The position numbers and the translations under genes are program-made. From Verrucomicrobiales bacterium (GTDB taxonomy: Bacteria; Verrucomicrobiota; Verrucomicrobiia; Methylacidiphilales; JAAUTS01), in contig JAIRPN010000009.1 in assembly GCA_031256975.1 (NCBI GenBank), positions 1-64,000 on the forward strand: a stretch of 64,000 nt of DNA. The letters are read 5' to 3'. The stretch's first letter is position 1, and each line of letters opens with the position of its first letter. The notes beneath the pieces were generated by a model. It searched no databases. It saw only the letters and a program-made list of their open reading frames with translations, and had not been told where the DNA came from. Below are positions 1 to 64,000 of the stretch, one piece after another.

Positions 1-62
1 CGCCATTACACGCGCTGTCCAAGGACTCAGGCAAGCATGGGGTCTACTCAGGAGACGTGTTC

Positions 63-90
63 CCCCTTCGACGGGCTCAGGGTGAGTGGA
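63..90. repeat. Dispersed repeat CCCTTCGACGGGCTCAGGGTGAG
   Basis: Reverse-complement copy at 29446-29475 (tccgctcaccctgagcccgtcgaagggtga). Confidence 0.85.
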
Positions 91-138
91 GGGGTATTTT
101 CTGATTTTTTGTGCAAAGCCGGTTCATATGAACAATTC

Positions 139-238
139 GCGCAAAGATCGCTAAGAGACGCCAAGACCGCAAAATGTCATTTAATTAAAAATAACTTGGC
201 GTTCTTTGCGTCAAATTTGCGCCTTTGCGCGAGGTCAA
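139..238. repeat. Inverted-repeat mini-element (gcgcaaagatcgctaagagacgccaagaccgcaaaa / ttggcgttctttgcgtc..gcctttgcgcgag)
   Basis: Arms around a TTTAATTAAAA centre, same design as 2190-2271. Confidence 0.75.
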
Positions 239-250
239 CTGAGTCAGTAA

Positions 251-607
251 TTATTTCAACCCGATCAAGGCCTGTTTGCCGAGGAACTTGGAGGCGGTGT
301 CGGTCACCAAGGAGGTGATCCCCTCGGAGAGTTCGCCGGAGGCGACGGCCTTATCGATGGTTTTCAGGATATCCTCGATCGCGGCGGCAACATCGGAATT
401 GATATACTTCGGCTCGAGCACGGCGGCGGTGAGCTGCTTGGCCTGCTTGCCTGCCATGAAGTATTGCTCGGCAACGTCGTCGATGATGTCATCCAAGCCT
501 TCCTGCAAACGGTCATATAACAGATGGTCCGCGTAACCCGTGGCTTTCCAGTGGGCGAGCTTGCATGAATATTTAAAGGCGATGAGTTTCTGGATCAGTT
601 CTAACAT
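251..607 (-). CDS. Small helical protein, possibly ferritin/Dps-like (hypothetical)
   Basis: 118-aa ORF with start and stop; helical sequence (KLAHWKATGYADHLLYDRLQEGLDDIIDDVAEQYF) resembles ferritin-like small proteins. Confidence 0.6.
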   Translation of the reverse strand: MLELIQKLIAFKYSCKLAHWKATGYADHLLYDRLQEGLDDIIDDVAEQYFMAGKQAKQLTAAVLEPKYINSDVAAAIEDILKTIDKAVASGELSEGITSLVTDTASKFLGKQALIGLK

Positions 608-680
608 GGGGTATTCTCCGGTTAAGGGTTAACTGCTAAGTGCCAAAGCGTAAAGCGTTGACGCCCGATTATGGCATGGG

Positions 681-840
681 AAGGGCGAAAAGTGAAGGGT
701 GAATAATGAAGAGTGAAATAAAGACGGTAATTACGCACCGTCACCAATGACCTTGGCGAAGCGAAACAAATAAACACAGTCCCCGCGCCAGCTGTGGCTC
801 CATCTCACTTTTCACTCTCCACCCTTCACTCTTCATTATT
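681..840. repeat. Inverted-repeat mini-element (gtgaagggtgaataatgaagagtgaa / ttcactctccacccttcactcttcattatt)
   Basis: Arms 681-720 and 801-840. Confidence 0.75.
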
Positions 841-929
841 CCTCCCCTCCCGGTTGACAGCCGGTCAATCGGGGTTAACTTGCTGGGCTGTTTGAGCAAA
901 ATCGAACAGTTTTAGAGCAGTGATCCATC

Positions 930-2183
930 ATGCAGACTGTTGAACATCCGGGCCGGAGTCGGCGCACCACGTTGATTATTATCCTGATCCTGGGGGCGCT
1001 GAGCACGGTGATGCCCTTGTCGATCGACATGTATCTGCCCACCTTCCCGCAGATCGCGGACCGACTGCGCACCAGCGTGTCGGAGATTTCCCTTTCGTTG
1101 TCGAGTTTCTTCATCGGGGTCTCGGTGGGGCAATTGTTTTACGGTCCGCTATTGGACCGCTTCGGCCGCAAGCCTCCCTTGTATGCCGGGCTGGCGGTGT
1201 ATGTGCTGGGTTCGGCGGGCTGCCTGTTGTCGGATTCGCTGGCAATGTTGATCGGCTTCCGGCTGGTGCAGGCGCTGGGTGCCTGCGTGGCGCAGGTGGC
1301 GTCGATGGCGATGGTGCGGGATTTCTTCCCGGCCCGTGAGGGGGCGAAGGTGTTTTCGTTGTTGATGCTGATTCTGGGAGTCTCGCCGTTGTTCGCGCCG
1401 ACCATCGGCGGGGTGGTGGCGCAGACACTGGGCTGGCAATGGGTATTCATCGTGCTGGCGCTGGTGGCGGTGGGTATCGCAGTGGCGATTTTCCTGTTCC
1501 TGCCGGACGGGCATACGGGTGACGCGTCGATTTCACTCAAACCGTGGCCAATCCTGACAAGCTTCGCGGGGATTTGCCGTCATCCGCAGTTTTATACTTA
1601 CGCACTGTCGGGGGCTTTTTCATTGGGTGGGATTTTCGCCTATGTGGCAGGGTCGCCGATCCTGTTCATGAACGTCTTTCACCTGAGCCCGCAGGCTTAC
1701 AGCCTGGTGTTTGCCGGTTTATCCATCGGCTTCATTGGCGCCAGCCAGGTAAACATTGCCCTGTCGCGCCGCTTCGGCAGCAACAATGTGTTCAAGGTCG
1801 CCATCAAGGTACAGGCAGTGGTCGGGCTGGTGTTCCTGATCGGCACCGCCGGCGGCTGGTACGGCTTGGGACTGACCATTGCCACCTTGTTCCTGTTCCT
1901 CTGCTGCATCGGGTTCACCTATCCGAACGCGGCGGCGATGGCGCTGGCTCCCTTCCATAGCGAAAAGGCCGGTCGCGCCTCGGCGTTGCTGGGATTCAGC
2001 CAGGTCGGTGTGGGCGCGCTGACCTCGGCGGTGGTGGGCAGCTTCGGGGCTCATCATGGCCTGCCCGCCATCGCGGTGATCGCCGCCACCTCCTGGGCGG
2101 GCTTGCTGGCATTGTTGATCGGCCGCCGCAGGATTCACAAGGAAGTGCACTCGGCGCATGAGGCTGACACGGCAATGATTTGA
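930..2183 (+). CDS. MFS multidrug efflux transporter, Bcr/CflA type
   Basis: 417 aa, about 12 hydrophobic segments; N-terminal SIDMYLPTFPQIADRL and GPLLDRFGRKPPLYAGL motifs typical of Bcr/CflA. Confidence 0.92.
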   Translation: MQTVEHPGRSRRTTLIIILILGALSTVMPLSIDMYLPTFPQIADRLRTSVSEISLSLSSFFIGVSVGQLFYGPLLDRFGRKPPLYAGLAVYVLGSAGCLLSDSLAMLIGFRLVQALGACVAQVASMAMVRDFFPAREGAKVFSLLMLILGVSPLFAPTIGGVVAQTLGWQWVFIVLALVAVGIAVAIFLFLPDGHTGDASISLKPWPILTSFAGICRHPQFYTYALSGAFSLGGIFAYVAGSPILFMNVFHLSPQAYSLVFAGLSIGFIGASQVNIALSRRFGSNNVFKVAIKVQAVVGLVFLIGTAGGWYGLGLTIATLFLFLCCIGFTYPNAAAMALAPFHSEKAGRASALLGFSQVGVGALTSAVVGSFGAHHGLPAIAVIAATSWAGLLALLIGRRRIHKEVHSAHEADTAMI

Positions 2184-2189
2184 TTATTA

Positions 2190-2271
2190 TCTCACGCGGA
2201 GTTCGCTGAGTAAGCCGGGTTGATTCAATTTAATTAAAAGAACTCTGCGTTCTTCGCGTCTCCGCGTGAGA
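2190..2271. repeat. Inverted-repeat mini-element (tctcacgcggagttcgctgag / ctctgcgttcttcgcgtctccgcgtgaga)
   Basis: Arms 2190-2210 and 2243-2271 around a TTTAATTAAAA centre. Confidence 0.85.
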
Positions 2272-2333
2272 CATCCCCCGCTGTTCGGCTTGTCAAAGAG
2301 CCCGGCCTGTGTTGCAATACTGCCCTCTGTCCC

Positions 2334-2409
2334 GACCCCATAGCTCAAACGGATAGAGCAGCGGTTTCCTAAACCGTCGATTCCAGTTCGATTCTGGATG
2401 GGGTCGCCA
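2334..2409 (+). tRNA. tRNA-Arg (anticodon CCT)
   Basis: Acceptor GACCCCA/TGGGGTC, D-arm GCTC..GAGC, anticodon arm GCGGT-TTCCTAA-ACCGT, T-arm TCCAG-TTCGATT-CTGGA, encoded CCA. Confidence 0.93.
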
Positions 2410-2682
2410 GTTTCATTTCACCGCAAAGCCAGTAGGCTATTTATAGGCCCGCCCTTGTCCTGAGGCAAAGCTGAAGCCGGCACGGTTTTTTGGGGCTTCA
2501 CGGACAAACAGCGGACTTCCGTGCTTTTTGCCTGCAGGAGTTCCTGATGGCACGATTTACTGCCAATCCGTCTGTTGGAACGCAGAGAAAACGCCTGCTG
2601 CCCTCTCCAAACACCGCCTGTTAATTCGCCTTACACTTTTTATTTGTCGGAAATGTGACGATTGTGTAACAATTTTGCTTCT

Positions 2683-3312
2683 ATGTTTTCCCTCCAGCGT
2701 TGGTTCAGTAACAGCGACAAATTCTACGACCTGCTTGGTGCCGCTTCCGAGGAATGCCACAACAGCATCCTGGAACTGGTAAACCTGCTCAAGACTCCCG
2801 CCGCTGAACGACGCCTCGACAAATTCGCCGACCACCGCCGCAAGCAGAAGCGCATCCGCGACGAGATTTCCACCCTGCTCTGCACCAGTTTCAGCACGCC
2901 CATCGAGCGAGAGGATATCGAGTCGCTGACCCTTGCCTTGTATAAGATACCGAAAACCGTCGAGCGTTTCTGTGAACGGTTGATGGTCAGTCCCGACCAT
3001 ATCAAGACCGAGGATTTCCTGCGCCAGGTGCAATTGCTGGAAGACGCCACGGCAACCATCCGCGAAATGGTCAAGAAACTGCGCCGACATGCCGACATCG
3101 AAAGCATCCGCGACATGAATGACCACCTGCAAAGCATCGAGGGCGAAGGTGACAAGCTGATGCTTGAGCTGTTGAAGGAATTATATAGCGGCAAGCACGA
3201 CCCCTTGAACGTCATCATCCTGCGCCATTTCTATGAGACGCTGGAAAAGATCATCGACCGTTGCCGCACCACCGGAAACATCGTTTATTACATCGTCTTG
3301 AAATACTCCTGA
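2683..3312 (+). CDS. DUF47/PhoU-like putative phosphate transport regulator
   Basis: MFSLQRWFSNSDKFYDLLGAASEECHNSILELVNLL...; adjacent to a PiT transporter. Confidence 0.88.
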   Translation: MFSLQRWFSNSDKFYDLLGAASEECHNSILELVNLLKTPAAERRLDKFADHRRKQKRIRDEISTLLCTSFSTPIEREDIESLTLALYKIPKTVERFCERLMVSPDHIKTEDFLRQVQLLEDATATIREMVKKLRRHADIESIRDMNDHLQSIEGEGDKLMLELLKELYSGKHDPLNVIILRHFYETLEKIIDRCRTTGNIVYYIVLKYS

Positions 3313-3324
3313 TCCCCCCGACCC

Positions 3325-4392
3325 ATGACTTTCGTTGTTTTCGTCATCCTTGCCGCGCTGGTGTTTGAATACATCAACGGCTTTCATGACACCGCCAACT
3401 CAATTGCCACGGTGGTCTCCACCCGTGCGCTGTCACCCCGTGTGGCGATCATACTGGCCGCCTGCTTCAACCTGGTCGGCGCGCTGATTGGCGTCGCGGT
3501 CGCCAAGACGGTGGGCAACGGCATCGTCGACACCAATTTTGTCAACCTGAGCACCATCGTCGCGGCCTTGCTCGGCGCAATCTGCTGGAACCTGATCACC
3601 TGGTACGTCGGGCTGCCCTCCAGTTCCAGCCATGCCCTGATCGGCGGTTTGTGCGGTTCCGCCCTGGCCACCACGCATGGCGACTGGAGCGTCCTGAAAT
3701 GGGATGTGGTCAACGCGGCGGGCAAGCTCGAGGGGTTGTGGCCCAAGGTGATCCTGCCGATGATTCTGTCGCCCATGGCGGGTTTCATACTCGGTTTTAT
3801 CATCATGATCCTGATGCTGATCTTGTTGAGAAAAATGCGGCCCAGCTTTGCCAACCGGATTTTTTCCAAGTGCCAGTGGCTCAGCGCCTCCTACATGTCG
3901 CTCAGCCACGGCATGAATGACGCGCAAAAAACCATGGGGATCATCGCCCTGACCCTGTTCACCGCCACCAACGAGCATGCGTTCGACAACCTGCCACACT
4001 GGCTGCACTTCCTGAACACACCAAGCTTCGATGTGGCGTTGTGGGTCAAGGTGGTCTGCGCCCTGACCATGGCGGCGGGTACTGCCGCGGGCGGATACCG
4101 CATCATCAAAACTCTTGGTCACAAAATGGTAAAGATGCAACCCGTGCACGGCTTCGCCGCCGAGACCGCCTCCGCGACCATCATCCAGATTGCCTCGCAC
4201 TGGGGCATCCCGGTTTCCACCACCCATGTGATTTCCTCCTCGATCATGGGCATGGGCAGCGCCCGCCGTTTCAATGCGGTGAAATGGGGCGTGGTGGAAC
4301 AGATGATCTGGGCCTGGATCTTCACCCTGCCGGTTTGCGGCCTGTTCAGCTTTGTGATTCACCACTTGTTGGAACTGGTCGGAGTCAAATAA
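3325..4392 (+). CDS. PiT family inorganic phosphate transporter
   Basis: FEYINGFHDTANSIATVVSTRALSP and GIPVSTTHVISSSIMGMG motifs. Confidence 0.95.
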   Translation: MTFVVFVILAALVFEYINGFHDTANSIATVVSTRALSPRVAIILAACFNLVGALIGVAVAKTVGNGIVDTNFVNLSTIVAALLGAICWNLITWYVGLPSSSSHALIGGLCGSALATTHGDWSVLKWDVVNAAGKLEGLWPKVILPMILSPMAGFILGFIIMILMLILLRKMRPSFANRIFSKCQWLSASYMSLSHGMNDAQKTMGIIALTLFTATNEHAFDNLPHWLHFLNTPSFDVALWVKVVCALTMAAGTAAGGYRIIKTLGHKMVKMQPVHGFAAETASATIIQIASHWGIPVSTTHVISSSIMGMGSARRFNAVKWGVVEQMIWAWIFTLPVCGLFSFVIHHLLELVGVK

Positions 4393-4460
4393 ATCCCATC
4401 CCCCGAAGGGGCAATTCCGGGCTTGTTTGATTAAACGATGCATCCATAGTATTAATCACC

Positions 4461-7400
4461 ATGCCAACCCGCCGACTGCTGTTGTTATTTTCGGTTATTC
4501 TGCCCTCGATCGCCTGTGCCCAAAGCCAAACCGCGCGCACGACCATCCCCCTTTCCGGGGATGGCTGGTATCTGACCCGCGATGAGAAGGCAGCGTGGCA
4601 GGACGACCAACTTTATTTGCCGGAAGAAGCCAAGGATTTGAGCAAATTGCCGGTCAATCCGCCCAGCGGCGGCTGGCAGACGCTAACCGCGAAGTCCGCC
4701 AAAGCGGTGAGTGTGCCGGGCACGGTCGAAGAATATCTGGCCACTTCCGATTATCCACGCAACGAGGCATTTCTCGGCGTGAGCTGGTGGTTTCGTTCGC
4801 TGACCGTGCCTTTGTCATTAGTGGATAAAAAAATCCTCCTGCGTTTCGAGGCAGTACGGCAGCGGGCGGAGGTTTATCTCGACGGCAAACTGGTTGCCTA
4901 CGACATCATCGGAGAAACTCCGTTTGAAGCCGACATCACCCCGTTCGTCACTCCGGGAAAAGGGCAAAGCCTTGCCGTGCGCGTCACCTCGCCCGGCGGT
5001 AATTTCCACTGGCAGGATTTCAATCTGCTGAAATGGGGCAAATACCTGATTCCCCCGGGCCGCAGCTTTAGCGGCATTTTGGGTCGCGTGAATTTGGTGG
5101 CAGTCAATCCGGTTTACATCGCCGACATTTACATGCAGAACACACCGAAGATCACCAGCGCCAACGCGATTGTCACGGTGCGCAATCTCGGCATACAAGC
5201 GGTCCGGCAAAATCTCGCCGTTAGCGTTCTCAACTCCGCTAACGGTACTGCCGGACAACTGCTCAACAAGCAGTTGGAAAATGTCGATTTGCCCCCCGGT
5301 GACACAACGCTAACGGTGGAATTAAACGCAGCGCGGGCCAAAGTATGGGACTTGTCGCATCCGAATTTGTACACCTGCCAAGTCTCTCTCGCCAATGGCA
5401 ACACCATCACCGACCAGGACCGGCAGACCTTCGGCTTCCGCTGGTTCGCTCCGGAGGATGTCGGCAGCAATGCGGTGCTGCGACTGAACGGCCGGCGCAT
5501 CATGCTGCGTTCGGCGATCAGTTGGGGTTATTGGCCGGTCACCGGGCTGGTACCGACACCGGAAATGGCGGAGAAACAAGTCACCACCGCCAAGGAACTC
5601 GGCCTGAACATGCTCAATTTCCACCGCAACATCGGCAGCCCGATTGTGCTGGAAACCGCCGACCGCCTCGGCCTGTTGTATTATGAGGAACCGGGCGGCT
5701 ACCAATCCATCAAGGAAGTTCCTTCGTTCGCCCACAGTTTGATTCGTGAAAAAATCATGCGCATGGTCAGGCGCGACCGCAGCCATCCGAGCCTGGTCAT
5801 TTACAACCTGATCAACGAATACGGCAACAGCGCCGTGAACAAGGACATTTACGGCAAGCGCATGGACGACATGCGTGACGCGCATTCCCTCGACCCGAGC
5901 CGCAGCATCACCTTCACTTCCGGCTGGGCAGGCAAGAAGGACGCCGAGGAAGATTCCAAGGCCAACATGCGCCCCTTCGACACCGCCTTGTACCGCAACG
6001 GCTGGTTTGACAATCATCGCGCGGGCGGCCCGGAAACCTGGCTGGAAAGCTATTACAAGAGCCCGACCGAGAACCTGATGTACACCGATAACAACACCGA
6101 GATTTACATGCGCGGCGAGGAAGGCGCGCTGTCTACTCCCCCGCGTATTGAAAAAATCCACGCCGATCTCGCCGGCAAGCAATATCCGGGTTGGGATGGC
6201 TTGTTCTGGGAAAAGCAATACGCCGCATTCCAGAAAATGTTTGAGGAAAAGAACCTGAAACCCTATTTCGGTTCAATCGACCGCCTCACCGAATTGATGG
6301 GCAATATTTCCTTCGAGCATCAGGGGCGCCGCATCGAAGGCATGCGCATGCAAAACCTGGGCGACTGTTATGTGGTCAACGGCTGGGAGTCGATGCCGTT
6401 CGACAACCATTCCGGCATCGTCGATATTTTCCGCAACCCGAAGGGCGATCCCTCGCTGTTGGCGTATTACAACCAACCCGCCTACATCGCCGTCGCGCCG
6501 CGCAAACAGGTGTTGCGCCTGCCGTCTGAAGTTCCGGTGGATTTCTATGCGGTCAATGAAATCAACCTGAAGGGTGATTACACCCTGCATATCACCGTTA
6601 GCGATCCCGGCGACAAGGAGGTTTTCAGCACTGATAAACCGGTAACGCTGGCTGGCGGTGAAATCTACGGGCAGTTGTTGGTGGAAAATTTGCCGCTAAC
6701 CTTGGGCAAGAGCGGCGGCTTGTACACCATCAAGGCCAGCCTGTTGGATGCCAACAAGAAGGAATGCATCAACGGACATGACCAAGTCCTCGGTGTCGAC
6801 TGGAATGCCAAGTCGCTGGGCGGCAACGGCGCGGTTTACGATTATGAGAACAGTTCCAAGCTGCGTCCCTTCTTCAAGCAGAAAACCGGTCATGAACTGC
6901 CGTCCTTTGACAGCAAGATGGGCAAACTCGACTGGCTGATCGTCGCCCGCCCGCCACTGGACAGCCCGCAGACCATCGACGCCTCGGCCTTCCAGACTCC
7001 CGATGGCAAACCCGGCCTCAACCTGACCTTTTTCAAGAACACCGAGCTCGCCGACCAGGCCGGACAACGGGTGGACAACAAACTGGACATCAATTTCTCC
7101 GACGGCGCACAACCCGACTCGTCGTTAGCGGCGGGTCGTCCCTTCTCCGTGATCTGGGAGGGCAAATTGATTCCCCCGGCCTCCGGCAATTACCTGCTGG
7201 CGGTCACCACCGACAATGGCGTACGCCTGTATGTCAACAACCAGCGCACCGTTGACGAATGGGATAACAAAAAAGCCTCAAGCTTCGAACGTTCAATCAC
7301 CATGGAAACCGGCAAACCGGTCAACATCCGCCTGGAATACCGCCAAACCAGCAAAACCGGCATGGCACAGTTGCAATGGAGCATCCCCGGCAGCGCGGCA

Positions 7401-7868
7401 TTGGATCCGAAGGTCATCTTCGATCGCGTAAAGAATGACGGCACCACGCTCATCATCCCCGCCGCCGCCGTGACCTGGCTGGATACCATCGCCAAATACA
7501 CCGGCATCAAACAGGACGGCAGCTTTAGCGTCGGCAAGGACTGGGTTGGCGGCGTGCATTTCGTGAAAAAACATCCCCTGTTCAAGGAACTTCCGGTCAA
7601 CACCGGCATGGGCTGGCCCTACCAGGCCGTGGTTCGCGACGGCAATCATCGCCTGGGTTTGAAGCTTGGCGGCGAAGAATTGGTGGCCGGGGCATACCGC
7701 AGTTTCCCTTTCAATCTGGGCACCGCGGTCGGCGTCATCCCCTGCGGCAAAGGCAGGATCATTGTCTCAACACTGGATATTTGCGACAACCTCGACCAAT
7801 CCACCGGCCCCGCCGATGTCGCCCGGAAATTACTGTGCAATTACCTCGATTTTGCCCGCGAACAGTAG
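4461..7868 (+). CDS. Glycoside hydrolase family 2 protein with PA14 domain, secreted
   Basis: Signal peptide; GH2 sandwich and TIM-barrel signatures (SHPSLVIYNLINEYGN); PA14-like segment GNYLLAVTTDNGVRLYVNNQRTVDEW. Confidence 0.88.
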   Translation: MPTRRLLLLFSVILPSIACAQSQTARTTIPLSGDGWYLTRDEKAAWQDDQLYLPEEAKDLSKLPVNPPSGGWQTLTAKSAKAVSVPGTVEEYLATSDYPRNEAFLGVSWWFRSLTVPLSLVDKKILLRFEAVRQRAEVYLDGKLVAYDIIGETPFEADITPFVTPGKGQSLAVRVTSPGGNFHWQDFNLLKWGKYLIPPGRSFSGILGRVNLVAVNPVYIADIYMQNTPKITSANAIVTVRNLGIQAVRQNLAVSVLNSANGTAGQLLNKQLENVDLPPGDTTLTVELNAARAKVWDLSHPNLYTCQVSLANGNTITDQDRQTFGFRWFAPEDVGSNAVLRLNGRRIMLRSAISWGYWPVTGLVPTPEMAEKQVTTAKELGLNMLNFHRNIGSPIVLETADRLGLLYYEEPGGYQSIKEVPSFAHSLIREKIMRMVRRDRSHPSLVIYNLINEYGNSAVNKDIYGKRMDDMRDAHSLDPSRSITFTSGWAGKKDAEEDSKANMRPFDTALYRNGWFDNHRAGGPETWLESYYKSPTENLMYTDNNTEIYMRGEEGALSTPPRIEKIHADLAGKQYPGWDGLFWEKQYAAFQKMFEEKNLKPYFGSIDRLTELMGNISFEHQGRRIEGMRMQNLGDCYVVNGWESMPFDNHSGIVDIFRNPKGDPSLLAYYNQPAYIAVAPRKQVLRLPSEVPVDFYAVNEINLKGDYTLHITVSDPGDKEVFSTDKPVTLAGGEIYGQLLVENLPLTLGKSGGLYTIKASLLDANKKECINGHDQVLGVDWNAKSLGGNGAVYDYENSSKLRPFFKQKTGHELPSFDSKMGKLDWLIVARPPLDSPQTIDASAFQTPDGKPGLNLTFFKNTELADQAGQRVDNKLDINFSDGAQPDSSLAAGRPFSVIWEGKLIPPASGNYLLAVTTDNGVRLYVNNQRTVDEWDNKKASSFERSITMETGKPVNIRLEYRQTSKTGMAQLQWSIPGSAALDPKVIFDRVKNDGTTLIIPAAAVTWLDTIAKYTGIKQDGSFSVGKDWVGGVHFVKKHPLFKELPVNTGMGWPYQAVVRDGNHRLGLKLGGEELVAGAYRSFPFNLGTAVGVIPCGKGRIIVSTLDICDNLDQSTGPADVARKLLCNYLDFAREQ

Positions 7869-7916
7869 AAATTTCCGCTTTGCGCCACGATATTTCCTCT
7901 TTAATCTAACCCGCTA

Positions 7917-8813
7917 ATGATGAACTCGACGGACGCTTACGCGGCATGCTCAGACTTTGCCAAAGCGCACTATGAAAATTTCCCGGTAGGCTTGCTGGTT
8001 TCCGCCGAGCTGCGACCGCACGTCCACGCCGTGTACGCCTTTGCCCGCGTGTCGGATGACATCGCTGACGAGGGTTATGCCGACCCGCGTTTGCCCAAGC
8101 CGGAGAACGCCTTGCCGCAGGAGGAGCGCCTTGCCCAACTCCTGGCTTTTCGCGAGGAGTTTCGCTCATGGGCCAGCGGCGCCACCAACGCCGAGACTCC
8201 TTACGCGTGGATTTTCCGTCCGCTAATGGCGACCATCGCCAAGTTCGAGCTGCCTCATTCGCTGTTCTACGACTTGCTCTCTGCGTTTGAACAGGACATA
8301 GTCAAACGCCGCTACGCTAACTTCACCGAGGTCATGGACTATTGCCGCCGCAGCGCGAATCCCGTCGGGCGGCTGGTATTGCTGCTGCACGGTTATCGCG
8401 ACGAGGAGCGCTTCGAGTGGTCCGACCACATTTGCACCGCGCTGCAATTGGCGAACTTCTGGCAGGATGTCGCCGTCGACCTGGTCAAGGACCGCATTTA
8501 CCTGCCGCAAGACGATTTAAAAAAGTTCGCCGTTAGCGAGTCGCAATTGTTCGCCCTCGACGCCTCGCCCGCCTATCGCGACCTGCTCAAATTCCAAGTC
8601 GACCGCGCACAGGAAATCTTCGAGCAAGGCAAATCGCTCGCCGCCAGCCTGCGCCAGTTTTTATTCTCACTGGAAATCAGCCTCACCTGGCATGGCGGCA
8701 CGACCATCCTGCAAAAAATCCGCCGGCAGAATTACGACACGCTAACCAAGCGCCCGAAGCTCACCAAGTGGGATGCCCTGCCGTTGCTCTGCAAATCCCT
8801 AATTTCACGCTAA
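7917..8813 (+). CDS. hpnC: Squalene synthase HpnC
   Basis: Trans-isoprenyl diphosphate synthase motifs HAVYAFARVSDDIADEG and ALQLANFWQDVAVDLVKDRIYLP; followed by hpnD-like sequence. Confidence 0.88.
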   Translation: MMNSTDAYAACSDFAKAHYENFPVGLLVSAELRPHVHAVYAFARVSDDIADEGYADPRLPKPENALPQEERLAQLLAFREEFRSWASGATNAETPYAWIFRPLMATIAKFELPHSLFYDLLSAFEQDIVKRRYANFTEVMDYCRRSANPVGRLVLLLHGYRDEERFEWSDHICTALQLANFWQDVAVDLVKDRIYLPQDDLKKFAVSESQLFALDASPAYRDLLKFQVDRAQEIFEQGKSLAASLRQFLFSLEISLTWHGGTTILQKIRRQNYDTLTKRPKLTKWDALPLLCKSLISR

Positions 8814-8815
8814 CC

Positions 8816-11002
8816 ATGAACATTGAGTTAACCAGCCAGCAAATCACCAAGGCCAGCGGTTCCAATCTCGCCCTTTCATTCGTCTCCTTGTCCAAGGAAA
8901 AGAAACAGGCCATGACGGTGTTCTACGCCTATTGCCGCATCGCTGACGACATTGTCGATGACAAGAGCAAGTCGCGGGAACAAAAACTGGCCGACATCAA
9001 TTTCTGGCGCAAGGAAATCGCCGCCTGTTACGATGCCAACCTCAAGCCCGCCTCCGCGCTGGGCAACGAATTGCTCGACATCATCCGCCGCTACAACATC
9101 CCGCAGCAGCCTTTCCTTGACCTGCTCGACGGGGTGGAGATGGACATCGATAAATCCCGTTACGCCAACTTCGAAGAACTGTCTCTCTATTGTTACCGTG
9201 TCGCCAGCGCCGTCGGCCTGGTTTCCATCGAAATCTTCCAATACACCAACCCCAAGGCCAAGGAATACGCCGTCGCCCTGGGCATGGCCTTCCAGTTGAC
9301 CAACATCCTGCGCGACGTGCGTTTTGATTTCGACAAATACCAGCGCATCTACGTGCCGCAGGACGAAATGGCGGCCTTCGGCGTTAGCGAGGACGTCCTG
9401 TTCAGTGAAACGCCGCATGCCGGACGTGAAAGCTTCCTGCGCATGCAAGCCTACCGCGCCGAGCATTATTTCCAAAAGGCCGCCCGTCTGTTCCCGCATG
9501 CCGACCGCGCCAATTTTGTCGCCTCCGAACTGATGACCGAGGTGTACTATCGCCTGTTGCAAAAAATCCGCAAAAACGGTTACCGGATTCCGGTCGTGCC
9601 GATTCGCCTGAACAAACTGCAAAAACTCTCGGCAGTCCGTTACGCTAACCGCAAGGGGGCGGCCATCAACCGCACGGATCTGCGTCCGCCGCAAAAGGTC
9701 GTTGTTCTCGGCGGCGGCTACGCCGGACTCAGCGCGGCATTCCATCTCGCCGTTAGCGGTCACCAGGTGGAATTGTTCGAGGCCAAGTCCTATCTCGGCG
9801 GACGCGCCCACAGCTTCAAGGACGCGCACAGCGGCATTACCCTCGACAACAGCCAGCACGCGTTTTTCGGCTGCTATGATTCCTGCCTGGAAATTCTCGA
9901 TTTGCTTGGGGTCCGTCACAAATTGGCCTGCCAAAATGGCATCGAGGTTCCCTACCTCGACCGTGACGGCACCCGTTCCTCACTCAAGGCCGCCAATTAT
10001 CCGGCCCCGTTCCACCTGCTCGACGGTATCCTCGGCTTCAAGGCGCTAACCGCGCAAAATTGTTTTGAAGTGGTAAAACTCGGCGTGTTGCTGCGTTTCG
10101 GCTTCCGCCCTTACAGCGACGAAAACGCCGGCAAGTGGTTGCGCCGCCTCGGCCAAAGCGCCAACACCATCCGTTGCCTGTGGGAACCCTTCTGCCTCGC
10201 CGCCTTGAACGAAGGCATCGGCACCGCCAATGCCAAGCTGTTGTACCAGACCATCTCCCGCTGCCTGCTTGGTTCTAAACAGGATTCCAGCATCTACATG
10301 AGCAAGGTGGGCCTGAGCGAACTGTTCAGCCCCGAACTCGACCAATTCCTCAAGGCAGTCGGCTCAAAAATCCATGTTAACAAAGGCGTAAAGGAAATCC
10401 TGTTCGACAACGACAAGGTCAATGGCATCAAACTCACCAATGACGAAGTAATCACCGCCGACCTGTATGTCAGTGCCATCCCCTTCTCGGCATTGCGTGC
10501 ACTGTTGCCACAAAACTCGCCGTTAGCGTCCCAGTTAAACCAGATCAAAACCTCGCCGATTCTGTCGGTTCATCTGGAAACCGATTGTCCGATCACCGGC
10601 AATGATCCCTTCGTCGCCCTGCTGGATTCCCCGGTGCAATGGATTTTCAACCGTAGTGAATTGTCCGCTGAACGAAAAACTCACCTGCACAGCCTGGTCA
10701 TTAGCGCCGCCGGGCAATTCATCGACATGCCCAACAAGGAGTTGATCGACTTGCTGTGGGCCGAGATTAATCATTACTTCCCCGCCACCAAGGAAGGGAA
10801 AATCCTGCACCAGATCGTGTACAAATCCCGCGACGCCACCTTCGCCTCGATACCGGGAATCGAGCGTTTCCGCCCCGGCGCCAAGACCCAGTGGTCCAAC
10901 TTCTTCCTCGCCGGCGACTGGACCCAGACCGAGTTGCCTGCCACCATCGAAGGCGCCACTCTTAGCGGCAGAAATGCAGCTAAGACAATCTCCCTGCTAT
11001 GA
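8816..11002 (+). CDS. Fused presqualene diphosphate synthase (HpnD) - hydroxysqualene dehydroxylase/amine oxidase (HpnE)
   Basis: N-terminal half YAYCRIADDIVDD / FQLTNILRDVRFDFDKYQRIYVPQDE; C-terminal half KVVVLGGGYAGLSAAFHLAVSGHQVELFEAKSYLGGRAHSF. One continuous ORF. Confidence 0.9.
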   Translation: MNIELTSQQITKASGSNLALSFVSLSKEKKQAMTVFYAYCRIADDIVDDKSKSREQKLADINFWRKEIAACYDANLKPASALGNELLDIIRRYNIPQQPFLDLLDGVEMDIDKSRYANFEELSLYCYRVASAVGLVSIEIFQYTNPKAKEYAVALGMAFQLTNILRDVRFDFDKYQRIYVPQDEMAAFGVSEDVLFSETPHAGRESFLRMQAYRAEHYFQKAARLFPHADRANFVASELMTEVYYRLLQKIRKNGYRIPVVPIRLNKLQKLSAVRYANRKGAAINRTDLRPPQKVVVLGGGYAGLSAAFHLAVSGHQVELFEAKSYLGGRAHSFKDAHSGITLDNSQHAFFGCYDSCLEILDLLGVRHKLACQNGIEVPYLDRDGTRSSLKAANYPAPFHLLDGILGFKALTAQNCFEVVKLGVLLRFGFRPYSDENAGKWLRRLGQSANTIRCLWEPFCLAALNEGIGTANAKLLYQTISRCLLGSKQDSSIYMSKVGLSELFSPELDQFLKAVGSKIHVNKGVKEILFDNDKVNGIKLTNDEVITADLYVSAIPFSALRALLPQNSPLASQLNQIKTSPILSVHLETDCPITGNDPFVALLDSPVQWIFNRSELSAERKTHLHSLVISAAGQFIDMPNKELIDLLWAEINHYFPATKEGKILHQIVYKSRDATFASIPGIERFRPGAKTQWSNFFLAGDWTQTELPATIEGATLSGRNAAKTISLL

Positions 11003-11009
11003 CTTCTGA

Positions 11010-12677
11010 ATGAAAAAGTTTTTTTCAGTTAGACAGATTGGTTCTGATGGCAGTCAAAATTTAAAACTGATTTTGCTCTTCTTATTAATCTCATTGTTTG
11101 GTTTTATTCTCTCGATCACCTTGGGCAGGGTTCCCTTTAAAGCACACATTGTCTTTTATTATTTGTTTTTTCATTATGAAATTTGGATGAGTCTGTTAGG
11201 CGCCATCATAGGTTGCGCCGCAGTTCTTTATCTCCATTGCCATAAAGCATATCTGCCCTTGAAAATACCCTGCTTTAGTTGGCCCCAAGTCATTTGCATT
11301 GGCATATTGACCCTGTTGTTTTGTTGGTGGGGATCCCATTATATTTATTTAAAATATCCGCTCTCCATGGATGAATATGCCCCCCTGTTCCAAGCCAAGA
11401 TTTTTGCCGCGGGACACATCCGGGGACAGATTCCGCCGGAATTGATTCCCTATGCCAAGGCATTGACACCGGTGTTCACCATATACGACTCCACAACGCA
11501 CAGCGTGATGGAGTTTTACCTGCCCGTACATGCATTGCTTCTCTCCGGGGCTCTTTTATTGGGAGACCCTGCCTTGCTGAATCCAATATTATTGGGAGCT
11601 GCAGTCCCACTTATTTTTCAAATTGCCAGACAATGGAAACCAGACTCTGTTTATTTGCCTTTCTGGGCCGTGGTACTCCTGGTTGCCAACAACCAAATTT
11701 TGATTACCAGTATGAGCAATTATTCCATGACCGCTCATATGTTTTTGAATTTGCTCTGGCTCTTTTGCTATATCCAACCGAATCCGCGATGGTTCGTTGC
11801 CGTCCCTTTGATTGGGGCCCTCGCAATAGGACTGCACCAGCCCCATTGCCATGTCTTATTTGTCGCCCCATTTTTATTCAGACTATTATTAGAAAAAAAA
11901 TGGCAAAAGGTTCTTTACGCAGGATTCGTGTATTCCGCCGCATTGATCTTCTGGTTATACTGGATTGGCCTGACCCGTTCAAATGAATCAAACCAACAAA
12001 CCGTAGCTTGCTTTGGATTTCCCGGCATCCTGCAATTCATAATACAATTGATCAATTTATGTATTTTCACCAACTGGATGCCCTTCGTTACCCTGCCTTT
12101 ATTATTTATCGCCTTACGCAACTTCAAGGCTGCTGATCCTGTCACCCGGGATTTGTTCTACGGTTTGGGATTAACCATCGTTTTTTACTTTTTCTTTCTT
12201 CTGGATCAAGGACATGGCTGGGGATATCGTTATTTAAATCCAGTATTGGGTAATGTTCTGCTATTATCCTCGTTGGGTTTAGTCAAATCTTCCGAAAAGA
12301 CAGCTTTGTGGTCCCGTATGACACTTTGCGCCATTTTGATAGCGTTCTTTATCCAACTTCCAATACGTTGTTTTGAAGTGCGCCAATTTGTGCAAAAATT
12401 CGCCCTCCCTTATCAAAAAATAAGTAAATTGGATGCTGATTTTGTTATTATTGATTCTTCCAATATCTGGTACGGAAATGAACTGGTACGCAATGATCCT
12501 TACTTTCAGAATCGTCCCGTGCTTCTGCTAAATCAATACTTATCAGAAGAAAATCTGAAACAGCTTCATAGCCGATCATCTAAAATTAAAACACTTCATT
12601 ATGATGATTTAATAAGATTGGGGCTACCGCCCGGACGCAATGTTACAGCACATTTTAATATTCCAAAAAAAACTTAA
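11010..12677 (+). CDS. Polytopic membrane glycosyltransferase-like protein
   Basis: 555 aa, multiple TM helices, GT39/GT-C-like acidic loop YPLSMDEYAPLFQAKIF; AT-rich. Confidence 0.65.
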   Translation: MKKFFSVRQIGSDGSQNLKLILLFLLISLFGFILSITLGRVPFKAHIVFYYLFFHYEIWMSLLGAIIGCAAVLYLHCHKAYLPLKIPCFSWPQVICIGILTLLFCWWGSHYIYLKYPLSMDEYAPLFQAKIFAAGHIRGQIPPELIPYAKALTPVFTIYDSTTHSVMEFYLPVHALLLSGALLLGDPALLNPILLGAAVPLIFQIARQWKPDSVYLPFWAVVLLVANNQILITSMSNYSMTAHMFLNLLWLFCYIQPNPRWFVAVPLIGALAIGLHQPHCHVLFVAPFLFRLLLEKKWQKVLYAGFVYSAALIFWLYWIGLTRSNESNQQTVACFGFPGILQFIIQLINLCIFTNWMPFVTLPLLFIALRNFKAADPVTRDLFYGLGLTIVFYFFFLLDQGHGWGYRYLNPVLGNVLLLSSLGLVKSSEKTALWSRMTLCAILIAFFIQLPIRCFEVRQFVQKFALPYQKISKLDADFVIIDSSNIWYGNELVRNDPYFQNRPVLLLNQYLSEENLKQLHSRSSKIKTLHYDDLIRLGLPPGRNVTAHFNIPKKT

Positions 12678-12713
12678 TTATAGAGGTAAAATCGACAGTA
12701 AAAATTCAATCAT

Positions 12714-13390
12714 ATGATTCCATTTTCCAAAATAAACTATCTCATACGTCCCACTTTTTTAGAACCAATTTTGGGGCGGTTAATAAGAGCTCTGGCCTTA
12801 AAACAATGGAATAAAAAAAGAATTGTTCCACCTCCCGATCAAATAAAGCATGCTATTATTAAGAATACCGCATCTATATTCACCAATCCCTTACTAATCG
12901 AAACTGGAACTTTTTTTGGTGATACTACATACAGTGTTTCAGATTCTTTCCAAAAAATATATACCATCGAACTTAGCCCATTCTTAGCCCATTCTTAGCC
13001 CAAAAAGCTCAAAAACGTTTCCAAAATTATCCTAAAATTACCGTAATAAATGGAGATAGTGGCCTTATGCTTAGCCAATTATTACCGAAGATTACCTTAC
13101 CTGTAATTTTCTGGTTGGATGCACATTATTCACGTTCAGTTACAGCCAAGGGAGCCAAAGAGTCTCCTATTATATTTGAATTGAAGGCAATATTCGAACT
13201 CTGCAATACCCCATGGATCATACTCATAGATGATGCCAGACTTTTCGGATATGCCCAAGACTACCCGTCAGTTGAAGAAATAATCGATCTGATCAAACAA
13301 TGCGGCCTAAATTGCCAATTAACTGTTTCCGATGATATTATTAAAATAATGCCAATGTCTGTTAACTCTCACGATATTGATCATATTTGA
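12714..13390 (+). pseudogene. Methyltransferase-like gene interrupted by an 11-bp tandem duplication (frameshift)
   Basis: ORFs 12714-12998 and 13067-13390 become one ORF (..IETGTFFGDTTYSV..IELSPFLAQKAQKRFQNYPKITVINGDSGLMLSQL..) if one 11-bp copy of cttagcccatt is removed. Confidence 0.75.
12972..13002. repeat. 11-bp tandem repeat (cttagcccatt), 2 full copies plus a 9/11 partial copy
   Basis: cttagcccatt-cttagcccatt-cttagccca read directly. Confidence 0.95.
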
Positions 13391-14072
13391 ATAAAAAATC
13401 CTTTTTTATCCATATTTTATCGGATTCTTGAACTATTCCATTTGTAATAAGATGATTCACGGTGGCGTATTCGTAAAAATCATTTTTTTGAAGTAATTCC
13501 CTCAGCAACTCATAATTTCCATTGATACCAATTGATACCTCCATTTGGATCAGGACACACCTAGACCACATATTCCCCATCCCCTCCAGTGCTTGAGGTT
13601 CTGCCCCTTGTAAATCAAGTTTAATAAACAAATTGGAGCCTTGAATAGGAATTTGATCCAATCTTTTTGCCAAAACCTTAAAACTGGGACGGATTTTATT
13701 GAAAACGTGTAATACTGTGCAGGAGGTATCGTCATTAGCAGGCTGGCTAAGCTCCAATGCAGTTTCTTCACTCCACAATGCGGCCTCAACGACCTTATAG
13801 CCTGCCCGGCGGAGTGTTTGTGCACAAAATGGATTGGGTTCCACGCAAACCAAGTCCGCATCAGGCAAACTGGTCCGCATTAACGAAGCAAATTCTCCAA
13901 CATTGGCCCCTCCGTCAATAATTCCATCTATGGGGAGCTTTTGTATAATTTCAAAAGTCATCGCATGACGTGTCCATATCTTTGATATTCGAGATAAAAT
14001 TCTGCGCACCAAACCAATCCTCAAAAGAAAATGAATCAACCGAAAAGTCGTTATATATAAACATTTTGTCAT
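13362..14072 (-). CDS. FkbM family methyltransferase
   Basis: IDGIIDGGANVGEFASLMRTSLPDADLVCVEPNPFC; LFIKLDLQGAEPQALEGM. Confidence 0.85.
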   Translation of the reverse strand: MTKCLYITTFRLIHFLLRIGLVRRILSRISKIWTRHAMTFEIIQKLPIDGIIDGGANVGEFASLMRTSLPDADLVCVEPNPFCAQTLRRAGYKVVEAALWSEETALELSQPANDDTSCTVLHVFNKIRPSFKVLAKRLDQIPIQGSNLFIKLDLQGAEPQALEGMGNMWSRCVLIQMEVSIGINGNYELLRELLQKNDFYEYATVNHLITNGIVQESDKIWIKKDFLFKYDQYRES

Positions 14073-15076
14073 AAATCAATCGACAATAGTTCCTCTAACC
14101 AGTCGCACCAGATTTGTAATCCTTCATATGGATCACTCTGTTTGATCGTTTCCAATTCCACCGCCATTTTTCCTGAAAAACCAGAGGTTAAAACAGTTCT
14201 GCCGGCAGCCAAATAGTTCCAAATCTTGGAAGGGAACAATGCTCGGCGAATTTTTGGATGCGCAGCAGCCAGTAAAATCTCCGAGGAAAGACAGGCCTCA
14301 GTCAAGTCTTCTTCTCTCTGAAAAGAAGGTCCTGTTTGAATCCAAGAGGGAAGCCTTTTCATTCCTATCCCATCACCCCTGACACTAATCGTATACCCGT
14401 CGTTATGTAATTTTTTGCAAAGCTTGATAAATGCAACGACATCATGTGCATACCCCAAATTGCCAGCGTAAAGAGCGGTACGTTCCTTGGGAGGAAGTGT
14501 GTCTGTAAATGATAACGTGGCCCAGTTCCGAATAACTTTGGAATTATGTTCTTGATAACCTAGATTGCTGGATATTTTTATAACATGATTCCATTTTTTA
14601 AGGGATCTATTCCAAAACGCAGAAACAAACCAAAGCCAGGCAAATGGCAACGGAACAATGCTTCCCAGCAGTTCCGGGTAATAATCCTGCAACCAATAAA
14701 TCGAAACTGCCTTTTTTTTATGAATTATGGCCTGTAAAGCAATCGTAACTGGTGGAGCGGATGTCACTATAACCACATCTCCAGTTTGAACTTGAGATTT
14801 TATGTAATTAGCAAACGCATTTTTAACAGAATAATATTCCTTGAATTCCTGATACAAATTACCTCTTTTGCCAATGAAATGATCCAAATAAATCGGTGCA
14901 ACTGCCGGCTTAGGGCGCAAAGAGGAGCGATAAGTTCCCTTGCCACCAACCAAACAAACCTGATACCCCCGCTCATGCATCGCTTGGGCGAGTTGTTCCG
15001 CATAGATTCCAGTCGGTGCCACATCAGGCCACACGAATTGGTTAAGAATATGCAATGTTTTCGTGTTTTTGTTCAC
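14069..15076 (-). CDS. Glycosyltransferase (GT4-like)
   Basis: LNQFVWPDVAPTGIYAEQLAQAMHERGYQVCLVGG; ALYAGNLGYAHDVVAFI. Confidence 0.8.
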   Translation of the reverse strand: MNKNTKTLHILNQFVWPDVAPTGIYAEQLAQAMHERGYQVCLVGGKGTYRSSLRPKPAVAPIYLDHFIGKRGNLYQEFKEYYSVKNAFANYIKSQVQTGDVVIVTSAPPVTIALQAIIHKKKAVSIYWLQDYYPELLGSIVPLPFAWLWFVSAFWNRSLKKWNHVIKISSNLGYQEHNSKVIRNWATLSFTDTLPPKERTALYAGNLGYAHDVVAFIKLCKKLHNDGYTISVRGDGIGMKRLPSWIQTGPSFQREEDLTEACLSSEILLAAAHPKIRRALFPSKIWNYLAAGRTVLTSGFSGKMAVELETIKQSDPYEGLQIWCDWLEELLSIDL

Positions 15077-15996
15077 GATTTTGGAAAATTTCTCAACCTG
15101 ATCTGAAAGGCCTCACGATGATATCTTAAATTCGCCTGGGAAATCATACCCGTCAGAAGCGTAAAAAGAGAAAGATTCATAAGGGCGGCAGCCAGAATAG
15201 CCAGAGGGAATCTCCCAACCAGTCGCGTTTGAAAATATTCACAGATAGGTGGCAATCCGGCTACGAGACCTGCAATAAAAAAACAAGCTGAAAAAATAGC
15301 AAAAAAGACCAGCGGTTTGTAATCGCGGAAAAGGAAAACCAGATTTTTAAGGATCTTAAACCCATCGGTTACCGTTTTGAGCTTTGAAACCGTTCCTTCC
15401 TCACGTTGACGAAACGGAATATTGATTTCTTCCCTGGAAAAGCCCTTGTCAATTGCTTGAATTGTTAGCTCCATTTCCAATTCAAACCCCCTGGCCAAAA
15501 CCGGGACATTCTTATAAAAACGTTTGGAAAATAATCTCAGTCCAGAGAACACATCGGCAGTCTTTTGCTTAAAAGCCACATTAACAAACCAAGCAAATAA
15601 ATTGCTACCCCATTGATGCATGGGTCTAAATACATTGCCATCACCGGTCGAGCAACGAATACCTGTTAACATATCGCATGGGTTATTTTGCCAACGCTCC
15701 AACAGTAATTTAGCTCCTTCGGCAGGGTAGCTACCGTCTCCATCAACCATAATAATCAAATCCGTCTGAATTTCCTCAAACGCCTTAAGCATGGCTTGGG
15801 CCTTCCCTTTGCGTGGTTCATTTATAACTTGTGCCCCAATCTTTTTTGCCAACACCTCAGTTTCATCATCTGAAGCATTATTAATCACAACAATATTGCA
15901 ATCGGGAAAGGTTTGACGGAATTCTTGAATAACCTTGCTAATGGCCCTGGCTTCATTGTGACAAGGGATTACAAGTGTTAATGTCGGTATAATCAT
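15073..15996 (-). CDS. Family 2 glycosyltransferase (dolichyl-phosphate mannosyltransferase-like) with C-terminal TM helices
   Basis: LVIPCHNEARAISKVIQEF; IIMVDGDGSYPAEGAKLLLERW. Confidence 0.9.
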   Translation of the reverse strand: MIIPTLTLVIPCHNEARAISKVIQEFRQTFPDCNIVVINNASDDETEVLAKKIGAQVINEPRKGKAQAMLKAFEEIQTDLIIMVDGDGSYPAEGAKLLLERWQNNPCDMLTGIRCSTGDGNVFRPMHQWGSNLFAWFVNVAFKQKTADVFSGLRLFSKRFYKNVPVLARGFELEMELTIQAIDKGFSREEINIPFRQREEGTVSKLKTVTDGFKILKNLVFLFRDYKPLVFFAIFSACFFIAGLVAGLPPICEYFQTRLVGRFPLAILAAALMNLSLFTLLTGMISQANLRYHREAFQIRLRNFPKS

Positions 15997-16083
15997 GTTT
16001 TACTCCCCCAATAGCTGACACTCGATCATTATTAAAACCAATTTCTCCCCCGATTTAACGGTGAATAACTCGGTGCCAACACA

Positions 16084-16788
16084 TCAAATTTGACCTAACT
16101 CGTGTACAACCGCAGCAACAAAATTCGTCAAACTATGGCGTGCAGGCTCCAACGGAGAAAGGAATTTTTTCAATTCGCCAATCCGCCACGGATGGGTCAT
16201 CAAGTAAAGGGCCATTTTCGCCGGAGTGGTTTGACCTTTGGCTTGGTTGTAACCGTATGCCAGAACTTTCGACGGCACGGTTTCGTTGGCTTCGTCGCTA
16301 ATGACGCGGATTCCCAGAATATCCGCTCCATAACTGCGAACCACCGAGGCAACCGCTGACATTTCCATATCAACCAACTGGCAACCGGTTTGTGCCGCTA
16401 ATGACGATTTTTCTTCCGGCGTGGAAATCACCCGTTCCGCGGTGTGCAAGGCGGCGATATCATAACCGGGAATCAAGCGGATAAAATCAAACAGATCGCG
16501 GGAGCTATATCGGTCCGCAACGATCACCTGCCCCTTTTTCAATTCGGAATTCAGAGCCCCGGCAAAACCGGCCAGCACGAAGATATCCGCATGCTCCTGG
16601 GCCAGCACCTTTTTGACACGCTGTGCGGCCATCTCCATTCCCATGCCGGTAATCACCACCAGCACGGAAACATTGTCATAGGCGCCTTGGTAGCAAGGCA
16701 CGCCGGAAATGTTGATTTTCTTCCTGTTGGCCAAGCCGGCGACAAACTCACCGGCTTCATACTCGGTCGGGAAAGCAATGGTTAACAC
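16084..16788 (-). CDS. Nucleoside phosphorylase superfamily protein (possibly hopanoid-associated, HpnG-like)
   Basis: VITGMGMEMAAQRVKKVL; LAGFAGALNSELKKGQVIVAD; VDMEMSAVASVVRSYG; near hpnC/hpnDE. Confidence 0.75.
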   Translation of the reverse strand: MLTIAFPTEYEAGEFVAGLANRKKINISGVPCYQGAYDNVSVLVVITGMGMEMAAQRVKKVLAQEHADIFVLAGFAGALNSELKKGQVIVADRYSSRDLFDFIRLIPGYDIAALHTAERVISTPEEKSSLAAQTGCQLVDMEMSAVASVVRSYGADILGIRVISDEANETVPSKVLAYGYNQAKGQTTPAKMALYLMTHPWRIGELKKFLSPLEPARHSLTNFVAAVVHELGQI

Positions 16789-16842
16789 GGTATTCGATCT
16801 AAAGCATCAGTATTCCAAAGAATAAGACGGTGTCCACTTTTT

Positions 16843-19323
16843 TTACGGCACTTCAACCGGCTCCAGCTTCCAAATATTCCGGGCATAATCGTTGATCGAA
16901 CGGTCACTGGAAAACTTGCCCAGGCGCGCCGTGTTCAGCAGCGACATCTTCGCCCAGCGCAAGCGGTCACTGTAAACCTTGTCCAGTTCATCCTGCGCCC
17001 GGCAATAATCGGCGTAATCCGCCAATACCATGAACGGGTCACCGCCGCCCAACAGGCTGTGCATCAGGGGCGCCAAGGTGTCATGCGGATCGTTCGGGAT
17101 GAAATGCCGCGATCCCAGCCAGTCGACCACGGCCCGCAGTTCCTCGTTGGAATTATAGTAATCGTAAGGATTGTAGCCCTTTTGCTTGAGTTCCTCGACT
17201 TCTTCAACCTTGAGGCCGAAGATGAAAATATTGTCCTTACCCACCTCTTCCAGAATCTCGACATTGGCACCGTCGAGGGTCCCCATGGTTACCGCACCAT
17301 TCAGGCCGAGTTTCATATTGCCCGTACCGGAGGCCTCCTTGCCTGCCGTGGAGATTTGCTCGGAAACATCGGCGGCAGGAATGATCTGTGACGCCAAGGA
17401 CACACGGTAATTCGGCATGAATACCACCTTGAGCTTGCCCTTGATCCGTTCATCGTTGTTGATCACCGCGGCAACCGAGTTGATCGCCTTGATAATGCAT
17501 TTGGCCACCTGATAACCGGGGGCCGCTTTGGCGCTAAAGATAAAGACACGCGGATTCATCTGGTAATCGGGGTTCTGCAGCAAGCGACGGTACAGGGTCA
17601 GGATATAAAGCAAGTTCAGGTGCTGGCGCTTATATTCATGCAGGCGTTTGATCTGCACGTCGAAAATGGCCTCCGGGTTGACAAGCACCCCGCACTCACG
17701 CTCGATCACCTTGGCCAGATGAGCCTTGTTCACCAGCTTGATATCGAGGATTTGTTGCAGCACCTCTTTCTCATCGGCGATTTTTTCCAAATCGTGCAAT
17801 TTGTCGAGGTCGGTGATCCATTCGTCACCAATGCGACTCGTGATAAATTCACTCAGCGGTTGGTTGATCGACAGCAGCCAGCGGCGCGGTGTCACGCCAT
17901 TGGTCACGTTGTTGATTTTGTTCGGCCACAGTTCGTCGAAAGACTTGAACAGTTTTTCCTTGAGCAGCTTGGTATGCAATTCCGCCACGCCATTGACCGA
18001 GAAACTGCCGACCACCGCCAAATGCGCCATGCGCAGCATTTGCACCGGCCCCTCCTCGATCAACGAAAGTTCACGCTTCTTGGCGTCATCACCGGGCCAC
18101 TTTGCCTCCACTTCCTTCAGGAAACAGCCGTTAATTTCAAAAATAATCTGCAAATGGCGGGGCAATACCTTGCCAAACAGCGGCACGCTCCAGCGCTCCA
18201 GCGCTTCAGGCATCAGGGTGTGATTGGTATAGGCGAAAATCCTGGTAACCATGCCCCAAGCCTTGGTCCACGGCACATCGTATTCATCAAGCAACAGGCG
18301 CATCAATTCTGCCACCGCCACCGCCGGATGGGTGTCATTCAACTGGACCGCGATCTTCTCCGGCAACAATTCGATATTGTCCCCGTGCTCACGATGAAAG
18401 CGACGCAAAATATCGCGCAGGGAACAGGCAACGAAGAAATATTGCTGGATCAGGCGCAATTCCTTGCCGTTTTCCGTGCTGTCGTTCGGGTACAAAACCT
18501 TCGAGATCACCTCGCCAAGGTTCTTGTTTTGCAAGGCCTCGACATAACCTCCCGCGTTGAAAGCCTCGAAATCCAATTCTTCCTTGGCATGGGAACGCCA
18601 CAGACGCAAAAAATTGACCGAGCTGCCGTCATAACCACAAATCGGCGTATCGTGCGGAACCCCGACCACCGTGCGGGTGTCCACCCACTTGGCACGGTAA
18701 TTCCCCTTCTCGTCAAAAACATTCTCCACCCGTCCGAACAATTGCACTTCCTGGCTGGTCTCCGAACGGACAATTTCCCAAACGTCGCCGAATTTCATCC
18801 ATTCGTCCGGACGTTCCACCTGATAACCATTCTTGAACTCCTGCTTGAACAAGCCGAATTCGTAATTGATGCCGTAGCCAACCGCCGGCAAATCGAGGGT
18901 TGCCAGCGAATCAAGGAAGCAGGCTGCCAAGCGGCCAAGGCCGCCGTTGCCCAGCGCCATGTCATATTCCTCGTCGCGGATCTCGCGCATGCCCAAGCCG
19001 AGGTCTTCCAAGGCGCGGGTTGCCTCATCGAAGATGCCGATGTTGATCAAATTATTGCCAAGCAGGCGGCCCATCAGGAATTCCAGCGACAGGTAATAAA
19101 CACGACGAACCTTTTGCTTGGCGTGCTCGCCCTGCGTGGCGATCATGCGTTCAATGATCCGTTCCTGGGTTGTCCTTGACAGTGAAAACCACCAGTCGTG
19201 CCGTGAGGCAGTGGAGAGGTCACGCGCCAATTCATAACGCAAATTGCGCAGGATGGCATTGCGGACGGGTTCGGTATGCAGCAGGGAAGGAACGATATTT
19301 TCGGTTATTTTTTTCTTACGCAT
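16843..19323 (-). CDS. glgP: Glycogen/starch phosphorylase
   Basis: [63 protein letters not shown] (PLP site). Confidence 0.97.
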
Positions 19324-19439
19324 AATCCGGCTTTCTTGAAAACCTCTGCATTATTCTAACTATGCCACCAAAAGCAAGGTATTATCCCGATTAATTTCAG
19401 GAGTGATTGCAAGAAATTAAGCCGACGAAACAACCGTGA

Positions 19440-20879
19440 TTACTTGGATTCGACCTGGATGACCACTCGCACCGAAGTGTTAGGATCACCATTGGCGAGC
19501 TGGATCGACGGAGGCAGGTTCAATTTGACCTGCCGCTCATAATTGCCTGCCTTGTTAATGCCCAACAAATCCACGGGAAACACTTGCAGGATACCGCCGG
19601 GTTTCCACGAGGAATCGCGCACCACAACCTTGACGGTTTCCGGAATCAAACGGATTTCCGTCACCCGCAGGAATGGTCTGAGGCCACGAACCGACGGCGA
19701 TTGCACCGCGAGGTCCATGGTCCGGGGATTTTCCAATCTGACCCGGATCACCGCCGGTTCAAAGCGGTCGACCACCGAGCCATCCGGCAGGTTCTTGACC
19801 ATGTTGTCGCTCAGGGTGAAATCAGCCACCCCGGGTACCGCGCGCGACAAATCCAGCTGGATGTTCAAATTACGTCCCGCAATATCCGCTTTCTGCGGAA
19901 TGCGCAAATCCATATTGACCGGTTTGGTCGGCATGTTGGAAATGTACATATTCGACGGCACGTTGATAAACTCGACACTTGCCGTGGCCCCCACCGACTT
20001 GGTGTCCTGCAGGGAACTGCGGTAATAACGTTCGGTGGCATAGGAACCGATAATGGCCAAGACCAGCGCCACAGCCCACATGGCGCCCGAAATCAAGCGA
20101 TGACGCCGCCGGTTCTCATTCTGGAACTTCACGCCCAGCAACCCCAACAGGCGGTCCTCCATCTCATCAACCGAATTGGCGATTAGCGGCTGGATATTGC
20201 CCTGATGAACGTAGGAAACCACCCCGCGCTGCTCGGAAACCACCAGCACCGCTGCGTCGCAACGCTGGGTCAGCCCAATGGCGGCCAGATGACGGGTCCC
20301 CAACTCCACGTCGGCTCCCTCGGCGGTTGCCAGCGGCAAAACTGCGCCAACACGCACAATCTTTCCCTGCCGCACAATCACCGCGCCATCATGACGGGGC
20401 GCATAGGTGTTGAAAATCGACAGGATCATCGAGCGGTTCAAGCGAACCTCCACATCCTCGCCGCCACTGACCAACGATTCCACCTCGAACTGGCGGGGAA
20501 ATACAAACAAGGCACCGCGCCGCAGCTTCGCCAAATCCCACAGTGCCTGGGCCATTTCCTTGACAATTTCCTCCGACTGGAAGGTCCGGGGCCGGAACAG
20601 ATTGCCACGGCTGGCCGACTGGTAAATGCGGGTCAACTCCGGCAAAAAGGACAGAAACAGCGCGATGCCGATAAGGAACAGCAAAGGAATAGTTAACAGA
20701 ATGGCAAAAGGCAGCTTGCACCAAACCACAATGGCGGCAAAAAAACCGAAAATCAGCGCCGAGTAAATCAGGTTGAGCAAACGAGGGTAGGCCAGCAACC
20801 ACCCCATCAGGATACGCAACACCAATGTACACAGGACGATGTCCAAGGCGTGCCGCAACAAATCAACACTCGTTCGCAT
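19440..20879 (-). CDS. Diadenylate cyclase (CdaA-like, DisA_N/DAC domain) fused to a YbbR/CdaR-like domain
   Basis: N-terminal TM region, DAC motifs RHDGAVIVRQGKIVRVGAVLPL and GTRHLAAIGL, then YbbR-type repeats (VEFINVPSNMYI...VRVRLENP). Confidence 0.85.
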   Translation of the reverse strand: MRTSVDLLRHALDIVLCTLVLRILMGWLLAYPRLLNLIYSALIFGFFAAIVVWCKLPFAILLTIPLLFLIGIALFLSFLPELTRIYQSASRGNLFRPRTFQSEEIVKEMAQALWDLAKLRRGALFVFPRQFEVESLVSGGEDVEVRLNRSMILSIFNTYAPRHDGAVIVRQGKIVRVGAVLPLATAEGADVELGTRHLAAIGLTQRCDAAVLVVSEQRGVVSYVHQGNIQPLIANSVDEMEDRLLGLLGVKFQNENRRRHRLISGAMWAVALVLAIIGSYATERYYRSSLQDTKSVGATASVEFINVPSNMYISNMPTKPVNMDLRIPQKADIAGRNLNIQLDLSRAVPGVADFTLSDNMVKNLPDGSVVDRFEPAVIRVRLENPRTMDLAVQSPSVRGLRPFLRVTEIRLIPETVKVVVRDSSWKPGGILQVFPVDLLGINKAGNYERQVKLNLPPSIQLANGDPNTSVRVVIQVESK

Positions 20880-20906
20880 ATGGCAGGACTGCAGCCAGCC
20901 TAGACT

Positions 20907-22376
20907 TTAGGAAGTTCCGGGCAAGACATAACCGACAGTCACCTTGCCGTCCTCGATTTTCTGTATCTGGTAGTTGCGTGAAATATTGAACCCGCGCATT
21001 ACTTCCTGGATTGAACCATAAAGCTGCAACCACAAGCGATTGCCAACCGCGCTCGGCAATACCGCATCGCCAATGTACACGTCACACTTGTAGAAAGTCA
21101 CCGCGTTTTCATTGGCCTGGAAATACAGATCGTAGCGCAACAGGAAATTCTTGCCGAAACAGGAAGTCTGCTGCAAGAAGCGCAACTTGGTCGGCAGTGC
21201 GTAGAAACGGAGTTTTTCCATCGACACCCCCAAGGTACCGGACAGCGTGTCCTGGCGGAACGAGACCAGCTTGTCCAATGCCGTATTGATTTCGGCATTA
21301 TCCAAGGTCACTGACAAATCCGATTTCTTCAGGTCTTTCAGCGTGTCGCCCTGGGAGATGTACAACAGCTTGTACAACTTGTCCAACGACACTTCTTCGG
21401 GCGCCCCGGTTGCCGGAGCCTTGGCTTCCTGCGCCGTGTATTCGACCATCAGGCCCGGCGCATTGAAGACGCGAATCACATAAAACGCGTAAATCCCCAT
21501 GAAAATCACCGAGACCAGCAGCATGATAAACTCAAGGAACCCGCTGATGCGGCTTTGGAATACCGCATAATAGAAACAGAACAAAGCGACCAAGGCGCTG
21601 GTAACCAAGAAAATCACCACGATGGTCATGGTCTGCTGCGAGGCCACGGTGTTCGAGATATTCACCGGTTTAAGCTGCTCGATGAAAGTCTTCAAGCGAT
21701 CTTCACGGCGCTGTTCGTAAATCTGGCTGATCTCCTGCTTGGTATGCCATTGCCCCTCGAACAACACCTTGCCTTCCTTGAGCAGGGCTTGGCGGTCAAG
21801 CCAAGGCTTCAAATACTGGTCCACTTGCGAAGCCAGGTCGGAATACTGCGACTTGAATTGCTCACCGGCGGCCAGCTTGGCATTCAAATCGTCCAGCTTG
21901 TAGTCATTGGCATCAACAAATTGCTCGGTAGTGAACTCCTTGAAAGCCTTGTCCTTCTCCTTGACCTTTTCCTCCTGCTGGCTCTTCCGGCCATCCAGAA
22001 CGGCATGGTACTTGGTCAGGTCGACAGTCAGGGATTTCTTCAACTCCGGATAACTCTTAATCAGGTTATCGTACTGCGAGATGATGTTGTGAATGTTGTC
22101 GTCCGGCAAATTCTGGTCTTCATCGACATAATACGGAACGATATCGATCAGCATGTTCAACTGGCGGGCCGTCCGCTTGTCCTCTTCGTCGGTAATGAAC
22201 AGTGCCGGGTCCTTTTTTTCCACCACCTTGGCACGAATCACCTGCAGTCTTCCGTCTCCGGTTTTGACAATGGCATAGACATTGGTTTGGGGTTTGTCAC
22301 CATTATCAGCGTCCTGCGCAAACGCCCAAGGAGCCACCAACATCAAAAGCAAGCCGATCGACAAAAATCTTTTCAT
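20907..22376 (-). CDS. Secreted/membrane hypothetical protein with central TM segments
   Basis: Signal peptide MKRFLSIGLLLMLVAPWAFAQ; two central hydrophobic helices; no family recognised. Confidence 0.65.
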   Translation of the reverse strand: MKRFLSIGLLLMLVAPWAFAQDADNGDKPQTNVYAIVKTGDGRLQVIRAKVVEKKDPALFITDEEDKRTARQLNMLIDIVPYYVDEDQNLPDDNIHNIISQYDNLIKSYPELKKSLTVDLTKYHAVLDGRKSQQEEKVKEKDKAFKEFTTEQFVDANDYKLDDLNAKLAAGEQFKSQYSDLASQVDQYLKPWLDRQALLKEGKVLFEGQWHTKQEISQIYEQRREDRLKTFIEQLKPVNISNTVASQQTMTIVVIFLVTSALVALFCFYYAVFQSRISGFLEFIMLLVSVIFMGIYAFYVIRVFNAPGLMVEYTAQEAKAPATGAPEEVSLDKLYKLLYISQGDTLKDLKKSDLSVTLDNAEINTALDKLVSFRQDTLSGTLGVSMEKLRFYALPTKLRFLQQTSCFGKNFLLRYDLYFQANENAVTFYKCDVYIGDAVLPSAVGNRLWLQLYGSIQEVMRGFNISRNYQIQKIEDGKVTVGYVLPGTS

Positions 22377-22594
22377 GAAAATCTCCAAAATTGCAAAAAA
22401 TACAAAGGACGAATTTAAAGGCTGACCGTCAATGGTCAATCTTTACTAGCAACTAATTTTTAATCGTTTAATTCACTCCTCTTTACCTTGCCAATCATCA
22501 ATCCATTCGATAAGACGCATAATCCGTCAAAATATTGGGGATTTTTACAATTTTTCGCCCCTTGCGGCAAAAACTGGTCTACATTCAAAGTTTC

Positions 22595-25500
22595 ATGTCC
22601 ACTCACGATTTCATCAGACTGCGCGGCGCACGGGAAAACAACCTCAAGGGCTTTGACCTGGATATTCCGCTCAATCGCTTTATCGTCGTCACCGGGCTCA
22701 GCGGTTCGGGCAAATCCTCCCTCGCCTTCGATACCATCTACGCCGAGGGACAACGCCGTTACACCGAGACCTTCTCGCCCTACACCCGCCAGTTCCTCGA
22801 GCGCATGAACAAGCCCAAGGTCGACGCCATCGAGGGCATCCCGCCGGCCATCGCGTTAAGCCAGGTCAATTCAGTGCGCACCTCGCGCAGCACGGTCGGC
22901 TCGATGACCGAGGTTGCCGACCACCTGAAATTGTTGTTCCCTCTGCACGCCGAACTGCACAGCCCAGTGAGCGGGCAACGCATCCAGCCGTGGACGGCGG
23001 GACAGGTCGCCGACGAATTGCTGGCCAAGCACGCCGACAGCCAAGTCCTGATCACCTTCGAGGTCCCCTTCCCGCCCAAGACCAAATGGCCGGAAATCGT
23101 CGCCTTTCTGCAAGCCCAGGGTTTCATCCGTATTTACGCTGGCGGCAAGACCCTGCGTATCGACGAACTTCACTCTTCGCCCTTCACTACTCACTCCTCC
23201 ATCCCCGTGGTGGCCGACCGCCTCAGCTCCAGCGCCGACAACAAATCCCGCCTGATCGAGGCCATCCAGTCCGCCTTTCAGTACGGCAAGGGCCTCATCA
23301 AGCTGATCCTGCCGGACCATCAAATCCTGTCGTTTTCCAACAAATACCTCGACCCTGCCGACCATCGCGAATACACCGCCCCCAGCTCCTCGTTGTTTTC
23401 CTTCAACAACCCGATCGGCGCCTGCCCGCTGTGCAACGGCTTCGGCCGCACCATCGACATCGATTACGACCTCGCCCTGCCCGACCGGAATCTCAGCATC
23501 GACGACGGCGTGGTGAAATGCTTCAGCGGCGAGACTATGCAGAACTGCCAAAAGGACCTGCTCAAGGCCTGCCGCAAGCACAAGATTCCCACCGACATCC
23601 CCTTCTGCCAGCTCCCCAAAAAGCAACAGGACTTCGTCATCCACGGCGAAATCAGCGAGGGCAAGAACCTGGAGGAATCCTACGACGACGGCGAATGGTA
23701 CGGCGTGAAGGGCTTCTTCCGCTGGCTGGAAATGCGTACCTACAAAATGAACGTGCGCATCCTGCTGGCCCGTTACCGCGCTTACAACGAATGTTCCGCC
23801 TGCCACGGCAACCGCTTCAAGCCCGAGACCCTGCTGTGGACACTGAACGGCAGGAACCTCGCGCAAATCAACAGCACGCCCATCCGCGACCTTGAACCCT
23901 GGTTCAGCGCCATCGCGCCCAAGGACGAATCCGCCAACATCCTCCTCCACCAAATCACTTCGCGCCTGCGTTACCTCAACCAGGTCGGCCTCGGTTACCT
24001 CACCCTCGGACGCGCCAGCCGCACCCTGAGCGGCGGCGAACTGCAACGCGTCAACCTCACCACCTGCCTCGGCACCTCGCTCACCGGCACCCTGTTCGTC
24101 CTCGACGAACCCAGCATCGGCCTGCACCCGCGCGACACCATTCAACTCACCAACGTGCTGCAAAGCCTCTCCCTCCAGGGCAACACCGTCATGGTGGTCG
24201 AGCACGATGGCACCATGATCGCCGCCGCCGACCACCTGATTGAACTCGGCCCCCGCAGCGGTGCCGGGGGCGGCAACTTGGTCCTCAACGCCAGTGTTGA
24301 TGAATTGAAGATGGCAGATGGAAGATGGAAAATGAAAAAAACGGCGGCAGCCAAATCTGCCGTCTCCCGTCTGCCATCTTCCATCACCCTCCAATACCTC
24401 AGCGGTGAACGCAGCATCCCATTGCCCGAAAAACGCCGCCCGGTCACGGGTGCCACCCAGTGGCTCGAATTCCAGGGCGCAGGCAAACACAACCTGCACG
24501 ACCTCGATTTCCGCATCCCGCTGCACACCTTCACCGCCATCACCGGCGTCAGCGGCTCGGGCAAATCCACCCTGGTCAACGAAATCATCTACAAGCACCT
24601 GTCCCTGCACTTCAACCGCAACGTCAGCGAAGCCGGAACACTCCGGAAACTCAGCGGCGCGCAACAGCTCGACGACGTATTGATCATCGACCAGAGCCCG
24701 CTGACCCGCAGCGCGCGCAGCACCCCGCTGGTCTACGTCGGCGCCTACGACCAGGTGCGCGAACTGTTCGCCATGACCGAGTCGGCACAACAGCTCGGCC
24801 TCAACGCCGGCGCCTTCTCCTTCAACAGCGGCACCGGACGCTGCCCGCGCTGCAGCGGCACCGGCTACGAGAAAATCGAAATGCAATTCCTCTCCGACGT
24901 ATTCGTCAAATGCCCCGTCTGCGAAGGCCGCCGCTTCCAAGACCACGTCCTCAAGGCCCAATACCGCGGCAAATCCATCGACGACATCCTCAACATGACC
25001 GTCAGCGAGGGGATTAAATTCTTCAACGCAGAGACGCCGAGGACGCAGAGTACACCGAAAGCAATTAAATCATCCCAACAGATCATCTCCGCATTGCAAC
25101 TCCTGGAACAAGTCGGCTTGGGTTATCTGACTCTCGGACAACCTACCAATCAACTCTCCGGCGGCGAAGCCCAACGCCTGAAACTCGTCACCGAACTAAT
25201 CCAAACCCAAGACACCTCTCAAAAAAAATCTCCGCGCCTCCGCGCCTCCGCGGTTAACCAAAAATCCAAGCTCATCATCCTCGACGAACCCACCACCGGC
25301 CTGCACTACGAAGACATCCGCGTGCTATTGCAGGTGCTGCAATCGCTGGTCGACCGTGGCAACACCCTGATCGTCATCGAGCACAACATGGAAGTGGTCA
25401 AATGCGCCGACCACATCCTCGACCTCGGCCCCGAGGCGGGCGACCAAGGCGGCCAAATCATTGCCACCGGCACCCCGGAGGACATCGCCGCCAACAGCAA

Positions 25501-28294
25501 AAGCCGTACCGCCCCCTACCTTGCCCAAGCCCTGGCCTCACCGGGTTCTGCTCCTCAGCCTACCGGGTTGAGCTCCTCAACCCACCGGGTTCAGTCACAA
25601 AATCCGCCTGCAATTAGCTCCAAGACCATCTCCATCCGTGGTGCCAAACACCACAACCTGAAGAATATCGACCTCGATATCCCCCGCAACAAGATGGTGG
25701 TTCTCACCGGACTAAGCGGTTCCGGCAAATCCTCCCTGGCCTTCGACCTCCTCTTCTCCGAAGGCCAGCGCCGCTACCTCGACTGCCTCAACAGCTACGC
25801 CCGCCAGTTCATCGAGCAATTGGAAAAACCCCGCGTCGATTCCATCACCGGCATCCCGCCCGCTGTCGCCATCGAGCAACGCACCACCCGCGGCGGCGGC
25901 AAGAGCACCGTCGCCACCGTCACCGAACTCTACCACTTCATGCGCCTGCTCTATGCGAAGCTTGGCGTCCAGCATGACCCCGCCAACGGCGAACCCTGCA
26001 TCCAGCAAACCCCGCGCGAAATCGTGGCGCAAATCAGGCGGGAACTCGGCAAGGGCGAAGCCCGCCTGCTCGCCCCGCTGGTGCGCGGGCGCAAAGGCAT
26101 TTACACCGAACTGGCCTCCTGGGCGCAACGCAAGGGCTATCCCGAACTGCGTGTCAACGGCAAGTTCACCACCCCTGACAAATTCAAGGCCCTCGACCGC
26201 TACCGCGAGCATAACATCGACCTGGTGCTCGGCACCATCAACGCCAAAACCCCGAACCTGGAAATCCTCATCAACCAAGCCATCGAGTACGGACATGGCA
26301 CAATCATGGTAGATGGACGATTGAAGATGGATGATGTTAAAAATCCGCCGAAAGCGCATAAATCCAAAATCGGCCATCTTCCATCTGCCATCTCCCATAC
26401 TTACAGCACCCAACTCTATTCTCCCAAGACCGGAAAATCCTTCGAGCCGCTTGATCCGCGCCTGTTCTCCTACAACAGCCCCCACGGCTGGTGTCCCAAG
26501 TGCCAGGGTTACGGCACTGTCGCCGACATCAAGACCGACGACCGCCTCAGCGAATTGGAACAGGAACAGCAACAGGAACTGATCCGCGAATATCTCGACA
26601 GCGACGAGATCAAGGCCTGCCCCGAATGTCATGGCAGCCGCCTCAACGAAACCGCCCGCGCCGTCCACTTCGCCGGAAAACCGATCACCGAACTCAACGC
26701 CATGAACGTGCAGGACTTCCTGCGCTTCTTTGGCAGACTCAAGTTCAAGGGCCGCGAGGCCGCCATCATCCGCGACATCAAGCCGGAGATCGAGCAGCGC
26801 CTCAAGTTCCTCAACCACGTCGGCCTTGATTATCTCAACCTCGACCGCGCCGCCCCCACCTTGAGCGGCGGCGAATCCCAGCGCATCCGCCTCGCCGCGC
26901 AACTCGGTTCCAACCTCCAAGGCGTGCTCTACGTCCTCGACGAACCCACCATCGGCCTGCACCCGCGCGACAACGACGAACTCATCAAAACCCTGCGCGA
27001 ATTGCAGGAACGCGGCAATTCACTGGTCATCGTCGAGCACGACGAGGACACCATGCGCCAGGCCGACCACATCATCGACCTCGGCCCCGGCGCCGGGGTC
27101 AACGGTGGCCACATCATCGCCCAAGGCACTTGGCAACAACTCACCAAGAACAAACAATCCCTCACCGGCAGACTCCTCGGCACCCCGCTCAAACACCCCC
27201 TCAAAGGCAGCCGCCGCAAAATCGACAAAACCACCGAATGGCTCGCCATTGACGGCGCCCGCGCCAACAACCTCAAGAACCTCAAGGTGGAACTGCCTCT
27301 CGGCAAATTCATCGGTATCAGCGGCGTCAGCGGCAGCGGCAAATCCACGTTGATGCACCAGGTTATCATCCCCGCCGTCACCGAAGCGCTAACCACCAAA
27401 AAAAACCTCCGCGTCCTCCGCGCCTCTGCGGTGAATTCAAACAAATGGGACACCATCGACGGCTTGCACAACATCACCAAGCTGATCGAGGTCGACCAAT
27501 CCCCCATCGGCAAAACCAGCCGCAGCACGGTTTGTACTTACATCGGCCTGATGGATCACCTGCGCAAACTGATGGCTCAAGTCCCCCTCGCCAAGACCCG
27601 CGGCTTCAGCGCCAGCCATTTCTCCTACAATGCGGGCGCGGGCCGCTGCCCCGCCTGCATGGGACAGGGCATGCTCAAGATCGAGATGAACTTCCTCCCC
27701 GCCACCTACGTCCCCTGCGACAAATGCGGCGGCAAACGCTGGACCGAACCGGTGCTCGAAGTCACCTATCGCGACAAGAATATCTACGACATCCTCGCCC
27801 TCAGCATCGACGAAGCCGTGGAGTTCTTTGACGGGCAACCCAACATTCAAGTCCCCCTGCGCCTGTTGCAGGAAACCGGGTTGGGCTACCTCACCCTCGG
27901 CCAAACCAGCCCCACCCTCAGCGGCGGCGAAGCCCAGCGCATCAAACTGGTCACCGAGTTGGCAGGCATCCGCCTGCAGGAACAACGTCACCGCCTCAGC
28001 ACCCGCGCCGCGCTAACAGGCAAGACCCTGTACCTGCTGGAAGAACCCACCGTCGGCCTGCACCTGGCGGACGTGCAAAAGCTGCTGGAAGTGATTCATA
28101 AACTGGTCGACAGCGGCAACACCGTCGCCGTCATCGAGCACCACCTCGACCTGCTTGCCGAGTGCGATTACCTGCTCGACCTGGGCCCCGAAAGCGCCGC
28201 GGACGGCGGCCGCATCATCGCCAGCGGCACCCCGGAACAAGTCGCCAACAGCAAGAAAAGCCACACTGGCAAATATCTCCGCAAGGTCCTGTAG
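22595..28294 (+). CDS. uvrA: Double-length excinuclease ABC subunit A (two UvrA units in one polypeptide)
   Basis: About 1,899 aa from MSTHDFIRLRGARENNL; four P-loops (VTGLSGSGKSS, ITGVSGSGKST, LTGLSGSGKSS, ISGVSGSGKST), four LSGGE signatures, CxxC zinc fingers. Confidence 0.95.
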   Translation: MSTHDFIRLRGARENNLKGFDLDIPLNRFIVVTGLSGSGKSSLAFDTIYAEGQRRYTETFSPYTRQFLERMNKPKVDAIEGIPPAIALSQVNSVRTSRSTVGSMTEVADHLKLLFPLHAELHSPVSGQRIQPWTAGQVADELLAKHADSQVLITFEVPFPPKTKWPEIVAFLQAQGFIRIYAGGKTLRIDELHSSPFTTHSSIPVVADRLSSSADNKSRLIEAIQSAFQYGKGLIKLILPDHQILSFSNKYLDPADHREYTAPSSSLFSFNNPIGACPLCNGFGRTIDIDYDLALPDRNLSIDDGVVKCFSGETMQNCQKDLLKACRKHKIPTDIPFCQLPKKQQDFVIHGEISEGKNLEESYDDGEWYGVKGFFRWLEMRTYKMNVRILLARYRAYNECSACHGNRFKPETLLWTLNGRNLAQINSTPIRDLEPWFSAIAPKDESANILLHQITSRLRYLNQVGLGYLTLGRASRTLSGGELQRVNLTTCLGTSLTGTLFVLDEPSIGLHPRDTIQLTNVLQSLSLQGNTVMVVEHDGTMIAAADHLIELGPRSGAGGGNLVLNASVDELKMADGRWKMKKTAAAKSAVSRLPSSITLQYLSGERSIPLPEKRRPVTGATQWLEFQGAGKHNLHDLDFRIPLHTFTAITGVSGSGKSTLVNEIIYKHLSLHFNRNVSEAGTLRKLSGAQQLDDVLIIDQSPLTRSARSTPLVYVGAYDQVRELFAMTESAQQLGLNAGAFSFNSGTGRCPRCSGTGYEKIEMQFLSDVFVKCPVCEGRRFQDHVLKAQYRGKSIDDILNMTVSEGIKFFNAETPRTQSTPKAIKSSQQIISALQLLEQVGLGYLTLGQPTNQLSGGEAQRLKLVTELIQTQDTSQKKSPRLRASAVNQKSKLIILDEPTTGLHYEDIRVLLQVLQSLVDRGNTLIVIEHNMEVVKCADHILDLGPEAGDQGGQIIATGTPEDIAANSKSRTAPYLAQALASPGSAPQPTGLSSSTHRVQSQNPPAISSKTISIRGAKHHNLKNIDLDIPRNKMVVLTGLSGSGKSSLAFDLLFSEGQRRYLDCLNSYARQFIEQLEKPRVDSITGIPPAVAIEQRTTRGGGKSTVATVTELYHFMRLLYAKLGVQHDPANGEPCIQQTPREIVAQIRRELGKGEARLLAPLVRGRKGIYTELASWAQRKGYPELRVNGKFTTPDKFKALDRYREHNIDLVLGTINAKTPNLEILINQAIEYGHGTIMVDGRLKMDDVKNPPKAHKSKIGHLPSAISHTYSTQLYSPKTGKSFEPLDPRLFSYNSPHGWCPKCQGYGTVADIKTDDRLSELEQEQQQELIREYLDSDEIKACPECHGSRLNETARAVHFAGKPITELNAMNVQDFLRFFGRLKFKGREAAIIRDIKPEIEQRLKFLNHVGLDYLNLDRAAPTLSGGESQRIRLAAQLGSNLQGVLYVLDEPTIGLHPRDNDELIKTLRELQERGNSLVIVEHDEDTMRQADHIIDLGPGAGVNGGHIIAQGTWQQLTKNKQSLTGRLLGTPLKHPLKGSRRKIDKTTEWLAIDGARANNLKNLKVELPLGKFIGISGVSGSGKSTLMHQVIIPAVTEALTTKKNLRVLRASAVNSNKWDTIDGLHNITKLIEVDQSPIGKTSRSTVCTYIGLMDHLRKLMAQVPLAKTRGFSASHFSYNAGAGRCPACMGQGMLKIEMNFLPATYVPCDKCGGKRWTEPVLEVTYRDKNIYDILALSIDEAVEFFDGQPNIQVPLRLLQETGLGYLTLGQTSPTLSGGEAQRIKLVTELAGIRLQEQRHRLSTRAALTGKTLYLLEEPTVGLHLADVQKLLEVIHKLVDSGNTVAVIEHHLDLLAECDYLLDLGPESAADGGRIIASGTPEQVANSKKSHTGKYLRKVL
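24310..24387. repeat. Mini-element of the GATGGAAGATGGCAGATGG word family inserted in frame in uvrA
   Basis: gatggcagatggaagatgg ... ccgtctgccatcttccatca; translated DGRWKMKKTAAAKSAVSRLPSS. Confidence 0.8.
25024..25060. repeat. 'CGCAGAGACGC' word-family insertion in frame in uvrA
   Basis: caacgcagagacgccgaggacgcagag translated NAETPRTQS. Confidence 0.75.
25222..25260. repeat. 'CTCCGCGCCTCCGCGGT' word-family insertion in frame in uvrA
   Basis: aaaaaaaatctccgcgcctccgcgcctccgcggttaacc translated KKSPRLRASAVN; same word at 27395-27435. Confidence 0.75.
26311..26395. repeat. Second GATGGAAGATGG-family mini-element in frame in uvrA
   Basis: gatggacgattgaagatggatgatg ... atcggccatcttccatctgccatctccc. 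Confidence 0.8.
27395..27435. repeat. 'CTCCGCGTCCTCCGCGCCTCTGCGGT' word-family insertion in frame in uvrA
   Basis: aaaaaaaacctccgcgtcctccgcgcctctgcggtgaa translated KKNLRVLRASAVN. Confidence 0.75.
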
Positions 28295-28347
28295 CATCCC
28301 GAAAAAATGTTTGGCAAAAAAGAGGAGTGCACTATTGTTCCCGAGCT

Positions 28348-29343
28348 ATGATTAAGCGTCTTGGTGTTTTGACATCCGGTGGTGATTCTCCGGGAATGAA
28401 TCCTTCCATCCGTTCCGTAGTCCGTACCGGCATCGGCCTCGGCGTCGAAGTGATCGGGATTGAGAACGGCTACCAGGGCATTTTCGACCACCAATTCATC
28501 CCGCTCGGCGCGCTTGAAGTCAGCGGCAAGATCCGCGACGCCGGCACCTTCCTCGCCACCACCCGTTGCATGGCGATGATGCAACCCGACGGTCCCGCCA
28601 AGGTGGTGGAGATTCTCAAACAGAACAAGCTCGACGCCCTGGTGGTTATCGGCGGCGACGGCTCACTAACCGGCGCGCAAAAGATTCACCACCTCGGTTA
28701 CCCGGTCATCGGCCTGCCCGGCACCATTGACAACGATATTTTCGGCACCGACATGGGCATCGGCGTGGATACCGCGCTGGATACCATCATTCATTCGATC
28801 GACATGATCAAGGCCACCGCCGCCTCGCACCGCCGCTGCTTCGTCATCGAGGTCATGGGCCGCAGCAGCGGCTACCTGGCGTTGATGAGCACCATCACCA
28901 CCGGTTCCCAGGTCGCCGTGGTTCCCGAATACAAACACAACATCGAACGCATCATCGAGACTCTCAACCGCCGCATGCAACGCAAGCACAACAACAGCGT
29001 GATCGTGGTGGCCGAGGGCGTCTGCACCGGGCAGGAATTCATGGATGAACTGCTCGCCGCCGGCAGGGACCGCCTTGACCAGGAAGTCCGCCTGACCGTG
29101 CTCGGCCATATCCAGCGCGGCGGCTCGCCGACCCATTTCGACCGCCTGCTCGGCAGCCGCATGGGCGAGTTCGCGGTGCTGTCCCTGTTGCAGGGCGAAA
29201 CCGGCGCAATGGTCGCCACCGTCGGCGGCACCATGCGCCTGCGTAACTTCGACGAAATCCTCGGCAAGAAACGGGCCCTCAATGCCGACGCCATCCGCCT
29301 CGCCAAGAATCTCGGCATCGAGATTGGCGACGTGACCGAATAA
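28348..29343 (+). CDS. pfkA: 6-phosphofructokinase
   Basis: MIKRLGVLTSGGDSPGMNPSIRSVVR; VIGGDGSLTGAQKI; LPGTIDNDIFGTDMGIGVDTA; HIQRGGSPTHFDRLLGSRMG. Confidence 0.95.
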   Translation: MIKRLGVLTSGGDSPGMNPSIRSVVRTGIGLGVEVIGIENGYQGIFDHQFIPLGALEVSGKIRDAGTFLATTRCMAMMQPDGPAKVVEILKQNKLDALVVIGGDGSLTGAQKIHHLGYPVIGLPGTIDNDIFGTDMGIGVDTALDTIIHSIDMIKATAASHRRCFVIEVMGRSSGYLALMSTITTGSQVAVVPEYKHNIERIIETLNRRMQRKHNNSVIVVAEGVCTGQEFMDELLAAGRDRLDQEVRLTVLGHIQRGGSPTHFDRLLGSRMGEFAVLSLLQGETGAMVATVGGTMRLRNFDEILGKKRALNADAIRLAKNLGIEIGDVTE

Positions 29344-29361
29344 ACCTTTGATACAACAAAC

Positions 29362-29400
29362 AACCCGCCGACGGTGAATTCACCATCGGCGGGTTTTGTT
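29362..29400 (+). terminator. Rho-independent terminator after pfk
   Basis: aacccgccgacggtgaattcaccatcggcgggttttgtttt, about 15-bp stem with T-rich tail. Confidence 0.85.
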
Positions 29401-29445
29401 TTAATGATGATTCACGGCTTTGTACAAAAATTCCAAATAACCCCA

Positions 29446-29530
29446 TCCGCTCACCCTGAGCCCGTCGAAGGGTGAACCTGCCCTGAGTAAAGTCATGCTT
29501 CGACAAGCCCAGCATGAGCGACATGAGGAC
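29446..29530. repeat. Dispersed repeat (second copy of TTCGACGGGCTCAGGGTGAG) plus a related word tgcttcgacaagcccagcatgagcg
   Basis: Near-identical to 63-90 in reverse complement. Confidence 0.8.
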
Positions 29531-29552
29531 TTTTTTGCGTAAAAGCCGACAA

Positions 29553-30146
29553 TTACTGGAAGTTCTGCCTAATGTAATCCTGCACGCGCTGGACCGCGAT
29601 TTGCGACAGGGCATCGCAGGTGGCTTTCAGGCTCGAGGCGGAATCCGTGGCGGGAGCGCCCTGGTCATTGGCGGCGTCACCGGCCAGGCGTGATTCGGCG
29701 ACATCAAAGGTCAGGAACGGTTGCACGCGGGACTTGCTGACATCGTACACATACACCGTGCATTCAATGCGATCGTCGCTCGCCGCCTTGTCGTCGGGAT
29801 TGTCGTTGATGTTGCTCCATTGCACCAATTGAATACGACCGGTCACCACCCAGCCTTCATTGCCCGCGGTCTGTCCCGTGGATAATTTCTGGGTGTTATA
29901 ATTGGCCGCCTTGAAACCCTGGAACAAATCATTGCCCAGCAGGCGGGTGATCTGCTGCGGCAGGTCGGTTTCACGCGCGTCACGCTTCAACGTCACGTTG
30001 TTGTTCTCGAAATCACGCACCACGATCAGTTTCGGCGCGGCATCAGGGAACGCGGTATTGACGGTATGCTGGTCCTTGGTGGAAATGGTCTGGCAAGAAA
30101 CCAACGCTAACAGCAACCCCAGCAACGGCAAATGGCGGAACTTCAT
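29553..30146 (-). CDS. Putative lipoprotein, unknown function
   Basis: Lipobox-like MKFRHLPLLGLLLALVSCQ. Confidence 0.65.
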   Translation of the reverse strand: MKFRHLPLLGLLLALVSCQTISTKDQHTVNTAFPDAAPKLIVVRDFENNNVTLKRDARETDLPQQITRLLGNDLFQGFKAANYNTQKLSTGQTAGNEGWVVTGRIQLVQWSNINDNPDDKAASDDRIECTVYVYDVSKSRVQPFLTFDVAESRLAGDAANDQGAPATDSASSLKATCDALSQIAVQRVQDYIRQNFQ

Positions 30147-30167
30147 TAAAATATTCACCCGTCCCTT

Positions 30168-30638
30168 TTAGAGGACTGCGACGACTTCGGCAATATGTTC
30201 CGTCGGGTGAACTTTGCGGAAAATGGCCTTGAGTTTGCCGTTGGCGTCGATGACGAAGGTCGAGCGCTCGATGCCCATGAACTTTTTGCCGTACATCGAC
30301 TTCTCCACCCACACGCCATATTTGTCGGCAACCCTGTGGTTGGCGTCCGCCAGCAGGTCGAACGGCAATTCATGCTTGGCGGCGAATTTGGCATGCTGCT
30401 CCACCGGATCGGGGCTGACACCGAGAATCACCGCGCCCTTCTTCTTGATGCCGGCAAATTCGTCACGGAACGTGCAGGCCTCCTTGGTGCAGCCGGGAGT
30501 CTCGTCCTTCGGGTAAAAATACAGCACCACCGTCTTCCCCTTGAATTGCTCCAGCGAAACAGTCTCGCCGTTTTGGTTCTTGAGCTTGAGAGCGGGAGCC
30601 TTGTTCCCAATTTTCGGCACGGTCATGGCAGCAAGCAT
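30168..30638 (-). CDS. bcp: Peroxiredoxin, BCP/thiol peroxidase type
   Basis: LYFYPKDETPGCTKEACTFRDEF. Confidence 0.93.
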   Translation of the reverse strand: MLAAMTVPKIGNKAPALKLKNQNGETVSLEQFKGKTVVLYFYPKDETPGCTKEACTFRDEFAGIKKKGAVILGVSPDPVEQHAKFAAKHELPFDLLADANHRVADKYGVWVEKSMYGKKFMGIERSTFVIDANGKLKAIFRKVHPTEHIAEVVAVL

Positions 30639-30686
30639 AAATCAAAACTTGGCAAAAGCCATCCTGTTATGTGAAATTCTTGTAAC

Positions 30687-31046
30687 ATGATGCGCTTTGT
30701 ATTGGCCTTGTTGAATCTGTTCGGCTTTCCCGGCCTCGGCACCTATCTCGCCGGATACAAGCGCACGGGCATCATTCAGGCCTGCATTTCTTTGTGTTGC
30801 AGCCTGATCGCCATAACCTCCATGGCCTGGGTCTCTCCCACCGTCTACGCCATGTACCACGACCAGGAAGCATCCCAAAACCGCATCGCAGACGGCGACT
30901 TTAGCCAGCTCATCTCGCTGTTGGCGCCGGTGGCCATCGCTTCCGTCAGCCTGCTGGTTTTCGCCTGCAACTGGCTCTGGTCCTCCACCACCACCAAGCC
31001 CTTGCGGCACGAACCGCCTCCCATTCCCGGCCGGCCGCAACGCTAA
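30687..31046 (+). CDS. Small membrane protein, unknown
   Basis: 119 aa with TM helices and GFPGLGTYLAGYKRTGIIQ. Confidence 0.55.
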   Translation: MMRFVLALLNLFGFPGLGTYLAGYKRTGIIQACISLCCSLIAITSMAWVSPTVYAMYHDQEASQNRIADGDFSQLISLLAPVAIASVSLLVFACNWLWSSTTTKPLRHEPPPIPGRPQR

Positions 31047-31115
31047 CCGCCGGCTTGCGGTAACAAAAAATTGTCTGGTTTTTGGTTCCCGCCCGCCTAC
31101 TCTTTTCCCTTTATT

Positions 31116-32633
31116 ATGGCTAACGACAAGACCGCTATCCAACCCACACGCAACGACGACTTCCCCGAATGGTACCAGCAAGTCATCGCCGCCGCCGACC
31201 TCGCGGAAAATTCCGACGTGCGCGGTTGCATGATCATCAAGCCCTGGGGTTACGGCCTGTGGGAACAAATCCAGAAGAACTTGGACCGGATGTTCAAGGA
31301 AACCGGCCACGAAAACGCCTACTTCCCGCTGTTCATCCCTCTGAGCTATTTGCAAAAGGAAGCGGAACACGTCGCCGGCTTCGCCAAGGAATGCGCCGTG
31401 GTCACCCACCACCGCCTCGAGGCCGACGCTAACGGCAATCTGGTCCCCAAGGGCGAACTCACCGAACCGCTCATCGTCCGTCCCACTTCCGAAACCATCA
31501 TCGGCGCTTCGTTCGCCCGCTGGGTGCAGTCGTACCGCGACCTGCCCCTGTTGTTGAACCAATGGGCCAACGTCGTGCGCTGGGAAATGCGCCCGCGCCT
31601 GTTCCTGCGCACCGCCGAGTTCCTCTGGCAGGAAGGCCACACCGCGCATGAGACCGAGACCGAGGCCGTGGCGGAAACCGAGCGCATGCTCAAGGTATAT
31701 GAAACCTTTGCCAAGGATTACCTCGCTTTGCCGGTGTTGGTCGGCGAAAAGAGCGAGAGCGAACGCTTCCCCGGCGCCGTCCGCACCCTGTGCATCGAGG
31801 CTATGGTGCAGGACCGCAAGGCCGTGCAGGCCGGAACCTCGCACTACCTCGGGCAGAATTTTGCCAAGGCTTCCGAGATCAAATTCGTCGGCCGCGACAA
31901 CACCCAGCAATACGCCTACACCACCAGCTGGGGCGTCAGCACCCGCCTGATCGGCACGCTGATCATGGCGCACGGCGACGACAACGGCGTGATCCTGCCA
32001 CCGCGCGTGGCCTCGTCACAGATTGTCATTCTCCCCGTCATTCCAAAACCCGAGCAGCGCGATGAAATTCTCGCCTCCTGCGAACAACTCGCCGCCGAAC
32101 TGCGTCAACAGACCTGGCAGGGCGAGCCTTTGCGTGTGAAGATCGACAGCCGCGACAAGGCCGGTGGCAGCAAGACTTGGGACTGGATTAAAAAGGGCGT
32201 GCCGCTGCGCGTCGAGATCGGCCCGCGCGACCTCGCCGCCGGAACGGTATTCACCGCCCGCCGCGACAAGGACGCCAAGGACAAACAATCCTTCAAGCGT
32301 GAAGACTTCGTCGTTGGCGCCGCCAAAATATTGGAAGAAATCCAACAGGGCCTGTATGACCGTGCCCTCGCCTTCCGCGAAGCCAACACCAGGAAGATCG
32401 ACACCAAGGAAGAATTTTACGCTTACTTCACACCGAAGAACGCGAATAAACCCGAGATTCATGGCGGTTTCGCCCTCACCCACTGGTGCGGCGACGAAAC
32501 GGTCGAGGAACAGATCAAGAACGACCTCAAGGTCACCATTCGCTGCATTCCCTTCGGCGATACCGAAGCAGGCACCTGCCCCTTCACCGGCAAGCCAAGC
32601 AAACAGCGCGTGGTGTTCGCCAAGTCGTATTAA
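31116..32633 (+). CDS. proS: Prolyl-tRNA synthetase
   Basis: WYQQVIAAADLAENSDVRGCMIIKPWGYGLWEQIQ; LIVRPTSETII; class II motifs. Confidence 0.95.
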   Translation: MANDKTAIQPTRNDDFPEWYQQVIAAADLAENSDVRGCMIIKPWGYGLWEQIQKNLDRMFKETGHENAYFPLFIPLSYLQKEAEHVAGFAKECAVVTHHRLEADANGNLVPKGELTEPLIVRPTSETIIGASFARWVQSYRDLPLLLNQWANVVRWEMRPRLFLRTAEFLWQEGHTAHETETEAVAETERMLKVYETFAKDYLALPVLVGEKSESERFPGAVRTLCIEAMVQDRKAVQAGTSHYLGQNFAKASEIKFVGRDNTQQYAYTTSWGVSTRLIGTLIMAHGDDNGVILPPRVASSQIVILPVIPKPEQRDEILASCEQLAAELRQQTWQGEPLRVKIDSRDKAGGSKTWDWIKKGVPLRVEIGPRDLAAGTVFTARRDKDAKDKQSFKREDFVVGAAKILEEIQQGLYDRALAFREANTRKIDTKEEFYAYFTPKNANKPEIHGGFALTHWCGDETVEEQIKNDLKVTIRCIPFGDTEAGTCPFTGKPSKQRVVFAKSY

Positions 32634-32636
32634 GAC

Positions 32637-34079
32637 TTACTCCGCCGTTAGCGGGATCAATTCGAAATCGCCGATCACCACCGGCGATTTCGAAGGCACA
32701 TGCAGATTCAACCGTTGTTTACGGTAATGAATCAACCAACTTCCGGAAAGCTCGGTGGCGGACAGCCGGTTGAATTTTTCCGTGTTCAGGAAATGCGCCG
32801 ATTCCGCCGCGACATCCTCATCCGCCTTGGTCTGCACCAGATCGCGTTTCGTGACATAATACACTTCCTCGCCAAAATAAACCTCCAGGCTGGGCCAATA
32901 GCTGTCGGCATAAACCTTCTTCGCACCGTGTTGCTGCAAATAAGTCAACACTTCACGCAACGACGAGTTCCGCCCCAGTTTCGATTCATGCGATACAATC
33001 AACAGTGCCGTCGTTAGCGATAATGCCATCCAGACAGCCGCCGTTCCCCACAATGCCAGTCGCAGGTTTCTCCGCTCCTCCAATGGCAGGATCAACCGCG
33101 TCATCCCCAAAGCGGCCCACGGCGCCAGAATCAACGTATAAGTCGGCAATTTCGACGCCGCCAGACTGAACACCGCCAGACCGCTAACCACGATCCACAA
33201 TTCCGGCGAACGCCGCCACCAGCCCTGTCGCCATTCCCTGCATTTGGCCGCAGTCGCCGCCCAAGGCCACCAAGGCAGCCACGCTAACAGCGAAATAATC
33301 AGGTAATAATAAATCGGCCCCTTGCGACCATCCACATGCCCGGCCATCCGTCCCACCAGTTCACGACCAAAAAAGAAATGCACCAAGTCACGGTGCTCCT
33401 GCATCATCAGGATATACCACGGCGAGCCGAGCAGGATAATTGCCGGCAGCAGTAACGGAAACCGCAAGGCTTTGCGACCACGCTCATCCTGGGTCACGAT
33501 TAGCGCCACATACAGTCCCAGCAACGGAATCAACGATGGCGTCGCCTTGGTCCACCACGCCATCGACCAGCAAAACAACGACGCCAACCACCATTTCCAA
33601 GAACCGTCGCGGTGTCGACATTCCACCCAAACGGCGATTGCCAGCGTCACCCATCCGGTCAAAAACATGTCCGGCGTCAGCCAGCGTGCCAAGGCCCAGA
33701 ATTGCACCATCGTGCCGCAAACCAGCAAAGACCACCACGCGGTTTTCGCGCCATACAAACGCCACGCCGCCCAGCCCAAACCCGCTAACGACAAGATCGC
33801 CCCGGACACCGACGGCAACCGCGTCGCCGCTTCGCCATAACCAAACGCCTTGATGCTGAGCGCCGTCACCCAGTAAATCATCGGCGGTTTGTCATAATGA
33901 TGAATGTCCGACAATACCGGGTCCAGCCAGCCGTGCCCGTCGTCCTCTAGAATTTCCCCCGCCATGTTGGCGTAACGCCCCTCGTCAGGCTCATTGAGAC
34001 CACGGGTACCCAGGGCAAACAAAAAACCGAACAGCAACAATGCCGCTAACAGCAAGAAGCCTCTCCACCCATAATTCAT
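32637..34079 (-). CDS. ArnT-like family 39 glycosyltransferase
   Basis: GLNEPDEGRYANMAGEILEDD; HHYDKPPMIYWV; polytopic. Confidence 0.88.
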   Translation of the reverse strand: MNYGWRGFLLLAALLLFGFLFALGTRGLNEPDEGRYANMAGEILEDDGHGWLDPVLSDIHHYDKPPMIYWVTALSIKAFGYGEAATRLPSVSGAILSLAGLGWAAWRLYGAKTAWWSLLVCGTMVQFWALARWLTPDMFLTGWVTLAIAVWVECRHRDGSWKWWLASLFCWSMAWWTKATPSLIPLLGLYVALIVTQDERGRKALRFPLLLPAIILLGSPWYILMMQEHRDLVHFFFGRELVGRMAGHVDGRKGPIYYYLIISLLAWLPWWPWAATAAKCREWRQGWWRRSPELWIVVSGLAVFSLAASKLPTYTLILAPWAALGMTRLILPLEERRNLRLALWGTAAVWMALSLTTALLIVSHESKLGRNSSLREVLTYLQQHGAKKVYADSYWPSLEVYFGEEVYYVTKRDLVQTKADEDVAAESAHFLNTEKFNRLSATELSGSWLIHYRKQRLNLHVPSKSPVVIGDFELIPLTAE

Positions 34080-34095
34080 AGAAACAAGAAAGCTA

Positions 34096-34176
34096 ACCAC
34101 GGAACACCCCAAATACACGGAAAATCCATTGAACTTTCCCGCTGAAAAATTCCGTGTATTCCGCGTGTTCCGTGGT
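34096..34176. repeat. Imperfect inverted-repeat mini-element (accacggaacac..aatacacggaa word family)
   Basis: Arms accacggaacaccccaaatacacggaaaa and ttccgtgtattccgcgtgttccgtggt. Confidence 0.85.
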
Positions 34177-34187
34177 AAATAAATCTT

Positions 34188-34463
34188 ATGAAATCAGCCT
34201 ACGAACTTGCGATGGAACGCCTGGCCAAGAACCAGCCCGAGACCAAATTGACCGACGCGCAGAAACAGGAACTGGCCGACATCAACGCCCGCTACGAAGC
34301 CAGGCTCGCCGAGCGCAAAACCTTTCTCAATGGCAAAATCAAGGAGGCGGAGGCCAAGGGCGACCTGCCGGAAGCGGACCAGTTCCGCACGCAATTGCGC
34401 CGTGATGTCGCCACCCTCAACGAGGAAATGGAAGCCAAAAAGGAAGCGGTGCGGAAGAAGTAG
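34188..34463 (+). CDS. Small charged coiled-coil protein, unknown
   Basis: 91-aa ORF MKSAYELAMERLAKNQPETKLTDAQKQELADINARYEARLAERK. Confidence 0.6.
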   Translation: MKSAYELAMERLAKNQPETKLTDAQKQELADINARYEARLAERKTFLNGKIKEAEAKGDLPEADQFRTQLRRDVATLNEEMEAKKEAVRKK

Positions 34464-34473
34464 TTTCCCGCGC

Positions 34474-34989
34474 TCAGGCCTTGCTCTTCACCCAGTCGAT
34501 GATCTTGCGGTCATCGTCCTTGGCCGCCCAGACAAAACGCAGGAAATCCGCCGGGGCGATGTTGTATTTCGACAGGAATTTCCGGTCGCCCCCGCAACCG
34601 AACATCAAATCCTTGTCCAGTTCCCCTGCCAGCTTGATGCGGGCTTTCTGGATGATGCGCGGCAGCCATTCAATGCCGTCCACCGCGTCGGTTTTCGCCT
34701 TTAGCGTCGAGGTGGCCACCGTCCTGCCGGACAGCTTGCCTTTCTGCACATACAGGAAATAATCCCGGCGCGCGGCGGTAATCAGCAGGGTAGTGCCAAA
34801 GTCGGGTTCACCGTAGTTGTTGGCGTCCTCGGCGAAATCGTACAACTCCTGCGGCGTGCAACCGATCGAAGCGAGGAATTTCTGTTCATTGGCGTCGAAA
34901 AAATTCTCCGACCCGCGCGTGCCGGTCTTGTATTTCTCAATGGCTTTTTGGTACAGGGTTTCAAATTCAGTGGTCCAGTTGTAATTCAT
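34474..34989 (-). CDS. DUF5069-like protein
   Basis: Domain recognised from memory: DGIEWLPRIIQKARIKLAGELDKDLMFGCGGDRKFLSKYNI. Confidence 0.65.
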   Translation of the reverse strand: MNYNWTTEFETLYQKAIEKYKTGTRGSENFFDANEQKFLASIGCTPQELYDFAEDANNYGEPDFGTTLLITAARRDYFLYVQKGKLSGRTVATSTLKAKTDAVDGIEWLPRIIQKARIKLAGELDKDLMFGCGGDRKFLSKYNIAPADFLRFVWAAKDDDRKIIDWVKSKA

Positions 34990-34990
34990 A

Positions 34991-35060
34991 TAAGTAACAA
35001 GTTTTAAGTTTGAAGTTTTAAGCAACCACGCTTATTACTTAAAACTTAACACTTAAAACT
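34991..35060. repeat. Inverted-repeat mini-element (taagttttaag / acttaaaact family)
   Basis: taagtaacaagttttaagtttgaagttttaag ... cttattacttaaaacttaacacttaaaact. Confidence 0.85.
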
Positions 35061-35064
35061 CACC

Positions 35065-35649
35065 ATGAAACATATTTTTATCATTATTGCCTTGTCCGTC
35101 GGCGTGTTATCAGCCAACCTGCACGCTATGTCTAACGAAGTAGCAATCATTCACACCACCGAGGGCGACATGGTCCTGTCTTTCTGGGACGACGTCGCAC
35201 CGAAAACCGTGGAAAATTTCAAGAAACTGGCCAAGTCCGGCTTCTACAACGGCACCGCCTTCCACCGCATCATCAAGGGTTTCATGATCCAGGGCGGCGA
35301 CCCGCTGACCAAGGATGAATCGAAGAAAGACATGTGGGGCACCGGCGATCCCGGTTACAAGATCAAGGCCGAATTCAACGACAAAAAACACGTCAAAGGC
35401 GTCATCTCCATGGCCCGCAGCCAAAACCCGGATTCCGCCGGTTCGCAGTTCTTCATCTGCCTGGCCCCCTGCCCGTTCCTCGACCGCCAGTACACCGGCT
35501 TCGGCCAACTCATCAAGGGTGATGACGTACTGGAAAAAATCGGCAACACCCCGGTTTCCGCGAACCGTTACAGCGGCGAAGCCAGCGTCCCGAACAAACG
35601 CGTCGAAATCAAGAGCATCGAGGTTGTTCCCGCTGACTCTGTAAAATAA
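35065..35649 (+). CDS. Peptidyl-prolyl cis-trans isomerase, cyclophilin type, exported
   Basis: Signal peptide; FYNGTAFHRIIKGFMIQGGDP; GVISMARSQNPDSAGSQFFICLAP. Confidence 0.93.
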   Translation: MKHIFIIIALSVGVLSANLHAMSNEVAIIHTTEGDMVLSFWDDVAPKTVENFKKLAKSGFYNGTAFHRIIKGFMIQGGDPLTKDESKKDMWGTGDPGYKIKAEFNDKKHVKGVISMARSQNPDSAGSQFFICLAPCPFLDRQYTGFGQLIKGDDVLEKIGNTPVSANRYSGEASVPNKRVEIKSIEVVPADSVK

Positions 35650-35676
35650 CACTTTGGCTTGTTTCAAGCCGGCATG

Positions 35677-35713
35677 AGGCGCTAACCGCGAAGTTCACGG
35701 TTAGCGCCTTTTT
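35677..35713 (+). terminator. Intrinsic terminator built from an inverted pair of the RTTAGCG motif
   Basis: aggcgctaaccg-cgaagttca-cggttagcgcct then TTTT; perfect 12-bp stem. Confidence 0.92.
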
Positions 35714-35750
35714 AATTTGCCCAAAACGGTTATATTGCTCCCCGCGACCT

Positions 35751-36593
35751 ATGATTCGGAAATGCGGCATCATCCTGCAAACCCTTAATATTTACGGGGC
35801 GGTCGCCATTGTGAGCCTGGGCTGGGCGCTTTCCTGCCTGCTGCATTTCCAATGCGCCGCCTACCTGCCCCTGTGGTTTTTTGCCGCGTTGTTCATTTAT
35901 AACCTCGACCGCCTGCGCCACGAACCCGCCGACCTGATCAACTTGCCCGACCGCAGCAGGCACAGCATGGGATTGCGGCGCATCAGCCGGACCCTGGCGA
36001 TACTTTCCGCCACGACGCTAATGGCCATCCCGGTCATGCAACACGACTGGCTGATGAGCATCCTCACCGTCACAGGGGCTTTCATTTGCGTAAACTATTC
36101 TGTGCCGCTGCTCGGTTTTCGCTTCAAGGACATCCCCTTGCTGAAAACTTTTTTCGTCCCCACGCTGGTCACCGCGGCGTTCCTGATTCCGCCCCTGTTG
36201 CAACAACCGTTGCGCGACGACCCGCTGCATCATCTTTTCCTCTCCGCGTGGGCCTGGTGTGTGGCGTTTTTCAACATGATCCTCTGCGATTTGCGCGACA
36301 TCGAGGGAGATTCCCGCACCGGTATTCGCACATTGCCCGTGACATTGGGACGGCGGCGCACTTTTCAGATATTGCTCGCCTTGTTGGCCTGCAGCATTGC
36401 GCTGTCAATCGGCGTGTTGTTCAAATCGAAACCTTCCACCATCGTGCAATGGGCCTGTATTGCCGCCATCATGCCGATTTACCTCGGCTGCCTGCTCGCC
36501 GCCGCGCGCAAACCCCGGCCGGAAAGTTTTTATGAATGGTGGGTGGATGGAATCCTGTTTGTGCCGGCGCTGGTGTACTTGATTCTGCGATAA
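35751..36593 (+). CDS. UbiA-family prenyltransferase-like membrane protein
   Basis: Polytopic; NYSVPLLGFRFKDIPLLK; MILCDLRDIEGDSRTGIRTLPVTLGRRRT. Confidence 0.75.
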   Translation: MIRKCGIILQTLNIYGAVAIVSLGWALSCLLHFQCAAYLPLWFFAALFIYNLDRLRHEPADLINLPDRSRHSMGLRRISRTLAILSATTLMAIPVMQHDWLMSILTVTGAFICVNYSVPLLGFRFKDIPLLKTFFVPTLVTAAFLIPPLLQQPLRDDPLHHLFLSAWAWCVAFFNMILCDLRDIEGDSRTGIRTLPVTLGRRRTFQILLALLACSIALSIGVLFKSKPSTIVQWACIAAIMPIYLGCLLAAARKPRPESFYEWWVDGILFVPALVYLILR

Positions 36594-36702
36594 AACCTAT
36601 TTCATTCTTTGTCACCAAAGCGCCATATTTCCAGTCCTGTGAAAATATTTAAAATGCTTTATTGCATTGCAAGACATCCGTTCTATATATCTCTCCGAAA
36701 AG

Positions 36703-38619
36703 ATGCAAAAGAACTCGGAATCGTGGTCCCTCGAACAGGCGTTTCAAGTGTACAATATTGACCGTTGGGGCGGGGAATATTTCAGCATTAACCAGGCCGG
36801 CAATATCAGCGTGCGCCCCAAGCGCGCGAACGGTCCCGAGCTGGATTTGACCGACGTGGTGAACGCGGCACGCGACCACAATCTCTCGCTCCCCCTGCTG
36901 ATCCGTTTTCAGGATTTGCTGCGCAACCAGGTTGCCACCATCAACGAGAGTTTCCGCAACGCGATCCGCGAGCACAATTACCAGGGCCAGTACCGCGGCG
37001 TGTTCCCGATCAAGGTGAACCAACTGCGCGAGGTGGTCGAGGAAATCCAGGACGCGGGACTGCAATATGATTTCGGTTTGGAAGTCGGCAGCAAGCCGGA
37101 ATTGTTCGCCGCGCTGGCGATTCACCAGAATCCGGAAAGCCTGTTGATTTGCAACGGTTACAAGGACGCCGAATTCATCCGCATGGCCTTGTTGGGCCGC
37201 AAGCTCAACAAGAAAGTGGTGATGGTCATCGAGAAACTCGAGGAATTGTTCCGCGTCCTGAGTGTCGCCGAGCAGATGAATGTCGACCCGATCATCGGCA
37301 TCCGCGTGCGCTTGCAGGCCAAAGGTGCGGGCAAATGGGCTTCGTCCGGCGGCGAAAACGCCAAGTTCGGGCTTAGCACCGCCGAGTTGCTGGAAGCAGT
37401 GGAAACGCTGAAGCAGCGCGGCAAGGAGCATATTTTCCAACTGGTACATTTCCATGTCGGCTCGCAAATCCCCGACATCCTGACCGTCAAGCGCGCGGTC
37501 CGCGAGGCTTCCCGTTACTACGCCAAGCTGATCAAGCTGGGCTTCGATATCAAGTATCTCGATGTCGGCGGCGGTTTGGGCGTCGATTACAACGGCAGCC
37601 GGACTTCCTCGGAAAGCTCGACCAATTACACCCTGGACGAATACACCCGCGATATCGTCTACAATATCACCGACATCTGCGCCGAGGAAAAGGTTCCCCA
37701 CCCGAATATCGTCAGCGAAAGCGGCCGCGCCGTGGTGGCTTATCATTCGGTCCTGTTGGTGGAAGTGTTCGGTTCCATCGCCAAGGACAAGGGCGAGTTT
37801 CCCCAACCCGCCAATGACGATCACAAGCTGGTCAAGGGCATCGCTGAAATCCTGCAAAAACTCAACAAGCGCAACCGCCGCGAGTGTCTGCACCAGGCCA
37901 AATTGATCAAGGAAGAAGCCTCTTCACACTTTGAGGTCGGCACCCTCGACCTAAAGGCCAAGGCATTGGTAGAGACCGGATTTTGGAAAATCGTCGAATC
38001 CATCGTCAAATCCTACAATTGCGATGGCAAATTCAAGATGCCGGATGAAGTGCGCGAGTACCAGGCACAGTTGGCCGAGCAATACCTGTGCAATTTCTCC
38101 GTGTTCCAGTCGTTGATCGACCACTGGGCGGTCGGCCAATTGTTCCCGATCGCACCGATTCACCGCCTGAACGAAACCCCGACCGAGGAAGCCACCTTGG
38201 TCGACATTACCTGCGATTCCGACGGCAAAATTGACACCTTCATCGATGATGACGATGTGCGCCACACCCTGCCCTTGCACGCCCTCAACGGGCAACCTTA
38301 CATCCTGGGTTTCTTCCTGATGGGCGCCTATCAGGACGTAATGGGCGACCTGCATAACCTGTTCGGCCCGGTAACCGAGGCCCACGTGTTTCTCGACGAG
38401 GATGAGCCCTCCGGGTTCTACATCGAGGAAGTCATCCCCGGCTTCACCATCAGCCAGGTTCTGGACGACGTACAGTACGAAATCAACGTGCTGGCCCGCC
38501 AAATGAAGGCGCAAATCGACCAAGCCATCAAGGCTGACGTCCTCAAGCCAAGCGAAGGCATGCGCCTGCTGGAAGAGTACGAAAAAGGGTTGACTAAACC
38601 CACCTACCTTTCAATCTAG
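36703..38619 (+). CDS. speA: Biosynthetic arginine decarboxylase
   Basis: GVFPIKVNQLREVVEEI (PLP lysine), FHVGSQIPDI, LDVGGGLGVDYNGSRT; upstream in-frame ATG at 36667 also possible. Confidence 0.95.
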   Translation: MQKNSESWSLEQAFQVYNIDRWGGEYFSINQAGNISVRPKRANGPELDLTDVVNAARDHNLSLPLLIRFQDLLRNQVATINESFRNAIREHNYQGQYRGVFPIKVNQLREVVEEIQDAGLQYDFGLEVGSKPELFAALAIHQNPESLLICNGYKDAEFIRMALLGRKLNKKVVMVIEKLEELFRVLSVAEQMNVDPIIGIRVRLQAKGAGKWASSGGENAKFGLSTAELLEAVETLKQRGKEHIFQLVHFHVGSQIPDILTVKRAVREASRYYAKLIKLGFDIKYLDVGGGLGVDYNGSRTSSESSTNYTLDEYTRDIVYNITDICAEEKVPHPNIVSESGRAVVAYHSVLLVEVFGSIAKDKGEFPQPANDDHKLVKGIAEILQKLNKRNRRECLHQAKLIKEEASSHFEVGTLDLKAKALVETGFWKIVESIVKSYNCDGKFKMPDEVREYQAQLAEQYLCNFSVFQSLIDHWAVGQLFPIAPIHRLNETPTEEATLVDITCDSDGKIDTFIDDDDVRHTLPLHALNGQPYILGFFLMGAYQDVMGDLHNLFGPVTEAHVFLDEDEPSGFYIEEVIPGFTISQVLDDVQYEINVLARQMKAQIDQAIKADVLKPSEGMRLLEEYEKGLTKPTYLSI

Positions 38620-38730
38620 TTGCTTTAGTTACCGATGACCGGCCTCCCGGTTTGGTCATCGGGTATGTAAAATTACGGTAAAAAAACGCGATTTTCCTAT
38701 TGGCAAAGGAGAATCACTACGCTAGAACGG

Positions 38731-39534
38731 ATGGCTCTTATGCCGAAAAAAGCAGCTAAAACCAAGAATTCCAAGGCGGTAAAAGCGGTCAAAAAGCCCG
38801 CCGCCAATAAAGCGAAGGCGAAAGCTCCTGCCCGGAAACCCTCCGCGGCACAAAAACCGGCTAAGAAAGCTGCCAAGCCGGCCCCGGCCAAAAAGGCGGG
38901 AAAAGCCAAAACCAAGGCCAAGGAACCTGTCAAAAGCGTTCCGCAACAGCCTGAAAAGAAGGTATTTGGCAAACCCCCTTTCCCGATCAAGGGCCCCAAA
39001 AACCCGTCGGTTGAATCCGGTGACACGGTCATCAAACCCGGCAAGAATCGCAGCCTAAACGCCAAATTTTTGGAACAACAGAAGCACAAGCTGACCGAGC
39101 TTCGTGACCACATGCTCGACCAAATGCAGGGCGTGGCACAGACCAACCTCCGTTCCCCCGGCGATGACAGCCAGGTTTCGGCCTTCGGCATGCACCAGGC
39201 GGATGCCGGCAGCGATGCCTATGAAAAAGATTTTGCCCTGAGCCTGCTTTCGCAGGAACAGGACGCGTTGTATGAAATCAACGCCGCCATCAAGCGTATC
39301 GAAGACGGCAGCTACGGCATTTGCGAAATGTCCGGCCAGCCGATCCCCATGAGCCGCCTCGAGGCGATTCCCTTCGCCCGTTTCACGGTCGAATGCCAGT
39401 CGCAGATCGAGAAGGAACGCAAGGGCAAGAACCGCTGGGATACCAGTGCGCAGTTCATGGATAACGTGGAGAATTTCTACGAAGAAGAAGAAACCGAAGA
39501 AGAAGATTCGGATAAACCGAAACTGAAAGAATAA
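38731..39534 (+). CDS. TraR/DksA family protein with Lys/Ala/Pro-rich N-terminal tail
   Basis: [42 protein letters not shown] at C-terminus; first ~85 aa [23 protein letters not shown]. Confidence 0.85.
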
Positions 39535-39536
39535 TT

Positions 39537-39776
39537 ATGGGAGTCAAACCTACCAAGAAAAACACCCGTCGCCGTCGTTCGCGCCGGAATCACAACAAAA
39601 AGCGCATCGACATCAGCTCGGAAGCGCTTGACTACAAGAACCCCGATATGCTGAAGAAGTTCCTTACCGAGCGCGGTAAGATCCTTCCCCGCCGCATCAC
39701 CGGCATGCCTTCCAAGTTGCACCGGAAGCTCGTCCGCGAAATCAAGCGTGCACGCAACGTTCTACTGGTTAAATAA
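39537..39776 (+). CDS. rpsR: 30S ribosomal protein bS18
   Basis: [47 protein letters not shown]. Confidence 0.93.
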
Positions 39777-39777
39777 T

Positions 39778-40041
39778 ATGTCTCGTAAATGCGTCATCAC
39801 CAACAAGAAACCCTCGCTCGGTTCCCGAATCAACCGTAGCGGTAAAGCCAAGCGCGAAGGCGGTATCGGTACTCACGTGACCAAGGCCACCCCCCGCACC
39901 TTCACCCCGAACCTGCGCAGCAAGCGCCTTTGGGTTCCGGAACTGAAGAAATTTGTCAATGTGAAGCTCTCCGCCCGTGCGTTGAAGACCATGGACAAAA
40001 ACGGCGTTTACGCCACCCTGAAGGGCGCCGGACTGGTTTAA
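39778..40041 (+). CDS. rpmB: 50S ribosomal protein bL28
   Basis: MSRKCVITNKKPSLGSRINRSGKAKREGG...RTFTPNLRSKRLWVPE. Confidence 0.95.
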   Translation: MSRKCVITNKKPSLGSRINRSGKAKREGGIGTHVTKATPRTFTPNLRSKRLWVPELKKFVNVKLSARALKTMDKNGVYATLKGAGLV

Positions 40042-40218
40042 TTATTCCGGCCAAACTTGCAATTTATTGTCAACAAACAGGTTACAACCAACAATTGTTT
40101 GTAAATTAAGATTGCAAGCTCAGGGAAAAACAAGAGAATAGAAGAAAGTTCGACGGTTAGCCTTCGCTGTAAGAAGTCAACTGTTCAGACCAACAAAATT
40201 TTAAAAGGAGAATTTACA

Positions 40219-40419
40219 ATGGCCTTTAGCGTAGTTAGCAAGAAAAGCGGCAAAACCTATTTCCTCCACGGAAAAGAACAAGAACTCAAGGGCGGTCAAA
40301 AAGTCACCTTGTATTACTTCGCCGGTGCCGCGGGCGACAACGCCTTGGATGCCCTCCCGAAGGGATATATCGTTTCTGAAAACACCAGAACCGGTCTGCC
40401 CCTCCTGAAAAAAGGCTAA
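40219..40419 (+). CDS. Conserved 66-aa protein of unknown function
   Basis: Strong RBS aaaggagaatttacaatg; KGYIVSENTRTGLPLLKKG; followed by a terminator. Confidence 0.75.
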   Translation: MAFSVVSKKSGKTYFLHGKEQELKGGQKVTLYYFAGAAGDNALDALPKGYIVSENTRTGLPLLKKG

Positions 40420-40441
40420 GCCGTTCCGGGAAAACCCTTTG

Positions 40442-40472
40442 AAAAGCGCACTGTCACAGGTGCGCTTTTTTT
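40442..40472 (+). terminator. Rho-independent terminator
   Basis: aaaagcgcactgtcacaggtgcgcttttttt. Confidence 0.88.
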
Positions 40473-40513
40473 ATGGGTTGGAAAATGCCATATCTTCGTA
40501 ATAATGCAGCCAC

Positions 40514-41914
40514 ATGAACGCCCCTATTAAAAAAATCCACTTTATCGGCATCTGCGGCACCGCCATGGGATCCGTGGCAGCCATGCTCAAGGACCAAGGC
40601 TTCACCGTTAGCGGTTCCGACGAGCGCGTCTACCCCCCCATGTCCACTTTTCTGCAGGACAAGGGCATTCAGATCATGGAGGGCTATCGCCCGGAAAACC
40701 TGGCCGTCACCAAACCCGACCTCGTGGTGATCGGCAACGCCATTTCCCGCGGTAATCCCGAACTTGAATCCGTTCTGAACGAACGCTATTACTACCTTTC
40801 GCTGCCTGAAACTCTCAAGCAATTTTTCCTGCGCTTCTCCCGCAATCTCGTCGTTAGCGGCACCCACGGCAAAACCACCACCACCTCGCTGTTGGCGTGG
40901 ATTTTCCAGGACGCCGCGTTCAATCCCAGCTACATGATCGGCGGCATCCCGCTGAACCTCGGCCAAGGCTGCGCGCACAATACCAGGGGCAAACATTGGA
41001 TCCTTGAAGGCGACGAATATGACACCGCCTTCTTCGACAAACGCAGCAAGTTCCTGCATTACCTGCCGGAACTGCTCATCATCAACAATATCGAATTCGA
41101 CCACGCCGATATCTACCGCAACCTCGACGAAATCAAGCTGACCTTCAAACGCCTGGTCGATATCGTGCCGCAAAACGGCATGATCGTGCTCAACGCCGAC
41201 AACAGCGCGGCCATTGGCGTCACCCGCCACAGCAAATCGCAGCTGTTGGAGGTCGGTTTCAGCGAAAATGCCGCCATCCGCATCACGGATGTCAGCGCCG
41301 ATGAAAAAGGCACCCACTTCAACCTGTCAGGCCATCGCTTTTGCGTGCCGATGTACGGCAACCACAACGTCCACAATACCGCCATGTGCATCACCGCCGC
41401 GCATTGCTACGGTATCAGCTATGAGCAAATCGCCAAGAGCCTGTCCGGTTTCAAGGGGGTGAAACGCCGCCAGGAAGTCCGCGCGGAGATCAATGGCATC
41501 ACCATCGTCGACGATTTCGGCCACCACCCGACCGCCCTCAGCGAAACCATCTACGCCCTGCGCCAGCGTTACCCCAAACGCAAACTCTGGGCCTTGTTCG
41601 AACCCCGTTCCAACACCACGCGCCGGGCGGTCTTCCAGCACGAGCTTCCCGCCGCGCTCGCCAAGGCCGATGCGGTCTACATGACCCAGATCGCGCGTGC
41701 CGAGCAGTTGGCCGAGAACGACCGCCTCAACGTCGAACAGGTCATCGCCGACATCAAAAAGAAAAATGTGCCGGCCTGGTATGAAGCCAACAGCGACGAC
41801 ATCATCGCCAAGCTCCCCTCGCAGTTAGCGCCCGGGGATGTCGTGGCTGTCTTCAGCAACGGCAGCTTCAACGGCCTGATCGACAAGCTAATCACCAAAC
41901 TAAGCCGTAAATAA
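40514..41914 (+). CDS. mpl: UDP-N-acetylmuramate:L-alanyl-gamma-D-glutamyl-meso-diaminopimelate ligase (Mur ligase family)
   Basis: IHFIGICGTAMGSVAAMLKDQGFTVSGSDE; VSGTHGKTTTTSLLAW; VDDFGHHPTALSETI. Confidence 0.93.
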   Translation: MNAPIKKIHFIGICGTAMGSVAAMLKDQGFTVSGSDERVYPPMSTFLQDKGIQIMEGYRPENLAVTKPDLVVIGNAISRGNPELESVLNERYYYLSLPETLKQFFLRFSRNLVVSGTHGKTTTTSLLAWIFQDAAFNPSYMIGGIPLNLGQGCAHNTRGKHWILEGDEYDTAFFDKRSKFLHYLPELLIINNIEFDHADIYRNLDEIKLTFKRLVDIVPQNGMIVLNADNSAAIGVTRHSKSQLLEVGFSENAAIRITDVSADEKGTHFNLSGHRFCVPMYGNHNVHNTAMCITAAHCYGISYEQIAKSLSGFKGVKRRQEVRAEINGITIVDDFGHHPTALSETIYALRQRYPKRKLWALFEPRSNTTRRAVFQHELPAALAKADAVYMTQIARAEQLAENDRLNVEQVIADIKKKNVPAWYEANSDDIIAKLPSQLAPGDVVAVFSNGSFNGLIDKLITKLSRK

Positions 41915-41921
41915 AATCAAT

Positions 41922-41994
41922 TTTCACGCAGAGGTGCAGCGTGCGCTGAGTTTTAAAATTTCTTTTCCGCGTGCTCAGCGCATCTGCGTGGGAC
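41922..41994. repeat. Inverted-repeat mini-element (cacgcagag..gctgag / ctcagcgcatctgcgtg)
   Basis: Arms 41922-41950 and 41974-41994. Confidence 0.75.
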
Positions 41995-41998
41995 AATA

Positions 41999-42027
41999 AA
42001 AAAGCCCGCCAATAACCGGCGGGCCTT
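41999..42027 (-). terminator. Intrinsic terminator for hpf
   Basis: aaaaaagcccgccaataaccggcgggc; on the minus strand stem-loop followed by TTTTTT. Confidence 0.85.
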
Positions 42028-42055
42028 TCATTGAAGCTACTCTTTTACTTCACCA

Positions 42056-42418
42056 TTAGCGGCGATAGCCGCGCTTTTCAATCTCGCGGGCGAGTTGCGC
42101 CTTGTGCTTCTTGGAAGCAACCTTTTTGGTCTTGCGCTTGCGCAGCATGCGGGCGAGTTTCTCGGTCGCCAGGTCGATGCCGGCATACATGTCGCTGTTG
42201 TATTCCTCAATGTGAATGTCCGGACCGGGAACACCGAGATGGATTTTGACGCAAAACGCGCGGGAGGGAGTCTTGTTTTCATCGTGCATCAACACCACAT
42301 GGGCACCGATGATATCCTCCGTCAGATGCTCAAGGTGGCTAACTTTTTGCGCGACATAAGCCTGGATCGCGCCGGTCAATTTCAGATGTCTTGAACTAAT
42401 ATGAATTTGCATAATCAA
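42056..42418 (-). CDS. hpf: Ribosome hibernation promoting factor (HPF/YfiA/RaiA)
   Basis: MQIHISSRHLKLTGAIQAYVAQKVSHLEHL; YAGIDLATEKLARMLRKRKTK. Confidence 0.93.
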   Translation of the reverse strand: MIMQIHISSRHLKLTGAIQAYVAQKVSHLEHLTEDIIGAHVVLMHDENKTPSRAFCVKIHLGVPGPDIHIEEYNSDMYAGIDLATEKLARMLRKRKTKKVASKKHKAQLAREIEKRGYRR

Positions 42419-42469
42419 ACTTTAAAATCAACGCTAACGACTGTCCACTACAAACCGCTAATCGCGATA

Positions 42470-42614
42470 AAATCCCAAATTTCAAACCCCAAATCCAAAA
42501 AAATCCCGATTCCCAAAAGACACAAAAACTACCGCTAACGCGGAAGCTGCGCTTTTTGAATTTCTATATCTTTTGAAATTTATTTGGAATTTGGAGTGTG
42601 TGATTGGGAATTTG
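42470..42614. repeat. Inverted-repeat mini-element (aaatcccaaatttcaaa.. / ..tttggaatttggagtg..gattgggaattt)
   Basis: Arms 42470-42499 and 42573-42614. Confidence 0.75.
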
Positions 42615-42633
42615 CCGCTGCCAATGGCGGCGG

Positions 42634-43428
42634 TTATTCCGCGCCGCATTTCAGCATCAGTATCGCCGCCGCCTTGCGCCGGATGAAACGCGGCAGAATT
42701 TCCGACATCGTCGAGGAAAAACGCTGGAAAAACGAACTCCACTCCACCGCTTTTCCGCGCTCCAGCGCCCTCATTCCCTTATCAATGATTTCGTCCACCG
42801 ATTGGCTGCGCGCAAAAAACCGCGGACTCATGCCTGCGACTTGCTGGAATTCGGTTTCCGTCGGCCCCGGACACAAACAGGAAACCAACACTCCCTGAGG
42901 TTTCAACTCCTCATACAAACCCTCGCTGAAAGATACCACAAAACATTTCGTCGCCGCATATACGGAGAAATATGGCACCGGCTGAAATCCCGCGGTCGAC
43001 GCAATGTTCAACACAAAACCTTTCTTTGCATGGGTCATCGACGGCAAAAACAACCGGGACAACTCGACCAAATTCACCAGATTAACCTGCAACATGCTGT
43101 GAATCTGCGCTTCATCCAGCTTGAGAAAACTTTTGTTCACTCCGAGCCCGGCATTATTGATCAATCCGCCAACCCGCCAGCCTTCGCGTTCACAGGTTTC
43201 AAAAATCCTGCGCGGGCCGTCGTTAGCGTTCAGGTCTGCCGCGACAATCTGCACCTTGACCTTGCCATTGGCAGCCAATTCCTGCCGCAAGGCCAACAAC
43301 CGCTCCTCGCGCCTGGCTGTCAAAACCAGCGAATATCCCCGCTTGGCGAATTCCCGCGCAAATCCCGCCCCGATCCCGCTGCTTGCTCCGGTAATCAACA
43401 CGTAGGTGTCAGGTGATATCAACGACAT
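42634..43428 (-). CDS. Short-chain dehydrogenase/reductase
   Basis: VLITGASSGIGAGFAREFAKRGYSLVLTARREERL; NNAGLG; YAATK. Confidence 0.93.
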   Translation of the reverse strand: MSLISPDTYVLITGASSGIGAGFAREFAKRGYSLVLTARREERLLALRQELAANGKVKVQIVAADLNANDGPRRIFETCEREGWRVGGLINNAGLGVNKSFLKLDEAQIHSMLQVNLVNLVELSRLFLPSMTHAKKGFVLNIASTAGFQPVPYFSVYAATKCFVVSFSEGLYEELKPQGVLVSCLCPGPTETEFQQVAGMSPRFFARSQSVDEIIDKGMRALERGKAVEWSSFFQRFSSTMSEILPRFIRRKAAAILMLKCGAE

Positions 43429-43531
43429 GTTCCAAACACTAGCCTCTCTTTCCCGACCGGCACACCTTTTTTGTAAAAGATAAACCGCAAAACTTACTTG
43501 GCGGAACAATTCCCGTGTCTATGCTTGCCCC

Positions 43532-44008
43532 ATGAATCGTGTTGGCATTGGCTATGACGTGCACCAGTTGGTGAAAGGACGCAAACTCATCCTCGGCGGC
43601 GTGGAAATCCCGCACGAAACCGGCCTCGACGGCCATTCCGATGCCGACGCCTTGATCCATGCCATCGCCGACGCCTTGCTCGGCGCTTCGGGATTGGAGG
43701 ACATCGGTTACTATTTCCCCAACACCGATCCGCAATGGAAGGACAAACCCAGCCGTGTGTTCCTGGAAAAAATCCGCCAGATGTTGCACACTTCCAACAT
43801 CAAGATTGTCAACGTCGACGCCTCGCTGGTCTGTGAAGCGCCGAAAATCAAGCCGCATATCAAGGCGATGAAAGCGGTGATTGCCGAGTCGTTAATGATC
43901 AAAACCGACCAAGTCGGCATCAAGGCCACCACCAACGAAACCATGGGTTTTGTCGGCCGCAAGGAAGGCATTTGCGCCATGGCCGTTGCCAGCCTCGAAC
44001 TTCCCTAG
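43532..44008 (+). CDS. ispF: 2-C-methyl-D-erythritol 2,4-cyclodiphosphate synthase
   Basis: VGIGYDVHQLVKGRKLILGGVEIPHETGLDGHSDADALIHAIADALLGA. Confidence 0.97.
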   Translation: MNRVGIGYDVHQLVKGRKLILGGVEIPHETGLDGHSDADALIHAIADALLGASGLEDIGYYFPNTDPQWKDKPSRVFLEKIRQMLHTSNIKIVNVDASLVCEAPKIKPHIKAMKAVIAESLMIKTDQVGIKATTNETMGFVGRKEGICAMAVASLELP

Positions 44009-44026
44009 TCCGTCATTAGCGCCAAC

Positions 44027-44674
44027 GTGAAACCGAGATTCATCACTTTTGAAGGTTCCGAGGGTTGTGGCAAAACCACCCAAATCGCCCTGCTGACCGA
44101 CTGGCTAAAGCAGCGCGGCGAGACGGTAATCTGTCTGCGCGAACCCGGTGGCACACCGCTCGGCGAGGTCATCCGTCATTTGCTCAAGCATGATCCGGCC
44201 GGACAAAATATGTCGGCGGAGAGTGAATTGCTGTTGTTCACTTCCAGTCGCGCGGAAATTGTCCGCAAGGTGATTCGCCCGGCGCTAACCGCAAGCCAGT
44301 GGGTAATCTGCGACCGTTTCCACGATTCCACTACCGTTTACCAAGGCATCGCCCGCGGCCTCGATCTGGACTCCGTCAGCGCCATCAATAATTTCGCACT
44401 CGGCAATACCCTGCCCTCCCTGACCTTGTTTCTCGACCTCGATCCGGAGGAGTCGCGCAAACGCATGCTACGCCGCGTTCGCCCGCTCGGGGAAAGCGAC
44501 CGGATGGAAAGCGAGCCGCCGGAATTCTACGAAAAAGTCATCAACGGTTACCGCCAGCTCGCTAACAACGAACCGCAACGCGTTAAGCGCATTGACGCTA
44601 ACGGTGATAAAAATGTCGTATTCACCAGAATTTTAACGGAGGTCCAGCATGCCTTTTCCGGCCAATTGGATTGA
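44027..44674 (+). CDS. tmk: Thymidylate kinase
   Basis: FITFEGSEGCGKTTQIALL; REPGGTPLGEVIR; CDRFHDSTTVYQG. Confidence 0.95.
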   Translation: MKPRFITFEGSEGCGKTTQIALLTDWLKQRGETVICLREPGGTPLGEVIRHLLKHDPAGQNMSAESELLLFTSSRAEIVRKVIRPALTASQWVICDRFHDSTTVYQGIARGLDLDSVSAINNFALGNTLPSLTLFLDLDPEESRKRMLRRVRPLGESDRMESEPPEFYEKVINGYRQLANNEPQRVKRIDANGDKNVVFTRILTEVQHAFSGQLD

Positions 44675-45500
44675 GGAACGACTGGCTCACGCCCGCAAAG
44701 AAAACCGGATGGCTCACGCCTATCTGCTGGTGGGCAATGATCTTGATCAACTCCGCGCCTTGTTCTTGCGTTTAGCGTCACAATTGCTGGACGCTAATTC
44801 GGAGAATCACCCCGACCTGCATGTCATTCAGCCGGAATCCAAATCTCGTCGCCTGACTGTCGAACAAATCCGCAATCTGGAACAGCAACTCCAACTCAAG
44901 GCGCGTCAGGCAAAAACCAAGGTTGCCGGCATCATCGCCGCCGACCGCATGTGCATCGGTTCTGCCGAGGCCGCTAACGCTTTCCTGAAAACCCTGGAGG
45001 AACCGCCCGACAATACGGTAATCTTCCTGCTCACGGACCGCTTGGAGCAATTGCTTCCCACCATCCGCTCCCGCTGTCTGGTATTGCAAATCGAATCCGG
45101 TGAAACATCACCGTTAGCGTCGGCGGAAACCCCGGCATGGGCCAAAAACTGGCTGGCCGTTAGCGGTCCCCCCGCCGATCAGGCTTACCGCCGGGCCGGT
45201 TTATTGTCCGCACATTGGAAACAGCTGCGGGAACGGGTTGAGACCCAAACCGGGGAGAAAAATAACGCCGACGAAGACGCCCTGCCGGCTTTGGTCGAGG
45301 CAGAATACTTGCTGGCCCGGGATAATAGCATCCGTGCACTAATCATCGCCGCTTGGCGCCAGCATGACCGATCCGCAGCCACCCAGACAGTCAATGGATT
45401 GGAAGATTTGCGCTACGCCTTGAGCCGGAATATTGAACAAAATTTGGCTTTGGAACGTATCTGTTTGAAGATTTCAGGCCTTATTGAGGACAAATTTTAA
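44649..45500 (+). CDS. holB: DNA polymerase III delta-prime subunit
   Basis: AYLLVGNDLDQLRALFLRLA; EAANAFLKTLEEPPDNTVIFLLTDRLEQLLPTIRSRC. Confidence 0.85.
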   Translation: MPFPANWIEERLAHARKENRMAHAYLLVGNDLDQLRALFLRLASQLLDANSENHPDLHVIQPESKSRRLTVEQIRNLEQQLQLKARQAKTKVAGIIAADRMCIGSAEAANAFLKTLEEPPDNTVIFLLTDRLEQLLPTIRSRCLVLQIESGETSPLASAETPAWAKNWLAVSGPPADQAYRRAGLLSAHWKQLRERVETQTGEKNNADEDALPALVEAEYLLARDNSIRALIIAAWRQHDRSAATQTVNGLEDLRYALSRNIEQNLALERICLKISGLIEDKF

Positions 45501-45578
45501 CTTTATCATTAAAGCGGAAATTGATTGCACATCATGCACTTTGAGTTAATCTAATCCCCTCAATAAGGAATCTAAATA

Positions 45579-46049
45579 ATGGAACTCAAAGAAATTAAAT
45601 CAGTGATCGACCTCATGTCCCGCAACGGATTGAGCGAATTTGAACTGGAAAAAGACGATTTTAAAATCCGCATCTGCAAATCCTCCGCCACGGCCGTACC
45701 ACAGGTCGTTTATCAGCAAAATCCGGTCCCGGTGACGATTCCTGCCGCCGCCACGGCAGCTCCCGGCGTTAGCGCTGCCCCGGCTGCCGCTGAAACCCCA
45801 AAACAGAATCTTCCCACCATCAATTCCCCGATGGTCGGCACCTTCTACCGCACCCCTTCCCCGGATTCCGCTCCCTACGTGGAAGTCGGCACCGAAGTCA
45901 ACGAAGACACCGTCGTCTGCATCATCGAAGCGATGAAAGTCATGAATGAAATCAAGGCCGAGACCAAGGGCGTCATCACCGCTGTGCTCGCCGAAGGCGG
46001 CAAGTCGGTGGAATTCGGCCAGCCGTTGTTCAGCATCAAACCCCTCTAA
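45579..46049 (+). CDS. accB: Acetyl-CoA carboxylase biotin carboxyl carrier protein
   Basis: [38 protein letters not shown]. Confidence 0.96.
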
Positions 46050-46059
46050 ACCTACCGAC

Positions 46060-47436
46060 ATGTTTGACAAGGTATTAATCGCCAACCGCGGTGAGATTGC
46101 TCTCCGTATTATCCGCGCCTGCAAGGAACTCGGTATCCATACCGTCGCTGTCTATTCGGAAGCCGACGCCGATTCGGTGCACATGCATGTGGCTGACGAG
46201 GCCGTCTGCATCGGCAAGGGCCCCAGCTCGGAAAGCTATCTGAAGATCGACCGCATCATCAGCGCCGCCGAGATCACCGACGTGGACGCCATCCATCCGG
46301 GTTACGGCTTCCTGTCGGAACGCGCCCACTTCGCCGAGGTTTGCGAAAGCTGCAACATCACCTTCATCGGGCCTTCCGCTGAAGCCATCAAAAAGATGGG
46401 CGACAAGGCCACCGCGCGTGAAACCGCCAAGAAAGCCGGCGTACCGATCACTCCCGGCAGTGACGGCCCGGTGGAAACCGAGCAGGAAGCGCTCAAGGTT
46501 GCCAAGAAGATCGGTTATCCGGTCATGATCAAGGCGGTCGCCGGCGGCGGCGGCAAAGGCATGCGCGCCGTGCATAACGACGTCAGCCTGGTGCAAGGCT
46601 TCCACTCCGCCCGCATGGAAGCGGAAAAAGCCTTTGGTAATCCGGCGGTTTACATCGAAAAATTGATCGAGAACCCGCACCATATCGAATTCCAGATTAT
46701 GGCCGACAAAAAGGGCAAGGTGGTCCATGTCGGCGAGCGTGATTGCTCGATCCAGCGTCGCAACCAGAAGCTTTTGGAAGAATCCCCTTCCCCGATTCTG
46801 ACAGCTGACCTGCGCAAAAAGATGGGCAAGGCCGCGATCAAGCTGGCCGAGGCGGTGAATTACGTCAATGCCGGCACCATCGAGTTTTTGGTCGATGACG
46901 ACGGCAATTTCTATTTCATGGAAATGAACACCCGTATCCAGGTCGAGCATCCGATCACCGAGGAAGTATACGGCGTGGATCTGGTGAAAGAACAAATTCG
47001 CATCGCGGCAGGCCTGCCCCTGGGCAAGGAATTCGACAATCTGCAGCCCTTGCGCCACGCCATCGAGTTCCGTGTCAATGCCGAGGACCCGTTCAACAAC
47101 TTCCGCCCTTCACCCGGAAAAATCGAGTTGTATTACGCTCCCGGCGGCCATGGCGTCCGCGTTGACTCACACGTCTATGGTGGTTATGTGATCCCGCCAT
47201 TGTATGACTCCATGATCGGCAAGATCATCTCCTACGGGCGCGATCGTCAGACGGCCATTGACCGCTTGAGTCGTGCGCTCGACGAAACCGTAGTGAAGGG
47301 CATTTCTACAACCATCCCGTTGGGACAGGTCATCCTACGCGACGTGGAATTCCGTCGCGGCAAATACTCCACCCACTTCGTCCAGCAATTGATGGAAAAA
47401 AGCCAGATTTTGCAGGGCGATGAATCCAAGAAGTGA
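46060..47436 (+). CDS. accC: Acetyl-CoA carboxylase biotin carboxylase subunit
   Basis: [54 protein letters not shown]. Confidence 0.97.
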
Positions 47437-47452
47437 GGCAAGGCCAACCGCC

Positions 47453-48094
47453 ATGACCAAGGACCAGGCGATACAAAAGCTGCACGATGCCAGACTTTAC
47501 GCCATCTTGGACACCGGTTATTCCAATCCCGCTGATTGGCCACGGCTTACCCGTGAACTGATCAGCGGCGGGGTTGGCGCTTTGCAAATCCGCGCCAAAC
47601 ACTCCGCCAACGACGAAATTGCGGCCTGGGCGCGCGAGATTCTCGCCATTAGCGCCCCTGCGGGCGTGCCCTTGATCATCAACGACCATCCGGAAATCAC
47701 CGTTAGCGTTGGTGCCAATGGCTGCCATGTCGGCCAGGACGATTTCAGCGTGGCAGAAACCAGGAAAACCGTGGGGGACGGCATTTTCATCGGCAAATCC
47801 ACCCATTCTCTGGAGCAAGCCATTGCCGCCCAGCAGGAAGGCGCCGACTACATCGGATTCGGACCGATTTTTTCCACGCCAACCAAGCCGGACTACCGCC
47901 CGATAGGAGCGCAAGACATCCGCGAGATGGCGGAGAAGATTCAAATCCCACATTTCTGCATCGGCGGGATCAAAAAGGAAAACGTGCCAGCCCTAAAATC
48001 ACAGGGAGCCCGACGGGTGGTAATTGTTTCGGGATTGTTACAAAACGACAACCCTTGCGCTTACGCGCAGAAAGTTTGCCGCATATTGGCCTGA
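47453..48094 (+). CDS. thiE: Thiamine-phosphate synthase
   Basis: VGANGCHVGQDDFSV; GADYIGFGPIFSTPTKPD; FCIGGIKKENVPAL. Confidence 0.85.
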   Translation: MTKDQAIQKLHDARLYAILDTGYSNPADWPRLTRELISGGVGALQIRAKHSANDEIAAWAREILAISAPAGVPLIINDHPEITVSVGANGCHVGQDDFSVAETRKTVGDGIFIGKSTHSLEQAIAAQQEGADYIGFGPIFSTPTKPDYRPIGAQDIREMAEKIQIPHFCIGGIKKENVPALKSQGARRVVIVSGLLQNDNPCAYAQKVCRILA

Positions 48095-48123
48095 TTCGCC
48101 TTTCACGTGACAGCAAAACAACA

Positions 48124-48330
48124 TCACTGGTCGGCAAACACGTCCTTGTAAGTGCATTTCAGCCGTTCAAGGATTTTACTCAGCGAACGCAAGGTTATAC
48201 TTTGCTGTCTTTGTTCCAAACGAAACACGGTCGAAGGAGTGACACCGAGAATATGGGCAAACTCCGCATATGTCCGGTCCGCTCTTTTTTGCCTTATAAA
48301 TACCGCAAGTTTATGATCTAGATTATTCAC
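48124..48330 (-). CDS. Short XRE-family HTH regulator
   Basis: RTYAEFAHILGVTPSTVFRLEQRQQSITLRSLSKILERL. Confidence 0.7.
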   Translation of the reverse strand: MNNLDHKLAVFIRQKRADRTYAEFAHILGVTPSTVFRLEQRQQSITLRSLSKILERLKCTYKDVFADQ

Positions 48331-48507
48331 AACTGCCTCCTAAGTTGCCAAGAAATCTATTCCCCTTGCAGAATTTATCACATTGATAGCGTTTTGCTTA
48401 TAAAAAATTTTTGCTTCATTGAATTAACCAAATAATTCATCATTTATGGAATATAGGCAGCTAAATACAACGTATTACTCAAAAAGTATATTATACAAAG
48501 ATTACAC

Positions 48508-48542
48508 AAAAAAGCCGCCTGGGTATCACCAAACGGCTTTTT
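48508..48542 (-). terminator. Intrinsic terminator for gyrA
   Basis: aaaaaagccg..cggcttttt directly downstream of gyrA on the minus strand. Confidence 0.75.
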
Positions 48543-48557
48543 GAAGCTTAGGCTCGA

Positions 48558-51164
48558 TTATAAGCTGGCCTGATCCTCTTCTGAGTCATCTTCCGAGCTG
48601 ATCACCGGGGCAATGGCCTTCAACTTATCGCCACTGTCCAGTGTGACCAATTTCACGCCCTGGGTATTGCGTCCGCATTCACGGATACCTTCCACCGGAA
48701 TACGTACCATCTGGCCCTTGGCGGTAATCAGCATGATTTCATCCTGATCGTTTACCGTTAGCGCCCCGACCACGGCCCCGGTCTTTTCACCGGTCTTCAT
48801 GGTGATAATTCCCTTACCGCCGCGCGATTGCTGGCGGTACTCCTCAAACGAAGTGCGTTTGCCAATGCCATTTTCACCGGCAACCAGCAAGGTCGCCTTC
48901 GAATCGACGATCGACAGGGCCACGACTTCATCGCCTTTTTCCAGCGAAATGCCGCGCACACCGGTGGCCGGACGCCCCATGCTGCGTACGTCTTCCTCAC
49001 TGAAACGAATGCTCATGCCTTCCTTGGTGATCAACACCGCTTCGCTATGACCGGCGGTTAGCTTGACCTCGATCAAGGTATCGCCTTGGTCAATGCCAAT
49101 GGCGATAATGCCGCCCTTTCGGGTGTTGGAAAAATCCACCAACGGCGTCTTCTTCACCGTGCCGTTGCGGGTCGCGAAAAACACATATTGATCGCCATAA
49201 GTCCAGGTTTCATCCTCGTTATTGGCCCCACGGCGGGATTCAACCGGCAACATCGCCACTACTTTTTCCGAACTTTGCAGCGAAAGCACATTGGCAATAT
49301 TGCGCCCCTTGGCAGCGCGGGAACCTTCCGGAATCTCATGCACCCGCTCGACGTACACGCGCCCTGTGTTGGTGAAGAACATCAGGTAATCGTGCGTGCT
49401 GGCACTGTACATGCGCTCGACGAAATCCTGTTCGTCTTCCGATTCAGTCTGTCGCGTGGTTTGGCCGATGACGCCCTTGCCGCCGCGACGCTGCGAACGG
49501 TAACTGGATTTATTGGTGCGCTTGATCAGGCCGTTGTGCGTCAGCGTAATGATCATGCTCTCGTCGGCAATCAGGTCCTCGATCGCCATTTCGCCCTCAT
49601 CCGGCACGATCTGCGTGCGACGGGGCGTGGCGTGTTTTTCCTTGATGGTCTTGAGTTCCGCCTTGATGATGCTGAGCACACGCTTCTCACTCTTGAGAAT
49701 ATCGAGTAAGTCCGTGATCAATTCCAGCAGCTCGGCGTATTCCTTCTTGGTCTTTTCCTGTTCCAGGCCGACCAGCTGATAGAGGCGCAGTTCGAGAATC
49801 GCGTTGATCTGGTCTTCGCTGAACAAATAACGGCCTTCCTGCAAACGGGCCTCGCTGCGGATCATGACGCCGAATTTCTCCACGTTCTTGCGGGTGAACT
49901 CATAACCCATCAATTTCAAACGCGCTTCGTCGCGGGTCTTGGATTCACGGATTAACTTGATGAATTCGTCCAGATTGGCGAGGGCGATCAGGAAACCTTC
50001 CAGGATCTCCGCACGTTTCTCCGCATTGGCGAGCTCGAATTTGGTACGGCGAATCACCACTTCGCGGCGGTGTTCGATGTAGCAAACGATCATCTCTTTG
50101 ACGTTCAGAATCTTCGGCCGCCGCTGGTCAATCGCCAGCATGTTGGCGCTAAAACTGGATTCCAGCGCGGTCAACTTGTACAAGTTATTGATGACCACCT
50201 TGATCGCCGCATCACGCTTCAACTCAATCACCACGCGGGTGTTTTCATCCGATTCGTCACGAATGGCGGTAATGTCGGTCAGCGTCTTTTCATTGACCAG
50301 TTCCGCAATGCGTTCCACCAAAGTCGCACGGTTCACGCCGAATGGAATTTCATCAACTACAATGACTTCCTTGCCACCTTTCATTTCCTCGGTGTGTAAC
50401 TTGCCACGGATTTTCACCGAACCCTTGCCGGTGGTGAAATACTTTTTGATGCCGTCCATGCCCAAAATCGAGCAGCCGGTCGGGAAATCAGGTCCCTTGA
50501 TATATTTCAGCAAATCTTCCGGCTTAACCTCGGGATTGTCGATCACGGCATAAATGCCATCAATCACCTCGCCCAGGTTGTGCGGCGGAATATTGGTCGC
50601 CATACCGACGGCGATACCGGTACCGCCATTGACAATCAAATTCGGGAACGCCGACGGAAACACCACCGGCTCAGTCAAACGTTCATCGTAATTAGGGACA
50701 AAATCAACCGTATCCTTATCCATGTCCTCCATCAGACTGCCGCCCAAGGCGGTCAAACGGGCTTCGGTATAACGCATGGCCGCCGGTGGATCACCTTCGA
50801 CAGAACCGAAGTTACCCTGCGGGTCAACCAGCATATCGCGCATCGACCAAGGCTGAGCCATGTGCACCAAGGTCGGATAAATGACCGCTTCACCGTGCGG
50901 ATGGTAGTTACCGGAAGTGTCACCGCAAATTTTCGCGCATTTCATGTGCTTGCGGCCGGGGTACAGGTTCAGTTCGTGCATCGCAAACAGGATGCGGCGC
51001 TGCGAGGGCTTCAAACCATCGCGCACATCCGGCAAGGCGCGGGAGATGATGACCGACATGGAATAATCAAGGAACGAATCCTTGATTTCATCGGCCACGT
51101 TGATTTTTTCCACTTTCTCGTTAGGTGCGAAAAGCGATGTTGAAGGGATAATGTCGTCTGCCAT
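48558..51164 (-). CDS. gyrA: DNA gyrase subunit A
   Basis: DYSMSVIISRALPDVRDGLKPSQRRILFAMHEL; GDTSGNYHPHGEAVIYPTLVHMAQPWSMR; C-terminal beta-pinwheel repeats. Confidence 0.97.
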   Translation of the reverse strand: MADDIIPSTSLFAPNEKVEKINVADEIKDSFLDYSMSVIISRALPDVRDGLKPSQRRILFAMHELNLYPGRKHMKCAKICGDTSGNYHPHGEAVIYPTLVHMAQPWSMRDMLVDPQGNFGSVEGDPPAAMRYTEARLTALGGSLMEDMDKDTVDFVPNYDERLTEPVVFPSAFPNLIVNGGTGIAVGMATNIPPHNLGEVIDGIYAVIDNPEVKPEDLLKYIKGPDFPTGCSILGMDGIKKYFTTGKGSVKIRGKLHTEEMKGGKEVIVVDEIPFGVNRATLVERIAELVNEKTLTDITAIRDESDENTRVVIELKRDAAIKVVINNLYKLTALESSFSANMLAIDQRRPKILNVKEMIVCYIEHRREVVIRRTKFELANAEKRAEILEGFLIALANLDEFIKLIRESKTRDEARLKLMGYEFTRKNVEKFGVMIRSEARLQEGRYLFSEDQINAILELRLYQLVGLEQEKTKKEYAELLELITDLLDILKSEKRVLSIIKAELKTIKEKHATPRRTQIVPDEGEMAIEDLIADESMIITLTHNGLIKRTNKSSYRSQRRGGKGVIGQTTRQTESEDEQDFVERMYSASTHDYLMFFTNTGRVYVERVHEIPEGSRAAKGRNIANVLSLQSSEKVVAMLPVESRRGANNEDETWTYGDQYVFFATRNGTVKKTPLVDFSNTRKGGIIAIGIDQGDTLIEVKLTAGHSEAVLITKEGMSIRFSEEDVRSMGRPATGVRGISLEKGDEVVALSIVDSKATLLVAGENGIGKRTSFEEYRQQSRGGKGIITMKTGEKTGAVVGALTVNDQDEIMLITAKGQMVRIPVEGIRECGRNTQGVKLVTLDSGDKLKAIAPVISSEDDSEEDQASL

Positions 51165-51211
51165 AAATTTAATTCAATACTTCGTGGTTAGCGTGTTTGG
51201 TCATTAGCGGG

Positions 51212-53830
<2,619 letters not shown>

Positions 53831-53871
53831 TTATCCGCAAAAGTCAATATTTTTTCCGGCTATAAACATCT

Positions 53872-53940
53872 AAAAAATCACGGATTAACACGAATACACC
53901 CCTACCAAAACCAAGCTGATTCGCGTTCATTTCTGCTTAT
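53872..53940. repeat. Inverted-repeat mini-element (aatcacggattaacacgaata / tgattcgcgttcatttctgc)
   Basis: Arms 53872-53896 and 53918-53940. Confidence 0.65.
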
Positions 53941-53948
53941 TGGCAAAC

Positions 53949-53986
53949 AAAAAAGACGCTAACCGCGATCCCGCGGTTAGCGTCTT
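53949..53986 (-). terminator. Intrinsic terminator of the class II RNR gene built from an inverted pair of the RTTAGCG motif
   Basis: aagacgctaaccgcg-atcc-cgcggttagcgtctt, perfect 15-bp stem; minus-strand exit is a T-run; about 30 nt after the stop codon. Confidence 0.93.
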
Positions 53987-54014
53987 CAAGAGGAATTTCG
54001 TTATTAGCGCCCAA

Positions 54015-57011
<2,997 letters not shown>

Positions 57012-57071
57012 ATCTCCTTTTATTTAACTTATACAAACTATTTAACTTCCTTAAAAGAGCAATGTCCACCC

Positions 57072-57118
57072 ACACTATACATCGGACAAGCATCGGAGCG
57101 TAACCCTATTAGTTGTGT
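57072..57118 (-). promoter_or_regulatory. Candidate NrdR box pair upstream of nrdJ
   Basis: acactatacatcggac (57072) and accctattagttgtgt (57103), 31 bp start to start; partial matches to remembered consensus ACACWATATCTTGTGT (about 9/16 and 12/16). Confidence 0.4.
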
Positions 57119-57386
57119 CGTCAACTCAAAACCCCTTCAAAAGCCACAAAAATTTTGTACAATCAAAATACGAAAAAAAAATCACTCCGCAACCCTTGAT
57201 TTTAAGCCCAAAAACGACACCGAATTGTTTTAAATTTGACAAAAACTTTTTAAGTAAATAGTCAATTTTTGTCGTTTTTAGCGACATTTTCGGTACTTTT
57301 CCGCAAACCATTAACCTTGCCGACTACCGCCATTAGCCCACCTTTCCCTTGGTTGCGCTCTTCCGTAATGGGGATATGTTTCAAGC

Positions 57387-57722
57387 ATGTGGGGTAGCGT
57401 GTGCATTGCAGGGGTGCTGTGCCTATCAATTCTGACCGGCTGCGCCGATTTGTCCAATCGCAGCCAATTTCTCAGTGTTGGCATGACCACCAACCAAATG
57501 CAAAGCATACTGGGCAGCGGCGGCTACCCGAAAAACCGCGTCCTCAACCAGCAGGGACAATTGCAGGAACTTTGGGAATATACCGATGCCGAGAGCAAAC
57601 AGAAACTCTGGCTGTGCTTTACTGATTATAAATTGTCCCGCTGGGCAGTCCGGGGCCAGTTGCTAAACGGTGTTCCCGTGCAGATGCCAAGCGATTTGAT
57701 CGATCCGATCAAGGTTCCTTAA
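57387..57722 (+). CDS. Small outer-membrane lipoprotein-like protein (SmpA/BamE-like fold possible)
   Basis: Lipobox LSILTGCAD; SVGMTTNQMQSILGSGGYP. Confidence 0.6.
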   Translation: MWGSVCIAGVLCLSILTGCADLSNRSQFLSVGMTTNQMQSILGSGGYPKNRVLNQQGQLQELWEYTDAESKQKLWLCFTDYKLSRWAVRGQLLNGVPVQMPSDLIDPIKVP

Positions 57723-59125
57723 TCCGCGTTTTTCCGGCCTTTGCGCGGACCGTCTTTCTTCGCCGCTGGCGATTCCTTTTTGTCCTTGAGAACCCACTTC
57801 AACGCGCAACCCGTCAAATCATACTCCTCGCGAATCCGCTGTTCCAGGAACCGCTCGTACGACGGCGTCCACAATTTCCGGTCATTGATAAACACCTTCA
57901 GGGTCGGCGTGCCGTAAGTTTCGCGCTGGGCCGACACATAATAAACCTTCAACTGCCGCCCCTGCCGCGACGACGGCAAATGCCGCACCATCGCCCGCTG
58001 GATCAAGCGGTTGATCTGTCCGGTCGGCAACGGTTCACGGCTGATCTTTCGCACCTTTTCCATCACCTTCAGCCACAGGCCGAGGTTCTTGCCCTCTGCC
58101 GCGCTGACAAAAATCACCGGTGCGTAGTTCAGGAAGAACAATTGCCGCTTGATGCTCTCCTCGTACTCCTTCAAAAATTCGCGCGGCGTCTGGGATTCAA
58201 AACCCGGAATCTCCACCTGCTCCGACAAATCCCACTTGTTGACCAAAATCACGCAGGGCCGCCCCGCGTCGTTGATCAAACCCGCAATCTTCTTCTCCTG
58301 CTCGCTAATGCCGAGCATCGCGTCAATCACCAGCACGCAAAGATGCGACCGGTTGATGGTGTGCGCCGTGCGCGAGGTCATCGCCTGTTCCAATTGATCC
58401 TTCACCCGCGATTTCTTGCGCATGCCCGCGGTATCGACAAACAAATACTTCCGCCCCTCATGCTCGAATTGCACGTCCACCGCGTCGCGCGTGGTGCCTG
58501 CAATGTCGCTAACGATGACACGCTTCTCCTGCAGCAACGCATTGATCAGCGATGACTTGCCGACATTCGGCCTTCCCACCAACGCCACACGAAACTCATC
58601 ATTGGCGTCGGCCTGGTCATTAGCCTCCGCCTTTGGCCAATTCTTCGACAAACTCGCCATTAGCGCCTCAACCCCGAGACCATGCGCCGCCGAAACCGGA
58701 AACACCTTTTCAAATCCAAGCTCGTAAAACTCCGCCGCCAAATTCTGCACCTCCGGCGTATCCAGCTTGTTCACCACCAGCGACACCTGCTTGTCCGCCT
58801 TGCGCAACTTCCGCGCCACCTCGATGTCCAGCGGATTAATCCCTGCGCGACCATCCACCACCAGCAAAATATCCGTCGCTGTTTCAAGGGCGATATTCAC
58901 TTCCCGCTGGATCGCCTGCTCGAATCCCGAATGGTCATCCAGACCGATACCGCCCGTATCCACCAACGTGAACGCATAATCATGCCACAGGCATTCATGC
59001 GTAATGCGGTCGCGCGTCACCCCGGGCATATCATGCACCAGAGAGATCTGCTTGCCGGAAATCCGGTTGAACAACGCCGATTTCCCGACGTTCGGTCGAC
59101 CTACAATGGCTAAAACAGGTTTCAT
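57719..59125 (-). CDS. der: Ribosome biogenesis GTPase Der (EngA)
   Basis: Two G domains: VGRPNVGKSALFNRISGKQ and VGRPNVGKSSLINALLQEK; C-terminal KH-like domain. Confidence 0.97.
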   Translation of the reverse strand: MKPVLAIVGRPNVGKSALFNRISGKQISLVHDMPGVTRDRITHECLWHDYAFTLVDTGGIGLDDHSGFEQAIQREVNIALETATDILLVVDGRAGINPLDIEVARKLRKADKQVSLVVNKLDTPEVQNLAAEFYELGFEKVFPVSAAHGLGVEALMASLSKNWPKAEANDQADANDEFRVALVGRPNVGKSSLINALLQEKRVIVSDIAGTTRDAVDVQFEHEGRKYLFVDTAGMRKKSRVKDQLEQAMTSRTAHTINRSHLCVLVIDAMLGISEQEKKIAGLINDAGRPCVILVNKWDLSEQVEIPGFESQTPREFLKEYEESIKRQLFFLNYAPVIFVSAAEGKNLGLWLKVMEKVRKISREPLPTGQINRLIQRAMVRHLPSSRQGRQLKVYYVSAQRETYGTPTLKVFINDRKLWTPSYERFLEQRIREEYDLTGCALKWVLKDKKESPAAKKDGPRKGRKNAD

Positions 59126-59292
59126 AACCGCGCCATGCTAAAGCAGAAACCGCTAATGACGAACACAAATTATCATTCACGGCCTATGATGCGCATTGGT
59201 TTTTACTTTGAGCCTGCCGCCTGACGGCATATAAACTTCTTAATGGAGGACCCAAAAAACTCCAAATCATCCCATATCAACCGGAAAAAGAA

Positions 59293-59799
59293 ATGCTTCT
59301 GATCTTCAGCGGATTGCCTGGCACTGGAAAAACAACCATCGCGCGTCAGGTTGCCAAGAACCTATCCGCCTTTTACCTGCGTATCGATACTTTGGAACAA
59401 ATGCTGGTACACTCCGGTCTTGTCAAAAAACAGGGGGATTTGGGCCAGGCCGGATACATGATCGGATATTCCCAGTCGGCAGAAAACCTGCGCCTTGGAC
59501 TTACAGTCGTAGCGGATTCTGTAAATCCTCTGAAAATTACCCGCGATGCGTGGAGAAACGTTGCCATTCAAGCCGAAGTCCCTTATTTGGAAATAGAACT
59601 GATTTGTTCAGATCAAACCCTGCACAGGGAACGGGTTGAAACTCGATTATCGGACATTCCCGGCCTGGTCCTCCCAAACTGGCAAAGCGTCATCAACCGC
59701 CAATACGAACCCTGGGACCGGGAGCATTTGATCCTGGACACCGCCAAACTGCATCCCGATGAAGCTGTCGGTGAAATTCTTAAAGAAGTCCGTCGTTAG
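59293..59799 (+). CDS. Predicted P-loop kinase (AAA_33-like)
   Basis: MLLIFSGLPGTGKTTIARQVAKNL. Confidence 0.8.
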   Translation: MLLIFSGLPGTGKTTIARQVAKNLSAFYLRIDTLEQMLVHSGLVKKQGDLGQAGYMIGYSQSAENLRLGLTVVADSVNPLKITRDAWRNVAIQAEVPYLEIELICSDQTLHRERVETRLSDIPGLVLPNWQSVINRQYEPWDREHLILDTAKLHPDEAVGEILKEVRR

Positions 59800-60389
59800 C
59801 GGCTGCTCGGCGTCCCGTAACCACTCTCGGTGATCGCCCGCACGCCGCGCACAATATACACCATCAGCGATACAAAGGTAAACAGCCCCGCCGCCCACAC
59901 CCACCAGTCAATCTTCAACCAGTCAAACTTGACCAGGATGATCGACACCACGCACATCTGCAGCGCAGTCGAGATTTTCCCCGACCAATGCGGCCTTACC
60001 CGCACATGGCGCGTAAATACATGCAGCACCGCGAAACCCATCAGCAAAATCGCGTCGCGTCCCAGGATCAATACCAGGAACCACAGCGGCAGGCGGTACA
60101 ATCCCGGCACCTGAATGATGCTCAGCGTGATGATCGCCGCCAACAACAGGGCCTTGTCCGCCAGCGGATCCAGCACCGCACCCAGTTCGCTCTTTTGCTT
60201 GAACCGCTTGGCAATCCAGCCGTCCAGCGCATCCGTCACCGCCGCGAGGATGAAGGCGCTAACCGCGAGCCAGTGATAGAATTCATTGACCGTTCCCTTG
60301 GTCGCGCTCTCGTCGTAATACAACAACGCGCCGACAAAAAACGGAATCAGCAGAATACGCAGGATCGTGATGCGGGTAGCCAGTGTCAT
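59796..60389 (-). CDS. pgsA: CDP-diacylglycerol--glycerol-3-phosphate 3-phosphatidyltransferase
   Basis: CDP-alcohol phosphatidyltransferase motif DALDGWIAKRFKQKSELGAVLDPLADK. Confidence 0.92.
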   Translation of the reverse strand: MTLATRITILRILLIPFFVGALLYYDESATKGTVNEFYHWLAVSAFILAAVTDALDGWIAKRFKQKSELGAVLDPLADKALLLAAIITLSIIQVPGLYRLPLWFLVLILGRDAILLMGFAVLHVFTRHVRVRPHWSGKISTALQMCVVSIILVKFDWLKIDWWVWAAGLFTFVSLMVYIVRGVRAITESGYGTPSSR

Positions 60390-60396
60390 CGGCACC

Positions 60397-60475
60397 AATT
60401 ATGAATGATAAATTCGGAATGATGAATAAAAAAGTGTCGCCACCGTTCATCATTTACAATTCATCCTTCATAATT
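60397..60475. repeat. Inverted-repeat mini-element (aattatgaatgataaa.. / ..tcatttacaattcatccttcataatt)
   Basis: Arms 60397-60427 and 60446-60475; right arm contains the gltX stop codon. Confidence 0.85.
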
Positions 60476-61799
60476 TTCCCAACGTCCTCTGCAAACGCGC
60501 CAGCACCCGTTCCTTGCCCATCACCTCAAGCATGTGATAAAGCGACGGACCGACTGCCCGGCCCGCCACGCCAGCGCGGCACGGGTGCACATAAACACCA
60601 ACCTTCACGCCGTCACCGGCGGCCAAGGCTTTCAAGGTTTCTTCCAATTTCACCGCCGACCATTCACCCAACCCGCCAAACGCGGCGCTGAGTTTTTCGA
60701 TTCGCGATTTCGCCTCCGGTTCTTTCAAGGTCACCGTTAGCGACTTCTCATCATAGGAAAATTCCTCATTGAAGAACGGCTCCACCCAGTCCGGCAGATC
60801 GCGACCCAACTTGATTTTCTCGCGCACGATGTCCAGCACGCCGGTCACATAAGCCGCGTCAATCTTCGACAAATCCACTCCGCGCTGCGTCAGGTATTCC
60901 TTGGCATAAGCGTGATATTGTTCCGCCGTTAGCGCCTTCCAGTATTCGCCGTTCAGCCAGTACAGTTTATTGATATCAAAGCGCGCATTGCCACGGTTGA
61001 TCTGCGGCAAATCAAACTTCTCCACCACCTCGCTAATGGCGATCACCTCGCGGTTGTCCTTCGGCGACCAACCCAGCAGGCACAGGTAATTCCGCACCGC
61101 CTCGGGCAGATAACCCTGGTCCATATACTCGCCGATCGACGCGCCTTCATCGCGCTTTGACATCTTCGAGCCGCCAGGGTTCAGGATCAGCGGAATGTGC
61201 GCGTACTGCGGAGGAGTCGCACCCAGCGCCTCGAACATGGCGATATGCTTGTGCGTGTTCGACAAATGATCCTCACCGCGAATCACGTGGGTGATCTTCA
61301 TCTCCAGATCATCCACCACGTTGACAAAGTGGAACACCGGCGTGCCGTCCTTGCGGAAAATCGTCGGGTCGGGTTCATGCGTGCGGTCAAAGGTAATCTC
61401 GCCGCAGATCAAATCCTTCACCACGCCTGGCGTGCGCGGCATGCGGAAACGCACCGAACCGTCCGGGTCCTGGTAAGCCTTGTCCACCGCCAGCAACTGG
61501 TCGACATACTTCTTGTAAATGTCCATCCGCTGGCTCTGGTAATAAGGACCGAAATCGCCCTTGGCACCGCCGCCTTCCTGGGCACCCTCGTCCCAGTCGA
61601 GACCCAGCCAGCGCAGCCCTTTGAAAATAATCGCCACCGCTTCCGGCGTATTCCGGGCCGTGTCGGTATCCTCGATGCGCAAAATCAGCTTCCCGCCGAA
61701 GTGACGGGCATACAGCCAGTTAAACAACGCGGTACGCGCCCCGCCAATGTGCAACAATCCCGTCGGCGACGGGGCAAAACGAACACGAACATCACTCAT
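60468..61799 (-). CDS. gltX: Glutamyl-tRNA synthetase
   Basis: VRFAPSPTGLLHIGGARTALFNWLYAR; KMSKRDEGASIGEY. Confidence 0.96.
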   Translation of the reverse strand: MSDVRVRFAPSPTGLLHIGGARTALFNWLYARHFGGKLILRIEDTDTARNTPEAVAIIFKGLRWLGLDWDEGAQEGGGAKGDFGPYYQSQRMDIYKKYVDQLLAVDKAYQDPDGSVRFRMPRTPGVVKDLICGEITFDRTHEPDPTIFRKDGTPVFHFVNVVDDLEMKITHVIRGEDHLSNTHKHIAMFEALGATPPQYAHIPLILNPGGSKMSKRDEGASIGEYMDQGYLPEAVRNYLCLLGWSPKDNREVIAISEVVEKFDLPQINRGNARFDINKLYWLNGEYWKALTAEQYHAYAKEYLTQRGVDLSKIDAAYVTGVLDIVREKIKLGRDLPDWVEPFFNEEFSYDEKSLTVTLKEPEAKSRIEKLSAAFGGLGEWSAVKLEETLKALAAGDGVKVGVYVHPCRAGVAGRAVGPSLYHMLEVMGKERVLARLQRTLGKL

Positions 61800-61842
61800 A
61801 AAATCTTTCTGGAATAATTAGCCGACCATTAAAGCCGACGCC

Positions 61843-61921
61843 AACCACAAAGGCAAACAACTAATTGGCTCCCATGTATGCAAAGAATCCGCAAAAATTG
61901 TGTTCTCTTTGTGTTCTTTTG
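61843..61921. repeat. Inverted-repeat mini-element (aaccacaaaggcaaacaa / ttgtgttctctttgtgttcttttg)
   Basis: Arms read directly between gltX and lemA. Confidence 0.7.
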
Positions 61922-61939
61922 AGGCTAATAAAAATCCCC

Positions 61940-62497
61940 ATGCCCTCCTTTCTCGTCATTAGCGCGGCCACCGCGTTTGTCGCGGTCATCCTCATTATCT
62001 TCCTGTTCAATTCACTAATCGCCAAACGCAACGCCGTCGACTTCGCCTTCAGTTGCATTGATACCCAGCTCAAGAAACGCTGCGACCTCATCCCCAACCT
62101 CATCGCCACCGTCAAGGGTTACGCCAATCACGAAGCCGGAGTCCTGCGCGAAGTCACCGAACTCCGCAATCAACTCATCAACCAGCAAAGCGCCACCAAT
62201 GACCGTTTCGCCCTCGAAACGCAACTCACCGAAAAACTCCCCGCACTCATGGCGGTGGCCGAGGCCTACCCCAACCTCAAAGCCGACCAGCAATTCCTCC
62301 ACCTCCAGCGCACCCTGACCGAAATCGAGGAACAAATCTCCGCCGCCCGACGCGCCTTCAACGCCGCCACCTACGAATACAACAACGCCGTGCAAAGCTT
62401 CCCCTCCAACCTCATCGCCGGCACCTTCCAATTCCGCGCCCGCGATTTCTTCCACATCAACGACACCGAGCGCCAAAACCCCGCCGTTAGCGTCTGA
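61940..62497 (+). CDS. LemA family protein
   Basis: IIFLFNSLIAKRNAVDFAFSCIDTQLKKRCDLIPNLIATVKGYANHE. Confidence 0.93.
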   Translation: MPSFLVISAATAFVAVILIIFLFNSLIAKRNAVDFAFSCIDTQLKKRCDLIPNLIATVKGYANHEAGVLREVTELRNQLINQQSATNDRFALETQLTEKLPALMAVAEAYPNLKADQQFLHLQRTLTEIEEQISAARRAFNAATYEYNNAVQSFPSNLIAGTFQFRARDFFHINDTERQNPAVSV

Positions 62498-62499
62498 TT

Positions 62500-63471
62500 A
62501 TGCTTCCCTTCGATTTAGTCGAAAAACTGGCCCCCTCGCAGCACGAGCTAGAACAATACCGACAAAAACTCCGTGCAGGACAACGCAAAAATAGACTGAT
62601 CATCGTCAGTTTGTCGCTGATCTTTATCGCCTTAATCGCATTTGCCTACCGGATTCAATCCCCCGAGCTCGCAATTTGCTCAATAATCGGGCTCTGCTCC
62701 CCATTCATTTATGCCTCATTTTGCAACAATTCTCCCGAAACACTTTATCAGAATGCTTACAAACAGATGATAAACCCCGTGCTTTTGCAACATTTCTCTT
62801 CCGAACTGCATTATGATCCCGATCATGGTTTGCCAAGCAGTGACCTTGCAGAATCCAAGCTATTTACCGGCTCAATCGATCGTTACAGCTCAACCGACTT
62901 GGTCAGCGGCACTTACGGCAAAACAAAATTTCGTTTCTCCCAAGTGTCAGCCGAAGAATTACATAAGCAAACCTCAAGCAGGGGCGGCTCCAGAACTTAT
63001 TATACTATTATTTTTCAAGGTTTGCTTTTTATTGCCGATTTCAACAAAAATTTTAGCGGACATACTTACGTCCGAACCGACTTCGCGGAAAAACATCTAG
63101 GGAACCTCGGGCGCTTTCTCCAAGAACACAATCTTAGTTCCGACGAAGTGGTGCAATTGGAAAATCCTGAGTTTGAAAAAGCCTTTGCCGTTTACACCAA
63201 TAATCAAGTCGAAGCCCGTTATATCTTAACTCCGGCGATGATGGACAATCTACTCGATTTAAGACAACGTTGTATCACGGAAACTCAATATTCCTTCCAT
63301 GATTCAAGCATCACCGTCGCCATCGCCAACAGTACGCTTCTTTTCACCCCCAACTTCAAATGTCCTGCAACCAATAACGAACAGTTGGAAGCTATTTATA
63401 ACCAGTTGGACTTCTTCTTGAGTATAATCAACGATCTCGACCTCAACACCCGCATTTGGTCGAAGGAATAA
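62500..63471 (+). CDS. DUF3137-like membrane protein (copy 1)
   Basis: SIDRYSSTDLVSGTYGKTKFRFSQVSAEELHKQ; TM segments near the N-terminus. Confidence 0.8.
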   Translation: MLPFDLVEKLAPSQHELEQYRQKLRAGQRKNRLIIVSLSLIFIALIAFAYRIQSPELAICSIIGLCSPFIYASFCNNSPETLYQNAYKQMINPVLLQHFSSELHYDPDHGLPSSDLAESKLFTGSIDRYSSTDLVSGTYGKTKFRFSQVSAEELHKQTSSRGGSRTYYTIIFQGLLFIADFNKNFSGHTYVRTDFAEKHLGNLGRFLQEHNLSSDEVVQLENPEFEKAFAVYTNNQVEARYILTPAMMDNLLDLRQRCITETQYSFHDSSITVAIANSTLLFTPNFKCPATNNEQLEAIYNQLDFFLSIINDLDLNTRIWSKE

Positions 63472-63538
63472 ATAAGATTAAAATTTTCATGTTCGCATTC
63501 TCCACTGTAAACTCTGTCACTAGAGTCTGATTCTGGCT

Positions 63539-64000
63539 ATGATCCCCGCCGAACTCCAACAACAACTTGCGGATATCGAAACCCAACTGGAAAATTACCG
63601 GCAGCAATTGCTCGCCGACCGCCGCAAAGCCTTCGCCATTAGCGGTTCCATCGCCGGGGCCTGCGCCTTGCTGGCCCTGCTCGCCCTGGCACTGGAATCC
63701 CCCGGACTCGGCATCCCCGCCGTGATCGGCGTCATCCTGCCGCTCGCCTATCTCGGTTCCCGCTCCTCATCCATCGCCAACGCCTACCGTTCCGCCTACA
63801 AACGCGAAATCAATTCCGCCATCCTGCGTCACTTCTCCCCCGATCTTCAATACAACGCCAACGACGGCATCTCCAGCGGTGAATTCAAGAATTGCAACTT
63901 GTTTAGCGGCAGCGTCGACCGCTTCTCGTCCCAGGATCTCGTCAGCGGCAGCTACGGCAAAACCAAGCTCCGCTTCTCCCAGCTTCACGCCGAGGAAAAA
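63539..64000 (+). CDS. DUF3137-like membrane protein (copy 2), truncated by window end
   Basis: SGSVDRFSSQDLVSGSYGKTKLRFSQLHAEEK, clear paralogue of the preceding gene. Confidence 0.8.
   Translation, partial: MIPAELQQQLADIETQLENYRQQLLADRRKAFAISGSIAGACALLALLALALESPGLGIPAVIGVILPLAYLGSRSSSIANAYRSAYKREINSAILRHFSPDLQYNANDGISSGEFKNCNLFSGSVDRFSSQDLVSGSYGKTKLRFSQLHAEEK

Follow-up and report, generated by a model that had tools for sequence, protein, structure and literature searches.

The window, by which we mean the whole 64,000-nt stretch of Verrucomicrobiales DNA that was analysed, carries nrdJ on its minus strand (54015-57011) and, as the next downstream gene on the same strand, gyrB (51212-53716, with a likely ATG start at 53716 as read from the sequence). 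The upstream gene had been called a class II ribonucleotide reductase gene in an earlier, sequence-only reading of the window, and a match to NF005122 (1339.7 bits, cut-off 859) identified its product as this B12-dependent enzyme. The closest NrdJ records, at 86-89% identity, come from metagenome-assembled Verrucomicrobiales. Between the two genes, 28 bp past the nrdJ stop codon on the minus strand, lies a hairpin at 53953-53986. As read from the window, it is composed of AAGACGCTAACCGCG (53953-53967), the 4-nt loop ATCC (53968-53971) and CGCGGTTAGCGTCTT (53972-53986), giving 15 perfect Watson-Crick pairs, to which RNA folding added one G-U pair. On the transcribed minus strand, 53972-53986 forms the 5´ arm of the stem and 53953-53967 the 3´ arm, and the stem is followed by a U-tract of six T (53954-53949), also detected in the terminator scan. 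The minus-strand fold has a predicted energy of -28.6 kcal/mol (z = -5.25; 0 shuffles equally stable), and the hairpin was the top-ranked terminator-like site within 48-62 kb of the window. With a GC-rich stem and then a U-run 3´ of a stop codon, it has the features of an intrinsic (rho-independent) terminator and, judged from its sequence, probably acts as one, in which case it would separate gyrB from nrdJ. The sequence-only reading had described both the 15-bp perfect stem with CGCTAAC/GTTAGCG at its core and the minus-strand T-run after nrdJ, and both were borne out; its start at 53949 falls a few bases ahead of the stem, yet it does take in the U-run.

Both arms of the hairpin contain the same short word, which is CGCTAAC on the plus strand in the 3´ arm (53957-53963) and, inverted, GTTAGCG on the plus strand in the 5´ arm (53976-53982). 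A 12-bp motif is present in full in each arm, as CGCTAACCGCGA on the plus strand (53957-53968) and as its inverted partner CGCTAACCGCGG on the minus strand (53971-53982). These copies are separated by 2 bp, without overlap, and have a start-to-start spacing of 19. A third copy of the word, a minus-strand CGCTAAT at 54003-54009, lies in the gap from the nrdJ stop codon to the hairpin.

An abundant word throughout the genome

The word is not particular to nrdJ. The window has 82 copies of RTTAGCG, where shuffled sequences average 10.7, and in the whole genome to which the window belongs (G000; 2.76 Mb in 19 contigs, from an assembly that is 87% complete) GTTAGCG occurs 2,555 times compared to 625 for the reversed control. 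Positional analyses of the word covered 1.66 Mb, or 60% of the genome, with genes called by a simple purpose-written caller based on codon usage. Within these 1.66 Mb, the strongest words at every length from 6 to 12 were versions of CGCTAAYGGCGA, and CGCTAATGGCGA was seen 157 times against 0.2 expected. The motif profile comprises a G at -2, CGCTAAY and then graded G, R, Y, G and A, with nothing beyond, and the extended motif is approximately CGCTAAYGRYGA, or (G)NCGCTAAYGRYGA when the optional leading G is included. A graded profile of 12-14 bp such as this is typical of a protein-bound site. CGCTAAYGRYGA has 1,080 copies in G000 and its reversed control four. The density of CGCTAAY is 1.5 per kb in the 1.66 Mb, alike within and between genes, and the excess corresponds to the roughly one copy per kb along the chromosome that is looked for in an uptake sequence. 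We also noted an excess of the C-variant CGCCAACGGCGA in the same 1.66 Mb (40 seen, 1.1 expected), which suggests that this transition is tolerated by whatever reads the word.

Inverted pairs of the word at gene 3´ ends

We then considered pairs of the word in the 1.66 Mb. Convergent pairs (CGCTAAY...RTTAGCG) at a spacing of 19-20 numbered 30, where about two were expected under the assumption of random placement, and this spacing peak has no counterpart among divergent or same-direction pairs. The nrdJ hairpin is a typical member of the class. The zone from -10 to +80 bp relative to stop codons makes up 6.5% of the sequence and contains the centres of 24 of the 30, compared to 15.5% of all words, 9/60 divergent pairs and 20/87 same-direction pairs. 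The sequence-only reading had proposed placing inverted pairs relative to stop codons, and they proved to be far more frequent downstream of genes than the words in general. A T-run (at least 5 T in 8, on the strand of the gene) accompanies 62.5% of the 3´-end pairs compared to 17% of control 3´ positions, so that inverted pairs in likely terminators, as reported for uptake sequences, are a feature of this word as well. No intergenic pair of the spacing class was found between divergent genes. The window itself has a second inverted pair on the plus strand (35680-35706; spacing 20), about 30 bp past a stop codon at 35649 and with a T-run.

Across the whole of G000, 56 places have the same build as the nrdJ hairpin when either dialect of the word (see below) is allowed in each arm. 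The counts in four congeners are 38-60 each, and those in two further genera of the family are 0 and 3, although the excess in the congeners is only about threefold over a rough, density-based expectation that is itself not negligible. In some congener loci (L088-L107, L001-L003 and L039), we also observed convergent pairs of CGCTGAC at a spacing of 8, with GTCAGCG following 1 bp apart (six with the strict word, ten with a looser one).

Two dialects within one genus

Among 389 other genomes of the phylum, none has more than 14 copies of CGCTAAYGRYGA. We had considered whether the word is a conserved feature of Verrucomicrobia, and rejected this given its absence outside the genus. The four congeners instead carry the form CGCTGACGGTGA (756-1,101 copies in each; reversed control 0). 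The family's other two genera have 0-1 copies of this form, and in the DNA examined neither shows an iterated word of its own. The dialects, CGCTAACGGCGA in this species and CGCTGACGGTGA in its congeners, differ by one letter, a core transition. Such species dialects within a clade are known for the DNA uptake sequence (DUS) of Neisseriaceae (Frye 2013, PMC3630211).

The two forms replace each other in place. Alignments of G000 with congeners covered 108 kb (74.5% identity), and in them we examined the sites at which all other letters of the word match. At 68 of these sites, G000 has A at the variable core position where the congener has G, and at one site both have A. For control words with A at that place, the figures are 75% for a retained A and 18.5% for a change to G. 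Among the 66 swaps inside genes, 56 fall in the two frames where the change is silent, and 10 change the amino acid. A few copies of the presumed old dialect CGCTGACGGTGA that G000 keeps (11 compared to 0.4 expected) suggest, without proving, that the change ran from CGCTGAC to CGCTAAY.

One region of G000, C11:24001-36000 (L176), is repetitive and GC-rich (0.62-0.63 in 24-32 kb), and the density of CGCTGAC, the congener dialect, reaches 2.5 per kb there; the homologues of this region in congeners are mostly 64-73% identical. Recent import of this region from a congener, which the dialect and the higher GC might indicate, was not supported, as the homologues are repetitive and 64-71% identical over the main matches.

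Word-free DNA and the uptake machinery

The longest stretch without the word spans 29 kb (C4:211042-240000; L072-L073), contains phage portal and major head genes and is likely a prophage. The depletion in mobile DNA that is associated with uptake sequences is seen in this gap, the other gaps not being proven mobile. Within the window, 10707-27386 is poor in the word, with three copies, all ATTAGCG, and contains glycosyltransferase-like genes. The same region also holds core genes (encoding glycogen phosphorylase and DisA-like and UvrA-like proteins) and is therefore not simply an acquired island.

G000 encodes ComEC- and DprA-type proteins, two PilT/PilU-type ATPases, a PilB-like ATPase, a PilC/GspF-like protein, a secretin and 29 prepilin-like N-termini, and the machinery for uptake (type IV pilus, ComEC and DprA) is present. 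At least ComEC is also found in relatives without the word. Since competence genes are common in such relatives, they permit an uptake role for the word but do not prove it. There was no match above the cut-off to PF11773 (ComGE), a result that is uninformative on a ComP receptor.

Discussion

The excess of the word, the lack of an orientation bias, the dialects, the terminator pairs and the absence from a prophage match reported features of uptake sequences, and for this reason we consider DNA uptake to be the best reading. We propose, with a probability of about 0.75, that a DNA-uptake-sequence system arose independently in this Verrucomicrobiota genus, which would then be the third lineage known to have one, that one species changed a single core letter of its genome-wide word, with the old form replaced where it stood at many sites, and that inverted pairs double as terminators. 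We are fairly confident that the nrdJ terminator stem represents two abutting inverted copies of a genome-wide word with dialects, and that this word most likely serves as a DNA uptake sequence. In such a system, a putative extracellular receptor of the type IV pilus machinery would bind the word, released DNA of the same species would be taken up and recombined preferentially, and this biased import would keep the word abundant, with sister species carrying a dialect that has one core transition (CGCTGACGGTGA). Inverted pairs may have been kept in gene 3´ ends because they are also useful there as terminators.

Other explanations account for parts of these data. Taken by itself, the hairpin looks no different from an ordinary GC-rich terminator in which the word lies by chance, and at the nrdJ locus of three congeners (L001-L003) the hairpin is not conserved. 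However, the spacing class to which it belongs is about 16 times over expectation and the build recurs at many other places, such that coincidence is scarcely credible. The concentration of the 19-20 bp pairs at gene 3´ ends might instead indicate that the word is primarily a terminator element, with scattered single copies as by-products. Against this, called genes contain about 83% of the copies in the 1.66 Mb, and the pair class accounts for only about 2.4% of the words; because so few copies are in such pairs, the word is not mainly a terminator element, and this origin is very improbable.

An intracellular chromosome-maintenance signal, acting in recombination as Chi does or in segregation as KOPS does and merely reused by terminators, would also be an abundant, chromosome-wide word, and like Chi sites the word is missing from a prophage. 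The congener form CGCTGACGGTGA even bears a faint resemblance to E. coli Chi (GCTGGTGG). Chi and KOPS, however, are strand-biased, whereas the word shows no replication-strand bias (1,219 compared to 1,257 copies by orientation on the G-rich strand) even though GC skew is strong, with a correlation of -0.06 between word orientation and skew in 32 strongly skewed windows. We rejected identity with Chi or KOPS on this ground. A fast change of the word in one genus, together with its confinement there, is also a poor fit to a signal read by conserved enzymes, making a role in chromosome maintenance decidedly improbable. Lastly, the word might be a highly iterated motif comparable to HIP1 (GCGATCGC) of cyanobacteria, with no role in uptake and with its abundance maintained by a DNA methyltransferase or some other force. 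HIP1, which like our word is abundant within and between genes, demonstrates that abundant words not tied to uptake exist (PMC4390886), and for our word the preference in uptake and its receptor, the activity of the terminators and the direction in which the dialect changed are inferred from sequence. Yet HIP1 is palindromic and has a link to methyltransferases (PMC4390886), whereas the word in G000 is non-palindromic, has dialects and follows the graded 12-14 bp profile of a protein-bound site. In-place dialect swaps, absence from a prophage and terminator pairs are, moreover, reported hallmarks of uptake sequences (PMC3630211, PMC2397512). We consider a HIP1-like motif unlikely.

The DNA-uptake-sequence system that we favour resembles both known types. 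Like the neisserial DUS, the word is a non-palindromic word of 10-12 bp with thousands of copies and dialects that follow species and differ by one or a few letters (PMC3630211), forms non-overlapping inverted pairs tied to terminators (PMC3630211; PMC2397512) and is depleted in acquired DNA (PMC2397512). The sequence-only reading had called the inverted pair DUS-like, and the dialects, the swaps at aligned sites, the lack of strand bias and the absence from a prophage favour that view in the sense of a word that works like a DUS, as the motif differs from the neisserial one. The words are unrelated (the neisserial form is GCCGTCTGAA) and belong to different phyla, and the invariant CTG core of the GCCGTCTGAA family is absent from G000, where the core is CGCTAAY. 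CTGA does occur in both DUS and the congener dialect; since the word in G000 is without CTGA, we take this likeness to be a coincidence. The word is also more often intragenic than the DUS of N. gonorrhoeae, of which 35% is inside genes (PMC1939737).

In being mostly intragenic, the word is closer to the uptake signal sequence (USS) of Pasteurellaceae (65% intragenic in H. influenzae, PMC1939737), with which it also shares the lack of an orientation bias (PMC1939737), the occurrence of variants between clades and inverted repeats at terminators (PMC12616744). The two words are unrelated, 5´-ACAAGCGGTC being one of the forms in Pasteurellaceae (PMC1939737), as are the lineages, and a further difference is that our word carries no information outside the 14-bp motif.

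Two families, Pasteurellaceae and Neisseriaceae, are reported to have sequence-biased DNA uptake (PMC7811141), and a search of open-access papers found no report of uptake sequences in Verrucomicrobiota. If our reading is correct, the genus would add a third lineage, unrelated to these families, in which sister species use two dialects one core base apart, and would indicate that such systems arise repeatedly. It would also offer an independent test of the co-evolution of a genome-wide word and its receptor, and would allow natural transformation in Verrucomicrobiota to be approached from sequence.
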